In this document: one piece after another, positions 1-64,000 of the stretch
Layout: every line of letters starts with the position of its first letter
Position numbering within the stretch: position 1 is the first letter of the stretch
DNA from: an uncultured Anaeroplasmataceae bacterium
GTDB lineage: Bacteria > Bacillota_I > Bacilli_A > Acholeplasmatales > Anaeroplasmataceae
Assembly: GCA_949840955.1 (NCBI GenBank)
Contig: CATKXV010000002.1
Location: 1-64,000, forward strand
Length of the DNA stretch: 64,000 nucleotides
Direction of reading: 5' to 3'
Translations under genes and position numbers: made by a program
The notes under the pieces: model-generated
Seen by the model: the letters and a program-made list of their open reading frames with translations, nothing else
Databases searched by the model: none
Told to the model about the DNA's origin: nothing

Positions 1-20
1 AGGATCAAACTCTCCATTGT
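1..20 (-). rRNA. 16S rRNA, 5' end only (partial)
   Basis: The reverse complement of the first 13 bases is the universal 16S 5' motif AGAGTTTGATCCT (the site of the 27F primer). By analogy with E. coli numbering, where this motif starts at about nucleotide 8, the mature 5' end lies near position 20. The rest of the gene continues beyond the left edge of the window. Island 1 is transcribed toward this operon. Confidence 0.9.
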
Positions 21-159
21 TTGTTTGTATTCTGTCTCAATTCATTTCTATCTTAAATGAACTGGCTTCTTCTTTTTTCGTTTATTCGTCGTACTTTTTT
101 TCGTCATATATAGTTTTCAAAGACTAAAAATCTAGGTCATTTTTAAAGCGACCTTGTTT

Positions 160-188
160 ATAATACTACAAAATCCTATCAAAGTCAA
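160..188 (-). promoter_or_regulatory. rRNA operon promoter
   Basis: Read on the minus strand, a -35 box TTGACT (183-188) and a -10 box TATTAT (160-165) are separated by 17 bp, about 140 bp upstream of the 16S 5' end. The leader between them and 16S would carry processing signals. The position and near-consensus boxes support an rrn promoter; start-site mapping was not possible. Confidence 0.65.
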
Positions 189-602
189 TTCAAAATTTCA
201 AAAAAATTAAACTTTTATGTAAGATTTTTTATTCATTGATTGAAAAAGTAAATTCCGCTGTTAATAGTTGAACATTTATTTTTGTAAAACATTAAGGATG
301 TAAGTTCTTTCTTTGTCTTACACCCTTTTATTCTTTATTGAATATTTTGTTAAAACTCTTCTAATATTTCTTTTATACATTCATATTAAAAATACTTTAT
401 CTCTAAATTTGGATATGGCATTTCTTATTGCATATAAATTGTTTTTGCTTAAATAGCTTTTATAATAATATATTGACTATTATATAAAGGATAAAATCCT
501 TTGGTCCAAATTACGAAACTTGAGTCTAGATTCTATGACTTCTACAATATTCTCCTTTATTATCGATTAATAAATTTTCTTTGGATAAAAATATTTATAC
601 TA
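189..602. other. Intergenic, AT-rich, between island 1 and the rRNA operon
   Basis: About 415 bases without a convincing gene. I looked for tRNA genes, repeats and a strong terminator for the island 1 gene ending at 603 and saw none. Weak AT-rich promoter-like strings occur but none has two well-spaced boxes. Readthrough from island 1 toward the rRNA promoter is therefore not obviously blocked. Confidence 0.5.
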
Positions 603-2651
603 TCATTTCCTTACCAATTTAAGACTTAGTTCATCTAAGACAGTAAATAAATTGTCCAATACCATATAATCATAACGATAAATTTGAGCTATAGAAATGA
701 AATCAGGATCCGTATAATCAATTTCTGAACTTTCTTTTTTATATACCTTTATCATTTTATATTTTTCTTTAATTAATTCATCTAATGCATAATATGTAGT
801 TAAACAAGCGTGTTTTTTCTTTATTATATCCTTATGTTCAAAGCGTTTCTTTTCTTCGTTATAGTAAAAATCTTTGTAATTCATAGGTTTAAAATCAAAA
901 TAAAAGTAGCTAGCATTCCATCGAGAATGTTCAACAAAGGCTAAAACATTCTTTACTGTCGTCTTAAAATAAAAATCATATTGATTATATAATTCATTAT
1001 TTCGGTTAAAATCAACAGATCCATAATATTTTTCATATTCTTCTTTAGAAATCTTCCTTCGCGAATCTTCCTGATTGACAATTTCTAAATTCATCATACC
1101 CATTTTGTGATAAACAATCAATGCTCCAAAAATATTTGAATATTGCTCAACAATGGGTTCTTTTTGCCAAGCCCTATGAAAATCTGCACTTGATAACGAA
1201 CGATAACTTGAATTAACTAACCCTGCTATTTTCATTAAATTATCATTTACGATTCTATCATGATTTAGAAAATTTTGATCTTCACCAAAATAAATTACAT
1301 TGTTAGATATACAATTTAAATCTTGAATATTATTATCCTTTATTCTGCAAAAAATTGCAAAATTCTGTTTCAGTTCTTCTAAAGCATAATATAAAGATTT
1401 AGCATATTCCATATTCTCCGAATCATTAGTAAGAGAAACCACGAAATATGTATAACTATTTTCGTTTACTAAATCAACTAATTTTCGCTTTAGTTCTGCA
1501 GTTTCTGCATATACTTGCTTATATTCCACATTACAAATTTTTTCTATTTTGGGTAAATCACAATTTTTAAAAATATGTTCAAAATCGAATTCCAATTTTG
1601 TAAAACAATCATTATGTAGTTTTTCTTCTTCGCTTTCAAAAATATAATAATTTACTGGCAAAACCTCTAACTTATCTTTCTTTTGTACAGCAAATTGAAA
1701 TATTGTAGACATCATTTTAAATAATGCCATATTTACCTTTCCAAACCCAATAAAGCAAATGTTAATTCGTTTACCGTTTTTTATAGTTAAATTTGAATTA
1801 TAGAACTCTCTTGGAACATACTTGCTAATCGGATATAGTTTTACAAATTCTCTAGCTAAAAGTTCGTGCTTATTAAAACAGGATAAATAAACCTGACTTT
1901 TTTCTAAATTAAGTTCAAAGTAAACGTCTCTTATGAATTTCATTTGTTCGACAGATGTGGCAAAATGTAAATATATTTCTTTTTTATTTTCTGTAAAATT
2001 ATATTTGGATAATTCTTTTTGTAAATTTAAACTAGAAATATTAAAATAAATAATATGACATGTTTTATTTTTTATATAATGGTTTAATGTTTTATTATTT
2101 AATTTACAATTTAAGTATTTTAATTTCTTCTTCTTTAAATCTTCTATTTCTTTTTTCTCGCTACTTTCCAACCATAATACAGAATTTTTATTATTTAAAC
2201 AGTATTGAATAGAGTCCTTAGAATATCCAATGACAATATCACATCCATTTTTCAAAAGTTTATTAACATAAATTCCATTCATGATTTTAGAGCCAAACAA
2301 ACTAAAGAAGGTTGTAATCCATGTTAATGATACAATTAGAAATAAAAAAGTATACACAACGTGATATAAAGGTATCGCCTTAGAAATTTCATAAATTTTC
2401 GCAGAATCAATATCAAAAACTAAAAATTTTAAAGTTCTCCCCATTAAATAAATATAATCATAATATGAAGCGCCATTCTTCATAAAAGATAGATTAACAC
2501 AATATACAGAAAAAATTAAAATAGCAACCGGAATGAAAAAACAATTGTTCTTTTTTGATAATTCCATTTTCTTTTTATAAAAGCCAAAAAGAAAGATAAA
2601 AATCATTAAGACTTCTATTATCAAAAAAACAATTCCAAATATCAAATACAT
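603..2651 (-). CDS. Membrane-anchored Rossmann-fold protein with C-terminal RyR domain
   Basis: A 682-residue protein with about three N-terminal membrane segments (within residues 1-120), then a degenerate TrkA_N/KTN-like Rossmann region, a second Rossmann-like stretch with the glycine motif GFGKVN near residue 300, and a C-terminal region with the EHSRW motif typical of bacterial RyR (ryanodine receptor) repeats. RyR domains are inferred to bind nucleotide ligands in signalling and conflict systems, so this could be a ligand-gated membrane effector; that is inference. The start is the ATG at 2651, which has GGAG eight bases upstream; a longer reading from a TTG would begin inside that ribosome binding site. 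It follows the TIR-methyltransferase gene by 15 bp, so the two form one unit. This is the second RyR protein of the island. Confidence 0.7.
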   Translation of the reverse strand: MYLIFGIVFLIIEVLMIFIFLFGFYKKKMELSKKNNCFFIPVAILIFSVYCVNLSFMKNGASYYDYIYLMGRTLKFLVFDIDSAKIYEISKAIPLYHVVYTFLFLIVSLTWITTFFSLFGSKIMNGIYVNKLLKNGCDIVIGYSKDSIQYCLNNKNSVLWLESSEKKEIEDLKKKKLKYLNCKLNNKTLNHYIKNKTCHIIYFNISSLNLQKELSKYNFTENKKEIYLHFATSVEQMKFIRDVYFELNLEKSQVYLSCFNKHELLAREFVKLYPISKYVPREFYNSNLTIKNGKRINICFIGFGKVNMALFKMMSTIFQFAVQKKDKLEVLPVNYYIFESEEEKLHNDCFTKLEFDFEHIFKNCDLPKIEKICNVEYKQVYAETAELKRKLVDLVNENSYTYFVVSLTNDSENMEYAKSLYYALEELKQNFAIFCRIKDNNIQDLNCISNNVIYFGEDQNFLNHDRIVNDNLMKIAGLVNSSYRSLSSADFHRAWQKEPIVEQYSNIFGALIVYHKMGMMNLEIVNQEDSRRKISKEEYEKYYGSVDFNRNNELYNQYDFYFKTTVKNVLAFVEHSRWNASYFYFDFKPMNYKDFYYNEEKKRFEHKDIIKKKHACLTTYYALDELIKEKYKMIKVYKKESSEIDYTDPDFISIAQIYRYDYMVLDNLFTVLDELSLKLVRK

Positions 2652-2666
2652 TATATCACACTCCAA

Positions 2667-3971
2667 TTAATTTTTAAATCCAATAAAAGACATCAATCCC
2701 AAATTGAATACAAAATCATGGTTCATAAATTTTCGCTCTAAATCTTCGTAAATATCACATAGCCATGCATACTCCTTGCGATAATATTCATCATCAGGAT
2801 ATCTTTCACACTGGATTCTTAAATCATCCTTAATAAAAGAAAAATAAATATCAAAGAAAGACTGCTTATCCTCAAAACTCATATTTATTGTATTATACCC
2901 ATTTTTTAGAATCTCTATATTTTTAAACCCACTTAGTATTAGGTTCGTTGCAATTTCCCTTCCACTATAACGATATCCTGAAATCACATTATTTCTGCAT
3001 ATTTCATACACTCTTTCAAAATCATGATTTATATCTGGATATGCAAAATTTAGTCCGTCATCAATATCCTTTATATAAATACATCCTTCATTACTCAAAA
3101 ATTTTCTTAATTTTTTAAGCAAATGATAATTGTTACGAATATGCAAAAAAATCATAGAACAATGAATGATATCAAAATTTTCTATATTATGGGCATTCAT
3201 AATTTTTTTAAGCTTTATTTCAAAATCAGAGGAAGTCAAATCTAAAGCAAAAAAATTAATTTTCTCATTAGAATAATTATCGTTCGCAAAAATGACATTT
3301 TCAACGTTTGTTTCTATACCTATAATAGTATCAACTGCTTCACAATGACCAAATCGATCAACAATTAATGAACCATCTCCTGAGCCAACATCTAAAACAG
3401 ATACGTTCTTTTTCCCTTCTATAAGTCGATTATAAATATCAATATCAAATTTTTTTAAAACTTTCTGCTGGTTATTTAGTCTAGTTTTTTCAAAATCTGA
3501 GGCACTATCATATTTATTGTCTATTCTTTCTCTGACAACCTCTTTTTTTTCAGCAATTCCTAAAATTTTGATGATTTTTTCCTTTAAATCAAATATAGCA
3601 ACATCTAAAGTCCGACTGCAGGCATCTATCCAATGCTGTCTTTTCACATAATAATCCATTGCTTTTGATAAGTCTTTATTATCCACCTTGAAAGGAATAA
3701 TAGTAATTGCTTCTTGATTAATATTGGCTTTAAAAGCTTGTTCAACCTCATTTAAACAATGTGGAGAATTTGAAGATCTCTCATTTAAAACAATCACAAA
3801 TATTCTACATCTTTCAATAGCCTCAACAATGCTTGTGGCATAATCACCTATAACATCTCTAGGAGCATACCAGCATCTAACCTTATGCTGTTCAAGGACA
3901 GATACTATATTGTCAGCAATACTCTTTGATTCATGCTCATAACTAATAAATACATCTAAACTCTTTTCCAT
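2667..3971 (-). CDS. TIR domain-methyltransferase fusion
   Basis: 434 residues. The N-terminal TIR domain (about residues 5-140) starts with the typical LDVFISYEHES and carries CLNEVE with a glutamate at the usual catalytic position of NAD-cleaving TIR enzymes. The second half holds a class I SAM-dependent methyltransferase fold with motif I VLDVGSGDGS near residue 195. TIR domains can degrade NAD or make signalling nucleotides, or bind other proteins; which applies here is unknown. A TIR-methyltransferase fusion is unusual. The gene begins after the terminator closing the main island 1 operon, so it heads its own unit with the 603-2651 gene. I see no clear Shine-Dalgarno before its ATG. Inverted arms ATACTAT/ATAGTAT lie about 40-70 bp upstream and may be an operator. 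Confidence 0.75.
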   Translation of the reverse strand: MEKSLDVFISYEHESKSIADNIVSVLEQHKVRCWYAPRDVIGDYATSIVEAIERCRIFVIVLNERSSNSPHCLNEVEQAFKANINQEAITIIPFKVDNKDLSKAMDYYVKRQHWIDACSRTLDVAIFDLKEKIIKILGIAEKKEVVRERIDNKYDSASDFEKTRLNNQQKVLKKFDIDIYNRLIEGKKNVSVLDVGSGDGSLIVDRFGHCEAVDTIIGIETNVENVIFANDNYSNEKINFFALDLTSSDFEIKLKKIMNAHNIENFDIIHCSMIFLHIRNNYHLLKKLRKFLSNEGCIYIKDIDDGLNFAYPDINHDFERVYEICRNNVISGYRYSGREIATNLILSGFKNIEILKNGYNTINMSFEDKQSFFDIYFSFIKDDLRIQCERYPDDEYYRKEYAWLCDIYEDLERKFMNHDFVFNLGLMSFIGFKN

Positions 3972-4123
3972 ATGTTCTGTAGTATAATCTGTTTTTAAAA
4001 GACTATACTATCCCCCTTTCTCTATAGTATTACTTATAAAATCATTCTTGCCATAATTTAAGCTGACATTCTATTACAAATTATAACACAATTATTTTAA
4101 AAATACCACTTTTAAGAAAAATC

Positions 4124-4164
4124 AAAAAAAGCATGACATCTAATACTACGTTAAATTTCATGCT
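4124..4164 (-). terminator. Intrinsic terminator closing the main island 1 operon
   Basis: On the minus strand AGCATGA (arm 4158-4164) pairs with TCATGCT (arm 4130-4136) and is followed by a run of seven T. It lies just after the GNAT gene and separates it from the TIR-methyltransferase unit. Confidence 0.65.
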
Positions 4165-4185
4165 TATCGAATTTAAATATATTCT

Positions 4186-4779
4186 TTATCCTCTTACCAT
4201 TTTTTGAACCTTAAGGGGCGGTTGGTTGGCTCCTGCATAATCTTCTCGTTCTTCTACTTTTTTAAACCCAAATTTCTCATATAAATGAACGGCAGGAAAA
4301 TTCTCTTTATTCACATAAAGTTGAATAGGAGCATTTCCATAAATATCTAAAATGTTTTTTAATAAAAAAGTTCCAACTCCTTTATTTTTATATTCAATCT
4401 GTACAGAAACCTGGCATATTGAAACACCCACACTAAAATTATTATATTCCTGTTTAAATGAATTACATGCCTCTTTAAAATTTTTGGGATATGTTTCATT
4501 GGCCAAAAGAAATGCTTCTAAAAAAACATCTTGATCCCAATCAATATAATGAAAAAATAAGGAACATATTCCAATAACCTTTTCATCAAGTTCACAACAA
4601 AAGAAATTATTTTTATAAAAAATAGAGTTTTCATTTTCAAAAAGAAAAGGCATTATTTTGTGCGCCTTTTCTTTGCTTCCAAATAAATCTATATAAGTAT
4701 AAGGATCTGCAGCTAAAATTAAATCTATTACACTTGGATAATCTTTTTTTGTTATTTTACGAAAAATTAAATCTGTCAT
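4186..4779 (-). CDS. GNAT family N-acetyltransferase
   Basis: 197 residues with a GNAT fold: an N-terminal beta strand (LIFRKITKKDYPSVIDLI), the acetyl-CoA binding segment QIEYKNKGVGTFLL near residue 135, and the C-terminal VHLYEKFGFKKVEER motif characteristic of the family. The substrate is unknown. It follows the membrane-anchored unknown (4804-7113) by 24 bp and precedes the operon terminator, so it is co-transcribed with island 1. Its ATG has GAGGAAT about ten bases upstream. It may be cargo, or it may modify an island component; the sequence does not distinguish these. Confidence 0.85.
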   Translation of the reverse strand: MTDLIFRKITKKDYPSVIDLILAADPYTYIDLFGSKEKAHKIMPFLFENENSIFYKNNFFCCELDEKVIGICSLFFHYIDWDQDVFLEAFLLANETYPKNFKEACNSFKQEYNNFSVGVSICQVSVQIEYKNKGVGTFLLKNILDIYGNAPIQLYVNKENFPAVHLYEKFGFKKVEEREDYAGANQPPLKVQKMVRG

Positions 4780-4803
4780 TCACTATCATTCCTCAATTGA
4801 TTT

Positions 4804-7113
4804 TTACATATCATAATCCATATGATTGCAATTTATCATAATAGGTTCTATCCATAATTTCAACTCATCATTACTTCTAAAACGATTCGGTACACAATAG
4901 TAGCCTTGATTTGGAGAATAAGAATATTCAGAAATCACTTTGAAATCATTTTCTATACTTTCATCTGTAAAAACAGAAAAATGATTTACAACATAACCAT
5001 CTCTTGTTTTAGAAGTATAATCTAAAAAAGCTACATATGGATATATAATTCCCTCACTACGATTTGATCCAAAGCTCTTGCCTGTTTTTAAATATTCTAA
5101 TGCGATTTTTACTGTATCCACTAATTCATTAAAATCTCTTCTTGTTGTTATGGGTTGAGAAAAGCAGTCTTCAAAACAAGCAATATTACTATAGGTTAAT
5201 AAAAAATCCCTTCCTAGCATTCGCTTTAATAATTCATTGTAAGATTCCTGTTTCCCAGGATATGCACATTGTCTACAAAACTCTTTGAATTTTTTTAAAA
5301 GAGTTTTAATTTCTTCTTTGGGCAATGCCTGCATTTCTAAACTCATTCTTGCCATAGTTTCATCAAATTTTTGATTTGCGCGAGCTTGAGATTGCTCAAC
5401 CCGCTCTAATGTTAATTGATTTAAAATAGATTCTTTCTCAAAATCAAATTTTTCTTGAGCATACGCAAAAAGAGCATGATAAAAGCAATATAAGGTTTTT
5501 AAAGTTTGGTCTACTAATATTAGTAACGCATTTTTAGCTGCTTCAAAAGACACTGCAGATGCTTTTATCTCATCTACTATTTTTATTCTAGAAATTATAG
5601 ATAATGGATATCGTATTTCTATATCTGTTGTTAAATTTGTGTAAGTTAACTGTGATAATGTATTAACAATTGCTAACGCTTGAATTCTTGCACGGATACT
5701 TTCCTCATTTACCACTTTCTTTCGAAAGGAAAGTCCTTCTTTACTACCATATACTTTATTTTTTATATTGCTTAATTCTGATTTAATCGATGTTCTTACC
5801 CTTTCCTCTAAAGCAGAAATATTAAATTTATCTCCAAAACGATAATTCAAATTCTTAATTAATTTTTGGAAATATGTAGTTCTACCATTAAACAATACTG
5901 ATAATAATTTAGTTGCACTTTCTTGAATTAAAAGAGTCGCAATCACAACATCCCATGCATATCCAATCTCAACCAAATTATCATCATCTAAATAGTTAGT
6001 ATCTATATCTCCATCTTTAACAAACATTGTTGCATAATCTGGCTTTATAGAATAAATATCATAAATAATTTTTTTAGCATCATCATCTAATATATCAGAT
6101 ATTGCAAGTGATAAGATTCTTATATAACGAAAGTTAATAGTATTAAAGTCTTTTATAAAGTGATCCGTGCTAGAGAAGTTTTTTATGCATCCTGGAAATA
6201 GCTCATTTTTAAAAGCATTTACCCCTTCTTCTAATTCTAATATAAAGCAATCCTCTATATCTTCTTCTATAACAGAAGAGTCTTTTTCTCTAACCAAAAC
6301 ATAGATACGATTTCCATTATTAAAATCACCAATCTCCGAAAAATTTAAGATTAAATATTCTTCCTTAGAAGTACGAATCATCCTTTGAGTCACACTTTCT
6401 AAATAATAATATTTCCCATCATTATCATTTAAAAAAGAATAATTCACATCCACATCAGCTGTTGCAATGTTTCCATCAGACACTTTCAAGCGTTGGAATC
6501 CATCAATTTGCTCATCATCCTTAATAAGTCTTAGAGGAACATCATTTTTCATCACATCAATATGAATTATAAATGGAAGCATATCTAAAAATTGAACAAG
6601 TAAAAATCTTAAATATCCTAAATCTTGAACTTGCAAGCGGGCAGAATATCTTCCGATTTTTGCTTGATGAATGAGTTCAGAAAAATATGGAGAAAACTTA
6701 AATCCTCCTGTAATCTCAAACTCTCTCATAATTTCAGCAGAATTCTCACTATTCAATAAAATTTGAATATCATTTAAAGAATTTTCTATAAATTCATAAG
6801 TAAGATTAAATTCATAATATAACTTTTCAAAAGAAGTAATAATCCTCATAAAATTAGATGAATTTTTTAACGAATATTGTTCTTCTAAATTTTGCATTTT
6901 TGTTTTTCTCCAATGTAAATACTTTCCATATATAAACATGAAGGACAGAATCAAAATATTATTGAAATAAATATAAATTTTGCTACCTATTTTTAAAAAT
7001 TTACGATCGTTCCATTCTTGCATAAAAATAAAATCTTTAACATCAATATCTCTTATTTTATCTATTTCTAGCAAAGCATCTTCTATTGTTAGTCTTTGTT
7101 CCAAATTCATCAT
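4804..7113 (-). CDS. Large island 1 protein of unknown function with one membrane segment
   Basis: 769 residues, no family recognised. Residues about 48-65 form a hydrophobic segment (NNILILSFMFIYGKYL), suggesting a single membrane anchor, followed by a long, mostly helical, charged body. A C-terminal segment around residues 620-720 contains two cysteines in FCRQCAYPG and an ACFEDCF string, which is at most a hint of metal binding. It follows the ParA-like ATPase by 17 bp and has a strong AGGAGG ribosome binding site. Its place between the ATPase and the GNAT suggests a structural partner of the ATPase, by context only. Confidence 0.6.
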   Translation of the reverse strand: MMNLEQRLTIEDALLEIDKIRDIDVKDFIFMQEWNDRKFLKIGSKIYIYFNNILILSFMFIYGKYLHWRKTKMQNLEEQYSLKNSSNFMRIITSFEKLYYEFNLTYEFIENSLNDIQILLNSENSAEIMREFEITGGFKFSPYFSELIHQAKIGRYSARLQVQDLGYLRFLLVQFLDMLPFIIHIDVMKNDVPLRLIKDDEQIDGFQRLKVSDGNIATADVDVNYSFLNDNDGKYYYLESVTQRMIRTSKEEYLILNFSEIGDFNNGNRIYVLVREKDSSVIEEDIEDCFILELEEGVNAFKNELFPGCIKNFSSTDHFIKDFNTINFRYIRILSLAISDILDDDAKKIIYDIYSIKPDYATMFVKDGDIDTNYLDDDNLVEIGYAWDVVIATLLIQESATKLLSVLFNGRTTYFQKLIKNLNYRFGDKFNISALEERVRTSIKSELSNIKNKVYGSKEGLSFRKKVVNEESIRARIQALAIVNTLSQLTYTNLTTDIEIRYPLSIISRIKIVDEIKASAVSFEAAKNALLILVDQTLKTLYCFYHALFAYAQEKFDFEKESILNQLTLERVEQSQARANQKFDETMARMSLEMQALPKEEIKTLLKKFKEFCRQCAYPGKQESYNELLKRMLGRDFLLTYSNIACFEDCFSQPITTRRDFNELVDTVKIALEYLKTGKSFGSNRSEGIIYPYVAFLDYTSKTRDGYVVNHFSVFTDESIENDFKVISEYSYSPNQGYYCVPNRFRSNDELKLWIEPIMINCNHMDYDM

Positions 7114-7130
7114 AGAAGACCTCCTTTTAT

Positions 7131-8084
7131 CTAATTAAAATCCTTAGCTATAACTTCAGCTAAATATTCATATGCCTTATATGCCTCTTCTTCATCATTT
7201 GAAAAAATATACTCTCTATCATTCTTTAATTCACAAAGTACACCTTCAGAGAATTTAAATCTTTTAACTTCAGGAATTCCATATTTATCGTAATTTAGCA
7301 TATCAAAATCAAATCTACATTCAGACCCTTGACTATCTAATTCTAATCTTAATTTTTCTAAATCATCTCTTACTTCTTTTCTGACATTTTCCAAATTAAA
7401 CTCTCTACCATTAATAACAATTTTCTCCTGTGGTACAACATTAAATAGTGGAATAAACTCTCCTGCAACACCCAATGCTTTTCCTTTTAAGAAATCTATT
7501 GTTCCTTTTCTGTGCTGTCTTGTAATTCTCATTACAACAACAATTTTATCGCTTTCTTCAAATACAGTTTTTCCAATAATTTGTCCACCTGCAGGCATAT
7601 CAAAAATAACTGCAGCAGCTCCATAATTCTCACAAACCTTTAAAAAGTTACTAATCGTTAAATTTGACGTCCCATCAAATTTTGATATTGTTTTAGTTGG
7701 TTGAACTGGAACAAATAAAACACTTTTCCCATGTGTTATATGATTCAATCCAAATTCTGCTCCTACTGGTAAAAACTTTTCATAAAGCCCAAATTCTGTA
7801 AATGGTTTTATAGGTGTTCCTCTTGATGCTGCAGCATATTTACTGAAAATAGTCTCTTTTGTATTTAATAACATATTCGTTGTAAAAAAATTGGGGTCTT
7901 CTTTTTTTATCTCATTTTCTGTTAATAAATAAGACAATCCCGCGCTATCAGCATCTAAATCTACTAAGATTATAGGATGCTCTTTACTCGCATTTAATTT
8001 TTCTACTAAAAAAGGAATCGTATTATAAATAAGGGAACTTCTTCCTGAGCCACCCTTATATGAAAAATAAGATGTAACTAACAT
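7131..8084 (-). CDS. ParA/MinD-like ATPase with variant KGGxGR P-loop
   Basis: 317 residues with the deviant Walker A of SIMIBI ATPases at the N terminus, YKGGSGRSS (residues 9-17). The usual lysine before the last serine is arginine here, while the signature lysine (K10) is kept. The Walker B region ILVDLDADSAG follows near residue 40, and FDMPAGGQ near residue 160 resembles the switch region. Related proteins dimerise on ATP to position partners on membranes or DNA. The K-to-R change may weaken hydrolysis. The gene lies between two large unknown proteins and has a strong AGGAAGGAG ribosome binding site. It is not accompanied by ParB or parS, so a plasmid partition role is unlikely. Confidence 0.75.
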   Translation of the reverse strand: MLVTSYFSYKGGSGRSSLIYNTIPFLVEKLNASKEHPIILVDLDADSAGLSYLLTENEIKKEDPNFFTTNMLLNTKETIFSKYAAASRGTPIKPFTEFGLYEKFLPVGAEFGLNHITHGKSVLFVPVQPTKTISKFDGTSNLTISNFLKVCENYGAAAVIFDMPAGGQIIGKTVFEESDKIVVVMRITRQHRKGTIDFLKGKALGVAGEFIPLFNVVPQEKIVINGREFNLENVRKEVRDDLEKLRLELDSQGSECRFDFDMLNYDKYGIPEVKRFKFSEGVLCELKNDREYIFSNDEEEAYKAYEYLAEVIAKDFN

Positions 8085-8107
8085 TTCTTTAATCTCCTTC
8101 CTAACCT

Positions 8108-10156
8108 TTAAATTTCTTTAAATTTATTGCTTATTTGATTTCCTAGTTTTCGAATCAAACTATCAATAAGCTTAATATATCTATCATTCATATGTAATTT
8201 TGAATTTTCTTTTGCCTTTGATACAGAATCTTTTCCTTCAAAATCCTTATCAATTAAACTATATATTTCATTTGAAAAGTATGCTGTAATAAATTTAATA
8301 AATTTATAAGCGAATTTGCTTTCAGCAGTCTCTTTGTTTTTCTCATTTGTAATAGAATACTCCTCAGTTTCATCTCTAGAGCATAAATAAATTGTAACCC
8401 TTTCAAAAATTTCAGGAAGGAGCTTGATTAATTGCTCTTGTAGAACATTTAGAATTAATTCTTTAATAGCACTAATAATAGGCAAATTTTCTGTTTTTTC
8501 TTCATATTCTTTTTTTAATTTATTAAGTTCAACTGCATGCTCCTCAGCTTGTTTTGATATAGCAACTTGTCCTTCTTTTATTCTTTCATTAAGTTCTTCA
8601 ATTTCAACTGAGTATTTTTCAATAACACTCGCTACAGTTTTTTTCGAAGAATTCAGTGGAAATTCATATTCTTCATAATAAGCATAAAAATCATATAAGG
8701 CAGAAATATATATACTATTAATATTAACATCATATCCATCCTTATCCCAAACCCATTTCACACCATTAGAATCTTTATATCGGTTTGACATAATTAATTC
8801 TAAGTAATTAATCATCTGCTTTTGAGGATAGCGTGTAACCCACTTACTAACCATATTATAGGCTCTAACCATTAAAGGAACAACCGTCAACACCTGGATT
8901 CGTTGCTTACGAAGATAATTTACTTGATCGTATAGTTCAACAGGAATTGTTTCATTAAAATTTAAAACATATTGATCTATAATGTATCCTTTTTGAATTA
9001 AATTAATTTCACAATAGGTATCATAAATATTTTGCATAATTGATTGAAGCCATTCAAAATAACGCCTTTCCTGATAATTATCGTTATAAATATCTGATAC
9101 ACCTGAAGCGATTAAAATAACCACACTAAATAAAGTGTTAAATATTGCATTATTTGTAGTACTTCCCTTGATTTCATCTAAATCAACTGCATTATAATCA
9201 ATTCCTAAAAATTTAGAACGCAAATCAAGGCCACTTAATTTTAAATCCAAGTATAAACCAGCTGATGCTACACTCCCTTTGAAATCTTGATATTCCTTTT
9301 CTATTGCTTGATAAAACAAAATATCTCTTTCAAATTTAGCTTTATTCTTATCATTTATCTTTTCGTCAATATATTTTTCTTTATCCTCACTACGGATATA
9401 ACCTAAGGATAGTTCTATATTTTCATAAATTGACATATATGCTAAACAAACGGAATACGTAAAATATAAAGATGGTCTTAGCGGATTATTTTCGATGGTT
9501 AAATCGTTCGTATAATTCCAACCACAAGAAGTATATATGCTTTTCACATTACCTATTTGATGTTCACCACTTGGACATATAATTTTTAAATCACATAACT
9601 TCTTTAAGCAATCTTTTAAAACAAAAACTAAAGCATCTACTATCTCTAAGTCACTACCTATGCCTTCTACAAATAAATTTAAAGGCTTCTTATTTTGTAA
9701 AGAAGTTAAAATTAATTCTCTAATTTCCATAATCGCTTGTATACATTTAGCCAATGAATCAACATAGTCAAATGAAAAATTTTTTACATATGGGGTGGCT
9801 CTATAAACTAACGCACCTGTAAAATAACCAACCTCATTAAAAAAGGCAGTTAAATTCCTATTGAAAATATCTATCTCCTCACTAGAAAAAACCTCTTTTC
9901 CTTTTGCATCACTTGTAAATTGTTTAACTAATGCAATTGTAATTAAGCCTTGAGAGATACTGATTAAACCTGTATCTTGATTTACATCAGATAAAGCAAA
10001 AATATTATCTTTAGAAAGACCAAATTTGATAAAGTCTCGATAGATATCATTCCCAATTTGCTCTTTTGGCTTATAAGTATTAAATATTGATGATGTTTTA
10101 TTTTTTTTGCCACCAGAACCATCTAAAATATCGTCTAAAATACTATTTTGTTCCAT
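8108..10156 (-). CDS. Large helical island 1 protein of unknown function
   Basis: 682 residues, family not recognised. It appears mainly alpha-helical, with a predicted coiled coil at about residues 500-550 (a run of heptads rich in E, K and I) and a glycine-serine rich start (DGSGGKKNK). No catalytic motif, signal peptide or membrane segment is evident, apart from one hydrophobic stretch around residue 335 (IFNTLFSVVILIASG). It overlaps the TIR gene upstream by 14 bp and precedes the ParA-like ATPase by 23 bp, so it is a core operon member. It may be a scaffold for the ATPase or the TIR effector; this is inference from position. Confidence 0.6.
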   Translation of the reverse strand: MEQNSILDDILDGSGGKKNKTSSIFNTYKPKEQIGNDIYRDFIKFGLSKDNIFALSDVNQDTGLISISQGLITIALVKQFTSDAKGKEVFSSEEIDIFNRNLTAFFNEVGYFTGALVYRATPYVKNFSFDYVDSLAKCIQAIMEIRELILTSLQNKKPLNLFVEGIGSDLEIVDALVFVLKDCLKKLCDLKIICPSGEHQIGNVKSIYTSCGWNYTNDLTIENNPLRPSLYFTYSVCLAYMSIYENIELSLGYIRSEDKEKYIDEKINDKNKAKFERDILFYQAIEKEYQDFKGSVASAGLYLDLKLSGLDLRSKFLGIDYNAVDLDEIKGSTTNNAIFNTLFSVVILIASGVSDIYNDNYQERRYFEWLQSIMQNIYDTYCEINLIQKGYIIDQYVLNFNETIPVELYDQVNYLRKQRIQVLTVVPLMVRAYNMVSKWVTRYPQKQMINYLELIMSNRYKDSNGVKWVWDKDGYDVNINSIYISALYDFYAYYEEYEFPLNSSKKTVASVIEKYSVEIEELNERIKEGQVAISKQAEEHAVELNKLKKEYEEKTENLPIISAIKELILNVLQEQLIKLLPEIFERVTIYLCSRDETEEYSITNEKNKETAESKFAYKFIKFITAYFSNEIYSLIDKDFEGKDSVSKAKENSKLHMNDRYIKLIDSLIRKLGNQISNKFKEI

Positions 10157-11294
10157 TTCTTTTACCCCATTTCTTAAAATAATTTGTCTCTATTTTTAAA
10201 GCAAATATAACTCCTGCATGAATAGTTTCTTTTGCACTCCAAACTTTTATAGTTTGAAAATTTTTACCAACCAGTAATAATTCTTGATTTTTTAATATCC
10301 AATAAATATCCTTTGCAAAAAAATAATTATTTTCATAGAATTCCGTCCCTTTTATATCTAATAAATATTGCGTATGATTCAAAAGAACTTCATTTGCCAT
10401 TGATAACTCAATATGCTGTTGTTCCTCTTGTGTAAAGCAATTACGATACACATCATTTATAAGATCGCTGACTTTATCTATCTGTCCAACAACAGGAATT
10501 AAACACTTGTTGCTTATTAAGGAAATATAATCTTGATTTGCATCAATAATTCTCCATTCTATTAAATCTAATGGATAAAATAGACCACTATGAGTGGAGC
10601 CATAAAACTCTTCATCCCACTCATTAGTTATAATTTTTCCGTTTGCTTCACGATTTAAAGATATTGCGTTCTTTTGTGGAAATCTTCCAATTGTTGCTAT
10701 TAAAAATTGGTCTTTCCTTCTAATTCTTTTTTCTTCCAATAATCCTAATAAAATGCATTCTTTGTCATTAATCACAGACCTGTGGACTTTTTTAATATCC
10801 TTAATTAGAATATCTAAGCTTTCTTTTTTTGGTGTTTGATATAATACTTCTTTACATAGTAAGGAATCCTTTTGATTCATATCTGCTATTTTGAGTTCAT
10901 CCTTAGGTATATCTAATACCATTTTTTCTATTCCACCCTCTTCTAAGAAAATGGGATAAAAATGAAAACCTGATTTAGTCAAAGATTTCATATAGAAATA
11001 TTCTTCCTTGCAAGCATCGCTTTTCAGATACGATTTACTTACAAAGCACAAACAACCCTTACAATGAGAATTAGAAATAAATTTTATAACTTCTTCATCC
11101 CATCTTTTCCCAGTAGTCAAATCATAATCATACCAATAATTGACAAATTTAGAATATAAATAATTTAAAATATTGAATACTAATTCATAATCTTTATGCG
11201 AATAACTGACAAACAAATAATTGTCTATATCTTCATCTAGAGTTTCTCTATCAAGATATAATTTGGGTTTTATCATTTTCATATTCATCACCAT
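10143..11294 (-). CDS. TIR domain protein with DUF6273-like C terminus
   Basis: About 380 residues. The N-terminal TIR domain (residues about 24-140) starts YLFVSYSHKDYE and carries SDACKEEY, which places a glutamate at the catalytic position of NAD-consuming TIR domains. The C-terminal half (about residues 190-380) contains LDLIEWRIIDANQDYISLIS, resembling DUF6273 modules, where a W-R-hydrophobic-D pattern precedes a strand. The gene overlaps the HD-RyR-SLOG stop codon, which argues for translational coupling. Several in-frame ATGs lie within 20 bp; the one at 11282 has GGTGA at good spacing and may be the true start. In nucleotide-signalling systems the TIR is usually the effector, and the SLOG/RyR neighbour would be the sensor. 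Confidence 0.75.
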   Translation of the reverse strand: MVMNMKMIKPKLYLDRETLDEDIDNYLFVSYSHKDYELVFNILNYLYSKFVNYWYDYDLTTGKRWDEEVIKFISNSHCKGCLCFVSKSYLKSDACKEEYFYMKSLTKSGFHFYPIFLEEGGIEKMVLDIPKDELKIADMNQKDSLLCKEVLYQTPKKESLDILIKDIKKVHRSVINDKECILLGLLEEKRIRRKDQFLIATIGRFPQKNAISLNREANGKIITNEWDEEFYGSTHSGLFYPLDLIEWRIIDANQDYISLISNKCLIPVVGQIDKVSDLINDVYRNCFTQEEQQHIELSMANEVLLNHTQYLLDIKGTEFYENNYFFAKDIYWILKNQELLLVGKNFQTIKVWSAKETIHAGVIFALKIETNYFKKWGKRNGTK

Positions 11295-13549
11295 TAATTG
11301 ATAATATGAATATCTGTGATTTGAGCAGAATTCTTTATCTTCATTCCTTTTTCTTTCATAGCTATTGATAAGCTATGATAAGTTCCTCCACGATTAATTT
11401 CCTTATGCTCTTTACTATCAAATAAATCTCGTTCTGTTCCATCCCATATAGCAATCAGTTTATCACAACGTTCTATAATATATGCCGCTGCTGCTGCATA
11501 GGTATTGATAGGGTCTTTTTTTATTTTTAGAGAAACTGCTTGAGCTAAAAGGTGACGCATTCTTAATTCATCATTTAATGTATAATCTATTCCATGTTTT
11601 AAAGCATCATTTTTCACATCTTCAATATACTCTTCATAATCCATCGGTATAACTGCTTTAGTGGTGATTCCTAGTTCTGTTGCACATTCCGCAATAAGTT
11701 GACCAGCACCATAAGCATAAGATGTTCGAACAACAACTCTATAGTTTTCTTTATAAATTTTCAATATTTTTTTAATTCTTTCCTTGATTTTTTGAGGGTT
11801 CTGCAGTCCAAATCTATGGCCGATTCCTCCAATTTCTAAGGTATCCTTTCTTCCATATCGATAATTATAAATTTTTATATTGCTATCAAACTTTCTTAAT
11901 AATGGAATAAGATTTTTAATAACCATTTCGTTCTTGAGTTTTTCGGTATCACTTAATTTATCAAAGGGAACTAGACTCTTATGGATTTTCTTTTCATTTC
12001 TTTCTTGCGTAGTTTGATAGTCATTTCCATACACCCAACCTAAAGAAAGTTTCTCTTTAACCCATCTAACATGTTCCTCTCTAGATAAAAAGCCTAAATG
12101 ATCTATACCATTCTTTATAAAAAGGTCTTTATTTATATCTTCTATAACTGGATAATCTAAATCTTTACTACTATAAAAGCAATTGATTAGTTCTAGCTTT
12201 GAGGCATAGGATTTTGCTTGTTCAATATTGGATAATTTAAATTCTAATGGCAAATTTGAAAAAGCTTCATTAATATATTCTGATGTAAAGTCTAAGCAAT
12301 GATCTAAATAGCTTGCATGTATTGCTTTAGCTAAATCACATAAATTTATGAAATTATTATCTGACATATATAGTTCTTGTCTTTTTTCTTTTTTTCTTTG
12401 CTCCACTTTTGCATTTATTTGAAATGAATAATCAATATAGTCTTTCAATTTGTTTATAAATTTTCCATCTTTTATTTTTAAATAGCTGTCATTAAGACGT
12501 ATATCCCCATTTGCCTCTACAATCGTATATGTATCAAAATAATAAGTTACTGAAAGCAAATCATCTTTAATAAAGAATTCTACATCCCAAGCTATAGGAT
12601 CTCTTTTGCTTATTTTCCCATAGGCTAATCTATCCCATATTTGCAATTCATCACAAAGAATTAATAAGAAGGCTAATGGATTTTCTTGCAATGATATACT
12701 ATGACACTCCTCCTTGGCTATCGCTTTATAATCGTATTTATTAAAATTATTATGAAGAAGTATAGCTGTTAATACATCTAAATCAATTCTATTTAATTTA
12801 TGATTAGTTTTAAGCATTTTCTTTGCTAAAGTAACTGCACTAAAATAACCATGATCTATAAAATTGGGTTGCTCTACTATTCTTTGATAAAGCAAAGGAC
12901 CTACCTTGCTCTCTTCATATCCTTCATGTAGATATAATCCATAGGCCAATAAATTATTTATATTATCAAACGTTCTTCCAAATTCTTTTTCTAGAAGGCC
13001 TTGGTCTTCTAAATCTAAATTTAAAAATGAATTTAAATTTCCAAAAGAAACATATAATTGTGGTTCATTCTTCCATATTTCAGTACAATAGTTTTTAATT
13101 TGCTCATGAGCTAGTTGAAAAGGATATCCTATATCATGAAAGAGGGCTGTAATCCCCCAATACTTGAGAAAAAATATTGCGTCATTTTTATGATTCAATT
13201 TATAAAATTTCCCAATTTCACTTCTTAAAACCTTTAGATTTTCAAAAATTGCAAGTCCAATTAAAAAAACATATACTGAATGAGAATAATGATCTCTATG
13301 CTTTGAAAGCAATTCACCAGAATGATATTCATGATCAGATAGCATCTCTAACAAATTCTGCGTGTTTTCGTAGCCTCTCCCAAACACTTCAAATATTTCA
13401 CAAAAGCAATAATATACTGAAAATGCATCCTCTTTTGTTCCTGTTTTTATAAATCTGTCAATTGAATTCCTCAAACACAATTTATTTGAATTATTTTCCA
13501 TATTTAAATTATCAAAAAACGTATGAATATAATCTATGAATTTCTCCAT
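11294..13549 (-). CDS. HD-RyR-SLOG multidomain protein, first gene of island 1
   Basis: 751 residues from the ATG at 13549, chosen because GGAGG sits seven bases upstream; a longer frame from a TTG at 13627 would run through the promoter. Domains in order: an HD phosphohydrolase-like domain (about residues 80-280, with ALFHDIGYPF near 136), a RyR domain (about 490-545, EHVRW), and a SLOG/LOG-like Rossmann domain (about 570-751, with SYAYGAGQL, DKLIAIWDG and RGGTYHS). SLOG and RyR domains are proposed to sense or generate nucleotide ligands, and HD domains hydrolyse phosphate esters. A combined ligand-handling sensor that controls the TIR effectors is the natural reading. Transcription starts from the G-tract promoter just upstream. 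Confidence 0.75.
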   Translation of the reverse strand: MEKFIDYIHTFFDNLNMENNSNKLCLRNSIDRFIKTGTKEDAFSVYYCFCEIFEVFGRGYENTQNLLEMLSDHEYHSGELLSKHRDHYSHSVYVFLIGLAIFENLKVLRSEIGKFYKLNHKNDAIFFLKYWGITALFHDIGYPFQLAHEQIKNYCTEIWKNEPQLYVSFGNLNSFLNLDLEDQGLLEKEFGRTFDNINNLLAYGLYLHEGYEESKVGPLLYQRIVEQPNFIDHGYFSAVTLAKKMLKTNHKLNRIDLDVLTAILLHNNFNKYDYKAIAKEECHSISLQENPLAFLLILCDELQIWDRLAYGKISKRDPIAWDVEFFIKDDLLSVTYYFDTYTIVEANGDIRLNDSYLKIKDGKFINKLKDYIDYSFQINAKVEQRKKEKRQELYMSDNNFINLCDLAKAIHASYLDHCLDFTSEYINEAFSNLPLEFKLSNIEQAKSYASKLELINCFYSSKDLDYPVIEDINKDLFIKNGIDHLGFLSREEHVRWVKEKLSLGWVYGNDYQTTQERNEKKIHKSLVPFDKLSDTEKLKNEMVIKNLIPLLRKFDSNIKIYNYRYGRKDTLEIGGIGHRFGLQNPQKIKERIKKILKIYKENYRVVVRTSYAYGAGQLIAECATELGITTKAVIPMDYEEYIEDVKNDALKHGIDYTLNDELRMRHLLAQAVSLKIKKDPINTYAAAAAYIIERCDKLIAIWDGTERDLFDSKEHKEINRGGTYHSLSIAMKEKGMKIKNSAQITDIHIIN

Positions 13550-13597
13550 TAAATTTCCTCCATCCCTTATCCGTGACTTGCATAAATATCCATTATG

Positions 13598-13627
13598 ATT
13601 ATACCCCCCCCCACATAATTTTGTCAA
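13598..13627 (-). promoter_or_regulatory. Island 1 promoter with G9 tract in the spacer (putatively phase variable)
   Basis: On the minus strand a perfect -35 TTGACA (13622-13627) and a perfect -10 TATAAT (13598-13603) are separated by 18 bp, made of nine mixed bases plus nine consecutive G (13604-13612). The predicted start of transcription is about 40 bases before the ATG of the HD-RyR-SLOG gene. A homopolymer between -35 and -10 is a classical slipped-strand switch: one base fewer gives the optimal 17 bp. The same promoter occurs in front of island 2. Confidence 0.8.
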
Positions 13628-13662
13628 GTTTTAATTCTTTTTGTCATAAATTTTATAAATGC

Positions 13663-13675
13663 TGTAGTGCTATTA
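13663..13675. repeat. Motif shared upstream of both island promoters (copy 1)
   Basis: TGTAGTGCTATTA on the plus strand matches 12 of 13 bases of the sequence at 33142-33154. It lies 36 bp upstream of the island 1 -35 box. It may be a regulator site or a remnant of a common module carrying the promoter. Confidence 0.4.
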
Positions 13676-13732
13676 TAAAAGTAGACACATAGGGGGGGAA
13701 TTAGTAGACAGCATAATATAATAAGTATACAT

Positions 13733-13746
13733 AACCCCTAGGGGTT
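13733..13746. promoter_or_regulatory. Perfect 14-bp palindrome
   Basis: AACCCCTAGGGGTT is a perfect palindrome, unusually G+C-rich for this AT-rich gap. It has no T run, so it is not an intrinsic terminator. It could be an operator for the island or for a lost plus-strand gene. Confidence 0.4.
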
Positions 13747-13797
13747 GTCGACACTTCAAATAACAAAGGAGGCAAAATAAATTCTTACTTGTGATCA

Positions 13798-13840
13798 ATA
13801 AAAAAAGGTTATGAAACTTTTATGTGTAATTTCACAACCT
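13798..13840 (-). terminator. Intrinsic terminator after ddh
   Basis: On the minus strand AGGTTGTGAAA pairs with TTTCATAACCT (one G-U pair) around a 13-base loop and is followed by a T-rich run. It lies directly downstream of the ddh stop. Confidence 0.7.
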
Positions 13841-13850
13841 GCTATAATTC

Positions 13851-14825
13851 TTATAATAAATGTTTTAATAATGCTTCGTATGAATCTATAGATAAGTATT
13901 TTGGAGCTATATCAAAAACCGTTTTACAGCCATATTGCTTTTCTTTATATAATCTGTAACATGCTCTTGCATAGGCAACCATTACACTTCCTGTAAATTC
14001 CGGATTAGAATCCAAGGTTAAACTATATTCTATTTTATGGTTAACTCCTGCTGAGGTTTTTCCTGTACGAATTACAAAACCACCATGAGGAATACCCTTA
14101 TGATTTTTATCTAGCTCTTCTTTTGTAATGAAATGGACAATGGTATCATAATCAGCAAAATAGTTTGGCATAGTTTGAATAGCATGCTCTACTTCCTTTG
14201 GATTCGCATTCTCTTTTAATACGACAAAGCATTCTCTTAAATGTTTATCTCTAGCAGTTAGCTCAGGCTCTTTTCCTTTTCTTACTGCTTCTAAAGCCTC
14301 TTCTTTAGGTATTGTATATTGCCTTGCGTCTAAAACTCCAGGAATTCTTCTTATCGCATCACTATGTCCCTGACTCACACCTTTTCCCCAAAAGGTATAA
14401 TCTTTCCCCATAGGAAGTATGGATTCCATATAGATACGATTTAAAGAAAATAGCCCTGGATCCCAGCCTGTAGATATAATGGCAACCCTATCATTTCCTA
14501 GAACACTTTTGTTTACCTCATCAAAATGATGGGAAATTTGTGCATGTGTATCAAAGCTATCAACCACATTGAAATGCTTTGCTAAATCTGGAGTTTGCTT
14601 TGGTAAATCTGTCGCAGACCCTCCACATAATACCAAAACATCTATTTTATCTTTAAAATCTGCAATCTCTGAAATAGAGTATACTGGTGTAGTGCTATTT
14701 AATTTTAAATCTTCAGGATTCCTTCTTGTAAAAACTGCAATAAGCTCCATATCCTTAGCAGCAAGACAAGCTGCCTCTACACCACGTCCTAAATTTCCAT
14801 ATCCACATATCCCTATTCTTATCAT
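13851..14825 (-). CDS. ddh: meso-Diaminopimelate D-dehydrogenase
   Basis: 324 residues, close to the usual 320-330. It catalyses the one-step NADPH-dependent amination of tetrahydrodipicolinate to meso-diaminopimelate for lysine and peptidoglycan. The N-terminal dinucleotide-binding motif is GICGYGNLGRG (residues 4-14). Further family segments are DSFDTHAQI, the D-amino-acid site region STGWDPGLFSLNR near residue 120, and WGKGVSQGHSDAIRRI. The gene follows the MazG-like gene by 9 bp and ends in a good terminator. Presence of Ddh implies a meso-DAP wall, and excludes mollicutes as host. Confidence 0.93.
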   Translation of the reverse strand: MIRIGICGYGNLGRGVEAACLAAKDMELIAVFTRRNPEDLKLNSTTPVYSISEIADFKDKIDVLVLCGGSATDLPKQTPDLAKHFNVVDSFDTHAQISHHFDEVNKSVLGNDRVAIISTGWDPGLFSLNRIYMESILPMGKDYTFWGKGVSQGHSDAIRRIPGVLDARQYTIPKEEALEAVRKGKEPELTARDKHLRECFVVLKENANPKEVEHAIQTMPNYFADYDTIVHFITKEELDKNHKGIPHGGFVIRTGKTSAGVNHKIEYSLTLDSNPEFTGSVMVAYARACYRLYKEKQYGCKTVFDIAPKYLSIDSYEALLKHLL

Positions 14826-14834
14826 AATCTTTTT

Positions 14835-15161
14835 TTATTCCTTTCTTTTTATTGAAGCTTCCTTATCAAAGCCTTGAGGAAATCTTTTTTTGAGCTTCTC
14901 AATATTTGTAATCAATACATCCTCTAAATCAACATCTAAGGCTGTACAGGCTTCTGCCAAATACCAAGCAATATCCCCCAATTCCTTGATTAAGCCTTCT
15001 TTATTCAAATCATGATCCTGATACAAATGCTTTTTTACTATATCAATTGCTTCTCCAGATTCTCCACATAATCCCATAACAGAATTAATTAATATTTCAT
15101 TTTTATTCAATCGAGGATTTAGTGTTGTCATTGCTAATTTCTGATATTCATTAATTTTCAT
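14835..15161 (-). CDS. MazG-like nucleotide pyrophosphohydrolase
   Basis: 108 residues from the ATG at 15161, chosen because AGGAG sits five bases upstream; a longer frame starts at 15188 but overlaps a terminator. The sequence carries the all-alpha NTP pyrophosphatase signature: GLCGESGEAIDIVKK (the EExxE-type metal site) followed by KELGDIAWYLAEA (the ExxD helix) . Members hydrolyse non-canonical or excess NTPs to NMP and PPi. It sits 9 bp before ddh and probably shares its transcript. Confidence 0.85.
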   Translation of the reverse strand: MKINEYQKLAMTTLNPRLNKNEILINSVMGLCGESGEAIDIVKKHLYQDHDLNKEGLIKELGDIAWYLAEACTALDVDLEDVLITNIEKLKKRFPQGFDKEASIKRKE

Positions 15162-15180
15162 ATTTGCTCCTAACGCAAAA

Positions 15181-15203
15181 GAAAACACCCATTGGGTATT
15201 TTC
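15181..15203 (-). terminator. Intrinsic terminator after the GH105 gene
   Basis: GAAAATACCC and GGGTGTTTTC on the minus strand form a stem around a 3-base loop, followed by a T-rich stretch. It separates the GH105 gene from the MazG-like/ddh unit. Confidence 0.65.
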
Positions 15204-15207
15204 TAGC

Positions 15208-16341
15208 TTAATTATTCAATCGTTTTACCTCAGTATAGGCCATAATGAATGGTCCAACACCCTTAGCATCATTTTCAACAACCGGCTCAGACATATAATA
15301 TTCATAAGAGCCATCCCGTCTTAAATTTGTTTCTGGTCCAAGTCCTGCAACTAAACAAATACCACCTAAATTTAAATCATCATTTTTCACTGTTAAATAT
15401 GTATTACAAATTCCTTCAAAAATCTTTAATCCAATTTCTTGATATCTTGGAGGTAATGCTTTTAAACGAACTCCCTTAAGAATTGCATAAGCAATCATAC
15501 TAGAACCAGAGGTCTCCAAATAATTTCCTTCCTTATTAGGGAAATTTGGCACCTGGTAAAACATATTTGATTTTGGGTCTTGAAACTTTAAAATGCTATC
15601 TACTGTTTCCTTAAGCATTTCCATAATGGTATGACGCTCATCAAACATTTGCTCGTTCATATATTCAAAAACATCAATCATAGCCACTGTAAACCAACCC
15701 AAGGATCTTAGCCAAAAGTTCTTAGATAAGCCTGTTTGCTTATCTGCCCAAAACATAGTTCTAGAACTATCATATCCATGATAATATAACCCTGTTTTAG
15801 AATCACGCATCAATTGATGAACATTTTTAAACTGGCTCACGATATCGCTATAGTTTTGCATTTTATTTAGTTCTGTTTCATATCGAGTGTAAAATGGCTG
15901 TATCATATAAAGTCCATCTAGCCACACCTGATTTGGATAAATTTTTTTATGCCAAAAATTCCCCTCTGCTGTTCTTGGGTGAGTCAGAATTTGTTCATAA
16001 ACATGGTGAATAGCATTTAAATACTTTTCTTCCTTTGTATAAGCGTATAAATCAAAAAGGACTCTTGTTTCTGATACATCATCTGTAGAATATTTTTCTT
16101 TAGAATACCCTAATATCGTTCCATCCTCATGAACATAATAATCAACAAAGGCTTTTACAAATTTTAAATATTTTTCTTCCTTCGTGGTTTTATAAAGTTC
16201 AAGTAAAGAAACCATCATACAACCATCAATATAATTCCATGAAGGCTTTTTTCCTTGTTTTATTGCTTCAATATTCCATAAAGGTTTATCAGGCTTTGAA
16301 GTCATAAGCTTTTCAATATATCGGTCTATAATCTCGTACAT
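15208..16341 (-). CDS. Unsaturated rhamnogalacturonyl hydrolase, GH105 (YteR/YesR-like)
   Basis: 377 residues, the normal length of cytoplasmic GH105 enzymes, with no signal peptide. The alpha/alpha barrel family hydrolyses unsaturated galacturonyl-rhamnose disaccharides released by pectin lyases. The catalytic acid is recognisable as D142 in PNQVWLDGLYM, matching D143 of YteR; SLGWF near residue 212 and ETSGSSMIAYAI near 290 are also typical. The gene stands alone between a promoter at 16370-16398 and a terminator, so the substrate may come from other loci. Confidence 0.88.
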   Translation of the reverse strand: MYEIIDRYIEKLMTSKPDKPLWNIEAIKQGKKPSWNYIDGCMMVSLLELYKTTKEEKYLKFVKAFVDYYVHEDGTILGYSKEKYSTDDVSETRVLFDLYAYTKEEKYLNAIHHVYEQILTHPRTAEGNFWHKKIYPNQVWLDGLYMIQPFYTRYETELNKMQNYSDIVSQFKNVHQLMRDSKTGLYYHGYDSSRTMFWADKQTGLSKNFWLRSLGWFTVAMIDVFEYMNEQMFDERHTIMEMLKETVDSILKFQDPKSNMFYQVPNFPNKEGNYLETSGSSMIAYAILKGVRLKALPPRYQEIGLKIFEGICNTYLTVKNDDLNLGGICLVAGLGPETNLRRDGSYEYYMSEPVVENDAKGVGPFIMAYTEVKRLNN

Positions 16342-16369
16342 AGTGTACCTCCTATATCTTATTACTTAT

Positions 16370-16398
16370 ATTATACAAAAACCATTGTGCTTTTACAA
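16370..16398 (-). promoter_or_regulatory. Promoter of the GH105 gene
   Basis: -35 TTGTAA (16393-16398) and a perfect -10 TATAAT (16370-16375), 17 bp apart on the minus strand, 29 bp before the ATG. An AGGAGG ribosome binding site precedes the start codon. Confidence 0.6.
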
Positions 16399-16403
16399 GA
16401 AAA

Positions 16404-16832
16404 TTAAACTAAAAGCTTATTTAAAAACAAAGAGGATTTAAAATTTGTATTTAAAACATTTTCTTCATTAATAAAAATTTTTGATTCCTGAATTTCTTTA
16501 AAATCTAATGATTTAAATAGCTCTTCGATCTGACTACACTCCGCAATACAAACAAGCATTTTTAATCCTCTATCCTTAGCATTATCCTCTAAGCCCTTTA
16601 ATAGTTCTTCTAAATACTCTAAAGAAAGTACCTTTTTAAATACAAAATATCTTATAAGCCCTTTATCAGAAAACTCCTCAAAGGAAATACATCCTACAAT
16701 TTTATCCTCATCTGAGGCAATACAGGCATTACTTAAAATCTTCTCATCTATTTTATCTATGGAAGGAATGGAGGTTAAAAATTCAACAGCAGATTTTAAA
16801 ATAGAGTCGTTGATTTTTTCAACTTTAATCAT
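16404..16832 (-). CDS. GNAT-like acetyltransferase, YwlB-type position
   Basis: 142 residues. The sequence fits a small GNAT domain: a central strand VGCISFEEF, KGLIRYFVFKK, and a C-terminal LFKSLDFKEIQES that corresponds to the family's final substrate loop, though the acetyl-CoA pyrophosphate loop is poorly conserved. It begins directly after spoIIR (1 bp gap). In B. subtilis a GNAT gene, ywlB, lies next to spoIIR and ywlC, and the conserved position supports orthology more than the sequence itself does. Function unknown. Confidence 0.6.
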   Translation of the reverse strand: MIKVEKINDSILKSAVEFLTSIPSIDKIDEKILSNACIASDEDKIVGCISFEEFSDKGLIRYFVFKKVLSLEYLEELLKGLEDNAKDRGLKMLVCIAECSQIEELFKSLDFKEIQESKIFINEENVLNTNFKSSLFLNKLLV

Positions 16833-16833
16833 T

Positions 16834-17319
16834 TTATTCTCCTTTTACTTTTTTAAAAATACTTAAAATAAGACTTTCATATTTTACTTCCTCTGTGCCA
16901 CTTACACTTAAAAACTCAGGGTAAACGGTTCCCCACCAGTTCGAGCCTTTCCCTTCTCCTATAATAATATATAAAGTCATCTCTTCCGTATTTTTAACTG
17001 CACTATTATTATATGTTTTATTATATAAGGTATGATTAGCAAACTCAACTTGGACAGATTCTCCTAATTCTTTTTTTAAAATATCCTCAAAAGCATTCAT
17101 CGTAGCTTTTATATTTTTAGAATAAACATCATAGTCCTTGTCATAAGCTTCTTTGATATAGCATATTGTTATATCCTTAGCTTTTTCTTTTACCCTTAAA
17201 TCAGTTGCTTCATCACTTGAGGGAATAACTCGAACCCTTATTTCTTTTTCTTGATTCATATTTAAATAAAAAACAATAATAAAGGCAATAATTATTCCAA
17301 GCAATACTATCTTTCTCAT
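16834..17319 (-). CDS. spoIIR: Stage II sporulation protein R
   Basis: 161 residues with an N-terminal membrane/signal segment (residues 3-20), then IRVRVIPSSDEATD and the C-terminal GKGSNWWGTVYP, both hallmarks of SpoIIR. In Bacillus this forespore protein is secreted across the intermembrane space and triggers SpoIIGA processing of pro-sigma-E. It lies between tsaC and the YwlB-like gene, the same neighbourhood as in B. subtilis. A sigma-F-like promoter precedes it. Its presence suggests the host belongs to an endospore-forming lineage, although presence alone does not prove sporulation. Confidence 0.9.
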   Translation of the reverse strand: MRKIVLLGIIIAFIIVFYLNMNQEKEIRVRVIPSSDEATDLRVKEKAKDITICYIKEAYDKDYDVYSKNIKATMNAFEDILKKELGESVQVEFANHTLYNKTYNNSAVKNTEEMTLYIIIGEGKGSNWWGTVYPEFLSVSGTEEVKYESLILSIFKKVKGE

Positions 17320-17339
17320 CTAAATTCCCCCTCGTATAA

Positions 17340-17369
17340 TAGCATATCCCAAGGGGTAAGGATTTATAC
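17340..17369 (-). promoter_or_regulatory. Candidate sigma-F promoter of spoIIR
   Basis: On the minus strand GTATA (17365-17369) and GGATATGCTA (17340-17349) are 15 bp apart. These match the sigma-F pattern GYATA, about 15 bp, GGnnAnAnT, with one mismatch in the -10 element. The ATG of spoIIR is 20 bp downstream after an AGGGGG ribosome binding site. Confidence 0.5.
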
Positions 17370-17580
17370 AAAAAAACAAAAGACATCTCTATCTTTTGAT
17401 TTTTATAATTTATACTTGAATTATATGAAAAGCCATATAACAAGACAAATGGATTACATTATCATGAACGCTCACGTTATTTGATGTCATCATATATTTT
17501 GATTTTAAACATCTTATCACCATATATATTTTACACTTTTTCAAACGAAAGAAAAAGATGGAAGTCATTCCATCCTATCA

Positions 17581-18126
17581 TCATTCTATTTTTTTTAAAA
17601 TTTCCTCAAGTGTTAGCGTCCCTTCACGTAAAAGCTGAATTTCCTTTTGACATAAATCTATAACTGTTGAAGAAATATTTGAAGATATTCCTTGAGGGGG
17701 ATATATTTTTTTGACAAATTTCTCATAACTCCTTACAATTTCATCATAGTCATTTAAAGGAATACTTCCACTTTCATTTACGGATGTTGTAAGCATTGGT
17801 CCATAAGTATTTAATATATCCCTAGCAATGGATGAATCAGGAATACGAACTCCTATCGTTTTATATCCGATAACCTTAGTCACATTTTTCTTAGCAGGAA
17901 GAATAAGAGTTAAAGCTCCTGGCATAAACGAATTAATTAGTTTTCTGGCTGTATGATTCACTAAGGCAATATCTTCTATTTGGTTAAGATTTGCACATAA
18001 ACAAGCCAAAGGCTTTTCTTTACTACGATGCTTTATTTCATAAATTTTATTAATTCCTTCTATGTCAAAAATAGGACAACCAATTCCATAAACCGTATCC
18101 GTTGGAAAAATTAAAATATTAGACAT
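17581..18126 (-). CDS. tsaC: L-threonylcarbamoyladenylate synthase (TsaC/Sua5/YrdC)
   Basis: 181 residues from the ATG at 18126, which has GGTGA five bases upstream inside the end of prmC. It makes threonylcarbamoyl-AMP from threonine, bicarbonate and ATP for t6A37 in ANN-decoding tRNAs. Family motifs are FPTDTVYGIG at the start, KHRSKEKPL (the KxR/SxN substrate-binding elements), PGALTLIL, and VGVRIPD-like GVRIPDSS and TTSVNESG. It is the short TsaC type without the Sua5 C-terminal domain. It overlaps prmC by 8 bp. Confidence 0.9.
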   Translation of the reverse strand: MSNILIFPTDTVYGIGCPIFDIEGINKIYEIKHRSKEKPLACLCANLNQIEDIALVNHTARKLINSFMPGALTLILPAKKNVTKVIGYKTIGVRIPDSSIARDILNTYGPMLTTSVNESGSIPLNDYDEIVRSYEKFVKKIYPPQGISSNISSTVIDLCQKEIQLLREGTLTLEEILKKIE

Positions 18127-18973
18127 TCCACTCACCGACATAGATAAATGTCATTCGATCCTTTCCTTCTAAATCTTTTAATACCTCTACTTTAGAATTA
18201 GGAAAATATTCTTTAGCTAAGGCTATCATTGCATCCTTTTTATCATAGCCATGTTCAAAGCAAATGATGGCTTTATTCTTTAACACCTTGCCAACGTCCT
18301 TTAAAATTATACGATAAAACTTCAGTCCATCCTCTCCACCAAACAATGCAAGATTCGGTTCATTATCCTTAACCAAAGCCATAACATCTTCTGTCTCAGG
18401 GATGTATGGTGGATTAGAAACAAAGATATCAAATTTACGATTTAAGACAGGTTCTAGCATATCTCCTTCTAAAAATTCAATGGACGCACCTAAGCTTTTA
18501 CAATTTTCTTTAGCAATCGCTAAAGCTGCACTTGAAATATCTGTAGCAACCACATTCATATTCTTTTCTTCTAGCGCTAAAGTAATCCCAATGCACCCAG
18601 AGCCTGTTGCAAGATCACATACATCTACTTTTTGTCCTTTAAAATGAGCATCATATCGATATAATACCTGTTCCACCAATTCTTCTGTTTCATATCTAGG
18701 AATTAACACATCTGGAGTCACCTTAAAATCATAGCCATAAAAACAGCTTTTACCTGTCAAATATTGAATCGGCTCATTATGATATAAATATTTATTAAAT
18801 AAATTGTAGAAGGTATCATATATATCCTTAGGGACCTCATTATAAAGATGTAAATAGAGCTCTGTTGAGCTTTGATGGGTGACATATTCTAATAGCAATA
18901 TCACTGCACTTTCTTCTTTTTCACATTTAGCAGCAAGTGCCTCTGCCTCTTGTATCAATTTTAAATATTTCAT
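18119..18973 (-). CDS. prmC: Peptide chain release factor N5-glutamine methyltransferase
   Basis: 284 residues. The start at 18973 is supported by GGAG and by an ATGA overlap with the Nudix stop. PrmC methylates the glutamine of the GGQ motif of release factors using SAM. The N-terminal helical domain ends in NEPIQYLTGKSCFYG, followed by motif I CDLATGSGCIGI (near residue 117) and the catalytic NPPY in FVSNPPYIPE (near residue 188). Unlike in Bacillus, prfA is not adjacent here but lies 30 kb away at 48518-49594. Confidence 0.93.
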   Translation of the reverse strand: MKYLKLIQEAEALAAKCEKEESAVILLLEYVTHQSSTELYLHLYNEVPKDIYDTFYNLFNKYLYHNEPIQYLTGKSCFYGYDFKVTPDVLIPRYETEELVEQVLYRYDAHFKGQKVDVCDLATGSGCIGITLALEEKNMNVVATDISSAALAIAKENCKSLGASIEFLEGDMLEPVLNRKFDIFVSNPPYIPETEDVMALVKDNEPNLALFGGEDGLKFYRIILKDVGKVLKNKAIICFEHGYDKKDAMIALAKEYFPNSKVEVLKDLEGKDRMTFIYVGEWNV

Positions 18974-19419
18974 AGAAAACTCCAATCTATTAGTTGATCA
19001 TGAAGATAAACTAATTTCATTTCAAAATAAGGCTCATCCTTTATGAGCTTTTTTAAAAACAGATAATCTCCTTGCCAAAGATTTAATTCTAAAATCTTAG
19101 TCTTATCTACCCACTCTAATATGCCCTCATCACATTCAATTAAATCGCCCATAAATTCATCGCAGGTATATAAATAAGAAACCTCATAGATATCATCAAT
19201 ATAAAAATGTAATTTGCCACGAAGCTTATAGTTTAATAAAGTTAGTCCTGTCTCCTCTTTAGCTTCTCTTAGTAAGCATTGATTGGGATCCTCTCCTTCT
19301 TCTATATGTCCACCAATACCAAGCCATTTTCCTTTATTTAGATCTGTCTTCTTTTTATTTCTATATAACATAAGATATTTATTATCTTTTTCAATATAGC
19401 ATAAAGTCGTATATTCCAT
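18970..19419 (-). CDS. Nudix hydrolase (MutT/8-oxo-dGTP-type)
   Basis: 149 residues from the ATG at 19419; an upstream in-frame ATG at 19449 would lie almost on the transcription start. The complete Nudix box G-x5-E-x7-REUxEExGU is present, beginning GGHIEEGED and continuing REAKEETGL, with FEMKLVYLHDQ near the end. Proteins of this type remove oxidised or damaged nucleotides; the exact substrate is unknown. First gene of the Nudix-prmC-tsaC operon. Confidence 0.85.
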   Translation of the reverse strand: MEYTTLCYIEKDNKYLMLYRNKKKTDLNKGKWLGIGGHIEEGEDPNQCLLREAKEETGLTLLNYKLRGKLHFYIDDIYEVSYLYTCDEFMGDLIECDEGILEWVDKTKILELNLWQGDYLFLKKLIKDEPYFEMKLVYLHDQLIDWSFL

Positions 19420-19454
19420 CAAATCACCATTTTCTCTTAAAATTCTCATATAGA

Positions 19455-19463
19455 ATTATATCA
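19455..19463 (-). promoter_or_regulatory. Extended -10 promoter of the Nudix-prmC-tsaC operon
   Basis: TGATATAAT on the minus strand is an extended -10 element lying about 36 bp before the chosen ATG. No good -35 box is visible, which is common for extended -10 promoters. Confidence 0.5.
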
Positions 19464-19783
19464 TAATTTTAAATTCGCACACTACATTTTCATAAATTTG
19501 TCGGAAATAAATTCAAAAAAATAAATTTACTATGAATAATTTTATGAAAAAAAATTATTGATAAGCCTCCTCATATGACTTCTGAGCAAAATAAAAAGGT
19601 ATTAACTCAGATAAAACTTATCTAAATATAATACCAATTTCGTTATTCATAGTATTATTGCATTAACATTCTTTGTGTTGGTATGAATTACATTATTATA
19701 GATACACAAGATTTCACTACTTTGAACAAATTAGTTCTAGCTAGTGTTATATTTATATTATGTATGTGAAACACCACCAATTT
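19464..19783. other. Intergenic gap with one hairpin
   Basis: About 320 AT-rich bases without a supported gene. The notable element is the hairpin at 19591-19635, annotated separately. I saw no tRNA, repeat or small ORF with a ribosome binding site. Confidence 0.5.
19591..19635 (-). terminator. Two-part hairpin terminator downstream of the DUF4143 gene
   Basis: Outer arms GGTATTA/TAATACC and inner arms AGATAA/TTATCT nest around a short loop. On the minus strand the hairpin is followed by TTTTTATTTT, fitting an intrinsic terminator about 150 bp after the ATPase gene stop. Confidence 0.6.
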
Positions 19784-21055
19784 TTAATCTTTTAATAAAT
19801 TAATCGGAATAACATATATCCCATCTGCCCTCTTATAAGCTCTACCACTTGCAGTTAAAATCATCTTAAATGATGGTTTCTTGTAATTCGGATCTAAATT
19901 ATTTTCTAACTTATTCAAGTTATTAACGGCATCTGTAATTCCAGCCTCACTACCTAGTTTAATCTCAACTGCTGCCCATCTTCCATCATCTAGATGAATA
20001 ACAGCATCACATTCAAGTCCATTACTATCCCTGTAATGACGAACTACACCATCTAAAGTATCTGCATAAATGCGCAAATCACGTATAGCAAAATCTTCAA
20101 AAAATAAACCGAAAGTCTTTGCATCATTCATTAAATCCTTTTGAGATATTCCTAATGCTAGACATGCTAAAGATGTATCAACAAAATGCCTCGTCGGAGT
20201 TGTCCTTATTGCAATCTTACTTCTTAAATTTGGTGTCCATGCTTCCATATCTTCAATAATGAATAATTCTTCCATAATTTCCAAATAGGAATCGAATGTT
20301 TTAATATCCATCGTTCTACTATTTGAAGATACAACATCAGCTAATATTGTTTGATAGGGTGCCTCTGTAGAAATATTTCTAGCATAACTTTTCATAATCA
20401 TTTTTAAAACAGACGGTTTTTTATTTTTATATTTTTTATTTTCGCTATTTTTAAAATTAAATAAACCATCAAAATAATTTTTGGTTACATCTAAAGATAC
20501 TTCCTCATCTTTCTGAATGGATAATGGCCATCCACCTCTACAAATATAAAAGGCTGTTTTAGATAATCGATAATCATCATTCATATCAAATACTTGATAA
20601 TTAGCATTATCAAATAGTTCTCTTAATGAAACTACCCCTTTGGAATCACCCGATTCATAAAGAGACATTGTTCTCATAATTACTGGGGTTATGCGCCCTG
20701 ATCCAGAATGATGAATTTTAGTATAATCTGGGGGTGTGGCACTGCCAGTTAAAATGAATTCTCCAAATTTACCATCCTCATCTATTTGTTTACGAATATA
20801 ATTCCATAACTCAGGAACATTTTGCCATTCATCTATAAGTCTTGGATATTCTCCTATTAATGCGTTTTGGGGATCAGCAGATACAATTCCTATAATTTCA
20901 TCATCAATAAGTTGAATCATACTTTTATGAAATAATTTACATGTCGTTGTTTTTCCGCAGAATTTCGGTCCAGTCACTAAAATTGCACCAGATGATTTAA
21001 ATTTTTTCTCAATTTTTTGTTCTATATAACGCGTATAATATTTTTTCATTGACAT
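19784..21055 (-). CDS. AAA_14/DUF4143 ATP-binding protein
   Basis: 423 residues. The N-terminal ATPase domain has Walker A VTGPKFCGKTTT (near residue 31) and Walker B-like RLIDEWQNVPELW, then FILTGSATPP as sensor 1. The C-terminal DUF4143 domain has the nuclease-like core LECDAVIHLDDGRWAAVEIKLG, a D-ExK-type arrangement. Proteins of this family are common, often in many copies, in anaerobic Bacillota and Bacteroidota; their role is unsettled, with defence or toxin-like roles suggested. The gene is monocistronic, with three 23-bp repeats directly upstream of its promoter. Confidence 0.85.
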   Translation of the reverse strand: MSMKKYYTRYIEQKIEKKFKSSGAILVTGPKFCGKTTTCKLFHKSMIQLIDDEIIGIVSADPQNALIGEYPRLIDEWQNVPELWNYIRKQIDEDGKFGEFILTGSATPPDYTKIHHSGSGRITPVIMRTMSLYESGDSKGVVSLRELFDNANYQVFDMNDDYRLSKTAFYICRGGWPLSIQKDEEVSLDVTKNYFDGLFNFKNSENKKYKNKKPSVLKMIMKSYARNISTEAPYQTILADVVSSNSRTMDIKTFDSYLEIMEELFIIEDMEAWTPNLRSKIAIRTTPTRHFVDTSLACLALGISQKDLMNDAKTFGLFFEDFAIRDLRIYADTLDGVVRHYRDSNGLECDAVIHLDDGRWAAVEIKLGSEAGITDAVNNLNKLENNLDPNYKKPSFKMILTASGRAYKRADGIYVIPINLLKD

Positions 21056-21069
21056 TCAGCTCCGTATAT

Positions 21070-21098
21070 ATAATACCATATAAAATACAGCAAATCAA
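21070..21098 (-). promoter_or_regulatory. Promoter of the DUF4143 gene
   Basis: -35 TTGATT (21093-21098) and -10 TATTAT (21070-21075) are 17 bp apart on the minus strand. The three tandem repeats end only a few bases upstream of the -35 box, the usual place for activator sites. Confidence 0.55.
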
Positions 21099-21102
21099 TA
21101 AA

Positions 21103-21165
21103 ATTCCCAAGATTGTGGAGAAAAAATTCCCAAGATTGTGGAGAAAAAATTCCCAAGATTGTGAG
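21103..21165. repeat. Three tandem 23-bp repeats upstream of the DUF4143 promoter
   Basis: ATTCCCAAGATTGTGGAG occurs at 21103 and 21126 and with one deleted base at 21149, at an exact 23-bp period with A-rich linkers. The period is close to two helical turns, so bound protein copies would align on one DNA face. There are only three copies, with no spacer diversity, so this is not a CRISPR array. Confidence 0.85.
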
Positions 21166-21203
21166 ATTCCATTGCAAATATAATGTCGATATTAAAAGAT
21201 GAT

Positions 21204-22448
21204 TTATTTACAATACTTTAAAAGTATATCTCCAAAACGATCTCCAATAGTGGAGGATAGTTTTTCTGAAGAACCTTCAACAACCTCATCTCCTGATGGT
21301 AAAACTCTATTTACTAATCTTTCCCTTCCAACAATACGATTAACAATATTTCTATCTCTTTTATCCTTTATATAAGTATTTTCATCAAACAAAAAATCAA
21401 ATGAAACCATAGGCATTATGTTCAATTCTTCCTCTGTTATACCCAATATATTTAATAAATCAGCAAATCGGATTATTTGAATCCTTGATCCATTTTGATT
21501 TGCTTCCAAAACACGAGTAAATCTTTCATCTTCTTTTAATTTTCCATCCTCATCAAAATAATCATAGGAGATAAAGGTATTTATTAAAGATGTTTTATTT
21601 GTTACAGTTCCTCCTTCGTTAACTATTATTTGAATCAAATTAAGTATTTGACAATAATGATGATTTTCATAATTTAGGCTCACAGATATAATTTTATCTT
21701 TTAGTTTATTACCAACTATTCCTTGAGGATTCACATTTTCTAAAAATTGAGAATACTTTTTCTTGTTTAAATGACTCTTTTCTAAATCATTGGTCCCATC
21801 TCCGCTAAGAGTTTCCATAAATTCTTTTTTTCTTTGAGCCCAATTTTCTTCTATAGAACGAATGAGAAAATTCTCTGTCCTATCTTTAGCACTAGGACAT
21901 AGCTCTATTAACTCTTCTAAAGACATTTCTAACTTTTCAAGCATTGCTTTCATTTCTAGCATTGTATTAAAAGCATCTGCAAAAGCATCATGCTGTAAAG
22001 CTTCTCCTTCAATTTCTAATTCTTTTAAAATATCTGCAACACCGATGCTTTTTGAAGTGTTTTTATATTCCTTATAGAATTCTTTCACATCATAGAAATC
22101 AAAATCTATACTTTTTAAACCATATCTCTTACACTCATCGTTTAAAGCACTAGCGTCTGAATCTAATGTATGCCCTATAACATAGTCACACGATAAAATC
22201 AATTTTTTTATTTCATCATAATAAAATGAAAATATTGAATTTTTCTCATATTCTGAAATTCTACGTGTTAAAATCTTTCGTACTACTCTATAGTCCCATT
22301 CTGATTTAGAAATATTTGGATTTATAATAAGATTATTTTTTGATATCACTTCAAATTTTTCATTTGTAATTACATAACCAAATTCACATATTTTAGATAC
22401 ACCACCTTTTGACGTGGCATACTCTAAATCAAAAAATAAGTATCTCAT
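21204..22448 (-). CDS. DEDDh 3'-5' exonuclease with C-terminal BRCT-like domain
   Basis: 414 residues. The RNase T/PolC-type exonuclease domain (residues 1-175) keeps all catalytic positions: FDLEYA (DxE), GHTLDSDASAL (D) and HDAFADAFNT (HxAxxD). A BRCT-like domain fits residues about 245-345: a strand KIISVSLNY, NEGGTVTNKTSLINTFIS and the helix/strand RFTRVLEAN...SRIQIIRFADLL. Such pairing resembles epsilon-type proofreading exonucleases found in repair contexts. It is the last gene of island 2, 77 bp after the radical SAM gene, with GAGGT as ribosome binding site. It could trim nucleic acid handled by the helicase. Confidence 0.8.
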   Translation of the reverse strand: MRYLFFDLEYATSKGGVSKICEFGYVITNEKFEVISKNNLIINPNISKSEWDYRVVRKILTRRISEYEKNSIFSFYYDEIKKLILSCDYVIGHTLDSDASALNDECKRYGLKSIDFDFYDVKEFYKEYKNTSKSIGVADILKELEIEGEALQHDAFADAFNTMLEMKAMLEKLEMSLEELIELCPSAKDRTENFLIRSIEENWAQRKKEFMETLSGDGTNDLEKSHLNKKKYSQFLENVNPQGIVGNKLKDKIISVSLNYENHHYCQILNLIQIIVNEGGTVTNKTSLINTFISYDYFDEDGKLKEDERFTRVLEANQNGSRIQIIRFADLLNILGITEEELNIMPMVSFDFLFDENTYIKDKRDRNIVNRIVGRERLVNRVLPSGDEVVEGSSEKLSSTIGDRFGDILLKYCK

Positions 22449-22525
22449 AATGATTATACCTCATATATAATATTTTATTTAAAATCTATATTGGAATATT
22501 TAGAGCAATAAAAAAATGTATGCAC

Positions 22526-23071
22526 CTAAAGTACAGCATCACCATTAGCAAAAATATAATCACTAACATTGATTTCAACTGTTTTTGATTCGTTATTAAA
22601 AAACCAGTCTTCACAGTTTGGATATCTATCACTTAAAACAATAATCCTTTGGTTTATTGACCCTAGAATTTTCCTTTTATTTTCTCTTTTACTGTCAATA
22701 TATTTTCCATCAAGCACTACATCACAACCAGCAAGAATGTCAGATACATCTTCATACTTTTTCCCAGTAAAAGAAATAACACCTAGACCAAGTTTATGGA
22801 TGGCAGCGGTTAGTAAAGGAAGGTTTTGTTGAAGAGTTGGCTCTCCACCAGAATATGTTACTCCTTCTATGTTGTAATTTAATTGTGAAACTTTAATGAT
22901 TTTTATTAAATCTTCTAAACTAAGAATATTTCTAGGTTTTAATGGCTGATAATCAGGATTACAGCATCCTTTACAACGTATTGTACAACCTTGGAACCAA
23001 ATTGTTAATCTTTTATTTGGCCCTTCGGTTTCTGTACAGCAATTAATACTAGCTACATTAAATTTAATCAT
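22526..23071 (-). CDS. NrdG-like radical SAM enzyme without an NrdD partner
   Basis: 181 residues from the ATG at 23071, which overlaps the stop of the ClpB-like gene (translational coupling). The 4Fe-4S site is FQGCTIRCKGCCN (CxxxCxxC), preceded by TEGPNKRLTIW as in NrdG activases, and the SAM-binding TYSGGEPTLQ follows near residue 72. NrdG proteins make the glycyl radical of anaerobic ribonucleotide reductase, but no nrdD is near and the gene is locked inside an AAA+/helicase operon. It may generate a radical on, or modify, another island protein or a nucleotide; this is inference. A QueE-like role is less likely given the NrdG-type N terminus. Confidence 0.82.
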   Translation of the reverse strand: MIKFNVASINCCTETEGPNKRLTIWFQGCTIRCKGCCNPDYQPLKPRNILSLEDLIKIIKVSQLNYNIEGVTYSGGEPTLQQNLPLLTAAIHKLGLGVISFTGKKYEDVSDILAGCDVVLDGKYIDSKRENKRKILGSINQRIIVLSDRYPNCEDWFFNNESKTVEINVSDYIFANGDAVL

Positions 23072-24896
23072 TTTCAAAACTAAAGTCCAGCCCATCTTTA
23101 GTTGTCTTAACAAGGATTTTTGCCCCCTTAAATGAACTTAAATCTTGTTTGTTTTTAAACATAAATATTGCAAGATCATCTAATAGCTTATCATTAATTG
23201 CATTTAAAATATCACGGCCACCTTTACTGCTATCTGCGCCACCTAGAATATAATTGATAAATTTTAATTTATCTTCAAATTCTAGATCAATACGATATTT
23301 TTCAAGGATTCCTTTTTGAATAGGAATAAGTTTAGATTCAGCAATCTTGATACTAAATTCTTTGTCTTTAATGAAATTAAATGGAACAATGTTGCTATAG
23401 CCAATTCGGCCAAGAATTTCAGGTCGTTTAATTTCATTATCGAAATAGTTCTTAACAACCTTAATAAACTCTTCAGCTACGTCCTCATTTGAACCACTTG
23501 AAGATACTTCTGAGGCACCTAAGTTTGAAGTGAAAATAATTATACTTTCACTAAAATAAACTGTTTCTCCCTTGGAATCTGTTAATCTACCATCTTCTAA
23601 AATTTGTAAAAATATATCCAATATTCTCGGGTTAGGCTTTGCAGCTTTTTCTATTTCATCAAATAGGATAATACTAAATGGTTTTTCTCTTACCGCATTA
23701 GTTAATTGTCCACCTTCTTCATATCCTACATATCCTGGTGGAGCACCAATAAGTTTTTGGTCACTATTTTCTTGTGCGTATTCTGACATATCAAATCTAA
23801 TGCATGCTTGTTCATCACCAAATAAGAACTTAGCCAACGCTTTAGATAATTCAGTTTTACCAACACCAGTAGGGCCAACAAAAAATAATACGCCTTTAGG
23901 TGCAGATCTACTAGAAGATTTATGGATTCCCGTCAATCCCATATATGCCTTAACAACAACCTTCTCTATCTTCTCAATGGCTTCATCTTGGCCTACAACT
24001 CTTTCACGAAGAATCTTTTTAATATTCTTTACTGCATTGTAATCTAGTTTTTCCCAAGGATTGTCCTTTTCACCATATCTGAACAATAAATATAGTTGTT
24101 CAAAAGGCATCTTACCTTCTTTCCTAGACAATCGTGCCATTTGCACTATTTCACGATTTGAGAAGTCATCCAACATATCAACAAATTCATTCTTCTTATC
24201 ACATGTTAACAAAGTCTCCCCTGGTTTAAGCTTCACTTCAAAACCACTTTCAATTTTTTCTAACATTTTTTCTCTTTCTTCTCTATCAGGTTTTGATAAA
24301 GAAACACATGCCACTTCTGGATTTCCCTGATAGAAAGAAATTGGGAACATTGCAACTTTACTTGTGATAAGAATGATTGTGCTTTCATTCACTTCGGAAT
24401 TTAGATAATCAACCTTCCTATCTTTAATTGCTTTTCCTAATATTGTAAGAAGTTCTCTTTCATCTGGTGGTAGTTGTCCTCCTGCTGAGAATAAATAATC
24501 TGCCCAATTTAGGACAAAGGCGATTTTTCTATTAGGTCTCTTAAGATTTTTAAAAATAATATTAAAAATATCTGCCGGGGTTTTATATAACCCACTTCCT
24601 GTTTTTTCTTCTTTTTTCTTATCTTCATCATCATCAAATGAATATTCATCGCCTTCAACTTCAATTTCTTCAATGGTATGTAACCTCGAAATATCTCCAT
24701 CAATTCCATCAACTCTGTCCCAGTAAAGAACATCATCATATTTCATTGATCTAAGCATATCCATAAGGTATTGTTTTAAATCGACAATTTGCCTTTTTTC
24801 GTTTAAGTACACATCACCTACATTACCATCTATAATTAAACATTTTTTGATACCTATTTCCCTTTTGAGTCTATTAAATGTTGTACTTAATGCCAT
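23064..24896 (-). CDS. ClpB/HSP104-like AAA+ ATPase with degenerate first module
   Basis: 610 residues. The C-terminal half is a Clp-type AAA+ module: VVGQDEAIEKI, Walker A GPTGVGKTE (near residue 337), the pore-loop region GAPPGYVGYEEGGQLT, Walker B ILFDEIEKA (near residue 409), sensor 1 IFTSNLG and sensor 2 SKGGRDI. The N-terminal half (1-290) looks like a first AAA module that lost Walker A, with an acidic insert around residues 75-100. The second half resembles Clp D2. No tripeptide for ClpP docking was evident, so it is more likely a remodeller than a protease subunit. It starts 6 bp after the coiled-coil gene with a GGGGTG ribosome binding site. Confidence 0.85.
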   Translation of the reverse strand: MALSTTFNRLKREIGIKKCLIIDGNVGDVYLNEKRQIVDLKQYLMDMLRSMKYDDVLYWDRVDGIDGDISRLHTIEEIEVEGDEYSFDDDEDKKKEEKTGSGLYKTPADIFNIIFKNLKRPNRKIAFVLNWADYLFSAGGQLPPDERELLTILGKAIKDRKVDYLNSEVNESTIILITSKVAMFPISFYQGNPEVACVSLSKPDREEREKMLEKIESGFEVKLKPGETLLTCDKKNEFVDMLDDFSNREIVQMARLSRKEGKMPFEQLYLLFRYGEKDNPWEKLDYNAVKNIKKILRERVVGQDEAIEKIEKVVVKAYMGLTGIHKSSSRSAPKGVLFFVGPTGVGKTELSKALAKFLFGDEQACIRFDMSEYAQENSDQKLIGAPPGYVGYEEGGQLTNAVREKPFSIILFDEIEKAAKPNPRILDIFLQILEDGRLTDSKGETVYFSESIIIFTSNLGASEVSSSGSNEDVAEEFIKVVKNYFDNEIKRPEILGRIGYSNIVPFNFIKDKEFSIKIAESKLIPIQKGILEKYRIDLEFEDKLKFINYILGGADSSKGGRDILNAINDKLLDDLAIFMFKNKQDLSSFKGAKILVKTTKDGLDFSFEND

Positions 24897-24902
24897 AATT
24901 TA

Positions 24903-26018
24903 TCACCCCTTATTTTTATTTGTATTCATCGCTTTATATTTCATAGTAGAAATCTTGTCTGGATTACTCCATATTTCTTGAGACTTAGTGACATGAATAC
25001 CATAGACATCCTCTAAGTCTTTCATAAATGGCTCTATGTCCTTTTGGCAAGCTTGGCCTTGATATCCATGATGAAAATCATAAATAAATTTACCATCCAT
25101 ATATATTTTGAAATCTGCACGTTCACCACTTGCCTTTAAAGCCACCATATGGACTTCATTAGTTTCTTTATTTATCCTAATATTTTTTTTGTCCACAATA
25201 AATCCTCTATTAGCAATTGCCTTTATAATAACCTTCAATGATTGCTGTCTTACAGTTTCGCCAATGACTTCCTTTGTTGCTTGGAATTGCATTTGTGAGA
25301 GTTTTTCTTTTGCTGTTTGAGCATTTTTGGCCATAATTTTTTTGATAATTTCTTTATCAACTCTTGCATTTTCTAGTTCTTCTCTAATTTTTTCTTCCTC
25401 TAAAGCCAATCTAGATTCAAAAGTACTATTTAAAGACATCTCCATCAATTCTTTACCTGCTTTGATTAATTCATCGCCAGTTAATGAATTGTTTTTAATA
25501 AAAGCAAGATATGTAAATTGCCTTAGCATATCATCTTTTATTGAATTTAAAACAGATTGAGTTCTAGCATCAATTGTCACTTCTCCTCTAGAACGTTCTA
25601 GCATTTTTCTATAGCCTTCATTAGAACTTTCTATTAATAAATTATCCAATAAAGAATGGAATTCAATCAACTTATTGGCAGAAAGATTATTAACCATTTC
25701 CTCGAGTTGATTAGCTTCGTTAATAGTTTCATTTCTATGAGCATATCTTTGATCATGATTATTCACATGAACAACACCCATCTTAGCATCTTTTTTAGCC
25801 TTTTCTTTAACCTTTTCGATTTGGGTCAATAATGTTTGTTTTTCTTTTTTGATAGTTTTTTTTAAATCTTCAGTTTGAGAATTCAATAGTCTAGTTGCTG
25901 TACTTTCAACCTCAGCAAGCATATCTTCTAATTCTAGAAGTTTTTTTTCAGCCATATTACAAATAGCGTTACACTGACAAGCAATATTTTTATAATCGAT
26001 TTGCACTTGTTGACTCAT
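24903..26018 (-). CDS. Coiled-coil protein of island 2, function unknown
   Basis: 371 residues, family not recognised. Residues about 20-90 and 190-245 are rich in heptad-like E/K/L/A runs and predict long coiled coils. A compact C-terminal domain (about 255-350) with alternating strands (NRGFIVDKKNIRINKETNEVHMVAL, in two pieces) ends in FHHGYQGQACQKDIEPFM. The start codon overlaps the stop of the HEPN gene (TAATG), showing tight coupling. Its location between the HEPN protein and the AAA+ remodeller suggests an adaptor or substrate of the ATPase. Confidence 0.6.
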   Translation of the reverse strand: MSQQVQIDYKNIACQCNAICNMAEKKLLELEDMLAEVESTATRLLNSQTEDLKKTIKKEKQTLLTQIEKVKEKAKKDAKMGVVHVNNHDQRYAHRNETINEANQLEEMVNNLSANKLIEFHSLLDNLLIESSNEGYRKMLERSRGEVTIDARTQSVLNSIKDDMLRQFTYLAFIKNNSLTGDELIKAGKELMEMSLNSTFESRLALEEEKIREELENARVDKEIIKKIMAKNAQTAKEKLSQMQFQATKEVIGETVRQQSLKVIIKAIANRGFIVDKKNIRINKETNEVHMVALKASGERADFKIYMDGKFIYDFHHGYQGQACQKDIEPFMKDLEDVYGIHVTKSQEIWSNPDKISTMKYKAMNTNKNKG

Positions 26019-28231
26019 TACTTATTACCCCCTATTTCGAATACGATATCTCTCCACTCTTCAATATCATTCTTTGTGTATTGAATTTGTTCTCTTTCTG
26101 GATGCTGAAACCCATTTCTAGCTTTTCTCATAGTATGTAGAGATGACCGTTTAGTGGCATCAATTAATTCAGCCTTTTCAGCCATATTAATCAATTCATG
26201 GGCATCTGTTAAATCTCCAGCCTCTAGGATTTTTCTTAAATCATATTGCAATTTGACTAACAAATCACAAATGGCATTCTTAAATCTTCCTTTTGTTAAA
26301 TTATCATTAATGTATTTCTTTGTAATCTTGTCTGGATGGGATGAAGAATCTCTTTCAATTGATAAAAATTCATGTATTGGCTCGTAAATTGCCAAGTACT
26401 TTTTTAACTTATTAAATTGTTCAGATGCGAACCTTGAATACTTATCAATTTCTTTAACAGCCTTAGATAATGTCTCATAAGCTTTAAAAAAATCGTCGAT
26501 GTTATAATCATCTTTCAATGTACAATTTGAATAGTCTACAATACCTAGCATATCATTTAAATTCCATAGATTTACTGAAATTATCTTGAAGTTGTGAGAG
26601 ATATTTGTATCAGCAGATATATTCTCATCATTTAAGATCTTATTCATATAATCCTCAACAACATTTACAACACCTAGAATTTGACTGGTTTCAAATCCAG
26701 CCGTTTCTAATGCTTGACATACCAAATCACGATCTTCGTTAATAACCGCTTTAGAGAAGAACTCAATATAATCATTACCACTCATACCTAATTCATTTTT
26801 TAATGGTGTCAATATCGTGTTTTTATAAATCATATTATCCAACTTTATTTCTTCAGCACTACTTATTAGAAGTTTTTTACCTAAATTATTAAATAATACT
26901 TTCCAATCTTTATTTGCCTTGAAAGATGTATTTAGTTTTAAAAGTAAATCTATTTTTTCATCAATTGCATTACATTTATCCAATTTATTAATTGAATACT
27001 CTTCAAATAATACTGGTTGATTTAAAGTATCAATAATAAATAGCATTGCTCTACTATTTTCCGTTGAATAACCCTTTTCAAAATAAATACTATATAATTT
27101 TTCAAGAATTTTCTTCAATACTTCATCACTTGCGCCTTGCTCAACTAATAATTGAATTTCAAAAACATCTCCAAATTTTTCACAAGGCATTGCTACATTT
27201 AATGCATTATAGTACTTTAGAGTTTCTTTATCAAGCAAAGCAAATTCTGCATTTTTATCTAATATATTTAAGATTACATTTGCATCATCCTCTGTTAACT
27301 GAATTGCACTATCAAATCCCTTAACGCCTAATCTATTTCTATTGAAAAAAAACTTACAAGGTCGAGATGCTTGTTTTTGAGCATCATCTGGAATATATAT
27401 ATTTGAGATATTTAATAATTCTTTCAAATTAACTGTCGGGATATCAAGAGCTTCTTTTTTAGAATTAACAAACTTATATTTATTCTTAACTAACAAACCT
27501 CGGGTCATTAATTTAGAATCAAAGTACTGATGAAAAAAAACATTCTCATCTGAAGTGTCAAATTTAAATTCTACTCCAGAAGGTCTAATAATGATTGTCA
27601 TTCCATCTTCTTTTCTAATATGTAATTTTTGAGGTTCTTCATATTCAAAAGAGACTATTCTTTCTTCAGCCTTAATACCTATCTTAGAGCCATTTGCATT
27701 GATATAATCCTCCATTCCACTTATATCCAATTTCACTCTATCCATGAAATCATCACCTAAAAATGTACTCGCTAGAGACATATATGATGTTTTACTTTCT
27801 ACATCAAATTTTCTAGTTACAGGACTATAGTAAATATCTTTTACCTTTACTTTTTCAGCACCAGTAGGAATAGCTCCTTCTTGAAACATTTTCTTTCCTT
27901 TAGCAGTAAGAGCAACATCAGATAATGTAATTTGCCTAAAATATTTTAAATTTATAAAATTGGTTGGTTTAACATTTGATTCAATTATATCTGTGCTTAA
28001 TAAATTAGCCATCTCCTGCCCAAAAATATAATGCAAATCTTGAGGAATTCCAATTTTTAATAACACATCCGAAATTTTTTCTCTAGATTTACCTTCTTTT
28101 TGAATCAAATTTAATAGAATATATGCAATGCCAGATGCTTTTCGAACTTCGTTATATTTAACACGAGTCTTGTATACTAAGAGGGGAAAAGGACATGTTG
28201 TTTTAAATTGTTTTAATACTTTTTCTTCCAT
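26018..28231 (-). CDS. Large protein with C-terminal HEPN-type RNase motif
   Basis: 737 residues from the ATG at 28231 (GGAG upstream). An N-terminal segment around residues 30-125 could be winged-helix-like. The last 90 residues are helical and contain RKARNGFQHPE, in which R705-N-x3-H710 matches the HEPN RNase active-site pattern R-(N/D/H)-x3-H in the second long helix. HEPN domains are metal-independent RNases that act as effectors in toxin-antitoxin and phage-defence systems. The middle (about 170-620) is unrecognised. The gene begins 6 bp before the helicase stop is cleared, so the two are coupled. The HEPN assignment rests on the motif and its helical context and needs a profile search. 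Confidence 0.65.
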   Translation of the reverse strand: MEEKVLKQFKTTCPFPLLVYKTRVKYNEVRKASGIAYILLNLIQKEGKSREKISDVLLKIGIPQDLHYIFGQEMANLLSTDIIESNVKPTNFINLKYFRQITLSDVALTAKGKKMFQEGAIPTGAEKVKVKDIYYSPVTRKFDVESKTSYMSLASTFLGDDFMDRVKLDISGMEDYINANGSKIGIKAEERIVSFEYEEPQKLHIRKEDGMTIIIRPSGVEFKFDTSDENVFFHQYFDSKLMTRGLLVKNKYKFVNSKKEALDIPTVNLKELLNISNIYIPDDAQKQASRPCKFFFNRNRLGVKGFDSAIQLTEDDANVILNILDKNAEFALLDKETLKYYNALNVAMPCEKFGDVFEIQLLVEQGASDEVLKKILEKLYSIYFEKGYSTENSRAMLFIIDTLNQPVLFEEYSINKLDKCNAIDEKIDLLLKLNTSFKANKDWKVLFNNLGKKLLISSAEEIKLDNMIYKNTILTPLKNELGMSGNDYIEFFSKAVINEDRDLVCQALETAGFETSQILGVVNVVEDYMNKILNDENISADTNISHNFKIISVNLWNLNDMLGIVDYSNCTLKDDYNIDDFFKAYETLSKAVKEIDKYSRFASEQFNKLKKYLAIYEPIHEFLSIERDSSSHPDKITKKYINDNLTKGRFKNAICDLLVKLQYDLRKILEAGDLTDAHELINMAEKAELIDATKRSSLHTMRKARNGFQHPEREQIQYTKNDIEEWRDIVFEIGGNK

Positions 28232-28237
28232 CAACTA

Positions 28238-31200
28238 TCACTCTCCAATAATATCATCTGCGTTTAACACTTTTCCTCTAAAGTTAATAGTGTCTATAAT
28301 TTCTTTATATACATGAAAGTTATTTTTGTCCAAGGCGTGATTCCCAGTCAAATCTGGCAAATCAATTATTCCTGCTTCTGATAAGTACTTCTTAGCCCCT
28401 ACCACAATCAATAACTTTCTTGCACGTGATAATGCAACATTAATTCTTTCAAATTTTTTAATAAAGTCAGCATTTGATTTATTAGGATTTGATGGATTGC
28501 GAACCATCGAAACTATAATTACATCACGCTCGTCACCTTGGAAATCATCAACTGTACTGATAATTAATCTTTCATCAGATTTTCTAGATAATCCTTCAAA
28601 TTTTTGTCCTCTTATTTTTTTCTTAATCAGACCAGCTTGATCACCATATGTACAAATGATCCCTGCACTTAATCTTTCATCAATTTTTCTTTGCTTATTT
28701 ACTTGTACTTTCCTTTGATTAACAGCTTCTTGACTTGCTTTATCAATTTGCTTTAATAATTGCATTGCAACTTGTGCTTCTTGCTCATTTATTTTAGAAG
28801 TGCTTCCTTCATATGCGCTTGATTCATTTTGATTACAATCAATAAAATAAACATGGTATTTAGGCTCAATAATAGTATTGCCTTTAATTTTAACAGTTAA
28901 ATTATGCTGCTTTTCATCATCTTGATGTTTCTTACCAACCATCAAGCCATTGTTACTCCCTCCATAAAAATGATTAAATACTTCCATAATATGGCTGTGA
29001 CAACGATATTGTTTATTTAGCATTACTCTAAAATCTTGGGGAACTTTTTCGTATAAAGTCTTAAAAAAACATTCCTCATATAATTCGGTATATGAATCAT
29101 TAATATCTTTATTAATTATTCCTTCATCGAGTCCTTCGAAATCTTCATTTCTCATATGTCTTAAATCATACATGGGTGGAAGTTGTCTATGGTCTCCAAC
29201 CAGTATTATTGTCTTACCATATAAAATTGGTATTAATAAATCTAAGAATGAGGACTTTGAAACTTCATCAATGATTATAACATCAATACCTTGAGAACGA
29301 ATATCAATAGACTCAATACCATACTTACCAAGTTCAGCCACCTGAGTTTTTGTAAACCTATCTCTACTTGTACATGTAATTCCAAAGACATTTACACAAT
29401 TATAAAGTTCTCTTGTATAAGCTTGTCTATCTTCTTCAAGAATATCCCCCTGTTCAAGATATTTGCAAATCTCCTTATACATAGGAATTTTCTTTTTATT
29501 TTCTTTGTTTGTCTTTTTATAATCATATTCGAGTTTATTCCACTCTTCATTGATAATAGTGAATGCAGTTTCTAAATTTTCAGAATCATATTCTTGTATA
29601 ATATCAAAGTCTCTAAAGAATCTTGTAATTTTTTGCTTTAAAATTGAATTTAATTCATTATATTCTACTATTCCTTCATTATTGCCAAGTGTTTCATATT
29701 CAGTTTTATTGATACTAATCTTTTTTTGAATATCAATAATCCTTGAATTCAGTTCTTCTTTATGAGTAACGAAGTGAGACATTGACATATCAACTCTTTC
29801 TTTAATTTCGTTCATAATGGATTGAACTTGAATCTTGAATGAAACTATATCATTAGGAAGATTTTTTAACAAATCTTTGTCATTAATAATAGTTGGAACT
29901 AATGAAAAAATTTTGCTGGAAGAAAAATCAAAGTCAGCATTTTTTGAAGCCTTAATTTGATTGACGACATCTATTAATTCACTTTGACATTTCTTATATT
30001 CAGCATAGTTTTCATCTCCTTCTTTAGGAGCATCATCCGTATCAGGATCTCTAAGGCGCTGTAATTCATTTCGTAATTTTATTTTACGTTCTTCTAATTT
30101 ACCAACGGTATCATTAGATAATAAATATGATAGTTCTAGTTTAATGTTAGATACATCCATTTTATATAAATCATTTACTTTATCAATTTCAACAGTTTTA
30201 AGAGTTAAAAATGATTGTAGTACGTTTTTTATTCTATTCTGCAATTCTTGAACGAATTCTTCCTTAATTCCCTCAGCGCAAAAATATAAGGAGTCAATAT
30301 ATTTATTTGTTCTTCTATATTCATCTAATTCAAAATTAACACTCCTAAGATTTTCACGATACTCTTCTAAATTCTTATTGTATTTGTTTATAGTATCTAG
30401 AATCAAATCTCTTTTTTTCTCTATTTTTAAATTATCTCTTTTTAATTCTAAAACTCTGTTATAATCCTTTCTTAACAAACTCATTTTTTCATCAAATGTT
30501 TTCTTAGATTCTTCAAAGTTTTCAAATCGATCTATTTGTTTTTCAAGATTTCCCCTTATATTCAAATAAAAATTATCGACTAATTTTTCTGGGCTATAAT
30601 CAGACTCTTTTCCATTCGTAGAGGGAATTAATCTCAAAGGCCTAATCTCGGGAATTTTAGGTAATCTTTCAAATACATTATCTATAGCCTTGTGCGTTTC
30701 AGATGATATTAATACCTTTTTACCTTGTCGAGCAAATTGAGCTGTAATTTCAGCAATAACCTGTGTCTTACCAGTTCCCGGAGGACCTTGTAATAAGAAC
30801 ACACTCTCACTAGCTAGAGCTTTCTTGACAGCCAATTTTTGACCATCATTTAAACTTTCTAGGCACCAATCAGGATCCCTGGTTGCACTAAGAGGAGCCT
30901 GTGCTAATGTACTTGGCGAAAATAAATATGTTGGTAAAAATGGATTCTTTACATATCCACCCATAAATGAATTTAAGGCTTTTTCTTGTCTATCAATTTT
31001 TGCTTTTTCAGCACGATTATCATAGACAAGATATTTTAATTCAATTTGTCCAACTTCCTTGTTAATATCTGAAAATCTATCACTCAATGAATCTGGTCTA
31101 AAGTAGATTTGATATCTCCTTATTGTTTCATTCTCAATTTTAATTGCTTTGTCAGATTCGAATTGTTTTTTATATTCAGAAAAGGTTTTTGTTTTTTCTT

Positions 31201-32863
31201 CTTCAATTTGGTTTTTATATTGGATATCTAATTGTTGTTTCTTATCTTTACTTAAACGATCTAATTCAGCTTGCATTTGAATTTGTAAACTCTTCTTTTT
31301 GCTTTCTACAAGCTTTTTATTTCTAGCAATATACAGTTCCTTTAAAGAAATCTCTGCAATTGCTTTTTCTTTTTGAATCTCTAATTTTGAGATTTTATCT
31401 TCCAAATTTGAATTGATTTTTTTTATTTCTTTTTTTTCTTCTTTTTCCTTTAAGTCTTTCTTCTTTAATTTTCCAATTTCATCATCAGCTTTTGTTTTTT
31501 CCTCTTTTATTTCATTATCAAATGGAAGAGACACATTTTTTACGAAAGCATCATATTCTTTTCTTATTTCTTTATCTTTATTATCTAAGACATCCTTTTC
31601 TAATGAATTGAAAAGTTCCTCAGCATATTCATTATAGGCAGTATTAAATTGACTTTCGGTAATTGGACGTTGAAATTTCATATAATGACTCAAATCATTT
31701 TGTATAATACTTAAGTATCTTGTATCAATTTCATCAAAGGATTTCTTGCAATTTTTATCGAATTGCCTTTCTAATTCAGTGCAGTCCGGATTAATATCAA
31801 CATAGGATAATAGATATCTCTCACCTAAAAGGTATTGTGTAAATCTAGAACCTTTTTGTATATTTCCATTCTCATCATATGTGGGTATATTGGGGGATAG
31901 CCCCATTGCATCCTTAGTATATCTTTGCAAATTCACCTCAAATTTGCTCTTTCCTTTTCCAAAACGGTCAATCGTTTCACTTAAGACTTGCTTTCTATTT
32001 TTATCAATAATCACCTTAATTAAAGGAAAACTTTCAGAACCTTGAACATTTTTTGATAGAATAATCTGCTCTCCTCTTGCAAATTCCGCAATATTATCTA
32101 AAAGATATTCTGATAATGATTCCTCATTTTTTCGATATACTTCTTTAGTAACCATATACGAATCACAAGCAACTACATCATCGATTTCTTCACATCTTTC
32201 AGATAATTTTCCTAAATAGTATTTTCTAAAGTCAATATATTTTTTCCATTTTTCAAATATTGCAATTGCTTCTTTTGGATTAGGAACTGGATAGCATAAT
32301 TTATCATTGCATAACTTATCAACAAAATCTCGAGTTAATACAGCATCTTTTAAATCACGGGTTGCATAATTTGGAACAGAAATCATTCTTCCTTCTCTAT
32401 TAGATATTGATTTGTTAGAAATTGCAACCGCTACATTACATTTCACAGGTATTTCTCCAAACTTTGCTACATTGGAGTCAATTAATTCAATACCTTTTAT
32501 AGTGATATCAGTAATACTATTTCCAAAAGTAACATCCCCTATAATAATTAAATCATATCTTGATGAAATGATTTGGTTCAACAATTGGTCTCTTTCGGGC
32601 CTAATTACAATATTATAAATTGTATTCACACCTCTTCTATTTTGCTTGATTCTACGATCAAAACTAGGCATTGATATAAAGTAATTTTTTGCAGTTTGTA
32701 TAGGAAATGCATAAGAAAGAAATTCTTGAATGCTTGTCACAGATCCGTTAAGTTTTCTATTGATAACTTCAAACTGTTCTTTTAAAGAAGTAGTATAAAA
32801 ATCATCCCAGTTTTTACTTCCTTGCTCCAGATTATCTGAAAAGTTTAAATATAAGTAACTCAT
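28238..32863 (-). CDS. SF1 (Upf1/DNA2-like) helicase with large insertion, first gene of island 2
   Basis: 1541 residues. A long N-terminal region (1-650) with heavy coiled coil at about 425-590 precedes the helicase. Motif I is LLQGPPGTGKTQ (near 691), motif Ia ISSETHKAIDNVF, motif II VIIIDEVSKSS (near 1199), motif III LVGDHRQLPP (near 1221), motif V TVDDFQGDERD (near 1439) and motif VI NVALSRARK (near 1477). About 450 residues, mostly coiled coil, are inserted between motifs Ia and II, far longer than the usual stalk. Members unwind DNA or RNA-DNA. The ribosome binding site AAGGAG lies rather far (about 15 bases) from the ATG. The operon promoter with the G11 tract lies 200 bp upstream. Confidence 0.88.
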   Translation of the reverse strand: MSYLYLNFSDNLEQGSKNWDDFYTTSLKEQFEVINRKLNGSVTSIQEFLSYAFPIQTAKNYFISMPSFDRRIKQNRRGVNTIYNIVIRPERDQLLNQIISSRYDLIIIGDVTFGNSITDITIKGIELIDSNVAKFGEIPVKCNVAVAISNKSISNREGRMISVPNYATRDLKDAVLTRDFVDKLCNDKLCYPVPNPKEAIAIFEKWKKYIDFRKYYLGKLSERCEEIDDVVACDSYMVTKEVYRKNEESLSEYLLDNIAEFARGEQIILSKNVQGSESFPLIKVIIDKNRKQVLSETIDRFGKGKSKFEVNLQRYTKDAMGLSPNIPTYDENGNIQKGSRFTQYLLGERYLLSYVDINPDCTELERQFDKNCKKSFDEIDTRYLSIIQNDLSHYMKFQRPITESQFNTAYNEYAEELFNSLEKDVLDNKDKEIRKEYDAFVKNVSLPFDNEIKEEKTKADDEIGKLKKKDLKEKEEKKEIKKINSNLEDKISKLEIQKEKAIAEISLKELYIARNKKLVESKKKSLQIQMQAELDRLSKDKKQQLDIQYKNQIEEEKTKTFSEYKKQFESDKAIKIENETIRRYQIYFRPDSLSDRFSDINKEVGQIELKYLVYDNRAEKAKIDRQEKALNSFMGGYVKNPFLPTYLFSPSTLAQAPLSATRDPDWCLESLNDGQKLAVKKALASESVFLLQGPPGTGKTQVIAEITAQFARQGKKVLISSETHKAIDNVFERLPKIPEIRPLRLIPSTNGKESDYSPEKLVDNFYLNIRGNLEKQIDRFENFEESKKTFDEKMSLLRKDYNRVLELKRDNLKIEKKRDLILDTINKYNKNLEEYRENLRSVNFELDEYRRTNKYIDSLYFCAEGIKEEFVQELQNRIKNVLQSFLTLKTVEIDKVNDLYKMDVSNIKLELSYLLSNDTVGKLEERKIKLRNELQRLRDPDTDDAPKEGDENYAEYKKCQSELIDVVNQIKASKNADFDFSSSKIFSLVPTIINDKDLLKNLPNDIVSFKIQVQSIMNEIKERVDMSMSHFVTHKEELNSRIIDIQKKISINKTEYETLGNNEGIVEYNELNSILKQKITRFFRDFDIIQEYDSENLETAFTIINEEWNKLEYDYKKTNKENKKKIPMYKEICKYLEQGDILEEDRQAYTRELYNCVNVFGITCTSRDRFTKTQVAELGKYGIESIDIRSQGIDVIIIDEVSKSSFLDLLIPILYGKTIILVGDHRQLPPMYDLRHMRNEDFEGLDEGIINKDINDSYTELYEECFFKTLYEKVPQDFRVMLNKQYRCHSHIMEVFNHFYGGSNNGLMVGKKHQDDEKQHNLTVKIKGNTIIEPKYHVYFIDCNQNESSAYEGSTSKINEQEAQVAMQLLKQIDKASQEAVNQRKVQVNKQRKIDERLSAGIICTYGDQAGLIKKKIRGQKFEGLSRKSDERLIISTVDDFQGDERDVIIVSMVRNPSNPNKSNADFIKKFERINVALSRARKLLIVVGAKKYLSEAGIIDLPDLTGNHALDKNNFHVYKEIIDTINFRGKVLNADDIIGE

Positions 32864-33063
32864 ATACTATCTAGTTGGCTCCTTAATAAAAAATTGGTAT
32901 TTCTAACGGATTTATCAATACATCAATTTGTTTTTAAATATGATTGAAAAAGCAATCATTAAAATTTGTTAAATACTAACACTATTTCATTAAATTCTTT
33001 TTAGCATAGTCATTAATTCTTTACTTTCTCATAATATGTATATTTCATCCCATTCTATAGTCA
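32864..33063 (-). other. 200-base leader between the island 2 promoter and the helicase start
   Basis: An AT-rich leader with no stable hairpin that I can see. It holds one tiny frame of ten codons starting near 33030 with a weak upstream GGG. The leader is much longer than in island 1 (about 40 bases), so additional post-transcriptional control is possible but unsupported. Confidence 0.4.
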
Positions 33064-33095
33064 ATTATACCCCCCCCCCCATATAATTTTGTCAA
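33064..33095 (-). promoter_or_regulatory. Island 2 promoter with G11 tract in the spacer (putatively phase variable)
   Basis: On the minus strand a perfect -35 TTGACA (33090-33095) and a perfect -10 TATAAT (33064-33069) are separated by 20 bp: nine bases almost identical to those in island 1, then eleven G (33070-33080). A 20-bp spacer is far from optimal, so this copy is predicted to be weak or off. Loss of two or three G would restore 18 or 17 bp. Confidence 0.8.
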
Positions 33096-33141
33096 TGGTC
33101 AGAAAAAAATGTAAACTTGTAGTAGGGATTTTGTAGTATAT

Positions 33142-33154
33142 TGTAGTGTTATTA
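33142..33154. repeat. Motif shared upstream of both island promoters (copy 2)
   Basis: TGTAGTGTTATTA matches 12 of 13 bases at 13663-13675. It lies 46 bp upstream of the island 2 -35 box. Two more TTGTAGTA-like strings lie between it and the promoter (near 33118 and 33131). Confidence 0.4.
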
Positions 33155-33164
33155 ACATAAAAAA

Positions 33165-33195
33165 ACCTTAGGCTCTCAACCTAAAGGTGTTTTTA
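33165..33195. terminator. Terminator hairpin downstream of the remnant gene
   Basis: ACCTTAGG (33165-33172) pairs with CCTAAAGGT (33180-33188) with one bulged base. Runs of A on the left and T on the right make it usable on both strands. It would insulate the island 2 promoter from upstream transcription. Confidence 0.55.
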
Positions 33196-33203
33196 AATGT
33201 ATA

Positions 33204-33476
33204 TTATGAATCTCCTCTATATGGTTCAATAACTTTCAAATACCTCTCATAATTCTCATAAGGAGTAATTGAATTCGTTATTCTTAAAGCTTCTTCTGAA
33301 ATGATTACGAAGTCAGTATCTGCATCTCTTTCAATTTACATAAAAGAACTCGCTGGAATTACCCACTCTTTCTTATAACTATCATATCTTTCAAAAAATC
33401 CACTATGATAATCATAGGCATATAGCCGGTTTTTGCTATATAAAGATAGTAAGTAAGCATAATAAACACTTCCTTT
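33204..33476 (-). pseudogene. 5'-truncated remnant of a small gene with an in-frame stop
   Basis: One minus-strand frame reads about 90 codons of protein-like sequence (for example LYAYDYHSGFFERYDSYKKE, then IPASSF) interrupted by a single TAA around the middle; after it the frame continues IERDADTDFVIISEEAL and ends in a normal stop just before a terminator. No start codon or ribosome binding site is present. The coding character on both sides of the stop supports a decayed gene. Its family is not recognised. It lies between island 2 and the next operon, a typical location for scars of insertion. Confidence 0.5.
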
Positions 33477-33479
33477 TTA

Positions 33480-33518
33480 TAGTAAGAAAGGACCTTAGAT
33501 TTTCATCTAAAGTCCCTT
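33480..33518 (-). terminator. Terminator of the XRE/membrane protein pair
   Basis: On the minus strand GGGACTTTAGAT pairs with ATCTAAGGTCC around a four-base loop, followed by a short T-rich stretch. It lies just after the membrane protein gene ending at 33524. Confidence 0.55.
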
Positions 33519-33523
33519 AAAAA

Positions 33524-33976
33524 TTAATATTTTTTTGAATAATAAATATATACAAATAAATAGATCACCAATACTGCTCCTAATACACTAAGAAGCGTAT
33601 AAAATACAAAGGAATTAAAAAATCCAGCAATGATAAGAGCTATACCACTCATATATATAAATATCTTTATTGCTAGAGCATTTGTTTTTAGTAATATAAA
33701 ATTCAAACGCTCATCTGTTTTTCTAAGTGCATATAAATCAGCATATTCTACATCACAGAAAAAACGAATATATCGATATATCTTAAAGCCAATATATCCT
33801 TCTAATAAAACAAATATGGCATACCTTAAAAATACTAAATCATTATAAACAACAAATCTTTCTTTGAAAAATGGTAAATCAAAGGCAATCAATAAAATAA
33901 TAGGAAGTATTGTAGAAAGACTCATAACAATCAGTCTTGTTTTAACACCTTTTCTTAACTTTTCTCTTGGATCCAT
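33524..33976 (-). CDS. Small membrane protein paired with an XRE regulator
   Basis: 150 residues with four predicted membrane segments (about 20-35, 45-65, 100-120 and 123-145), resembling the DUF2178-type or DUF6773-type partners often found beside small XRE regulators. The start codon overlaps the regulator's stop. Function unknown. Confidence 0.65.
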   Translation of the reverse strand: MDPREKLRKGVKTRLIVMSLSTILPIILLIAFDLPFFKERFVVYNDLVFLRYAIFVLLEGYIGFKIYRYIRFFCDVEYADLYALRKTDERLNFILLKTNALAIKIFIYMSGIALIIAGFFNSFVFYTLLSVLGAVLVIYLFVYIYYSKKY

Positions 33977-34179
33977 TAATATTCACCTTCTTCCAAATCA
34001 AATATATTCTCTAACGGAACATCGAAAATTTTAGCCATCTTTAAAGCGAGTGGTAAAGAGGCAATATATTTTCCCTGTTCTATAGATATAATGGTTTGCC
34101 TAGTAACACCAAGCTTTTTTGCAAGCTCTTCTTGTGTATATTTATGATTTTTTCTTAAATCATATAATTTATTCTTCAT
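33976..34179 (-). CDS. Small XRE-family transcriptional regulator
   Basis: 67 residues, a single helix-turn-helix domain with the recognisable YTQEELAKKLGVTRQTIISIEQGKY core (two adjacent segments) typical of XRE/Cro regulators without a ligand domain. Upstream is AAGGAG. It probably controls itself and the membrane protein downstream, as in comparable pairs. A second pair of the same type lies at 40215-41079. Confidence 0.85.
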   Translation of the reverse strand: MKNKLYDLRKNHKYTQEELAKKLGVTRQTIISIEQGKYIASLPLALKMAKIFDVPLENIFDLEEGEY

Positions 34180-34258
34180 CCTTAAACCACTCCTTTATGA
34201 TATTATAGCCCAAAATTGTTAAAATTGGAAGAATATTATAAAATAAAGGCTGATGCAT

Positions 34259-34831
34259 ATGCAATATAACCTAGAATATCATAAACAACTTGATAGAAGT
34301 CATATTCTTCCCAATATATTAAAAGGAGCCCAAACAGGGGCTATTTCCCAATTTCTTTCGGATGTCTTTGTTTCCTTATTCCTTTATAATGAAGCAATTG
34401 TCATAGAGGATATTCGAATAAGTACCTTGCCAGCATACTATGCTTCTGTCGCTACAGGAATGCTAGCAGGATTACTCATTATATATTTAGACCCTATCGC
34501 TGTTATTGCCTTTACTTCTATTTTCTATGATTTTATTTTTGAAATTGTTGACTTTTCTTTAAATGAGGATCCCATTGAAATAACCCCTGTAGAAACAACC
34601 TTTGATATTCTTCTTACCATTATTCTTGTTGTTATCTTTGATCCTACAGCTCGTCATCAATATTTAAGGTACTGGCAAAAGCGTCATTATATCGAACCAA
34701 CCCTAGGACGTGAGGATAGAACAGCCACAATCACCATATTCATTACAGTTTTAACTAGTACCTATAGCTTTTTAAAAATTGCAGATGAACAAGAGGAAAA
34801 GGAGCCTATCTCCTTTGATTCTCTATCATAA
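34259..34831 (+). CDS. Putative multi-pass membrane protein, unknown function
   Basis: 190 residues from the ATG at 34259, supported by AAAGG nine bases upstream; another ATG at 34253 is too close to that site. Hydrophobic segments occur at about residues 60-100 and 115-130, between polar ends; the tail is acidic. No family recognised. It is one of the few plus-strand genes here and is divergent from the XRE pair. Confidence 0.6.
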   Translation: MQYNLEYHKQLDRSHILPNILKGAQTGAISQFLSDVFVSLFLYNEAIVIEDIRISTLPAYYASVATGMLAGLLIIYLDPIAVIAFTSIFYDFIFEIVDFSLNEDPIEITPVETTFDILLTIILVVIFDPTARHQYLRYWQKRHYIEPTLGREDRTATITIFITVLTSTYSFLKIADEQEEKEPISFDSLS

Positions 34832-35240
34832 AGATAATAATAAACGACAAAACTCTTTTTTCTTATAGTAACTTCATATTAAAACTTAATATAAATAAAG
34901 CATGTACAAGCACTAATAAAAATCAGATTATCTCAGTGTGTTATTATTAAGTCCACCTAAGAAAGGGGAGGCAAAGTAATAGAAGCTGCCAAATCTCTTA
35001 CAGATTCTTTTAAAGAAATGAACTGGATTTCTAAGTGTTGTATAAATCGTATGTATTCTTATACAATTTGCATATCCATTGTAACTTCTTTGTTTTAAAG
35101 TGAACTTTGCATATTTATTTTGCCTTAAATCTAATAATTCTTTCAATCCATTTACAACTCCTTTTTGAAATACTAGATAGTATTTTGGGATAGATAAATA
35201 AAGTGTTTTATGGTAAAATGATTTATAGGACGTGATATCT
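34832..35240. other. Intergenic stretch with a doubtful minus-strand frame
   Basis: About 400 bases. A minus-strand frame of about 72 codons (34928-35146) is rich in basic residues and has AAGGAG upstream of it, but the first ATG after that site reads only two codons in another frame. It may be a decayed gene. Near 35212-35220 an extended -10 (TGGTAAAAT) on the plus strand probably drives the regulator gene that follows. Confidence 0.4.
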
Positions 35241-36701
35241 ATGTTTGATAGTAGTAAGTTTTATGTATTAAAAGAAAATAATCAATTAGAAGTAAAGTCT
35301 GCAAAAGGTGGTTTGCCAAATAGTCTTTGGGAAACCTATAGTAGTTTTTCTAATACGCATGGTGGAACGATTCTTTTAGGTGTGACTGAAAAAGAGGATA
35401 AATCTTTGTATTCTATTGGTTTAACTGAGGCTGAAGTTTTAAATTTACAAAAAATTTTTTGGGATATCATAAACAATCCTAATAAAGTAAGTTCTAATCT
35501 TTTAGTGGATAAAGACGTACGAATAGAACAAATGGATTCTTCTTATATTCTTGTTATTGATATACCTGAGGCTACTAGATATGAAAAGCCTATTTATATC
35601 AATGATAATCCTTTAATGGCTTATCGTAGAAATTTTGAAGGCGATTATAAGGTTACTAGATTAGAACTATCTAATATGCTTAGAGATGCAGATATCAATT
35701 CTCCTGATAGTTATATTGTAGAAAACAAAGATATGAGTTGTTTTTGTGAAAAATCTATTGCAACCTATCGTAATTATTTTGAATCATACAAAGAAAAAGA
35801 GCATCCTTTCAATGATGATACAGATGAAGAATTTTTAATCCATATTGGTGCTGCTGAAAAAGGAACAGATGGGAAAGTTCATCCTACGAAAGCTGGACTT
35901 CTTATGTTTAGCTATCATCACGAAATTGTCAATGTTTTTCCTAATTATTTTTTGGATTATCAAGACAAAAGAAATCTAGTTGGAGATATGACTTGGCGTA
36001 ATAGAATTTGGTCTTCTAATGGAAATTGGAGTGGAAATCTTTTCGATTTTTATTATCGTATTATTTATAATCTTCATGAAGACTTACCTGTTCCATTTCA
36101 ACTTGATGGAATTCAAAGACTAGATACTACTCCTATGCATAGAGCAGTATCAGAAGCTCTATGCAATACGCTATCCAATGCAGATTTTAATAACACAAGC
36201 GGATTAGTGATTAAGCAATATGAGGACAGACTATACTTCACAAATCCTGGTGCTTTAGCTATGCCATTAGATAAGGCTATAGCTGGAGGTAAAAGTGATG
36301 CTAGAAATAAGGTTATTCTTTCAATGTTTAACCATATTAGAATTGGAGAACGTTCTGGTTCTGGTATTCCTAGAATTTTTGGAGCTACTTTAGAAGCTGG
36401 GTATCCTAAACCATTACTTTTAGATAGTTTTAATCCAGACTATACAGAATTAACTGTATTTATTAAAAAAGATAAAACGAATACTATTACTTCTACTAAA
36501 TCTATTGATTCAAATCTAACTGAACAAGAACAAATCATCGTTGATTACATTAAACAGTATGGTTTTATTAGACGTTCTACTGTTGAAGATATCTTAGGGA
36601 TTAAAGAACGTAGAGCTAATGTTATCCTTAAAGAATTAGTATCTAAAAAGGTGTTAAGATTAGAAGGAAAAACAAAAACTATTAAATACTATTTAGTATA
36701 A
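35241..36701 (+). CDS. AlbA_2/Schlafen-type DNA-binding regulator with GHKL-like domain
   Basis: 486 residues from the ATG at 35241 (AGGA ten bases upstream). The AlbA_2 (Schlafen-like) domain is at residues 10-130, with LEVKSAKGGLPNSLWETYSS and THGGTILLGV. A GHKL-type HATPase_c_4 region follows near 300-390: VSEALCNTLSNADF, FTNPGALAMP and GERSGSGIPRI. The C-terminal 65 residues look like a winged helix (IVDYIKQYGFIRRSTVEDIL). These proteins act as transcriptional regulators or in defence; the target is unknown. Confidence 0.85.
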   Translation: MFDSSKFYVLKENNQLEVKSAKGGLPNSLWETYSSFSNTHGGTILLGVTEKEDKSLYSIGLTEAEVLNLQKIFWDIINNPNKVSSNLLVDKDVRIEQMDSSYILVIDIPEATRYEKPIYINDNPLMAYRRNFEGDYKVTRLELSNMLRDADINSPDSYIVENKDMSCFCEKSIATYRNYFESYKEKEHPFNDDTDEEFLIHIGAAEKGTDGKVHPTKAGLLMFSYHHEIVNVFPNYFLDYQDKRNLVGDMTWRNRIWSSNGNWSGNLFDFYYRIIYNLHEDLPVPFQLDGIQRLDTTPMHRAVSEALCNTLSNADFNNTSGLVIKQYEDRLYFTNPGALAMPLDKAIAGGKSDARNKVILSMFNHIRIGERSGSGIPRIFGATLEAGYPKPLLLDSFNPDYTELTVFIKKDKTNTITSTKSIDSNLTEQEQIIVDYIKQYGFIRRSTVEDILGIKERRANVILKELVSKKVLRLEGKTKTIKYYLV

Positions 36702-36710
36702 TGTTTTTTG

Positions 36711-36740
36711 TTTCTCGCACTTTCTCGCACTTTCTCGCAC
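36711..36740 (+). repeat. Three perfect 10-bp tandem repeats
   Basis: TTTCTCGCAC is repeated three times without mismatch, directly after the stop codon of the AlbA_2 gene; the last copy supplies the first four bases of the terminator arm. Likely expanded by slippage. Confidence 0.9.
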
Positions 36741-36766
36741 TCAAGGGTATTCTTGAGTGCTTTTTT
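36737..36766 (+). terminator. Intrinsic terminator of the AlbA_2 regulator gene
   Basis: GCACTCAAG (36737-36745) and CTTGAGTGC (36752-36760) form a perfect 9-bp stem with a 6-base loop, followed by TTTTTT. Confidence 0.9.
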
Positions 36767-37128
36767 ATTAATTCAATTTATCATAAAACCTAGAACTATA
36801 TTTACTTAACGCTTCTATACTTGGGTTAGATTTGTGAAGGTATCTAAGTCTTTGAAGGCTTTATTTTTCTTTTGTTTATAGGCATAGCTTAAGAAGGTAG
36901 AATCATAGAGATTAGACATATTGTGTTAGATCCCTTAGGTTGATACAGAGCTTCTTTATTGTGCCTTTTTTTGATAAAACTTATTTCGGTCCTTGGTTAT
37001 TTGGAACGTTAAAAATAAAAGATAATTATTTCACTACTATTTCTTTTCCTTTTATCTATATTTTCATATATAGGTTTTTTCCTGTTGCCTTTATTTCTTC
37101 TGTCTTTGTTTACAATTTCCTAAAACAT
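36767..37128. other. Intergenic stretch with traces of a decayed minus-strand gene
   Basis: About 360 bases. On the minus strand, a short frame starting near 36919 (SNLYDSTFLSYAYKQKKNK) runs into a stop, and a neighbouring frame continues (LHKSNPSIEALSKYSS) to a stop near 36770. This looks like a frameshifted gene fragment. A plus-strand frame of 81 codons at 36940-37185 is nearly all hydrophobic low-complexity and lacks a ribosome binding site, so I did not call it. Confidence 0.35.
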
Positions 37129-37162
37129 AAAAAAACAGATAATTTTGAACTATCTGTCTTTT
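37129..37162. terminator. Terminator of the flavin reductase gene
   Basis: ACAGATA pairs with TATCTGT around a 10-base loop. On the minus strand it is followed by seven T, ten bases after the flavin reductase stop; the A/T runs on both sides allow use in both directions. Confidence 0.75.
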
Positions 37163-37173
37163 TCTTTATACTG

Positions 37174-37728
37174 CTATTTTTTTAATTGCATTCCGTCCTT
37201 AAAGGCATTCCCAACTCTTTCAGTTACTTTATAATATCCATGTGTGTACGGATCAAATGCAATTGCTGATACCTTAGAAATATCAACATTATCTCCATTC
37301 ATAACATTTTCATCTACTGAAGTATTTACTACTTTACCAATTACTCCACATTTTCCATATTCTATAAATTCACATTCTAAGCATATTGGAAATTCAGTAA
37401 TAATCGGTGCATCGACATTTTCTGATTTTGTAGCAGTTAAACCACTATTTTCAAATTTATTAGGTGTGTTGTTTCCAGATGCAATTCCAAAATAGTCAGC
37501 TTCAACAACATGATTGCTATCAGCTATGCTAACTGTAAATGCTTTTCTTTTCTTAATGTTTTTAACCGTCTTATGTGTTTCTGTTAGATTAAGTATTACT
37601 TGATTTCTTTCAAGCATAGTTCCCCATGCAGCATTCATAACATTAACACTTCCATCTTCATTGTATGTTGCGATCATAAGAACTGGCATAGGAAATATTG
37701 CTTCTGTAACTTTAATATTCTTTCTCAT
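37174..37728 (-). CDS. Flavin reductase family protein (FMN-binding split barrel)
   Basis: 184 residues. Fits the flavin reductase-like/flavoredoxin family: an N-terminal PMPVLMIATYNEDG, the flavin contact region NAAWGTMLERNQVIL, then KTVKNIKKRKAFTVSI and the later ECEFIEYGKCG, with a cysteine. These proteins bind FMN and reduce flavins or act as small flavoproteins in anaerobes. It is divergent from the HxlR gene; in this arrangement the HxlR regulator commonly controls the redox gene in response to electrophiles. Confidence 0.85.
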   Translation of the reverse strand: MRKNIKVTEAIFPMPVLMIATYNEDGSVNVMNAAWGTMLERNQVILNLTETHKTVKNIKKRKAFTVSIADSNHVVEADYFGIASGNNTPNKFENSGLTATKSENVDAPIITEFPICLECEFIEYGKCGVIGKVVNTSVDENVMNGDNVDISKVSAIAFDPYTHGYYKVTERVGNAFKDGMQLKK

Positions 37729-37731
37729 ACA

Positions 37732-37821
37732 CTATTCTCCTTTTTTACATCCTTCTAAATAAAGATTTCCAACCATTACTATTTCTTCGTATTCCTTTAA
37801 ATTTATTACTTTCATATCCAT
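37732..37821 (-). CDS. Possible small ORF (29 residues) upstream of the flavin reductase
   Basis: An ATG at 37821 with GGAAGG just upstream opens 29 codons (starting MDMKVINLKEYEEI) that stop four bases before the flavin reductase ATG; the stop region contains that gene's GGAG. It could be a leader peptide coupling translation or the truncated start of a lost gene. No homology was recognised. Confidence 0.35.
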   Translation of the reverse strand: MDMKVINLKEYEEIVMVGNLYLEGCKKGE

Positions 37822-37837
37822 TTTCCTTCCTAAATAA

Positions 37838-37877
37838 TTTACATATGTATTATATCGTAGTATAATACTTTTGTATA
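37838..37877. promoter_or_regulatory. Overlapping divergent promoters with a palindromic operator
   Basis: Plus strand: -35 TTTACA (37838-37843) and -10 TATAAT (37861-37866), 17 bp apart, for hxlR. Minus strand: -10 TATAAT (37849-37854) with a weak -35 TATACA (37872-37877), 17 bp apart, for the flavin reductase. GTATTATA (37847-37854) and TATAATAC (37861-37868) are perfect inverted arms around TCGTAG and cover both -10 boxes, ideal for a dimeric HxlR regulator. Confidence 0.65.
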
Positions 37878-37902
37878 GTACTTACCTTAAGGAGAGTGTA
37901 AA

Positions 37903-38241
37903 ATGAAAAAATGTGTTGAGAAAAATATGAATTTTGAAGATACTGGATTTGCTTATAGTATGTCCCTAATATCTGGAAAGTATAAATTACCTATATTATA
38001 TACACTAGCATTTTATGGACCTTTTAGATATAATGAGCTGAAACGGTTTCTTAATCCTATTTCTTTTAAAACATTAACCTCTAACTTAAAAGAATTAGAA
38101 GATTGTGGTTTGATTATAAGAAAAGAATATGAGTGTATTCCTCCTAAAGTTGAATATTATCTTTCTGATAAAGGGAAATCCCTCATGCCAATTTTAGATC
38201 AATTATGTGATTGGGGAACAAAAAATAAGCAAGAAAATTAA
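37903..38241 (+). CDS. HxlR family winged-helix regulator
   Basis: 112 residues, normal length. HxlR signature: GKYKLPILYTLAFYGPFRYNEL (read in two parts), then FKTLTSNLKELEDCGLIIRKEY and PPKVEYYLSDKGKSLMPIL. An N-terminal cysteine (residue 3) and C72 could sense electrophiles or redox state as in HypR/YodB relatives. AAGGAG lies eight bases before the ATG. It probably regulates the divergent flavin reductase and itself. Confidence 0.9.
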   Translation: MKKCVEKNMNFEDTGFAYSMSLISGKYKLPILYTLAFYGPFRYNELKRFLNPISFKTLTSNLKELEDCGLIIRKEYECIPPKVEYYLSDKGKSLMPILDQLCDWGTKNKQEN

Positions 38242-38257
38242 TCTTGCTTATTTTTTT
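38223..38257. terminator. Bidirectional terminator between hxlR and the ABC exporter
   Basis: AATAAGCAAGA pairs with TCTTGCTTATT, followed by seven T on the plus strand and flanked by A residues that act on the minus strand. The left arm overlaps the end of the HxlR gene. Confidence 0.8.
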
Positions 38258-38284
38258 GATTTATAAATTAAAATCTGTTCTAGT

Positions 38285-39430
38285 TTAATGATTAAAGATT
38301 ATCTTTTCACTATTAAACATTTTTGTTAATCCAAAGACCCCTAATCCAATGTAAGCTAAAGATGAAATGACAAATATCGTGAAGCATACAGGATTTACAT
38401 TCATACTTAGGATTCCTATCAAGCTTTGTATAGAGCCGTAGACAGGAATTAAATATAATGCAGGATTTGCTTGAGCAACCGTTCCCATAAAGCTTGTAGC
38501 TCCTAAAAGCATAACAATAACCATTACAGGTATAGACAAGCTGGAGGCTTCTTTTACACTCTTAGCAAATGTGGATACCATAGTTAATAGTACGGTAAAG
38601 AATAAAACAGTAAGAACAATGACAACCAACAGCATAAGGATGGTTTGGAAATTATATGCGGATAAGGATATGCTTGTTCCTGTTAGTCTTGGAAGAGAAG
38701 CAATCAGTCCTATAAAGCTTACAATTGCAGAAGCTAATGCTGTAATTCCTAAAGCCATAACCTTCCCAATGGCGATATATGAACGCTTGGTTGGTGTAAC
38801 TAATAGAGTGGCTATGGTTCCTCTTTCCTTTTCTCCTGCTATAGACTCTGAACAAATTCCCATAGCACCTGAAAATAAGAACGTCATCAGTAAGAATGGC
38901 AACATCATGGTAAAGATACGAATAGTCAAATCCTCTTCCTTGGCTAAATCATACTGGATATCGCCACTATTAATATTAAATAAATTTGTAAGACTGTCTT
39001 CAAATACATTGAGTATCCCTGTATATAAGGCATACGCTGTTGTTGATGCTTCAGAAGCACTATTATAGTACACTTCTATATTAGGAACAGAGGTGCCATC
39101 TAATAGGTGATTGGGATAAATAATATAAAGATCCATTTCCTTATTTTCTATCTTTTCTAAAATCTCTTCCTTAGAAAGCTTATCCTCTAAATAGGTTATC
39201 TTATATCCCTCTAGCCCTTTAGAAAAAACATCCTTAAGCTCAGAGGGTTCATTCTCAATAGCTACATAAAATTCTTTTATATCTGAAGAATTGGCATCAT
39301 TCATAAAATTTCCCATAACACTATATAATAAGAAAATTAAAATACCAGGTAAGATAATTCCCGCAACCATTCTTACATCCGTAAAATACCGCTTTAATTC
39401 CTTTTTTAAAATGATTCCAATGGCTTTCAT
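38285..39430 (-). CDS. ABC-2 type transporter permease (NatB-like)
   Basis: 381 residues. One N-terminal membrane segment, a large extracytoplasmic loop (residues about 40-175), then five membrane segments. The conserved SIAGEKERGTIATLLVTPTKR near residue 200 is the hallmark of NatB/YhaP-type ABC-2 permeases, and LYLIPVYGSIQSL is also typical. With the ATPase next to it (stop and start overlap at 39430) it forms a NatAB-like exporter, in Bacillus for sodium; the substrate here is not known. Confidence 0.87.
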   Translation of the reverse strand: MKAIGIILKKELKRYFTDVRMVAGIILPGILIFLLYSVMGNFMNDANSSDIKEFYVAIENEPSELKDVFSKGLEGYKITYLEDKLSKEEILEKIENKEMDLYIIYPNHLLDGTSVPNIEVYYNSASEASTTAYALYTGILNVFEDSLTNLFNINSGDIQYDLAKEEDLTIRIFTMMLPFLLMTFLFSGAMGICSESIAGEKERGTIATLLVTPTKRSYIAIGKVMALGITALASAIVSFIGLIASLPRLTGTSISLSAYNFQTILMLLVVIVLTVLFFTVLLTMVSTFAKSVKEASSLSIPVMVIVMLLGATSFMGTVAQANPALYLIPVYGSIQSLIGILSMNVNPVCFTIFVISSLAYIGLGVFGLTKMFNSEKIIFNH

Positions 39431-40203
39431 TATTCTTTTCCAACCTCTTTTTCATAAATTTCAAAAAACACTTCTTCTAAGCTTCTATGATTTACAATCG
39501 CATCTAGTGTGTCTGAGGCAACCATTTTTCCATGAATAATGATACCCACTCTATCACAAAGCTTTTCAACTAAGGAAAAAATATGCGTAGACAAGATTAC
39601 GGTCTTTCCTTCCTTCTTTAAATCCATTAAAAAATCTGTAACAACCTTTGCCGTAATTACATCTAACCCATTCGTAGGTTCATCAAAAATAATAATGTCT
39701 GGATCATGAACAATTGAAATAATTAAAGAAATTTTCTGCTTCATTCCAGTAGATAAATCGGCAATTTTGACCTCCTTAAAGCTTTCTACACCAAATTTAT
39801 GAAACAGCTGTTCCTTTCTTTTGGATGCAATCTCCTTAGGAACCTGATGCAATTCTGAAAAGAAATCATACAAATAATTTGGTGTAAAGAAATCCTCTAA
39901 TTTTAGCTCACTGGTTAAAAAGCCAATTTTTCCTCTAACCTGTTCTGGGGAGGAAACTACACTAACACCATCAACCAATGCATCTCCACTATCCGCCTTA
40001 ATTAGAGAGGAAATGATTCGTAGAGTTGTTGTTTTCCCTGCTCCATTTGGTCCCAGCAAACCATATATCTCTCCTTTAAATGCAGTAAAGGATAAATCAT
40101 TTACTGCCACCTTTACCTGTTCATCTGTTTTATTAATTTTTTTCTGCTTCGCCGTTAATTTAAACGTTTTTCTTAAATGATTAACTACTAATATTTCTTC
40201 CAT
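39430..40203 (-). CDS. ABC transporter ATP-binding protein (NatA-like)
   Basis: 257 residues with Walker A GLLGPNGAGKTTT (near residue 49), signature LSTGMKQKI, Walker B IIIFDEPTNGLD and the switch STHIF. Linked to the NatB-like permease by overlapping stop and start. The N-terminal insertion LTAKQKKINKTDEQ is characteristic of NatA proteins. Confidence 0.9.
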   Translation of the reverse strand: MEEILVVNHLRKTFKLTAKQKKINKTDEQVKVAVNDLSFTAFKGEIYGLLGPNGAGKTTTLRIISSLIKADSGDALVDGVSVVSSPEQVRGKIGFLTSELKLEDFFTPNYLYDFFSELHQVPKEIASKRKEQLFHKFGVESFKEVKIADLSTGMKQKISLIISIVHDPDIIIFDEPTNGLDVITAKVVTDFLMDLKKEGKTVILSTHIFSLVEKLCDRVGIIIHGKMVASDTLDAIVNHRSLEEVFFEIYEKEVGKE

Positions 40204-40214
40204 CTTTTTTCTCC

Positions 40215-40463
40215 TTACTCATAACGAATTCCTGTAAACTTCTCATAATCCCTAGGAAGTGGCGGGGCTTCTTCTGGCCAAAAAATTTGATCTAGGGTCT
40301 TATGAAGAGCCTTACATATGGCAATACATAGCTTAATGGTGGGATTGTATTCACCACTTTCAATTTGATTTATGGTTTGTCTTGTCACACCAACTGCATT
40401 AGCCAGTTCTAATTGTGACATGTCAAGCTCTGCCCTAGCAGACTTCAGTTTCAAATTCTTCAT
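40215..40463 (-). CDS. XRE-family regulator of the ABC exporter operon
   Basis: 82 residues with the helix-turn-helix MSQLELANAVGVTRQTINQI and a C-terminal PPLPRDYEKFTGIRYE tail common in this subfamily. It overlaps the end of the membrane protein gene by 29 bp and sits 11 bp before the ATPase gene, so the four genes form one operon. It probably binds the palindrome over the promoter at 41100-41140. Confidence 0.88.
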   Translation of the reverse strand: MKNLKLKSARAELDMSQLELANAVGVTRQTINQIESGEYNPTIKLCIAICKALHKTLDQIFWPEEAPPLPRDYEKFTGIRYE

Positions 40464-41079
40464 CCTTAAGTACTTCCCTTCCGTCTAGTTTTATCTTGAT
40501 AAATAGATTTGTAGCAATACTGCATAAAAGAACACCACCAAATATATTGATAAAGGGTATAGCTATTTTCTTATCTACAATAAACCCATCCAATAGTCCC
40601 ATTCCAAGTCCTATGCCAAAATCTAGAATTCCAATAACAATTAAAAATATACCAAATTTCATTCGATTCTTTTCTGAACTCGTATAAGCATCCTTCCAGA
40701 TGGCCAGAATTGCAAAAACGCCTATTGCCACCATAATCCATGTAAAAGTGCCTACAAAATAGCTAGACCACTCTATATCAAAATGAAACCGAATCATTCC
40801 ATCTATGATTAAGCAACCAACAAGAACAAAAAAGCTAATAGAAAAGCAATCTCCCCTGCTTTTTACCTGTCGCTCATCAAATTGAACCATGATTCTTTTC
40901 TTTTTCCAAAGAATAAGATATAAAAGACTAGAAAACAGAAAAAGAAAGGATATTCCCGAAAACACTCCAGCAGGATATAAATATTTCATGCCATGACTTG
41001 TTAAATTTAATATCAAAAAAATAAAAGTAAGTAAAATTGGAATCAAATTAATCCCTATAAGAATTAAAAATTTTTTCAT
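40435..41079 (-). CDS. DUF2178-like membrane protein
   Basis: 214 residues from the ATG at 41079 (GGAG eight bases upstream; the GTG nine bases earlier lies within that spacing). Six hydrophobic segments are visible, in three pairs, with the cytosolic RQVKSRGDCFS loop that marks this family of XRE-linked membrane proteins. First gene of the operon with XRE regulator and ABC exporter. Function unknown. Confidence 0.7.
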   Translation of the reverse strand: MKKFLILIGINLIPILLTFIFLILNLTSHGMKYLYPAGVFSGISFLFLFSSLLYLILWKKKRIMVQFDERQVKSRGDCFSISFFVLVGCLIIDGMIRFHFDIEWSSYFVGTFTWIMVAIGVFAILAIWKDAYTSSEKNRMKFGIFLIVIGILDFGIGLGMGLLDGFIVDKKIAIPFINIFGGVLLCSIATNLFIKIKLDGREVLKDEEFETEVC

Positions 41080-41099
41080 ATGCCTCACTCCTATCCTTT

Positions 41100-41140
41100 A
41101 TTATACTCTTTTCACTTATAATGTCAACTATAAATGACAT
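41100..41140 (-). promoter_or_regulatory. Promoter and operator of the XRE/ABC exporter operon
   Basis: -35 TTGACA (41122-41127) and -10 TATAAT (41100-41105), 16 bp apart on the minus strand. ATGTCA (41121-41126) and TGACAT (41135-41140) are perfect inverted arms separated by eight bases, and one arm covers the -35 box. This is the expected layout of an autorepressing XRE operator. Confidence 0.65.
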
Positions 41141-41205
41141 AATGTAATAAATAATTGAACTAAGATTCTTTTTTTCGTGATGTTTTATCTTGACATTTTC
41201 TTTAT

Positions 41206-41237
41206 TAAAAAACAAAAGAGCTGCTCAAACAGCTCTT
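41206..41237 (-). terminator. Intrinsic terminator of the lemA operon
   Basis: AAGAGCTG and CAGCTCTT form an 8-bp stem with a six-base loop; on the minus strand T-rich sequence follows, 30 bp after the lemA stop. Confidence 0.8.
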
Positions 41238-41265
41238 TAAATCAAAGCAAGATGGAATTCTAAAT

Positions 41266-41940
41266 TTAGAAAAATACCTCTCTAGCCTGTTTCTTTACTT
41301 CCTTAGAAGTTGAAAAAGGAATACGAGTTGTATATTTATTCTTTGCAGCTACAATCATTTTTGTAGGCCATACCTGAATTTCTTGATTCCAAGTTCTTAC
41401 GGTATCATTGTATTGTTCTCTTGCTGCTGTAATTTCCTTTTGTAGATATGAATTCTGCTGCATTGCATCAGCAATTTCCTGATGTGCTTTTAAATCAGGA
41501 TAATTCTCAAAGGCCATATTTAATTTAGCCTCAATCACATCAGCTTGAGCGTATTCCTGAGATAAAACATCTCCATCCTTACGACCTGTGCCTCTCCCAG
41601 AACGAGCTTGAGCAATGGCAGTAAAGGTATCCTTATCTAGGGCTACTGCCTTATCCATAAGCTTTGCAGCATTGGATAAAATCACTACACGCTGTTCTAA
41701 ATAATTATCAATTTGAGAAGCGTCATGCTGAAGCTTTTGTTCTAATTGTCTTAAATATGTACCAGCCTTAATTTTCATAAGTAGGAAAATTAAGCCTGGG
41801 AGGATTGCTAAGCACCATAGGATCACTTCAAAAATTGTAGATCCTACACCAACCTCTACAGGTAGCTGCTTAGCAATTACATTTACATCTCTGCCCTCTT
41901 CTCTTACTGGGCCAGTTTCTTCATCTAATAAATTTGCCAT
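41266..41940 (-). CDS. lemA: LemA family protein
   Basis: 224 residues. A short N terminus leads to a membrane segment (about residues 38-58) and then a helical LemA domain with LEQKLQHDASQIDNYLEQRV, AKLMDKAVA, and the C-terminal NTVRTWNQEIQVWPTKMI-like pattern. The family is membrane-anchored with helices outside or at the membrane; its function is poorly defined. It follows the large DUF3137-like partner with a 46-bp gap. Confidence 0.88.
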   Translation of the reverse strand: MANLLDEETGPVREEGRDVNVIAKQLPVEVGVGSTIFEVILWCLAILPGLIFLLMKIKAGTYLRQLEQKLQHDASQIDNYLEQRVVILSNAAKLMDKAVALDKDTFTAIAQARSGRGTGRKDGDVLSQEYAQADVIEAKLNMAFENYPDLKAHQEIADAMQQNSYLQKEITAAREQYNDTVRTWNQEIQVWPTKMIVAAKNKYTTRIPFSTSKEVKKQAREVFF

Positions 41941-41986
41941 TTTCTTTTCTCCTTTTTGTTATATTCATCTTGCTTATTTTTCTTTT

Positions 41987-44062
41987 TTATTCCTCTTCAT
42001 CAGAATCTACATCTTCCTCCATAGACTCCTCTTGATTCGTTGGGTCATATAAATCTTCCTCTGAAACCTCAACCTCCTTGGCTTCTATGGTTTCATCCTT
42101 TAATAAGTCCTCTGTAGCTTGCTCATCCGTCAAATTGGTGGCTTCATGCTCCATACGATCTACTTCATTTTGAATAGAACGAATCAGCTCTTCTAGGGTA
42201 GGCTTTCCCTTTGGACTTGTTTTTTGTGCCCCAGTATAAATCGTATTTATATTGGATATATCCTTGTCTGTAACTTCTCTTGCTAAAAGAAAAGCGAGTA
42301 GCCCTCGTTCATAAAGACAAGCATTCCTCTTGGATAATCCATCCATTGTAGCTTTAAACTCTCTAGATTGACACTTGGAATTAAATTCAAAGCGAGAACT
42401 AGATTTTTGTTCTACAGCCATAGGTGTATTCTTTTCTATTGGAATATATTCTAGCCAAAATACTGGAACACTATGGATTCTACCATCTCCACCTCGAACA
42501 GGTACATAGCTTACCCTTCTTTGTGCCTCAAAGGAATGAGCTGTGATTTCTACAGTATCTGCAACCCCTTGCTTGCGAATTAGATTCGTTTTAAGGATAG
42601 AGGGAGTTGTTGCTCTATCTGGTCTTAATAAATTGATATCAAAGGAATTTGCTAAGGATTCATGCTCATAACTAGATAGATTGGATTTATATTCCCTTTC
42701 GTAAATATACTCTTGAGATTTATGCTGCTGATATAGCGGTATACTCATTAGGGGAGCAAGCTCAAAATATATATTTTTAAAGAAGGTTTCATTGTATTCA
42801 ATAAATTTTTTCCTTGCTGCCTCCCAATCAAAATCAACGAATTGTACTGGATTAGCATAATAATCTGCGGTTTGAGAATGCTTCGTCATTACAAAATTTA
42901 ACTCACAATCCTTTTGAATATAAAAATCATCACCAAAAGGCTGAGGTGTTTTCATTAAATTTAATAAATTCTTTTGAGCAAGTGGTGTAAATAACAACCG
43001 GAATTGCACCTCATTGTTCCGATCTGTTCCACCAAACAGTGCCTCAAATTCATCATTTCCTAATCGAGTATAGTTTGCCCCTGCTGAAACCGCCTTTCTA
43101 GCTTTAGCATCTAGCTGCTTCACTCTAGACTTTACTTTTTTTGCAATATCCTTTTCTGTTGCATTTGCTGGAACAGTAGGCTTTCTTGAAAATTTCAAAT
43201 CTGGAGCTGCATCATTTCCATAAATTAAATAGGTATTAAACCCATAGGAGGGAGCTGGCTTCCATACAGATGCAACTAAGGTTTGACTCCTAGAAACAGT
43301 TCTTGTTCCATTATTTGTACGAACCGTTTCTGTCCAATGAATTGTAAGTGTTCCTGTATATTGCTTATTATTCCAGGTTTGTTCATAATCTCTACACAAC
43401 AGAAATGGATTTCCTAATATAGATCCAGATTGTACAAAATAAGTAGAAATATTATTCTTCTTATTCTCTGTCAAGCCATACTTTTCATGAAGATAGGTAA
43501 ATTTTTTTTCATCAAAATGCTCATCCATCTGAAGTAAAGGAATCGTTTGTGTAACTAGCTTCCCTGGAATACTCCAATCATATAGTGCATTTAAGCCAGC
43601 CATTTGAGCCCATGCTTCATCCTGAAGCTTTTTCGCAGCCTCTTCTAATTTCGCTTGAATTTGCTCATTTTCCTTAATCCATTTGTTGATCTTATATCGA
43701 ATAAGAAAAATAAAGCCTATACAAATTCCTAATGCTACGATAATGGCAGTAATGCCAGCCCATATAGGAAGTGTATTTCCGACAAAAGACAAATAGGACA
43801 AGAATAACGCAATGAGTATGGATAGCACAATTATCATAATAAGTACACTTTTCAAGGTCTTTTTCTTGGAAATCTTTTTAGCTATATTATGAATTTCAGC
43901 CATTTTTAAGCGATATGCTTTAACCGTTTGCTTATTGGCCTCAATATTCACTTGACCTTCCTTTGTTAAATTATCAAAGAACTGAGTGGTATTTTCCCTG
44001 TGCTTTGCCTTATATTTGGAGTTATACCCCTTTAATGGCTCCAGCAATGCATCATCTTGCAT
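41987..44062 (-). CDS. Large LemA-associated membrane protein
   Basis: 691 residues, resembling the DUF3137-type partners usually encoded beside lemA, though I am not certain of the family. Two membrane segments lie at about residues 68-92 and 96-120. A large soluble domain follows with MNALYDW-like motifs, and WTETVRTNNGTRTVSRSQTL near residue 245 looks like a beta hairpin. The C-terminal 60 residues are strongly acidic. First gene of the lemA operon, with its own strong promoter. Confidence 0.65.
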   Translation of the reverse strand: MQDDALLEPLKGYNSKYKAKHRENTTQFFDNLTKEGQVNIEANKQTVKAYRLKMAEIHNIAKKISKKKTLKSVLIMIIVLSILIALFLSYLSFVGNTLPIWAGITAIIVALGICIGFIFLIRYKINKWIKENEQIQAKLEEAAKKLQDEAWAQMAGLNALYDWSIPGKLVTQTIPLLQMDEHFDEKKFTYLHEKYGLTENKKNNISTYFVQSGSILGNPFLLCRDYEQTWNNKQYTGTLTIHWTETVRTNNGTRTVSRSQTLVASVWKPAPSYGFNTYLIYGNDAAPDLKFSRKPTVPANATEKDIAKKVKSRVKQLDAKARKAVSAGANYTRLGNDEFEALFGGTDRNNEVQFRLLFTPLAQKNLLNLMKTPQPFGDDFYIQKDCELNFVMTKHSQTADYYANPVQFVDFDWEAARKKFIEYNETFFKNIYFELAPLMSIPLYQQHKSQEYIYEREYKSNLSSYEHESLANSFDINLLRPDRATTPSILKTNLIRKQGVADTVEITAHSFEAQRRVSYVPVRGGDGRIHSVPVFWLEYIPIEKNTPMAVEQKSSSRFEFNSKCQSREFKATMDGLSKRNACLYERGLLAFLLAREVTDKDISNINTIYTGAQKTSPKGKPTLEELIRSIQNEVDRMEHEATNLTDEQATEDLLKDETIEAKEVEVSEEDLYDPTNQEESMEEDVDSDEEE

Positions 44063-44110
44063 CTTTTTTTCCTCTTTCCCTCATTCATTTATAACGCTTA
44101 TACATAAAAG

Positions 44111-44140
44111 ATTATACCCTCCTATAATTGTTTTTGTCAA
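44111..44140 (-). promoter_or_regulatory. Promoter of the lemA operon, same skeleton as the island promoters
   Basis: Perfect -35 TTGACA (44135-44140) and perfect -10 TATAAT (44111-44116) with an 18-bp spacer that ends in GGAGGG. Its boxes, spacer length and G-rich spacer end match the island 1 promoter, but without a homopolymer. It indicates that 18-bp spacing is used for genes of this organism. Confidence 0.75.
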
Positions 44141-44230
44141 GAATTTGTAATAATTTGTAGATTTATATAGGGTAAACTTCTTCTAAATCACTATAGTATA
44201 AGATAGAAAAAGCCAATACAGAAGTATTTT

Positions 44231-44281
44231 TTAAAAAAAGAAAAAGGAAAGCTAGCGTTTTTCTAAAAACACGAGTTTTCC
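44231..44281 (-). terminator. Terminator after the deacetylase gene
   Basis: On the minus strand GGAAA and TTTCC form outer arms around an inner stem of GTTTTT with AAAAAC, followed by TTTTTC. It lies about 35 bp after the deacetylase stop. Confidence 0.55.
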
Positions 44282-44315
44282 TCTTTCGTATTTTGATTGA
44301 ATACTTTTGATAATC

Positions 44316-44978
44316 TTATAAAAATTCTTTTAAATCAGAGAAAACAAAGCCCTTTTCCTTGAGTTTATCTATAGCTGTTCCTAATACTTTAGCATTCGAT
44401 TTGGTTAAGGTATGCATCAGAATTACTGAACCATTTTTTGTTTGCTTTAATAGCTGATTTAAGGCATATTCTGTTCCTCTATCATCATTATATACATAAT
44501 CATAATAGCTGACATCCCAATTAAAGATTGTATATCCTAATTCATCCAAGATTTCAATTTTAGCATCATTAATTTTACCCATAGGAGGTCTAAAATATTT
44601 TGTTACTGGCTTTCCAGTGATTCTTAATGCCTCTGCTTCAAAGGCTAAAATATCCTTACGAAAGGCATCATTTGTCATTTTTGTAATATCCTTATGGGAA
44701 AAGGTATGATTTGCTAGAGTTTGCTCATTCGCAATTCTTCTGATTAAGATAGGATTTTGAGTCAAAAATTCACCTTCTATAAAAAACGTGGCAGGAACCT
44801 TTTTTTCTAAAAGTGTATCTAATATAAGCTCTGTATTTTTTGCGGAATATCCATCATCAAATGTTAAATATATATGATTTGAGGTGGTATCTCCTTGATA
44901 TATTATTTTGGCCTTAGCATCTGCTTTAAAAATAAGAATACTCATCAATATGAGAAAAAGACCATATATTTTTTTCAT
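44316..44978 (-). CDS. Polysaccharide deacetylase (NodB domain, PdaA-like)
   Basis: 220 residues with a signal peptide (residues 1-22). NodB motifs: IYLTFDDGYSAKNT (the catalytic TFDDG), the metal-binding ANHTFSHKD (HxxxH), KYFRPPMGK and the C-terminal ILMHT. The enzyme removes acetyl groups from sugars; the short form and NHTFSH are close to PdaA, which makes muramic lactam in spore cortex or modifies wall glycans. The context (mfd) gives no further hint. Confidence 0.87.
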   Translation of the reverse strand: MKKIYGLFLILMSILIFKADAKAKIIYQGDTTSNHIYLTFDDGYSAKNTELILDTLLEKKVPATFFIEGEFLTQNPILIRRIANEQTLANHTFSHKDITKMTNDAFRKDILAFEAEALRITGKPVTKYFRPPMGKINDAKIEILDELGYTIFNWDVSYYDYVYNDDRGTEYALNQLLKQTKNGSVILMHTLTKSNAKVLGTAIDKLKEKGFVFSDLKEFL

Positions 44979-45022
44979 TATATCACCATTTGTATTATGT
45001 ACAAATGATACAAATTTATTCT

Positions 45023-48000
45023 TTAACAGCCTTCAATATCCTTAAAATAATTACAAATTTCCTTAAAATATGACAAAGGCTCTCTTCCTTGTATGTCTAA
45101 AAGGATATGTATTTCTCCTTTATTATAGGTAAGCTTTAAGTTGGAATATTTCAGCATTTCTGTAAATAAAAAATTGCCATCCATTTGATTTGTTTTTTCT
45201 TCTGTAAATATAAAATCATAGTAGCGACGATTGGTGGTATCCATTTTATATATTCCATAATCCTTACAATAGCGCTTCATCAGCTTTTCATACATATAAA
45301 GCTCCAATTCCTCTTCTACAGTACCAAATCGGTCTATAAGCTCTAATTTAAGCTCATCTAATTCCTTTAAGCGTTTCAGACGGTCAATCTTTTTATGAAT
45401 TTCAATTCGAGCATCATCATTTTCAATATATTCCTTAGAAATAGTTCTAGAAACTAGTGGCGTTGCAAGAGACCGATCTATGGTTTCTTCTGGCATAGAG
45501 GAAATATTTTGGATTTCCTCATTTAATATTTTCAAATACATATCTAGACCTACAGATTCAACAAAGCCAGATTGCTCCTCTCCAAGGAGATCCCCACTCC
45601 CCCGAATGGATAAATCTCGCATAGCAATTTTAAAGCCACTGCCCAATTCATTAAATTCCTTGATGGTTTCTAATCTCTTTTCTGCTTCCTCTGTCAAAAG
45701 CTTTCTAGGCTCATACATCATATAAGCATAGGCTATCTTGTTGGATCTTCCAACACGTCCCCGAATTTGATATAGCTGAGCTAAGCCCAATCGGTTTGCA
45801 TCGTGAATGATTAAGGTGTTGGTATCTGGCATATCTATTCCTGTTTCTATAATCGTTGTACATAATAAAATATCATATTCATGACGAATAAAGGCTTGGA
45901 TACGATTTTCTAATTGATCATGGGTTAGCTTCCCATGTCCTACAACAATTTTTGCCATAGGAACAAGCTTTTGAAGCTGAGCTGCCATTTCCTCTATGGA
46001 TTCAACAAAATTATAAAGATAAAAAACCTGACCTCCACGAGATAGCTCTCGTTCAATTGCATCAGCAATAATTCTATCATTTCGCTCCAATACATAGGTT
46101 TGGACAGGATACCGATTTTTTGGAGGTGTTTCAATCATAGATAAATCCTTTAAGCCAAGCATAGACATTTGTAGCGTTCTTGGAATTGGGGTTGCAGATA
46201 AGGTTATACAATCGACATTGACCTTGAGCTCCTTGATTTTTTCCTTATGCGTTACACCAAAACGCTGCTCCTCATCAACAATGAGTAATCCCAAATCCTT
46301 ATATGCAATCTCATTGGATAAAAGCCGGTGGGTTCCTATAATAACATCTACACCACCTGTTTTTAAATCCTTTAAAATCTCCTTTTGCTTCAAAGGCTTA
46401 ACAAACCGGTTCAATAGCTCTACACGAATTCCATATTCCTCCATTCGATTTTTGAAGGTATGATAATGCTGGCTTGCTAGGATTGTTGTAGGAGCAAGCA
46501 TAGCCACCTGCTTTCCACTATATACCGCCTTAAAGGCTGCTCGCATTGCAACCTCTGTTTTTCCATAGCCAACATCCCCACAGATTAATCTATCCATAGG
46601 CCTTGAGGATTCCATATCTGCTTTTACGGCAGCAATTGCATTTTTCTGATCTAAGGTCAATTCAAAGGTAAAATCATCCTCAAAGCTTTTTTGTTCTTCT
46701 GTATCAGGCAAAAATTCAAAGCCCTTTGCATTCTGTCTTGCAGCATAAAGCTGGATTAAATCCTTAGATATATCATGTACTCTTTTTCGAACACGAGCCT
46801 TTGTTCTTGCCCAGGCTGTAGACCCGATTTCATGGAGCCGTACTCCCTCTACATCCTTAGAAGCATATTTCATTATAGATGATATTTGCTCTAGGGGGAT
46901 ATAAAGACTTGAGCCCTTATTATACATAACATAAAGAAAATCTCTTTTTATTCCTTCATTTTCCATTGTTTTCATTCCCAAATACTGGCCAATTCCATAA
47001 TCATAATGGACGACATAGTCTCCAACCTCTAGCTCATCATATTTAGAAATTTTAATGGCATTTTTATAAATTGATTTATATCTTGCCTTTCTAGGAGCAT
47101 AAGACATTTCAAATAGGGATGCCTCATTTAAAAATAAAATTCCCTCATTTATCCAATCAAAGGCTGGAAAATTCCCATGGATACAATTGATTTGCCCATA
47201 TTTTATTTTATCTATGGAATCCACATGAACCAAGAAAAGATGTTCCTCTAGGCATAGCTCCATTAGACGCTTAAAGCGTTCCTCATTTGTATAGCTGAAA
47301 AGAATATATTTATTATCCTTATATCGCTTAAAATCCTCTATAATCGCTTTTTCCTTTGCTTTATAGGCTACAACCTCCTTAGCATTTACCATATGGTCAA
47401 TGCTTCCTATATAGCGAAGCCCTTCAATAAATACATTCCCTTGCTCAAAAAGTACATGAATGTTTTTATATAGCTTCATATTAGCAATACTATACCCACC
47501 AATTCTACCACAATATTCATTTAAATCTAATTCTAGCTGATCAAACATTTCTCGAGACTTTGCAGGATCAATATAGTATATTTTTTTCGTTTCTACAAAA
47601 TCAAATATTGTAGTTAAATCAGAATGAAAAAATTCAAAATAACGAGACAATTGATTTAAATTTTGATGATTTTCTATAAAAAATAAATCTTTGTTTAAGG
47701 TTGTCGTTTCAATTTCTGATAAGGAAAACCGATCCATAAAGCTCATAATATTTTTCTTTGCATAGCCCATCTCAGCATTATCATAAATAAATTCTGTTAC
47801 GGGTACAATAAAGCAATGATCTGTTTTGGTTAAGGATCGCTGAGTTTCCATATCAAAATATTTTATTGAATCAATTTCATCCCCAAAAAAATCCAATCTT
47901 ATAGGCTCTGTAAAGCCTAATGGAAAAATATCTACAATACTCCCTCTTCTTGAAAATTCTCCTGTCTTCGTAATGGTATATGTATGCTCATAGCCAAGAC

Positions 48001-48457
48001 GTATTAGATGATTTAATAAATCATGAATATCAATAGACATCCCTTGATTCAATTGAAAAATACTCTTTTCCCATACACTTTTTGGAAGTTCATACTTTAA
48101 GGCTCCATGAATATTCATAACAATGATTTTTTTCTCTGACTTTAAAATTGTACATAGGGTCTGAATACGCTCAAAAAGAAAATCTCCTGTTGCGGCAACC
48201 ATCGTTGCAGAAATCAGCTCATCTGCGGGAAAAAAGACTACATCCTCCTCTTTAACAAAGCCCAAAAGACTATCATAATATTTTTGAGCAAGATATAAAT
48301 TGGGTAAAACGACAAAAATGCTTGAAATTCCCTGATAAAAATCACAAGCAATCATCATCATATTAAAATCGTCACAGGTTCCTCCAAGTCTTATCCTTGA
48401 TTGCTTAAAATATTCCTTAAAGGTAGCTGTTTGATTGAGTAAAGGATAAATATCCAA
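45023..48457 (-). CDS. mfd: Transcription-repair coupling factor Mfd
   Basis: 1144 residues from a TTG at 48457, chosen because GGAGGG lies seven bases upstream; the longer reading would start inside that site. Mfd removes stalled RNA polymerase and recruits UvrA. Visible parts: a UvrB-like N-terminal region, the RNAP-interaction domain (ELEVGDYVVHYDYGIGQYLGM), Walker A CGDVGYGKTEVAMR (near 629), the DEEQ box VDEEQRFGV (near 728), motif VI QIRGRVGRS and a C-terminal TRCF domain. The gene lies after the prfA terminator but shares a very short intergenic region. Confidence 0.96.
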   Translation of the reverse strand: MDIYPLLNQTATFKEYFKQSRIRLGGTCDDFNMMMIACDFYQGISSIFVVLPNLYLAQKYYDSLLGFVKEEDVVFFPADELISATMVAATGDFLFERIQTLCTILKSEKKIIVMNIHGALKYELPKSVWEKSIFQLNQGMSIDIHDLLNHLIRLGYEHTYTITKTGEFSRRGSIVDIFPLGFTEPIRLDFFGDEIDSIKYFDMETQRSLTKTDHCFIVPVTEFIYDNAEMGYAKKNIMSFMDRFSLSEIETTTLNKDLFFIENHQNLNQLSRYFEFFHSDLTTIFDFVETKKIYYIDPAKSREMFDQLELDLNEYCGRIGGYSIANMKLYKNIHVLFEQGNVFIEGLRYIGSIDHMVNAKEVVAYKAKEKAIIEDFKRYKDNKYILFSYTNEERFKRLMELCLEEHLFLVHVDSIDKIKYGQINCIHGNFPAFDWINEGILFLNEASLFEMSYAPRKARYKSIYKNAIKISKYDELEVGDYVVHYDYGIGQYLGMKTMENEGIKRDFLYVMYNKGSSLYIPLEQISSIMKYASKDVEGVRLHEIGSTAWARTKARVRKRVHDISKDLIQLYAARQNAKGFEFLPDTEEQKSFEDDFTFELTLDQKNAIAAVKADMESSRPMDRLICGDVGYGKTEVAMRAAFKAVYSGKQVAMLAPTTILASQHYHTFKNRMEEYGIRVELLNRFVKPLKQKEILKDLKTGGVDVIIGTHRLLSNEIAYKDLGLLIVDEEQRFGVTHKEKIKELKVNVDCITLSATPIPRTLQMSMLGLKDLSMIETPPKNRYPVQTYVLERNDRIIADAIERELSRGGQVFYLYNFVESIEEMAAQLQKLVPMAKIVVGHGKLTHDQLENRIQAFIRHEYDILLCTTIIETGIDMPDTNTLIIHDANRLGLAQLYQIRGRVGRSNKIAYAYMMYEPRKLLTEEAEKRLETIKEFNELGSGFKIAMRDLSIRGSGDLLGEEQSGFVESVGLDMYLKILNEEIQNISSMPEETIDRSLATPLVSRTISKEYIENDDARIEIHKKIDRLKRLKELDELKLELIDRFGTVEEELELYMYEKLMKRYCKDYGIYKMDTTNRRYYDFIFTEEKTNQMDGNFLFTEMLKYSNLKLTYNKGEIHILLDIQGREPLSYFKEICNYFKDIEGC

Positions 48458-48476
48458 GACAATTCCCTCCAAAGCA

Positions 48477-48507
48477 CGAAAAAGACCTAGTAGTATACTA
48501 CCAAGTC
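48477..48507 (-). terminator. Intrinsic terminator between prfA and mfd
   Basis: A hairpin with outer arms GAC/GTC and inner arms GTAGTA/TACTAC and a T run after it on the minus strand. It ends 20 bp before the mfd start codon, leaving no space for a normal promoter, so mfd may depend on readthrough or a promoter inside prfA. Confidence 0.65.
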
Positions 48508-48517
48508 CTTCTTAAAT

Positions 48518-49594
48518 TTATAATTTAATGGATTCTCCACTAGAAAGCTTACGCTTTTGATCCTCATTGATTAATTGCTCAATTACCAAATCCAGCTTTC
48601 CATCAATAATTGCATCCAATCGGTTGATTGTAAAACCAATTCTATGATCTGTTACACGATTTTGAGGATAATTATAGGTTCGAATTTTTTCAGAACGATC
48701 TCCACGTCCAATTAAAGACTGACGTGTTGCTCCATCCTTTTCTTCCTTTTCCTGTAGCATTTGATCGTACATTCTTGTTTTTAATAAAGCTAAAGCTGTA
48801 GCTTTGTTTTCATGCTGGGAACGATGGATTTGGCAGGCAACAAACATTCCTGTAGGAATATGGGTAACACGTACAGCTGAATAGGTCGTGTTTACTCCTT
48901 GACCTCCAGGTCCTGAGGAACAGAAGGTATCAATACGGATATCATTCATATCTAATTCAAAATCAATTTCGGTTGCCTCTGGCATTACAAGCACTGTAGA
49001 GGTGGAGGTGTGTATTCTTCCTTGTGCCTCTGTAACAGGAACACGCTGTACTCGGTGGGCTCCTGATTCATATTTCAAATAGGAATAAACCATTTCTCCA
49101 CTAACCTTAAATTGAATCTGAGAGTAGCCTCCCATTTCTGATGCCATAGCATCTAAAACCTCTACCTTCCAGCCCTTAGATTCTGCATATTTGGAATACA
49201 TACGGTATAAGTCTCCAGCAAATATATTTGCTTCATCTCCTCCAGCAGCTCCACGAATTTCAACAATAACATCCTTTTCATCGTTAGGATCCTTAGGAAG
49301 AAGTAAAATTTTCACCTCTTCTTCTATACTTGAAATTCTAGTCAAAGCTTCTTCTAATTCCATAGCAGCCATTTCAGCCATTTCGCTGTCCTCTGAGGCC
49401 TTCATTTCCTTTAAATCAGGAATAGAAGCTTCCAGCTTCATTTGTTCCCGATAAAGCATTACTGGCTTTTCTAAGCTTCTTTGCTCCTTAGAAAGCTCTG
49501 TAAGTCTTTTGATATCACATACGATTTCAGGGTCAGATAAAAGCTTATTAATTTCTTCATATCGTTCATCCATAATCTTTAAACGATCTAACAT
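48518..49594 (-). CDS. prfA: Peptide chain release factor 1
   Basis: 358 residues. RF1 ends translation at UAA and UAG. The catalytic GGQ is in GPGGQGVNTTYSAVR (near residue 230), and the anticodon-like recognition segment of RF1 lies upstream (near residue 190); RIRTYNYPQNRVTDHRI near 290 is family-typical. It is 9 bp after dnaB and separated from prmC by 30 kb, unlike the prfA-prmC pair in Bacillus. Confidence 0.95.
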   Translation of the reverse strand: MLDRLKIMDERYEEINKLLSDPEIVCDIKRLTELSKEQRSLEKPVMLYREQMKLEASIPDLKEMKASEDSEMAEMAAMELEEALTRISSIEEEVKILLLPKDPNDEKDVIVEIRGAAGGDEANIFAGDLYRMYSKYAESKGWKVEVLDAMASEMGGYSQIQFKVSGEMVYSYLKYESGAHRVQRVPVTEAQGRIHTSTSTVLVMPEATEIDFELDMNDIRIDTFCSSGPGGQGVNTTYSAVRVTHIPTGMFVACQIHRSQHENKATALALLKTRMYDQMLQEKEEKDGATRQSLIGRGDRSEKIRTYNYPQNRVTDHRIGFTINRLDAIIDGKLDLVIEQLINEDQKRKLSSGESIKL

Positions 49595-49603
49595 AAAATC
49601 ACC

Positions 49604-50950
49604 CTATTCTTCTTTCTTTTCTGTAAATTTCGAATATTCTCCTGTAAACATAAATGGTAATCCATTATGAGTAGAACCTGAACGGTTCTTTGAAATAATT
49701 AAATCCGCTTCATTCTTTCTGGTAGAGGATTTATTATAATAGTCCTCACGATATAAAAACATAACAATATCGGCATCCTGCTCAATAGAACCTGAATCAC
49801 GTAAATCAGACATAATCGGTCTTTTGTCTTCTCCCCTTTGTTCTACTGCACGTGATAACTGAGATAAGGCTAAAACAGGAACCTCTAATTCTCTTGCCAT
49901 CAGCTTTAAGCTTCTTGAGATTTTAGATATACGCTCCTGCTGAGAAGCTCTACTATTGGCATTATCACTTTCAATTAATTGTAAATAATCAATTACAATA
50001 AAATCTAAGCCCTGATCAGCAGCAAGCTTCCTACATTTTGCTCGGATAGAGGAAATAGTAGAATCAGAGGAGTCATCAAAGTATAGGTTGAGCTGACCTA
50101 AATTATTACAAGCTGTATTAAATCTTGTCCAAGCGTTCTTATCCCCTATACGACCATTCCTTATGTTATTTAAGCGTATGTTACTATCACAGGCAATCAT
50201 TCTTTCAACCAGCTGTTCTGCTGACATTTCTAATGAAAAGACAGCAACTGAGGCATGGCCTCCTTTATTCATACGTGCAATACGAACGGCTAAATTCATT
50301 GCCATAGCTGATTTTCCCATAGCTGGACGAGCAGCTAAAATGATGAGCTGTCCTGGTTGAAAGCCCTGTGTATATTTATTCACACAGCCATAGCCCGTAT
50401 CAAGACCGACAACCTCATCTGTACGACTTGAATTTTGTTCCGTGTTGGTTAATACATTTTTGCTTACCTCTGAAATCGGCCTAAAGCTATCCACCTTACG
50501 TCGCTTCGATAACTCAAAAATTTCCTTTTCAACAAGCTCAACATAATCAAAGGCTTCTATTTTATTATCATAGCCATCCTGAGCAAGCTTACTCAGCTTT
50601 TGAATGGTAGCTCGTTTGATGGAAGCCTCACTCACCAAATCACAATAGGATTCAAAATTGAGTGTAGAATAGCTACGATCTGCAATAGAGGATAAATACT
50701 CTATGCCTCCACATTGTTCTAGCAAATGACTGGCCTCTAAGGCGGAAACTAAGGTTGTAATATCAATATGCTTTCCCTCTTTTGAAAGTCCAATCATAGT
50801 TCGAAATATCAAGCGATTTTTCACATCATAAAAATCATCAGGCATCAACAAGTCAGAAAGCTCTATCATTAAGTTTTCATCAATTAGCACACAACCAATT
50901 AAAGCGATCTCCGCTTCAACATTGCATGGAATACTTAGGCTTTGTTGCAT
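49604..50950 (-). CDS. dnaB: Replicative DNA helicase DnaB
   Basis: 448 residues. An N-terminal helical domain (1-150) binds primase, followed by a RecA-like motor with Walker A AARPAMGKSAMA (near residue 211), Walker B FIVIDYLQLI, and the H4 region LSQLSRAVEQRGEDKRP. It uses ATP to unwind the fork. Position downstream of gdpP-rplI matches the rplI-dnaB order in Bacillus (where it is dnaC). AAGGAG precedes the ATG. Confidence 0.96.
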   Translation of the reverse strand: MQQSLSIPCNVEAEIALIGCVLIDENLMIELSDLLMPDDFYDVKNRLIFRTMIGLSKEGKHIDITTLVSALEASHLLEQCGGIEYLSSIADRSYSTLNFESYCDLVSEASIKRATIQKLSKLAQDGYDNKIEAFDYVELVEKEIFELSKRRKVDSFRPISEVSKNVLTNTEQNSSRTDEVVGLDTGYGCVNKYTQGFQPGQLIILAARPAMGKSAMAMNLAVRIARMNKGGHASVAVFSLEMSAEQLVERMIACDSNIRLNNIRNGRIGDKNAWTRFNTACNNLGQLNLYFDDSSDSTISSIRAKCRKLAADQGLDFIVIDYLQLIESDNANSRASQQERISKISRSLKLMARELEVPVLALSQLSRAVEQRGEDKRPIMSDLRDSGSIEQDADIVMFLYREDYYNKSSTRKNEADLIISKNRSGSTHNGLPFMFTGEYSKFTEKKEE

Positions 50951-50961
50951 ATATGTACTCC

Positions 50962-53400
50962 TTATTTTTCTATGACATTAATTTCAAAGGTTGCGATAAT
51001 GTCCTTATCCAAACGAACATTTGCCGTAAATATACCTACTGAATTAATTTCTGCTGGCAATTCAACCTTCTTCTTATCCAAATGAATACCCGTCTGTGCT
51101 TCAAATTCCTCACAAATATATTTCGTTGTAATATGGCCAAAATTCTTTCCATCTGTTCCAACCTTTATATACACAGATATAAACTTGTCTTGAATTTCTG
51201 TTTTTAGTTTTTCTAAAACATTTCTTCTATTCTCATTATCAATTCTTGCTTGTTCTTGTTCAGCAGCAAGCTTCTTCAGATTTTCTTCTGAAGCAACAAT
51301 CGCAAGCTTATTACTAATTAAGAAGTTTCCATATCCATTTGCAACATCCAATATGTCATCCTTCTTCCCTTTTCCTTTTACATCTGCAATTAAAATTACC
51401 TTCATTTTACCATCTCCTAAATCCACATAATCTCGTTTTAATATTTCCATGATTCTATCTTTAGCTTCAGCGATAGATACTCCCTTCATTTGGGTTGCGG
51501 CAGCATTAAAGTGTCCACCACCCTCCATTTCCTCCATGATAATCTGTACATTAATATCTATGCTTCGGGCAGAAACACCAATATAGGTTTTATCAATACG
51601 ACCTATCGTAAATGCAGCATCAATCCCTTCAATTGTAAGAAGCTTATCTGATATTTTAGCTAACGTTGTACGATCTGTGATAATTTTATCCTCAGGCTCT
51701 GCAACAATAGCAAATCGTTTTTCATAGATAAACGCATTTACCATAGCCTCTGCTAAAATTCTTTCCTCATCATAAGAATCTCTTAATAATCTACGGACAA
51801 GCACCATATCAGCCCCCATCGTATTTAATGTAGATGCAGCTTCAAAGGTTCTAGTTCTCGTACGATATGTAAAATTATTTGTATCTACTACAATTCCCGC
51901 AAGCATAATAGAAGCAACCAATGGATCAAGCTCAAATGTCTTATTATAGAATAAGAACATTTCAGAAACAAGCTCAACTGTAGATGAAGCTGATGTTTCT
52001 ACATAATAGGATACCGTTTGAGTATAGCCAGCATCACTTGCACGATGGTGATCAATTACAGAAACATTTTCAACCTGGGCTAAAATGTCTGGAAACATAG
52101 CCAATCTTGGAGATTGTGTATCTGTCATAATCAATAGAGTATCTGGACGAATCAGCTCTTTTGCCTGTGCCTTTGTGATAAAAGCATGATATATGGATTT
52201 ATCTGTATGATTTTTAATACGTTCAAACACCTTTTGAACCGTTGCATCTGCTAGCTTTGGCTCAAATATCATTTTGCAATCCTTGGTTGAAGTACTTGCC
52301 AAATACCATACAGCAAGCATAGAACCAATGGCATCACAGTCTGCTAGCTCATGACACATGATAAGTACATTGCTACTTTGCTCAATAGCCTCTCTTAAGG
52401 CCATCGTTTGAATACGCGCCTCAACGAGTGTATTTTTCTCTAAGGAGTTGGTATTTCCACCAAAATACTGTATCTTTTGATTTTGGATATTCACAACAAC
52501 CTGATCACCACCACGCTTTTCCGCAAGCTCAATAGCATTTTGTGCTAAAGTAACAAGCTCAGCTGCCTCTACATCAAAGCAAGCAACTCCCATAGACATA
52601 CTTGCTTTCAAGTGATTCTTCTTAGAGATTTCACGAACCTCATTTAAAACAGAAAATTTATCCTGAATCATTTTATCTAAGGCCTCATGATCAAAAACAA
52701 TAAACATTTGATTACTTGACAAGGTCTCTAAACAACAGCCATGATTATGTAACCAATCAGAAATAACACCTAATATTTGACCACGAATGCTCGTTTGTTC
52801 CTGCATATCATAGCGCTTCAATGAGCCTTCAAGGTTGTCAATATCAATTAAAGCAAAGGCTGTAATTCTATTATTATACTTTTGAATTGTTTCCTCTCGG
52901 TAGGTAACATCAAAGAAATATAGAATACGATTTTCCACATTATGTACTACATCAAATTTAAGATCAAAGGCAGAAATAAGAAGCTTCTCCTTTCCTCCCT
53001 TAAGCTCATCAATAAAGCCAGGCGTAATAAAATCCAAGGAGCTATTAATTAAATTATCCTTAAACACCTGTCTAGCATAATCATTTGCCCATTTAACCTC
53101 CATACTAGCATCATATACAATGATACCAATAGGAAGCTTTGTAAAAGCCTCATCTCCTGCGGCAGATACATGATGAGAAATAGAATTCCATACATTTAGT
53201 CGATTTTCCAACCAATTGATTTTTTCAACATTTTTTCTATTTAAAGTTAACATAAATAGTGTAATCGTACACACCATAAAGATTAAAGTTAAAGATAGGT
53301 ATACAAAAAATAAGGTTGTATCTTCATAAAAATAATATGTGAAATAAGCAAACACAATGGTTCCTGCTAATGAAATCAACCCTGCTATAAATTTTTTCAT
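50962..53400 (-). CDS. gdpP: GdpP cyclic-di-AMP phosphodiesterase fused to ribosomal protein L9
   Basis: 812 residues. Residues 1-665 are GdpP: two membrane segments (about 4-22 and 28-52), a PAS-like region, a degenerate GGDEF domain (about 170-300) and a DHH/DHHA1 phosphodiesterase with [22 protein letters not shown] (near 452) and GGGHFNAA (near 629). Residues 666-812 are a complete ribosomal protein L9: [23 protein letters not shown], the long helix and a C-terminal domain. In Bacillus gdpP (yybT), rplI and dnaB are separate adjacent genes, so this is a gene fusion. A strong ribosome binding site inside the ORF could also yield free L9. Confidence 0.93.
51403..51418 (-). promoter_or_regulatory. 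rplI: Internal ribosome binding site and start codon for free ribosomal protein L9
   Basis: On the minus strand AGGAG (51414-51418) lies eight bases before an in-frame ATG (51405) that is exactly the L9 start. Starting here gives 147 residues (50962-51405), the usual L9 length. This supports dual translation: the GdpP-L9 fusion and free L9. Confidence 0.7.
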
Positions 53401-53429
53401 ATATACGCCCTCCTTTTTTATCTTTTAAC

Positions 53430-53458
53430 ATTATATCAAAATTTTTAGTAATAATCAA
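53430..53458 (-). promoter_or_regulatory. Promoter of the gdpP-rplI-dnaB-prfA operon
   Basis: -35 TTGATT (53453-53458) and an extended -10 TGATATAAT (box 53430-53435), 17 bp apart, about 30 bp before the gdpP ATG, which has AGGAGGG upstream. Confidence 0.7.
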
Positions 53459-53490
53459 TTTCCAATGCTTTTTTTTCGTAAGAAGTTAAA

Positions 53491-53530
53491 AGAAAAAAAG
53501 CACAGATTTCCGTTTGAATCGTTCTGTGCT
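53491..53530 (-). terminator. Terminator of the lipoprotein operon
   Basis: AGCACAGA pairs with TCTGTGCT around a loop of 16 bases, and on the minus strand a run of seven T follows, about 25 bp after the second lipoprotein stop. Confidence 0.8.
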
Positions 53531-53554
53531 CTTTCATTCTGCTTTTAAAAAAAC

Positions 53555-54768
53555 TCAATTTTTCTTTTGAAATAATATCTTGTTGTTATATGCTTCATTA
53601 TAATATATAGCATTTATATAGATTCCCGTTTCATCTTCTATAACAGAGGATGAATCTTGGAAGCGATGCAAAAACAAGAATGTACCTTTTTTATTCAATC
53701 CATCATTTAAAAGAGGAACATATGCTTCTAATGTATCTGGGTTATACAACAATGTATAAAACTGAAATCCATATGAATATACTCCATCATCTATCATAGC
53801 GGCAAAATTATCAAACACATATATTGGATAGGCTGCATAATATGTTTGATAATACACTGTATTATTTACTATGCCTATAGTGCCTTTGTCATATGGTTTT
53901 TCAGTGAAAATTTTGATTTTAGGACAATTATAAAAGAATGATTTTCTTATCCCTCCAAGTCCATAACATGTTGAAAAGATTGGTTTTTCTTCCCAATTAA
54001 ATAACAATGACACCTCATTTACTTCCTTTAATTTGGGTAAATTATAAAAGCTACAATCCATTGTTGGCATTATTCCTTTGACCCTCTCTAAATTATTACA
54101 ATTGGATATTCCCATAGACATTATTGCGCCAGGCAAAGTATCAAAATTTATTTCTTTTAAATTTTCACAATTACTTATGGCATACGGATGAACCAAAATA
54201 TAGCAACCTCTTTCTAAGGCAGAATACCATTTAAAAGTCAATGTCTCCATTGGAGCATTTTCAAATGCTCTATATCCTATTTGAGTCATACTGTGTCCAT
54301 GAATACTCATAGGTAAGACAACATCCTTAGGTAAATCATCTGTATAACCTTTTACAATAAAGGATTGTTTACTTGTTGAAGATCTAAAAAAATTCTCAAA
54401 GAAGAATCTCACATGTAAAGCATAGGCCTTTGTTGGGGATTCTAGTATACAATTTTCATCTATAAATTCTTCCCATCCTTGCTTTTTTATATCTTCTCTA
54501 AGATTAGGTTGGCTTTTATAGTCAGACATATCAATATAATAGGTATGATAAAAGGCTTTGTAGTCTTCTTCCTCTTCAAATACATATTCTAAATTATCCT
54601 GATATGTCATTGGAATTTCATTATAATCTATATATTCATAGATTACTCCATTATATTCTACTGTATCTCCTGTTTCGAATTCCTTTGGATCATCTATACT
54701 TTCTTTTGACAAGAGATCAATGTTAATATGATTATAAATGATAAAATGATTAAACTTAATTTTTTCAT
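53555..54768 (-). pseudogene. Frameshifted BspA-like lipoprotein, second paralogue
   Basis: The body is about 70 percent identical by eye to the upstream paralogue, with the shared start SIDDPKEFETGD and BspA-type LRR_5-like repeats (GYRAFENAPMETLTF). The natural ATG at 54768 has GGAGG upstream and encodes a complete lipoprotein signal (ending LTLISCQKK), but four bases present in the paralogue are missing at about 54701-54706, so that frame stops at QKKV and the body is out of frame. Without frameshifting, the body could only be made from a start lacking a signal peptide. It may be a pseudogene or a switched-off phase variant. The body reads 53555 to about 54717. Confidence 0.75.
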
Positions 54769-54785
54769 TGGAACTACCTCCCCTA

Positions 54786-56006
54786 TTATTTCTTTTGAAA
54801 TAATAATTTGTTGTTATAAGATTCATTTTCATATATTGCATTAATATAGATTCCCGTTTCATCTTCAATTACTGAGGATGCATCTTGGTAGCGATGCAAA
54901 AACAAAAATGTACCTTCTTTATTCAATCCATCATTTAAAAGTGGAACATATGCTTCTAGTGTTTCAGGATTGTACATTACTGTACAAAGAGGAAGTCCTT
55001 TATCTTTGCTGTGAGTAAAGAATCCATCATTTATAATGGCTACAAAATCATCAAACACATAAATTGGAATTGGATTATTAAGTCCCATATCAAAATATAC
55101 TGTGTTATTTGCAATCCCAATCTTTTTATTCTCATTTGTAACAGTTTCAATCCTAGGACAATTGTAAAAGAATGATTTCCTAATCCCTCCACCAAGTCCA
55201 TAATAAGTTGAGAATATCGGCTTTTCATTAAAGTCTATAATCAGATTCAAATCATAGACTTCCTTTAATTTAGGTAAATTATAGAAGCTACAATCCACGG
55301 TTGGGATAATCCTTTCTACTTTCTCTAAATTATTACAATTGGATATTCCCATAGACATTATTGCACCATAACCAGTAACAAAGCTTAGTTCTCTTAAATT
55401 CTCACAATTGCTTATTGCATATGGATGGACTAAAAAATAATTTACTACTGAAGCTCTATTGCTTTCCCACGTTAAAGTTTTCATAGGAGCATTTTCAAAT
55501 GCTCTATATCCTATTTGACTAATTGAGTAACCGTGAATACTTCTTGGTATGATTACATCCTCTGGCAAATCATCAGTATAGCCCTTAACTATAAAACTGC
55601 TTTGAGTATATAAACGACTAAAAAAATCATGATAGGCAAATCTCACATGAAATGCATAGGGCATTGTTGGAGAAATGATTATACAATTATCTTCTAAGAA
55701 TTTATCCCATCCCTGTTCTCTAATGCTTTCTCTAAGATTAGGTTGGCTTTTATAGTCTGACATATCAATATAATAGGTATGATAAAAAGCTTTATAGTCT
55801 TCTTCCTCTTCAAATACATATTCTAAATTATCCTGATATGTCATTGGAATTTCATTATAATCTATATATTCATAGATTACTCCATTATATTCTACCGTAT
55901 CTCCTGTTTCGAATTCCTTTGGATCATCTATACTTTCCTTCTTTTGACAAGATATTAAAGTAAATATAGTTATGAATGACATAATGATAAAGCTTAATTT
56001 TTTCAT
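54786..56006 (-). CDS. BspA-like leucine-rich repeat lipoprotein
   Basis: 406 residues with a lipoprotein signal (residues 1-20, lipobox LISC, cysteine 20). The body contains BspA-type/LRR_5-like units such as GYRAFENAPMKTLTW, AISNCENLRELSF and GISNCNNLEKVERI. Such surface proteins of gut and oral Bacillota bind host or matrix components; here the ligand is unknown. It follows the large secreted protein by 28 bp and precedes its paralogue, so three genes form one operon. The paralogue arose by tandem duplication. Confidence 0.75.
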   Translation of the reverse strand: MKKLSFIIMSFITIFTLISCQKKESIDDPKEFETGDTVEYNGVIYEYIDYNEIPMTYQDNLEYVFEEEEDYKAFYHTYYIDMSDYKSQPNLRESIREQGWDKFLEDNCIIISPTMPYAFHVRFAYHDFFSRLYTQSSFIVKGYTDDLPEDVIIPRSIHGYSISQIGYRAFENAPMKTLTWESNRASVVNYFLVHPYAISNCENLRELSFVTGYGAIMSMGISNCNNLEKVERIIPTVDCSFYNLPKLKEVYDLNLIIDFNEKPIFSTYYGLGGGIRKSFFYNCPRIETVTNENKKIGIANNTVYFDMGLNNPIPIYVFDDFVAIINDGFFTHSKDKGLPLCTVMYNPETLEAYVPLLNDGLNKEGTFLFLHRYQDASSVIEDETGIYINAIYENESYNNKLLFQKK

Positions 56007-56034
56007 ATTATTTTCCTCCCATTTTACAAATCCT

Positions 56035-58302
56035 TTAGCTTGTTGTACTAAAATAATTTACATATACATAATATTCTGGACTAGCATTCATACGAATCTC
56101 AACTATAACCTTTTTAGGAGAGGTTGTATTTATATAGCAATATGCATTTAAATCAGGTTCCTCTTCATTCCAATCTGCATTTGGATCATATGATTCTCCT
56201 AAGAGATTTAAATTCTCATCAAAAACTCGGATTGATGTATCATATTCGGTTCGTGTTGAAAAACTATATTGCCCACCAACTAAATTCAACATAAGATATT
56301 GAACATTCATAGATTCTCCTATACTACTCATCTTATATGATGTATAGGAAGAAACACTTGTGTAGGACTCTGATATTTTTTTAAATGCTAAAGTGATATT
56401 CCCTGAAGTATTATAGCTAAATCGTAAGAAAATAAAATATCGTTTCCCAGAAACTGCTCTAAATAAAAGTGATTGGTTTTTAGAATAAGTTAGCGAATTC
56501 GTTTGAATTTTATTTCCAACCTCATCATATATATCTGCAATAACATATCTAGAAGTATCAAATTTTAGTTCTGTTAGTCCTGTATAGGTTGGACTAATTA
56601 TTATCGTTGATGTTGGTTTACTAGTTGATAGATTTGTTGTTATCTTTTTATTATTATATATAGAGTAAATATATGCATTTTCATTACTATATCCTCCTTC
56701 TGCACACATATTCAAATTAGAATACACTTGATCACTTTGAATATTCCTCATTTTATATGAATAATTATCATAAAAATCAAATATTCCAGTCATATTTAAA
56801 TCATAAAAATAATTTAAATATGGTCCAGCTCCATAATCTAATTCTATAGTATAATTATGAGAATAAGTGCCTAATGTAGAATTTTGGTATATGTTCTCAA
56901 AGGATGGGTGATTTACTATATAACTTGCATACTTTTCAAGTGAAGCGGCATAAGTAGCAAAAAAACGTACTTGATTGGTATTAAATTCCAATAAATCCCT
57001 ATCTAATATCAGCTTATCTTTTTTTGCTTCTACTCTCTTATCAATATAAGCATCTAAAAAATTCAAAGTCATAGATGAAAGAACATCTAAAGCAGTGATG
57101 AGGGTAGAATCAGAACTCGCAGCAATAAAACCAACTGTTTTGGCAATATTTAGCATATTAGAAAATGTTGAAAAAAGCATATTTTGAAATTCCGCTTGCT
57201 CATACAGCTCATGCAAATTTGTTTTAGTTTTCATGACATATTCTACATCATGTATGCTAATTAAGTTTGGTGAAGTTGATTTACTATCCTCTAGCAAAAT
57301 TCCAATTGTTTTTGGGGCAATATAAATTGTGCTTGTTGAATCTTTTCTTGCGACTACTGTTCTTGTTTCTCCTATATCAAAATTCCTATTCCAATAGTCA
57401 CTATTTATGTTTTTCTTCTCATATCCATAATAGGAACATTGTATTATTGGTTTTATAGTAATATTTAATTTGTTTGACATGTGTACATATCCATTTGCTA
57501 CTGTTCCAGAATATCCTTGCATTTTATACAAATAAGGTAAAGCTATATCAATATCAAATACTGCCACTCTTGCTAGTGTGCAATAGGATCCATATGCTGG
57601 TGAGCTTGCATCCTTTGTAGATACTGCTATCGCATATTCTTTTCCTACATAGGCATAGCTTCCTTCCTCAAAAAGCCATTCCTCTGGCACGATATTGATT
57701 ATATTATCTGTATAAGTTCTAATATATGGACTTGTATTCTCGTAGGTTGGAGTATATCCATCTATATATTCATCTGTACTTGTCATTTTTTCTACAGATC
57801 TATTATGTCTTTCTAATCCATAAGTTTCTATTCCACTATCAGCAGGTTTATTTACTATATAGGCGTGATTTACTTCAAATCGTTCCTGACTTCTTTTTAG
57901 TTTTTCACCAAACTCTGAACTATCTAATATTGGTTCTGCTCCTTCTATTAGATATTCAAACTCTTCCTTACTGATTTCTTGTAGGCACGTTTTAATTTCT
58001 GGATTTAATACAAATCCTTCTAAGGTGTATAAATTTTCTATATATCCTTTATATAGAATTAATCCATACTCTTCTTCCTGTGGTAATAGATGATATGCTA
58101 ATATTTCATCTTCTTCTGTTACTAATTTAAATGTTCTTAAAGTTTTTTTACTTGTTTGGATACCTTGATTTTTAAACTCTATCGTATCCTCTATAGAGTT
58201 AATTTTAACTACAAATTCTTGATTTGCATGGATTGTTAGGTTGAAAATAAAAAAACCTATAATTCCGATGCAAATAAGTGCCATCAATTTTAGCTTCTTC
58301 AT
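56035..58302 (-). CDS. Large secreted protein of unknown function
   Basis: 755 residues with a Sec signal peptide (residues 1-26, ending IHANQ). The body is rich in Y, S and N and appears extracellular. The C-terminal 200 residues resemble bacterial pre-peptidase-like beta sandwich domains: ITTNLSTSKPTSTIIISPTY and later SISYNTSGNITLAFKKI-like strands, present twice. No catalytic motif or wall anchor was seen. First gene of the surface operon, with a good promoter. It may be a partner of the two lipoproteins. Confidence 0.6.
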   Translation of the reverse strand: MKKLKLMALICIGIIGFFIFNLTIHANQEFVVKINSIEDTIEFKNQGIQTSKKTLRTFKLVTEEDEILAYHLLPQEEEYGLILYKGYIENLYTLEGFVLNPEIKTCLQEISKEEFEYLIEGAEPILDSSEFGEKLKRSQERFEVNHAYIVNKPADSGIETYGLERHNRSVEKMTSTDEYIDGYTPTYENTSPYIRTYTDNIINIVPEEWLFEEGSYAYVGKEYAIAVSTKDASSPAYGSYCTLARVAVFDIDIALPYLYKMQGYSGTVANGYVHMSNKLNITIKPIIQCSYYGYEKKNINSDYWNRNFDIGETRTVVARKDSTSTIYIAPKTIGILLEDSKSTSPNLISIHDVEYVMKTKTNLHELYEQAEFQNMLFSTFSNMLNIAKTVGFIAASSDSTLITALDVLSSMTLNFLDAYIDKRVEAKKDKLILDRDLLEFNTNQVRFFATYAASLEKYASYIVNHPSFENIYQNSTLGTYSHNYTIELDYGAGPYLNYFYDLNMTGIFDFYDNYSYKMRNIQSDQVYSNLNMCAEGGYSNENAYIYSIYNNKKITTNLSTSKPTSTIIISPTYTGLTELKFDTSRYVIADIYDEVGNKIQTNSLTYSKNQSLLFRAVSGKRYFIFLRFSYNTSGNITLAFKKISESYTSVSSYTSYKMSSIGESMNVQYLMLNLVGGQYSFSTRTEYDTSIRVFDENLNLLGESYDPNADWNEEEPDLNAYCYINTTSPKKVIVEIRMNASPEYYVYVNYFSTTS

Positions 58303-58394
58303 ATTCTTTTCCTCCCATTAAGCTTAAATTTTTGAATTATAGTTTATATATTTTTTTATTTCTCTAACTATCTACCTCCCTCTATGATAGTTTT

Positions 58395-58423
58395 ATTATA
58401 CATCCTTTTCTATTTTTTGGCAA
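58395..58423 (-). promoter_or_regulatory. Promoter of the surface protein operon
   Basis: -35 TTGCCA (58418-58423) and perfect -10 TATAAT (58395-58400), 17 bp apart on the minus strand, about 90 bp before the secreted protein ATG. Confidence 0.65.
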
Positions 58424-58454
58424 TACCTGTTTGTAAGCGTTTTTATTGTTTGGT

Positions 58455-58484
58455 AAAAAAGAAAACACCCTTTAGGGTGAGTTT
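58455..58484 (-). terminator. Terminator of the ABC importer operon
   Basis: On the minus strand ACTCACCC pairs with GGGTGTTT around TAAA and is followed by CTTTTTT, immediately after the ATPase stop. Confidence 0.8.
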
Positions 58485-59159
58485 CTAATAAAAATTTATA
58501 AATTCTTGAAGAATTTTTTTTCTAACATCTTGGCTGTCATCAAACTTCCTTGGGTGGTTTTTTTCTATAGTAAATCTTTTAGAAATATATCCATCCTTTA
58601 AAATAAGAATCTCATTTGCAAGTAATAAAGCTTCATCAATATCATGTGTTACAAAAACTACGGTTTTTTTCGTTTGTAGCCAAAGAGAAGTAAAATAATT
58701 TATAAGTTTATATTTAATAGATAGGTCCAAAGAAGAAAATGGTTCATCCATTAATATTATAGGAGCATCTAACAAAAATGCCCTAGCTATAGAAACTCTT
58801 TGAGCCTCTCCTCCACTTAATGTTGCTGGATAACTGTTTATTTTATCTATGATCTCTAGCTTAGAAAGCATTTCTCTAATATCCTCTTCTGTTGCATTTG
58901 CTACAGCAAATTTCAAATTATTGAATACTGTCAAATTAGGAATCAATCTAGGCTCTTGAAAAATATAAGACAAAGCTCCATCCAATTCTATACTACCCTC
59001 ATAATTTGTTAATTTCGCTATCATATTTAGTAAAGTTGTTTTTCCAACTCCACTTTCTCCTAAAATACAAGTGATTTGGTTTGATTTTATTTCTAAATTA
59101 AATTGATTAAAAATAGCTCTAGTTTCATATTTTTTAGTAACATTTTTAAATCGAATCAT
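58485..59159 (-). CDS. ABC importer ATP-binding protein (nitrate/sulfonate/thiamine-precursor type)
   Basis: 224 residues: Walker A LGESGVGKTTL, signature LSGGEAQR, Walker B IILMDEPFSSLD and switch VFVTHDIDEA. This is the short ATPase of SsuB/ThiZ-type importers. Its start overlaps the permease end. Substrate unknown. Confidence 0.87.
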   Translation of the reverse strand: MIRFKNVTKKYETRAIFNQFNLEIKSNQITCILGESGVGKTTLLNMIAKLTNYEGSIELDGALSYIFQEPRLIPNLTVFNNLKFAVANATEEDIREMLSKLEIIDKINSYPATLSGGEAQRVSIARAFLLDAPIILMDEPFSSLDLSIKYKLINYFTSLWLQTKKTVVFVTHDIDEALLLANEILILKDGYISKRFTIEKNHPRKFDDSQDVRKKILQEFINFY

Positions 59160-59901
59160 ATTTACAAACCACCTTTCTTAAAAGATGAATAAGTGCTTCA
59201 CTAACTAAACTTATACCAACTGCAACTATAGTAAGAGCAAAGAGTCTTCCCATATCCAAATTGACCTTTGCGTACTGCATAAGCTTTCCAATACTCTGTC
59301 TTGTTTGAGCAAGAGCTTCTGCTGCTATAACAAGCTTAATATTTAAGCTAAAGGCTGTGGCAACATGGTCTAACATAATTGGAGTAAGATAGGGAATATA
59401 AAATGAAATGATTTGTTTCTTCTTAGGTACTCTATACACTGTTGCCATGTCAATAAGCTTGCGATCTATTTGCTGAAATCCTGTTAAAAAGGCTTGATAA
59501 AGTGTTGGACAAATAACGATTCCTGCAACAATAATTGGGGTTTGACTTGGCGAAACAACAATAATTAATATTAATAATATTGCCATAGTAGGAATAGCTC
59601 TTATAAATCCCATAAAAGGGTTTATAAACTTACTTACCTCTTTAAAGGAATAGGATAAGATAGAACAGCCTAAAGCAAGAATAACCGCTATTAAAAAGCC
59701 TTCTATACTTCTTAAATATGTCCAACCTAAAGAAATCCAGAAGTCTCTTTCCTTTAATACTTCTCCTAAGCTAATAAAGCTTTGAAGAGGTGTTGGCAGG
59801 ATTAAATCTAAAGAAATCCATAGGCTCGCTATGTACCAAACCAATAAAACCAAAAGAAAAACTACTAGTGGATATATTAAATTGCCTAGTAGTTTCTTCA
59901 T
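59146..59901 (-). CDS. ABC importer permease (BPD_transp_1, SsuC/ThiX-like)
   Basis: 251 residues with about six membrane segments and the permease loop EAA-like AEALAQTRQSIGKLM. Family of sulfonate/nitrate/taurine and thiamine-precursor permeases. It precedes the ATPase by overlap and follows the binding protein by 12 bp. Confidence 0.87.
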   Translation of the reverse strand: MKKLLGNLIYPLVVFLLVLLVWYIASLWISLDLILPTPLQSFISLGEVLKERDFWISLGWTYLRSIEGFLIAVILALGCSILSYSFKEVSKFINPFMGFIRAIPTMAILLILIIVVSPSQTPIIVAGIVICPTLYQAFLTGFQQIDRKLIDMATVYRVPKKKQIISFYIPYLTPIMLDHVATAFSLNIKLVIAAEALAQTRQSIGKLMQYAKVNLDMGRLFALTIVAVGISLVSEALIHLLRKVVCKYDSI

Positions 59902-59913
59902 CCTAAACTCCTC

Positions 59914-60867
59914 CTATAAAAAGAAAGTATCATCCAAATCCTTATTGATTAAGGATTTCACATATTCTTTAACAGCGTCCTTAACTGTATTGGACCTTTC
60001 TAATCTTACATTACATCTTTGAATTGTATCAGCTGTAAATGTCATATTGGCAAGATTGCTCTCATGCTTTTTAAAAACCTCTGGAAGCTTTGTTGTATTC
60101 TGATTCAAGTAGAAGGAATTGCTTTCTAGAACCTCTAAAAAAGCATCTACATATCCTCTATATTGGTTAACAAAAGCGTCCTTAACAATAAGACAAGCTT
60201 GAGGATATCCATCATACCCTGTTATACTCTTATATTCCTTTTGTAAATCAACTGCAATTTTCAACTCAGGTATTACCCCTTGAGCTTTTGTAACCTGTGG
60301 TTCTCCTAACACTCCATAAAGCTCTGTATTTTTCATTATGGATTGTTTCAATAAGGGAATAATTTCAGAGGCATCATTCATGATGGAAATAGATACCTTT
60401 CCTTCCACAGCTTCACCAGATTCCTCATAAGGAATATTATTATTTTTTAAAACATATTCTACCATTTGTAGAGTTGTGGCACCTGTCGTAAGGATTCTTT
60501 TTCCCTTTAAATCCTCTAAAGCTGAGACCTCCTTTGGTCCAGTAATAAAAAGATTTCCAAAAACATTCACACTAGCAAGCTTTAAATCTTTACCAGCTTG
60601 ATAAAGAGTTGCTGCTGCTGTTGTTGGTAAAATAGCCAAATCACAAGAATCTTGTCCTACTCTTGCAGCAATCTCTGAGGCTTGTACTATATGAAAATTT
60701 GTCTTTGTGTCTTCATAGGTGAATCCCTCATCTAACATTTTAGCTAACGCTAAAGCAGGTGTTCCATCTGGCATATATACATTGACCTCATTTGGACTTT
60801 TTTCCTTACTACAGGAGCTTAGTCCCAAGCCTAAAACTATAATTAAAAATAGAATAATTTTTTTCAT
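59914..60867 (-). CDS. ABC importer substrate-binding lipoprotein (SsuA/ThiY-like)
   Basis: 317 residues with a lipoprotein signal (lipobox LSSC, cysteine 19). Body of the NMT1/SsuA type II binding fold: VYMPDGTPALALAKM, CDLAILPTTAAATLY and GKRILTTGATTLQMVEY. The ligand could be an aromatic or sulfonate compound or a thiamine precursor. No TPP riboswitch precedes it. First gene of the importer operon. Confidence 0.85.
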   Translation of the reverse strand: MKKIILFLIIVLGLGLSSCSKEKSPNEVNVYMPDGTPALALAKMLDEGFTYEDTKTNFHIVQASEIAARVGQDSCDLAILPTTAAATLYQAGKDLKLASVNVFGNLFITGPKEVSALEDLKGKRILTTGATTLQMVEYVLKNNNIPYEESGEAVEGKVSISIMNDASEIIPLLKQSIMKNTELYGVLGEPQVTKAQGVIPELKIAVDLQKEYKSITGYDGYPQACLIVKDAFVNQYRGYVDAFLEVLESNSFYLNQNTTKLPEVFKKHESNLANMTFTADTIQRCNVRLERSNTVKDAVKEYVKSLINKDLDDTFFL

Positions 60868-61005
60868 TGCTTACACCTCAACTATTCATAATCATACACC
60901 TATTTTAAAAATATTTAAAGTACTTTTTTAAAAAATAATAATAGTTCAGCATGATAGAATATATCTTTATAATCGAATTTTATCCTCATTTACTGATGCA
61001 TCAAC

Positions 61006-61038
61006 AAAAAATGTATGAAATTTTATTCATACATTTCT
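61006..61038 (-). terminator. Terminator of the HPt/GGDEF operon
   Basis: AAATGTATGAA and TTCATACATTT form an 11-bp perfect stem; on the minus strand the second arm runs into TTTTTTG. It follows the HPt gene stop. Confidence 0.8.
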
Positions 61039-61042
61039 AAAA

Positions 61043-61402
61043 TTATAAAGCTGAAAAATACGCTTTAAGGTTTGTTAACGTTTTGGTATAGCTTACTTTA
61101 AGATGTTCAAATAAACCAGGAATAGGTTCATAATTTGAAGCACGATACTCCTCAACGATTTTAGAAGATAAATCATAGAGCTCCTTAAAATCAAAATTCC
61201 CACAGATACCCTTTAAGGTATGAGCACTGCGAAAAACCTCTTCCCAATTTTTCTCCTTTACAGCTGACTCAAGAGCTATGAAAGTAGTATCATTAAGAAA
61301 CTTTCCTAAAAATTTCTCTAGCATTTTTTCATTATCGCCAAAACGATGTAATACGGTTGTAGGATCCACCCCAATCGATTCATAAAATTGATGAATAGTC
61401 AT
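61043..61402 (-). CDS. HPt-domain phosphotransfer protein
   Basis: 119 residues, a single HPt helical bundle. The phosphoacceptor histidine is H61 in FRSAHTLKGICGNF. It starts 11 bp after the large REC-HD-GYP-GGDEF gene, so it is likely to pass phosphate to or from that protein's receiver domain in a hybrid phosphorelay. Confidence 0.88.
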   Translation of the reverse strand: MTIHQFYESIGVDPTTVLHRFGDNEKMLEKFLGKFLNDTTFIALESAVKEKNWEEVFRSAHTLKGICGNFDFKELYDLSSKIVEEYRASNYEPIPGLFEHLKVSYTKTLTNLKAYFSAL

Positions 61403-61413
61403 AATTATTCTCC

Positions 61414-64000
61414 TTATTTTGTTTTATTTATAAAATATTTGCAAGCATTCTTTTTGGCAGTAGCAATTCCTTCCTCAGCTAATGACACTAGGTCTTCTAC
61501 TCGACCTAAAGCTCGATATCCTCCAAGATATGCTTTTTTGTTTTCTTTTTCAAGGGCATTGGACATGTTTTGAATGATAATCTCAAAATGCTTTTCATTA
61601 ATGTTCTTTAATAGAATCAAAAATTCATTCTTTTTAAAACGAACAATAATATCGGTAGAACGAATATTCTCTGAAATGATTTTTGCGATATGAATCATTT
61701 CCTCTTCCTTGCTCTGTGCTACCTCAATCGTTATGATGGAATTCAAGCTTGTTATTTTACAAAGCTGCTCATCATAGAATAAACGACTAAAGGTATTCAT
61801 TGCAGGCTCTCTATATTTTTTAATTCCCGTTGTATCAATTTTACCAATGATATCTGCTTTATCAGAAATCGTTTGAATAACTGAATTATCCATTGGTATA
61901 ATAATTTCTATGATATAGGCCATAGAAGCACATTCCATATAATTGGCTGTAAGATAATATAAGTCCTTACCCCGATATACAATTTCACTTGCCTTACTTC
62001 TAGTCATTAAGGCACGCTCATAGGCTCCTGTTCTTCCTGGGCTTATATATTTTTCATCAGAAGATGCATCAATCCATTCCTCATTTTCTTCTATACGATA
62101 TCGTTTTGAATGTGCTACATCAATTAATAGAATTCGATCGTATATCAAACGAAGATTTTTTAATAAATTTTTCATTTGGTCCTTAGAGGTGAAAACAATA
62201 TTCGATAAGGATTCCTCCTCTAAAACATCTATTTTAGTTACATTGGAGGTTTGATTTGCTAAGGATGGATCATAATATCGTACACAATGCTTTCCAGCAT
62301 TTTTGGCATCATATAATGCTCTATCTGCACAATTTGAAACCACATCATACTCTCTTCCACATATTCTCGTATAAGAAACACCCACACTAACGGAGATCTG
62401 CAAATTATTATAAGGCTCTGTTAGTGAATCAAATATACGCTTGATAGTAACGTCTTGCGTTTTATGCTCCTCAAAAAACACTAAAAATTCATCTCCACCC
62501 ACACGAGCAATAATATCATTTTTTCTTAAAACACTTCTTAGCTTAGAAGAAATATGCTGAATGACCTCATTTCCAAAATTATGGCCATAGGTATCGTTTA
62601 TAATTTTTAAATAATCTAAATCCACCATAAGCATCACAAATTCCTTATCTGAGGTTGCCAAAATTTCTTTAATTTTTGTTTTGGCGGTTCCTGCATTATA
62701 AAGAAAGGTCAAGGAATCATGCGTCGCCTGATGCTGAAGCTCCTTTAATACCTTATGCTCATTATTAATATCAATAATCTTACCTATACAGCTCGTTCTT
62801 TCTAATGGATCGCCTGTAAATAATGCCCTTCCTGTAACTCGAACCCATCGTTCTTCTCCACCTAATGGAATAACAAGCTCCTTACTAAATGCATAATTTT
62901 GAGGCGTTGTTTTCTTTACTAATTCCACAACCTCTTGAAGCTGTTCTTCTCCAAATAGACGAATTAAATTTGGATCTTCTAATGGATTCATAATCAGCTC
63001 ATCCAGTCCAAGCTTTCTTTCGCCAAAATCATAGGTCGTAAGCATTGGTGGATTTAACGTATATTCAAATTGAATTTCATGAGAAAGCTCTGCAAAGAAC
63101 CTTGTTTTAATACGCTCACTCTCTAATAGGGTTAGGGTTCGAGCAGAGGTTGATAATTCATCATCCTGTAGAATTTCATCTGTTACATGCTGCATTGTTT
63201 TATTTGTATCATGAGAAACAGAATTAATCCTTAGCTCCTCTGCGATTTTATCCTTGATTTCATATAAGCATTCTAAAAGTAACGGATTAAATTGGCCACA
63301 TTCCCCATTGGAAATCATCTGTAAAGCAACATCATGGGAATATGCTTTTTTATAGACACGCTCACTTGTTAATGCATCATATACATCCGCAATAGATACA
63401 ATTTGGGCAGCAATTGGAATTTCTTCTCCCTTTAAGCCGTCAGGATACCCCTTTCCATCATATCGCTCGTGATGCCATCTACAAATTTGTCTTGCATATA
63501 CAATTAAATGCTCATCCTGGGGTATAGCTAAATCATTTAGCATCAGAGCTCCAAATTCTGAATGCTTTTTCATGATTTCATATTCCTCTGGAGTAAGCTT
63601 CCCCGGCTTGTTCAATATCTCATCTGGAATCCCTATTTTTCCTATATCATGTAAAGCAGATGCCGTACTTATCAAGGAAATATCCGTTTGACTCAGATTA
63701 TATTGATCCGTTTTTATAACAAGATTTTGTAATAAAAGCTCTGATATGGTTCGGATATGTAAAACGTGAAGTCCACTTTCTCCATTTCTAAATTCAACAA
63801 TATGACTTAAAACTGTAATCATCAAATTGTTCATTTTTTCTCGTTCAAAAATCTGATCAGTAACCATTCGAACTAGCTTTTTTTGTTTACTTACAAGCAT
63901 GAGTGTGTTCATAACACGTCTACGAACTACCCAAACATCAAATGGACGATTGATAAAATCAGTAACACCAAGCTCATAGGCTCTTTCTATACAAGATGGC
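61414..64000 (-). CDS. REC-HD-GYP-GGDEF signalling protein (5' end beyond the window)
   Basis: At least 860 codons; the reading frame continues through the window edge. The first 30 codons visible match the end of a receiver domain (ELGVTDFINRPFD; the usual lysine is arginine, which may impair signalling). Then an HD-GYP domain (LHDIGKIGIPDE, HHERYDGKGYPDG), a PAS-like region, and an intact GGDEF domain (ARVGGDEF) follow. The last ~180 residues resemble a second, degenerate GGDEF (KKNEF in place of GGDEF). HD-GYP hydrolyses and GGDEF makes cyclic-di-GMP, so this may be a bifunctional enzyme controlled by phosphorylation. Confidence 0.88.
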   Translation of the reverse strand, partial: PSCIERAYELGVTDFINRPFDVWVVRRRVMNTLMLVSKQKKLVRMVTDQIFEREKMNNLMITVLSHIVEFRNGESGLHVLHIRTISELLLQNLVIKTDQYNLSQTDISLISTASALHDIGKIGIPDEILNKPGKLTPEEYEIMKKHSEFGALMLNDLAIPQDEHLIVYARQICRWHHERYDGKGYPDGLKGEEIPIAAQIVSIADVYDALTSERVYKKAYSHDVALQMISNGECGQFNPLLLECLYEIKDKIAEELRINSVSHDTNKTMQHVTDEILQDDELSTSARTLTLLESERIKTRFFAELSHEIQFEYTLNPPMLTTYDFGERKLGLDELIMNPLEDPNLIRLFGEEQLQEVVELVKKTTPQNYAFSKELVIPLGGEERWVRVTGRALFTGDPLERTSCIGKIIDINNEHKVLKELQHQATHDSLTFLYNAGTAKTKIKEILATSDKEFVMLMVDLDYLKIINDTYGHNFGNEVIQHISSKLRSVLRKNDIIARVGGDEFLVFFEEHKTQDVTIKRIFDSLTEPYNNLQISVSVGVSYTRICGREYDVVSNCADRALYDAKNAGKHCVRYYDPSLANQTSNVTKIDVLEEESLSNIVFTSKDQMKNLLKNLRLIYDRILLIDVAHSKRYRIEENEEWIDASSDEKYISPGRTGAYERALMTRSKASEIVYRGKDLYYLTANYMECASMAYIIEIIIPMDNSVIQTISDKADIIGKIDTTGIKKYREPAMNTFSRLFYDEQLCKITSLNSIITIEVAQSKEEEMIHIAKIISENIRSTDIIVRFKKNEFLILLKNINEKHFEIIIQNMSNALEKENKKAYLGGYRALGRVEDLVSLAEEGIATAKKNACKYFINKTK

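Follow-up and report, generated by a model that had tools for sequence, protein, structure and literature searches.

Poly-G spacer promoters before conflict-type operons and surface genes in Anaeroplasmataceae: a probable phase-variation switch

Two accessory operons behind one promoter design

The window analyzed here, a 64-kb stretch of DNA (64,000 nucleotides) from an uncultured Anaeroplasmataceae bacterium, carries two accessory operons on its minus strand, island 1 and island 2. Island 2 begins with a gene for a 1541-aa SF1 (UPF1/SMUBP2-like) helicase that is MkoA-like (28238..32863), followed by a 738-aa protein with no family match (26018..28234), a 371-aa protein that is conserved in the operon and has no function assigned (24903..26018), a 610-aa AAA_2 (Clp-like) ATPase resembling PDC-M37B/DolB (23064..24896), and a 195-aa radical SAM protein of the Fer4_12/NrdG-like type (22526..23113). 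The same slot holds further accessory genes on the same strand (19784..22448), encoding a DEDDh exonuclease-like protein and an AAA_14/DUF4143 ATPase. The complete five-gene operon was also found in the related genome G001 and in three more genomes from two other families, and partial versions occur in further genomes, including mycoplasma-like ones that read TGA as sense. An R-N-x3-H motif near the C terminus of the 738-aa protein is invariant in five orthologues and suggests a HEPN RNase. PDB profile searches with the 738-aa and 371-aa proteins returned nothing useful, and the structure predicted for the C-terminal region of the former was of unusable quality (pLDDT 51).

The helicase places island 2 near Mokosh (MkoA) and other SF1-helicase defense systems. 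It matches the MkoA, MkoC, PLuB, and Hhe models, with NCBIfam scores far under the curated cut-offs. An assignment to Mokosh was rejected: an MkoA-like helicase is present alone, with neither MkoB nor the MkoC helicase-PLD fusion, and the other operon proteins gave no Mokosh matches. Unlike Mokosh, island 2 is a five-gene operon in which the helicase has AAA_2 and radical SAM partners. Island 1 opens with a 750-aa protein containing a RyR domain (11294..13546); the remainder (603..11294) encodes a TIR protein (383 aa), proteins of 682, 317 (AAA), and 769 aa, a GNAT protein, a TIR-methyltransferase (434 aa), and a 687-aa protein, all on the minus strand. Phage RyR-domain proteins bind or cleave the cyclic-ADPR signals that TIR proteins make (PMC13232231), and a TIR-signal system is therefore plausible for island 1. 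It was not classed as Thoeris because ThsA is absent; the 434-aa TIR protein gave weak ThsB matches, and a RyR domain is found instead. Both gene sets look like conflict systems, in line with a suggestion made in a preliminary description of this DNA.

Each island is headed by an intergenic promoter that is co-oriented with its operon, on the minus strand. The island-2 promoter (33064-33095), TTGACA-AAATTATAT-G11-TATAAT, consists of a -35 box, TTGACA (33090..33095), a 5' spacer half, AAATTATAT (33081..33089; family consensus AAANTATAY), a G11 homopolymer (33070..33080; GGGGGGGGGGG), and a -10 box, TATAAT (33064..33069), giving a 20-bp spacer that is predicted to be weak or off. The island-1 promoter (13598-13627), TTGACA-AAATTATGT-G9-TATAAT, has its -35 box at 13622..13627, a G9 homopolymer at 13604..13612 (GGGGGGGGG), and its -10 box at 13598..13603, and the spacer is 18 bp. 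The distance from the -10 box to the start codon is 51 nt in island 1, where a GGAGG ribosome site precedes the ATG of the first gene, and 200 nt in island 2. At both sites the homopolymer sits between the -35 and -10 boxes, as in promoters of the porA, fetA, and vlp type. The preliminary description had read 33064-33095 as a second copy of the island-1 design with G11 and a 20-bp spacer, and the sequence bears this out. It had also described the nine spacer bases and both boxes as an almost exact match, with only the G count different; both boxes are the same, and the non-G spacer bases are identical at 8 of the 9 positions.

These two promoters contain the only runs of G8 or longer within the 64-kb window. 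In shuffled versions of the window, 0.27 G8 matches were expected and the maximum was 2. Perfect matches to TTGACA-N9..20-TATAAT were found five times against 0.67 expected, a number reached in none of 100 shuffles.

Distribution of the poly-G promoter and the genes it precedes

A search of the whole genome (2.10 Mb in 34 contigs) for TTGACA-N9-Gn-TATAAT yielded four promoters, which account for four of its five runs of G9 or longer, so the design is not limited to the two window sites. Within the genus, 7 of 11 genomes together have 20 such sites, and a pattern search across Anaeroplasmataceae found 13 of 55 genomes with a total of 32 sites, all with exact boxes. Loci of three of these genomes are 100% identical to contigs of Anaeroplasma bactoclasticum NALB_7863_1 and of an Anaeroplasmataceae MAG, both in the genus of the window, and of an Acholeplasmatales MAG in the same family, and on this basis the family is taken to be Anaeroplasmataceae. 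The other genomes searched in the order had none (0/105), and the poly-G promoter is thus restricted to Anaeroplasmataceae among the genomes searched in its order. Neither a reversed-pattern control nor a poly-C version of the pattern gave any site in the 55 family genomes. The earlier claim that a single promoter type, differing in its G count, precedes accessory operons is upheld, with G11 against G9 in the window and further copies beyond it.

The family form of the promoter is TTGACA-AAANTATAY-G8..13-TATAAT. Tracts range from G8 to G13 and spacers from 14 to 20 bp, with 17 to 18 bp in 20 of 30 promoters. Conservation of the spacer half exceeds that of ordinary promoters: AA directly follows the -35 box in 25 of 28 poly-G promoters versus 8 of 39 ordinary ones. 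Across the family promoters, the spacer half and G length showed no sign of compensating for each other (Spearman P 0.33). Some sites have G12 to G13 together with a broken -10 box and are likely decayed copies. At three loci with surface-protein genes (L015, L023, and L031), AAARCGCTTTAC lies immediately before the -35 box and resembles a CcpA cre site. A related tract, ATTATACT-G10-TATATT, is conserved with small variations before a HAD-hydrolase-like gene (L193, L194, L197, L198, L230, and L237); there the classic -35 box is absent, and the tract is always exactly G10 in six species of the genus.

Among 84,980 named species genomes, the pattern matched at least 119 stretches. The matches listed come mostly from metagenome-assembled genomes (MAGs) of gut Clostridia and Bacilli and from a few isolates; isolates carrying such promoters include Streptococcus henryi DSM 19005 and Blautia luti. 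Among the matches listed, the G run directly adjoins TATAAT in 97 of 124 sites. Poly-G promoters occur in assemblies from different projects as well as in isolates. Carriage of the switch by phages was rejected on the basis of one match in 2.9 million viral contigs; the specific promoter was not found among these contigs, and no viral relative of the island-2 helicase was found.

Most first genes behind these promoters encode secreted-like proteins, as judged by a simple hydrophobic-signal rule. Among the matches listed, the first gene was secreted-like at 55 of 74 poly-G sites (intergenic, with the G run abutting TATAAT and a downstream ORF present) versus 4 of 26 ordinary promoters, TTGACA-N16-18-TATAAT, in the same loci (Fisher P 2e-7). 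Within the family the corresponding figures are 22 of 31, against 6 of 24 for ordinary promoters of the window's own genome (P 0.001). Family targets include InlB/List_Bact-repeat and BspA-LRR surface proteins, a glycosyltransferase operon, a pilin-like operon, and also a PDC-M26A candidate defense operon. The common use is therefore surface variation, and the poly-G promoter is a general module of the phase-variation type, mainly for surface genes. The preliminary description had proposed a regulon of switchable conflict systems. This does not hold for conflict systems alone, since two of the four copies in the window genome drive InlB/List_Bact-repeat surface proteins and the family's first genes are predominantly secreted-like.

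Several other loci with this architecture were observed. In a Treponema sp. MAG (JAAVAP010000012.1), a full Cas12a (type V-A; L132:3558-8000) is preceded by TTGACA-TTTTTAT-G9-TGT-TATAAT, and the same 8-kb stretch contains a CRISPR array of 13 copies (L132:137-925); this locus is a possible phase-variable CRISPR-Cas system. In the cultured isolate Streptococcus henryi DSM 19005, a UzuA/homing-endonuclease-like gene (L144:5480-6376) follows TTGACA-N10-G10-TATAAT. A three-gene operon (about 188, 258, and 430 aa) stands behind poly-G promoters in four genomes from a different genus in the family (L182, L184, L188, and L189) and gave no Pfam or PADLOC matches. An 822-aa ORF (L174:5792-8260) joins BspA-type leucine-rich repeats to an N6/N4 DNA methylase domain and shares an operon with NrdG and NrdD, with a G9 promoter in front.

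The island-2 slot and the spread of the promoter

The chromosomal slot upstream of NUDIX-PrmC-Sua5 holds the poly-G promoter and the five-gene operon both in the window genome (G000) and in G001, where the operon proteins are 24 to 66% identical to those of the window. In G007 the slot contains a poly-G promoter followed by an unrelated operon (a 149-aa gene, NrdG, NrdD, and an LRR/methyltransferase gene), and in G004 and G005 it contains a lipoprotein gene and no poly-G. An ancestral poly-G before this lipoprotein gene was rejected, there being no G run at that place. In G001, the leader between the switch and the helicase gene contains, as judged by eye, remains of the 149-aa gene with which the G007 operon begins, and this suggests that the five-gene operon was inserted behind a pre-existing switch. 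Outside the family, operons homologous to island 1 and island 2 showed no G run of 7 or longer anywhere in the loci compared, and the same was true of the island-1 homologue of G001.

How the promoter came to stand at different loci is a separate matter. The preliminary description had suggested a mobile or copied promoter cassette. No large cassette is apparent: the flanks of the island-1 and island-2 promoters are unrelated beyond a core of about 30 bp, and copying of a cassette between the two islands was rejected on that ground. A smaller shared unit does exist: about 170 bp, including the end of an IS3-like element and the poly-G promoter, are found both at island 1 and before a gene for a secreted protein in G001. 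A degree of copying, or a part played by the IS, is therefore possible at island 1. In the window the element is represented by an end remnant only (TGTAGTGCTATTATAAAAGTAGACA...; 13663..13790, plus strand), 36 bp upstream of the island-1 -35 box; a relative at L227/L327, a neighboring element, has a two-ORF arrangement with matches to rve domains in the second ORF. The IS-end motif AGCACTACA lies at most 140 bp upstream of 5 of 39 poly-G promoters, against 0.07 expected (about 70-fold), in one orientation in all cases. These observations would fit an IS3-like element that carries, or travels with, the switch between loci. However, the full IS end is absent at most sites, island 2 included, different species have unrelated DNA between the IS end and the promoter, and other flanks have no homology except in orthologues and a few sites within the same genus. 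Insertion of an IS into intergenic DNA that already bore poly-G fits the same data, and we consider transport by the element unlikely. Such transport concerns the spread of the switch and is compatible with phase variation.

Probable phase variation and its alternatives

We interpret 33064-33095 as probably a phase-variable sigma-A-type promoter, a slipped-strand switch like those of porA and vlp that is attached to conflict operons. Slipped-strand mispairing would lengthen or shorten the G run and with it the distance between the -35 and -10 boxes, both of which are perfect. A spacer of about 17 to 18 bp would be active and one of 19 to 20 bp or more weak or off, and the downstream operon would be switched stochastically, reversibly, and heritably. 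By analogy with porA, fetA, and the mycoplasma promoters, and as the preliminary description also predicted, the 18-bp spacer of island 1 probably makes it active in the assembled state, and the 20-bp spacer of island 2 would leave that operon weak or off. MAG assembly can misstate homopolymer length. The conflict operons, with a putative anti-phage role, would reach the variable chromosomal slot horizontally and there come to lie behind the switch, so that at any time only a subpopulation would pay for, or gain protection from, the system.

The alternative that bears most directly on this interpretation is that these are fixed strong promoters, in which the G tract serves a structural role or binds a regulator, does not slip, and has its length under stabilizing selection. 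The conserved AAANTATAY half, the AA after the -35 box, and the placement of G on the non-template strand only would be expected of such an element, and spacer length alone leaves both the bias toward poly-G, never poly-C, and the conserved spacer half unexplained. The unchanged G10 before the HAD-hydrolase-like gene in six species points the same way; together with orthologous promoters of equal length (G8/G8 and G10/G10; G002/G004), it suggests that the length of some tracts may be under constraint and not open to slippage. Against fixed promoters, the orthologous island-2 promoters have G11 (20 bp) in the window genome and G8 (17 bp) in G001, a difference between species, as are all G-length differences here with one genome per species. 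Some of the lengths in the family range of tracts and spacers are normally poor for sigma-70, there are likely decayed variants with G12 to G13 and broken -10 boxes, and most targets are surface genes, which are classically phase-variable. A fixed, nonslipping element is, on this evidence, quite improbable. That the tracts arise by chance or as an assembly artifact is extremely unlikely. G-run lengths in MAGs are error-prone, and a small number of long runs located at contig ends are evidently artifacts, but for the existence of the tract this is refuted by 32 exact-box sites against zero in the reversed and poly-C controls, in many assemblies from different projects and also in isolates.

Promoter-spacer phase variation is textbook knowledge for surface antigens of a few pathogens. 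In Neisseria porA, the length of a poly-G spacer between the -35 and -10 boxes alters transcription (PMC3899988), as do length changes in the poly-C promoter spacer of fetA (PMC5320596), and the poly-A tract of Mycoplasma hyorhinis vlp and the spacer repeat of M. mycoides vmm underlie phase variation of surface lipoproteins (PMC10502178). Slippage that alters the -35/-10 distance is the established mechanism for these promoters. The Anaeroplasmataceae promoters share with porA and fetA the homopolymer between the boxes and with the vlp and vmm genes of Mollicutes a repeat in the promoter or its spacer. They differ in that porA and fetA encode outer-membrane proteins of pathogens, whereas the present design also heads intracellular conflict operons, and in that vlp and vmm use poly-A or dinucleotide repeats before surface lipoproteins, whereas here poly-G also precedes conflict-type operons. 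Phase-variable restriction-modification genes, such as the H. pylori modH phasevarion, carry their tracts in the coding sequence and switch by frameshifting. The likeness lies in the defense-related genes and in the control by slippage that is predicted here; the present tract, in contrast, is a promoter element whose slippage would switch an entire operon. We found no report of poly-G promoters before defense operons or in Anaeroplasma in the open-license literature.

An old type of switch thus seems to have been put to a new use, ordinary in principle and new in its place and target. Commensal gut Bacillota show this architecture repeatedly, and in the genome studied here it also heads intracellular conflict operons. 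We tentatively raise the possibility that a portable poly-G spacer promoter has been repeatedly recruited in gut bacteria to switch whole immune operons, possibly including the Treponema CRISPR-Cas12a locus, and makes immunity heterogeneous. If the tract slips, it would offer a simple sequence signature for phase-variable genes of uncultured gut bacteria, and immunity would be expected to differ from cell to cell, a prediction of bet-hedging.
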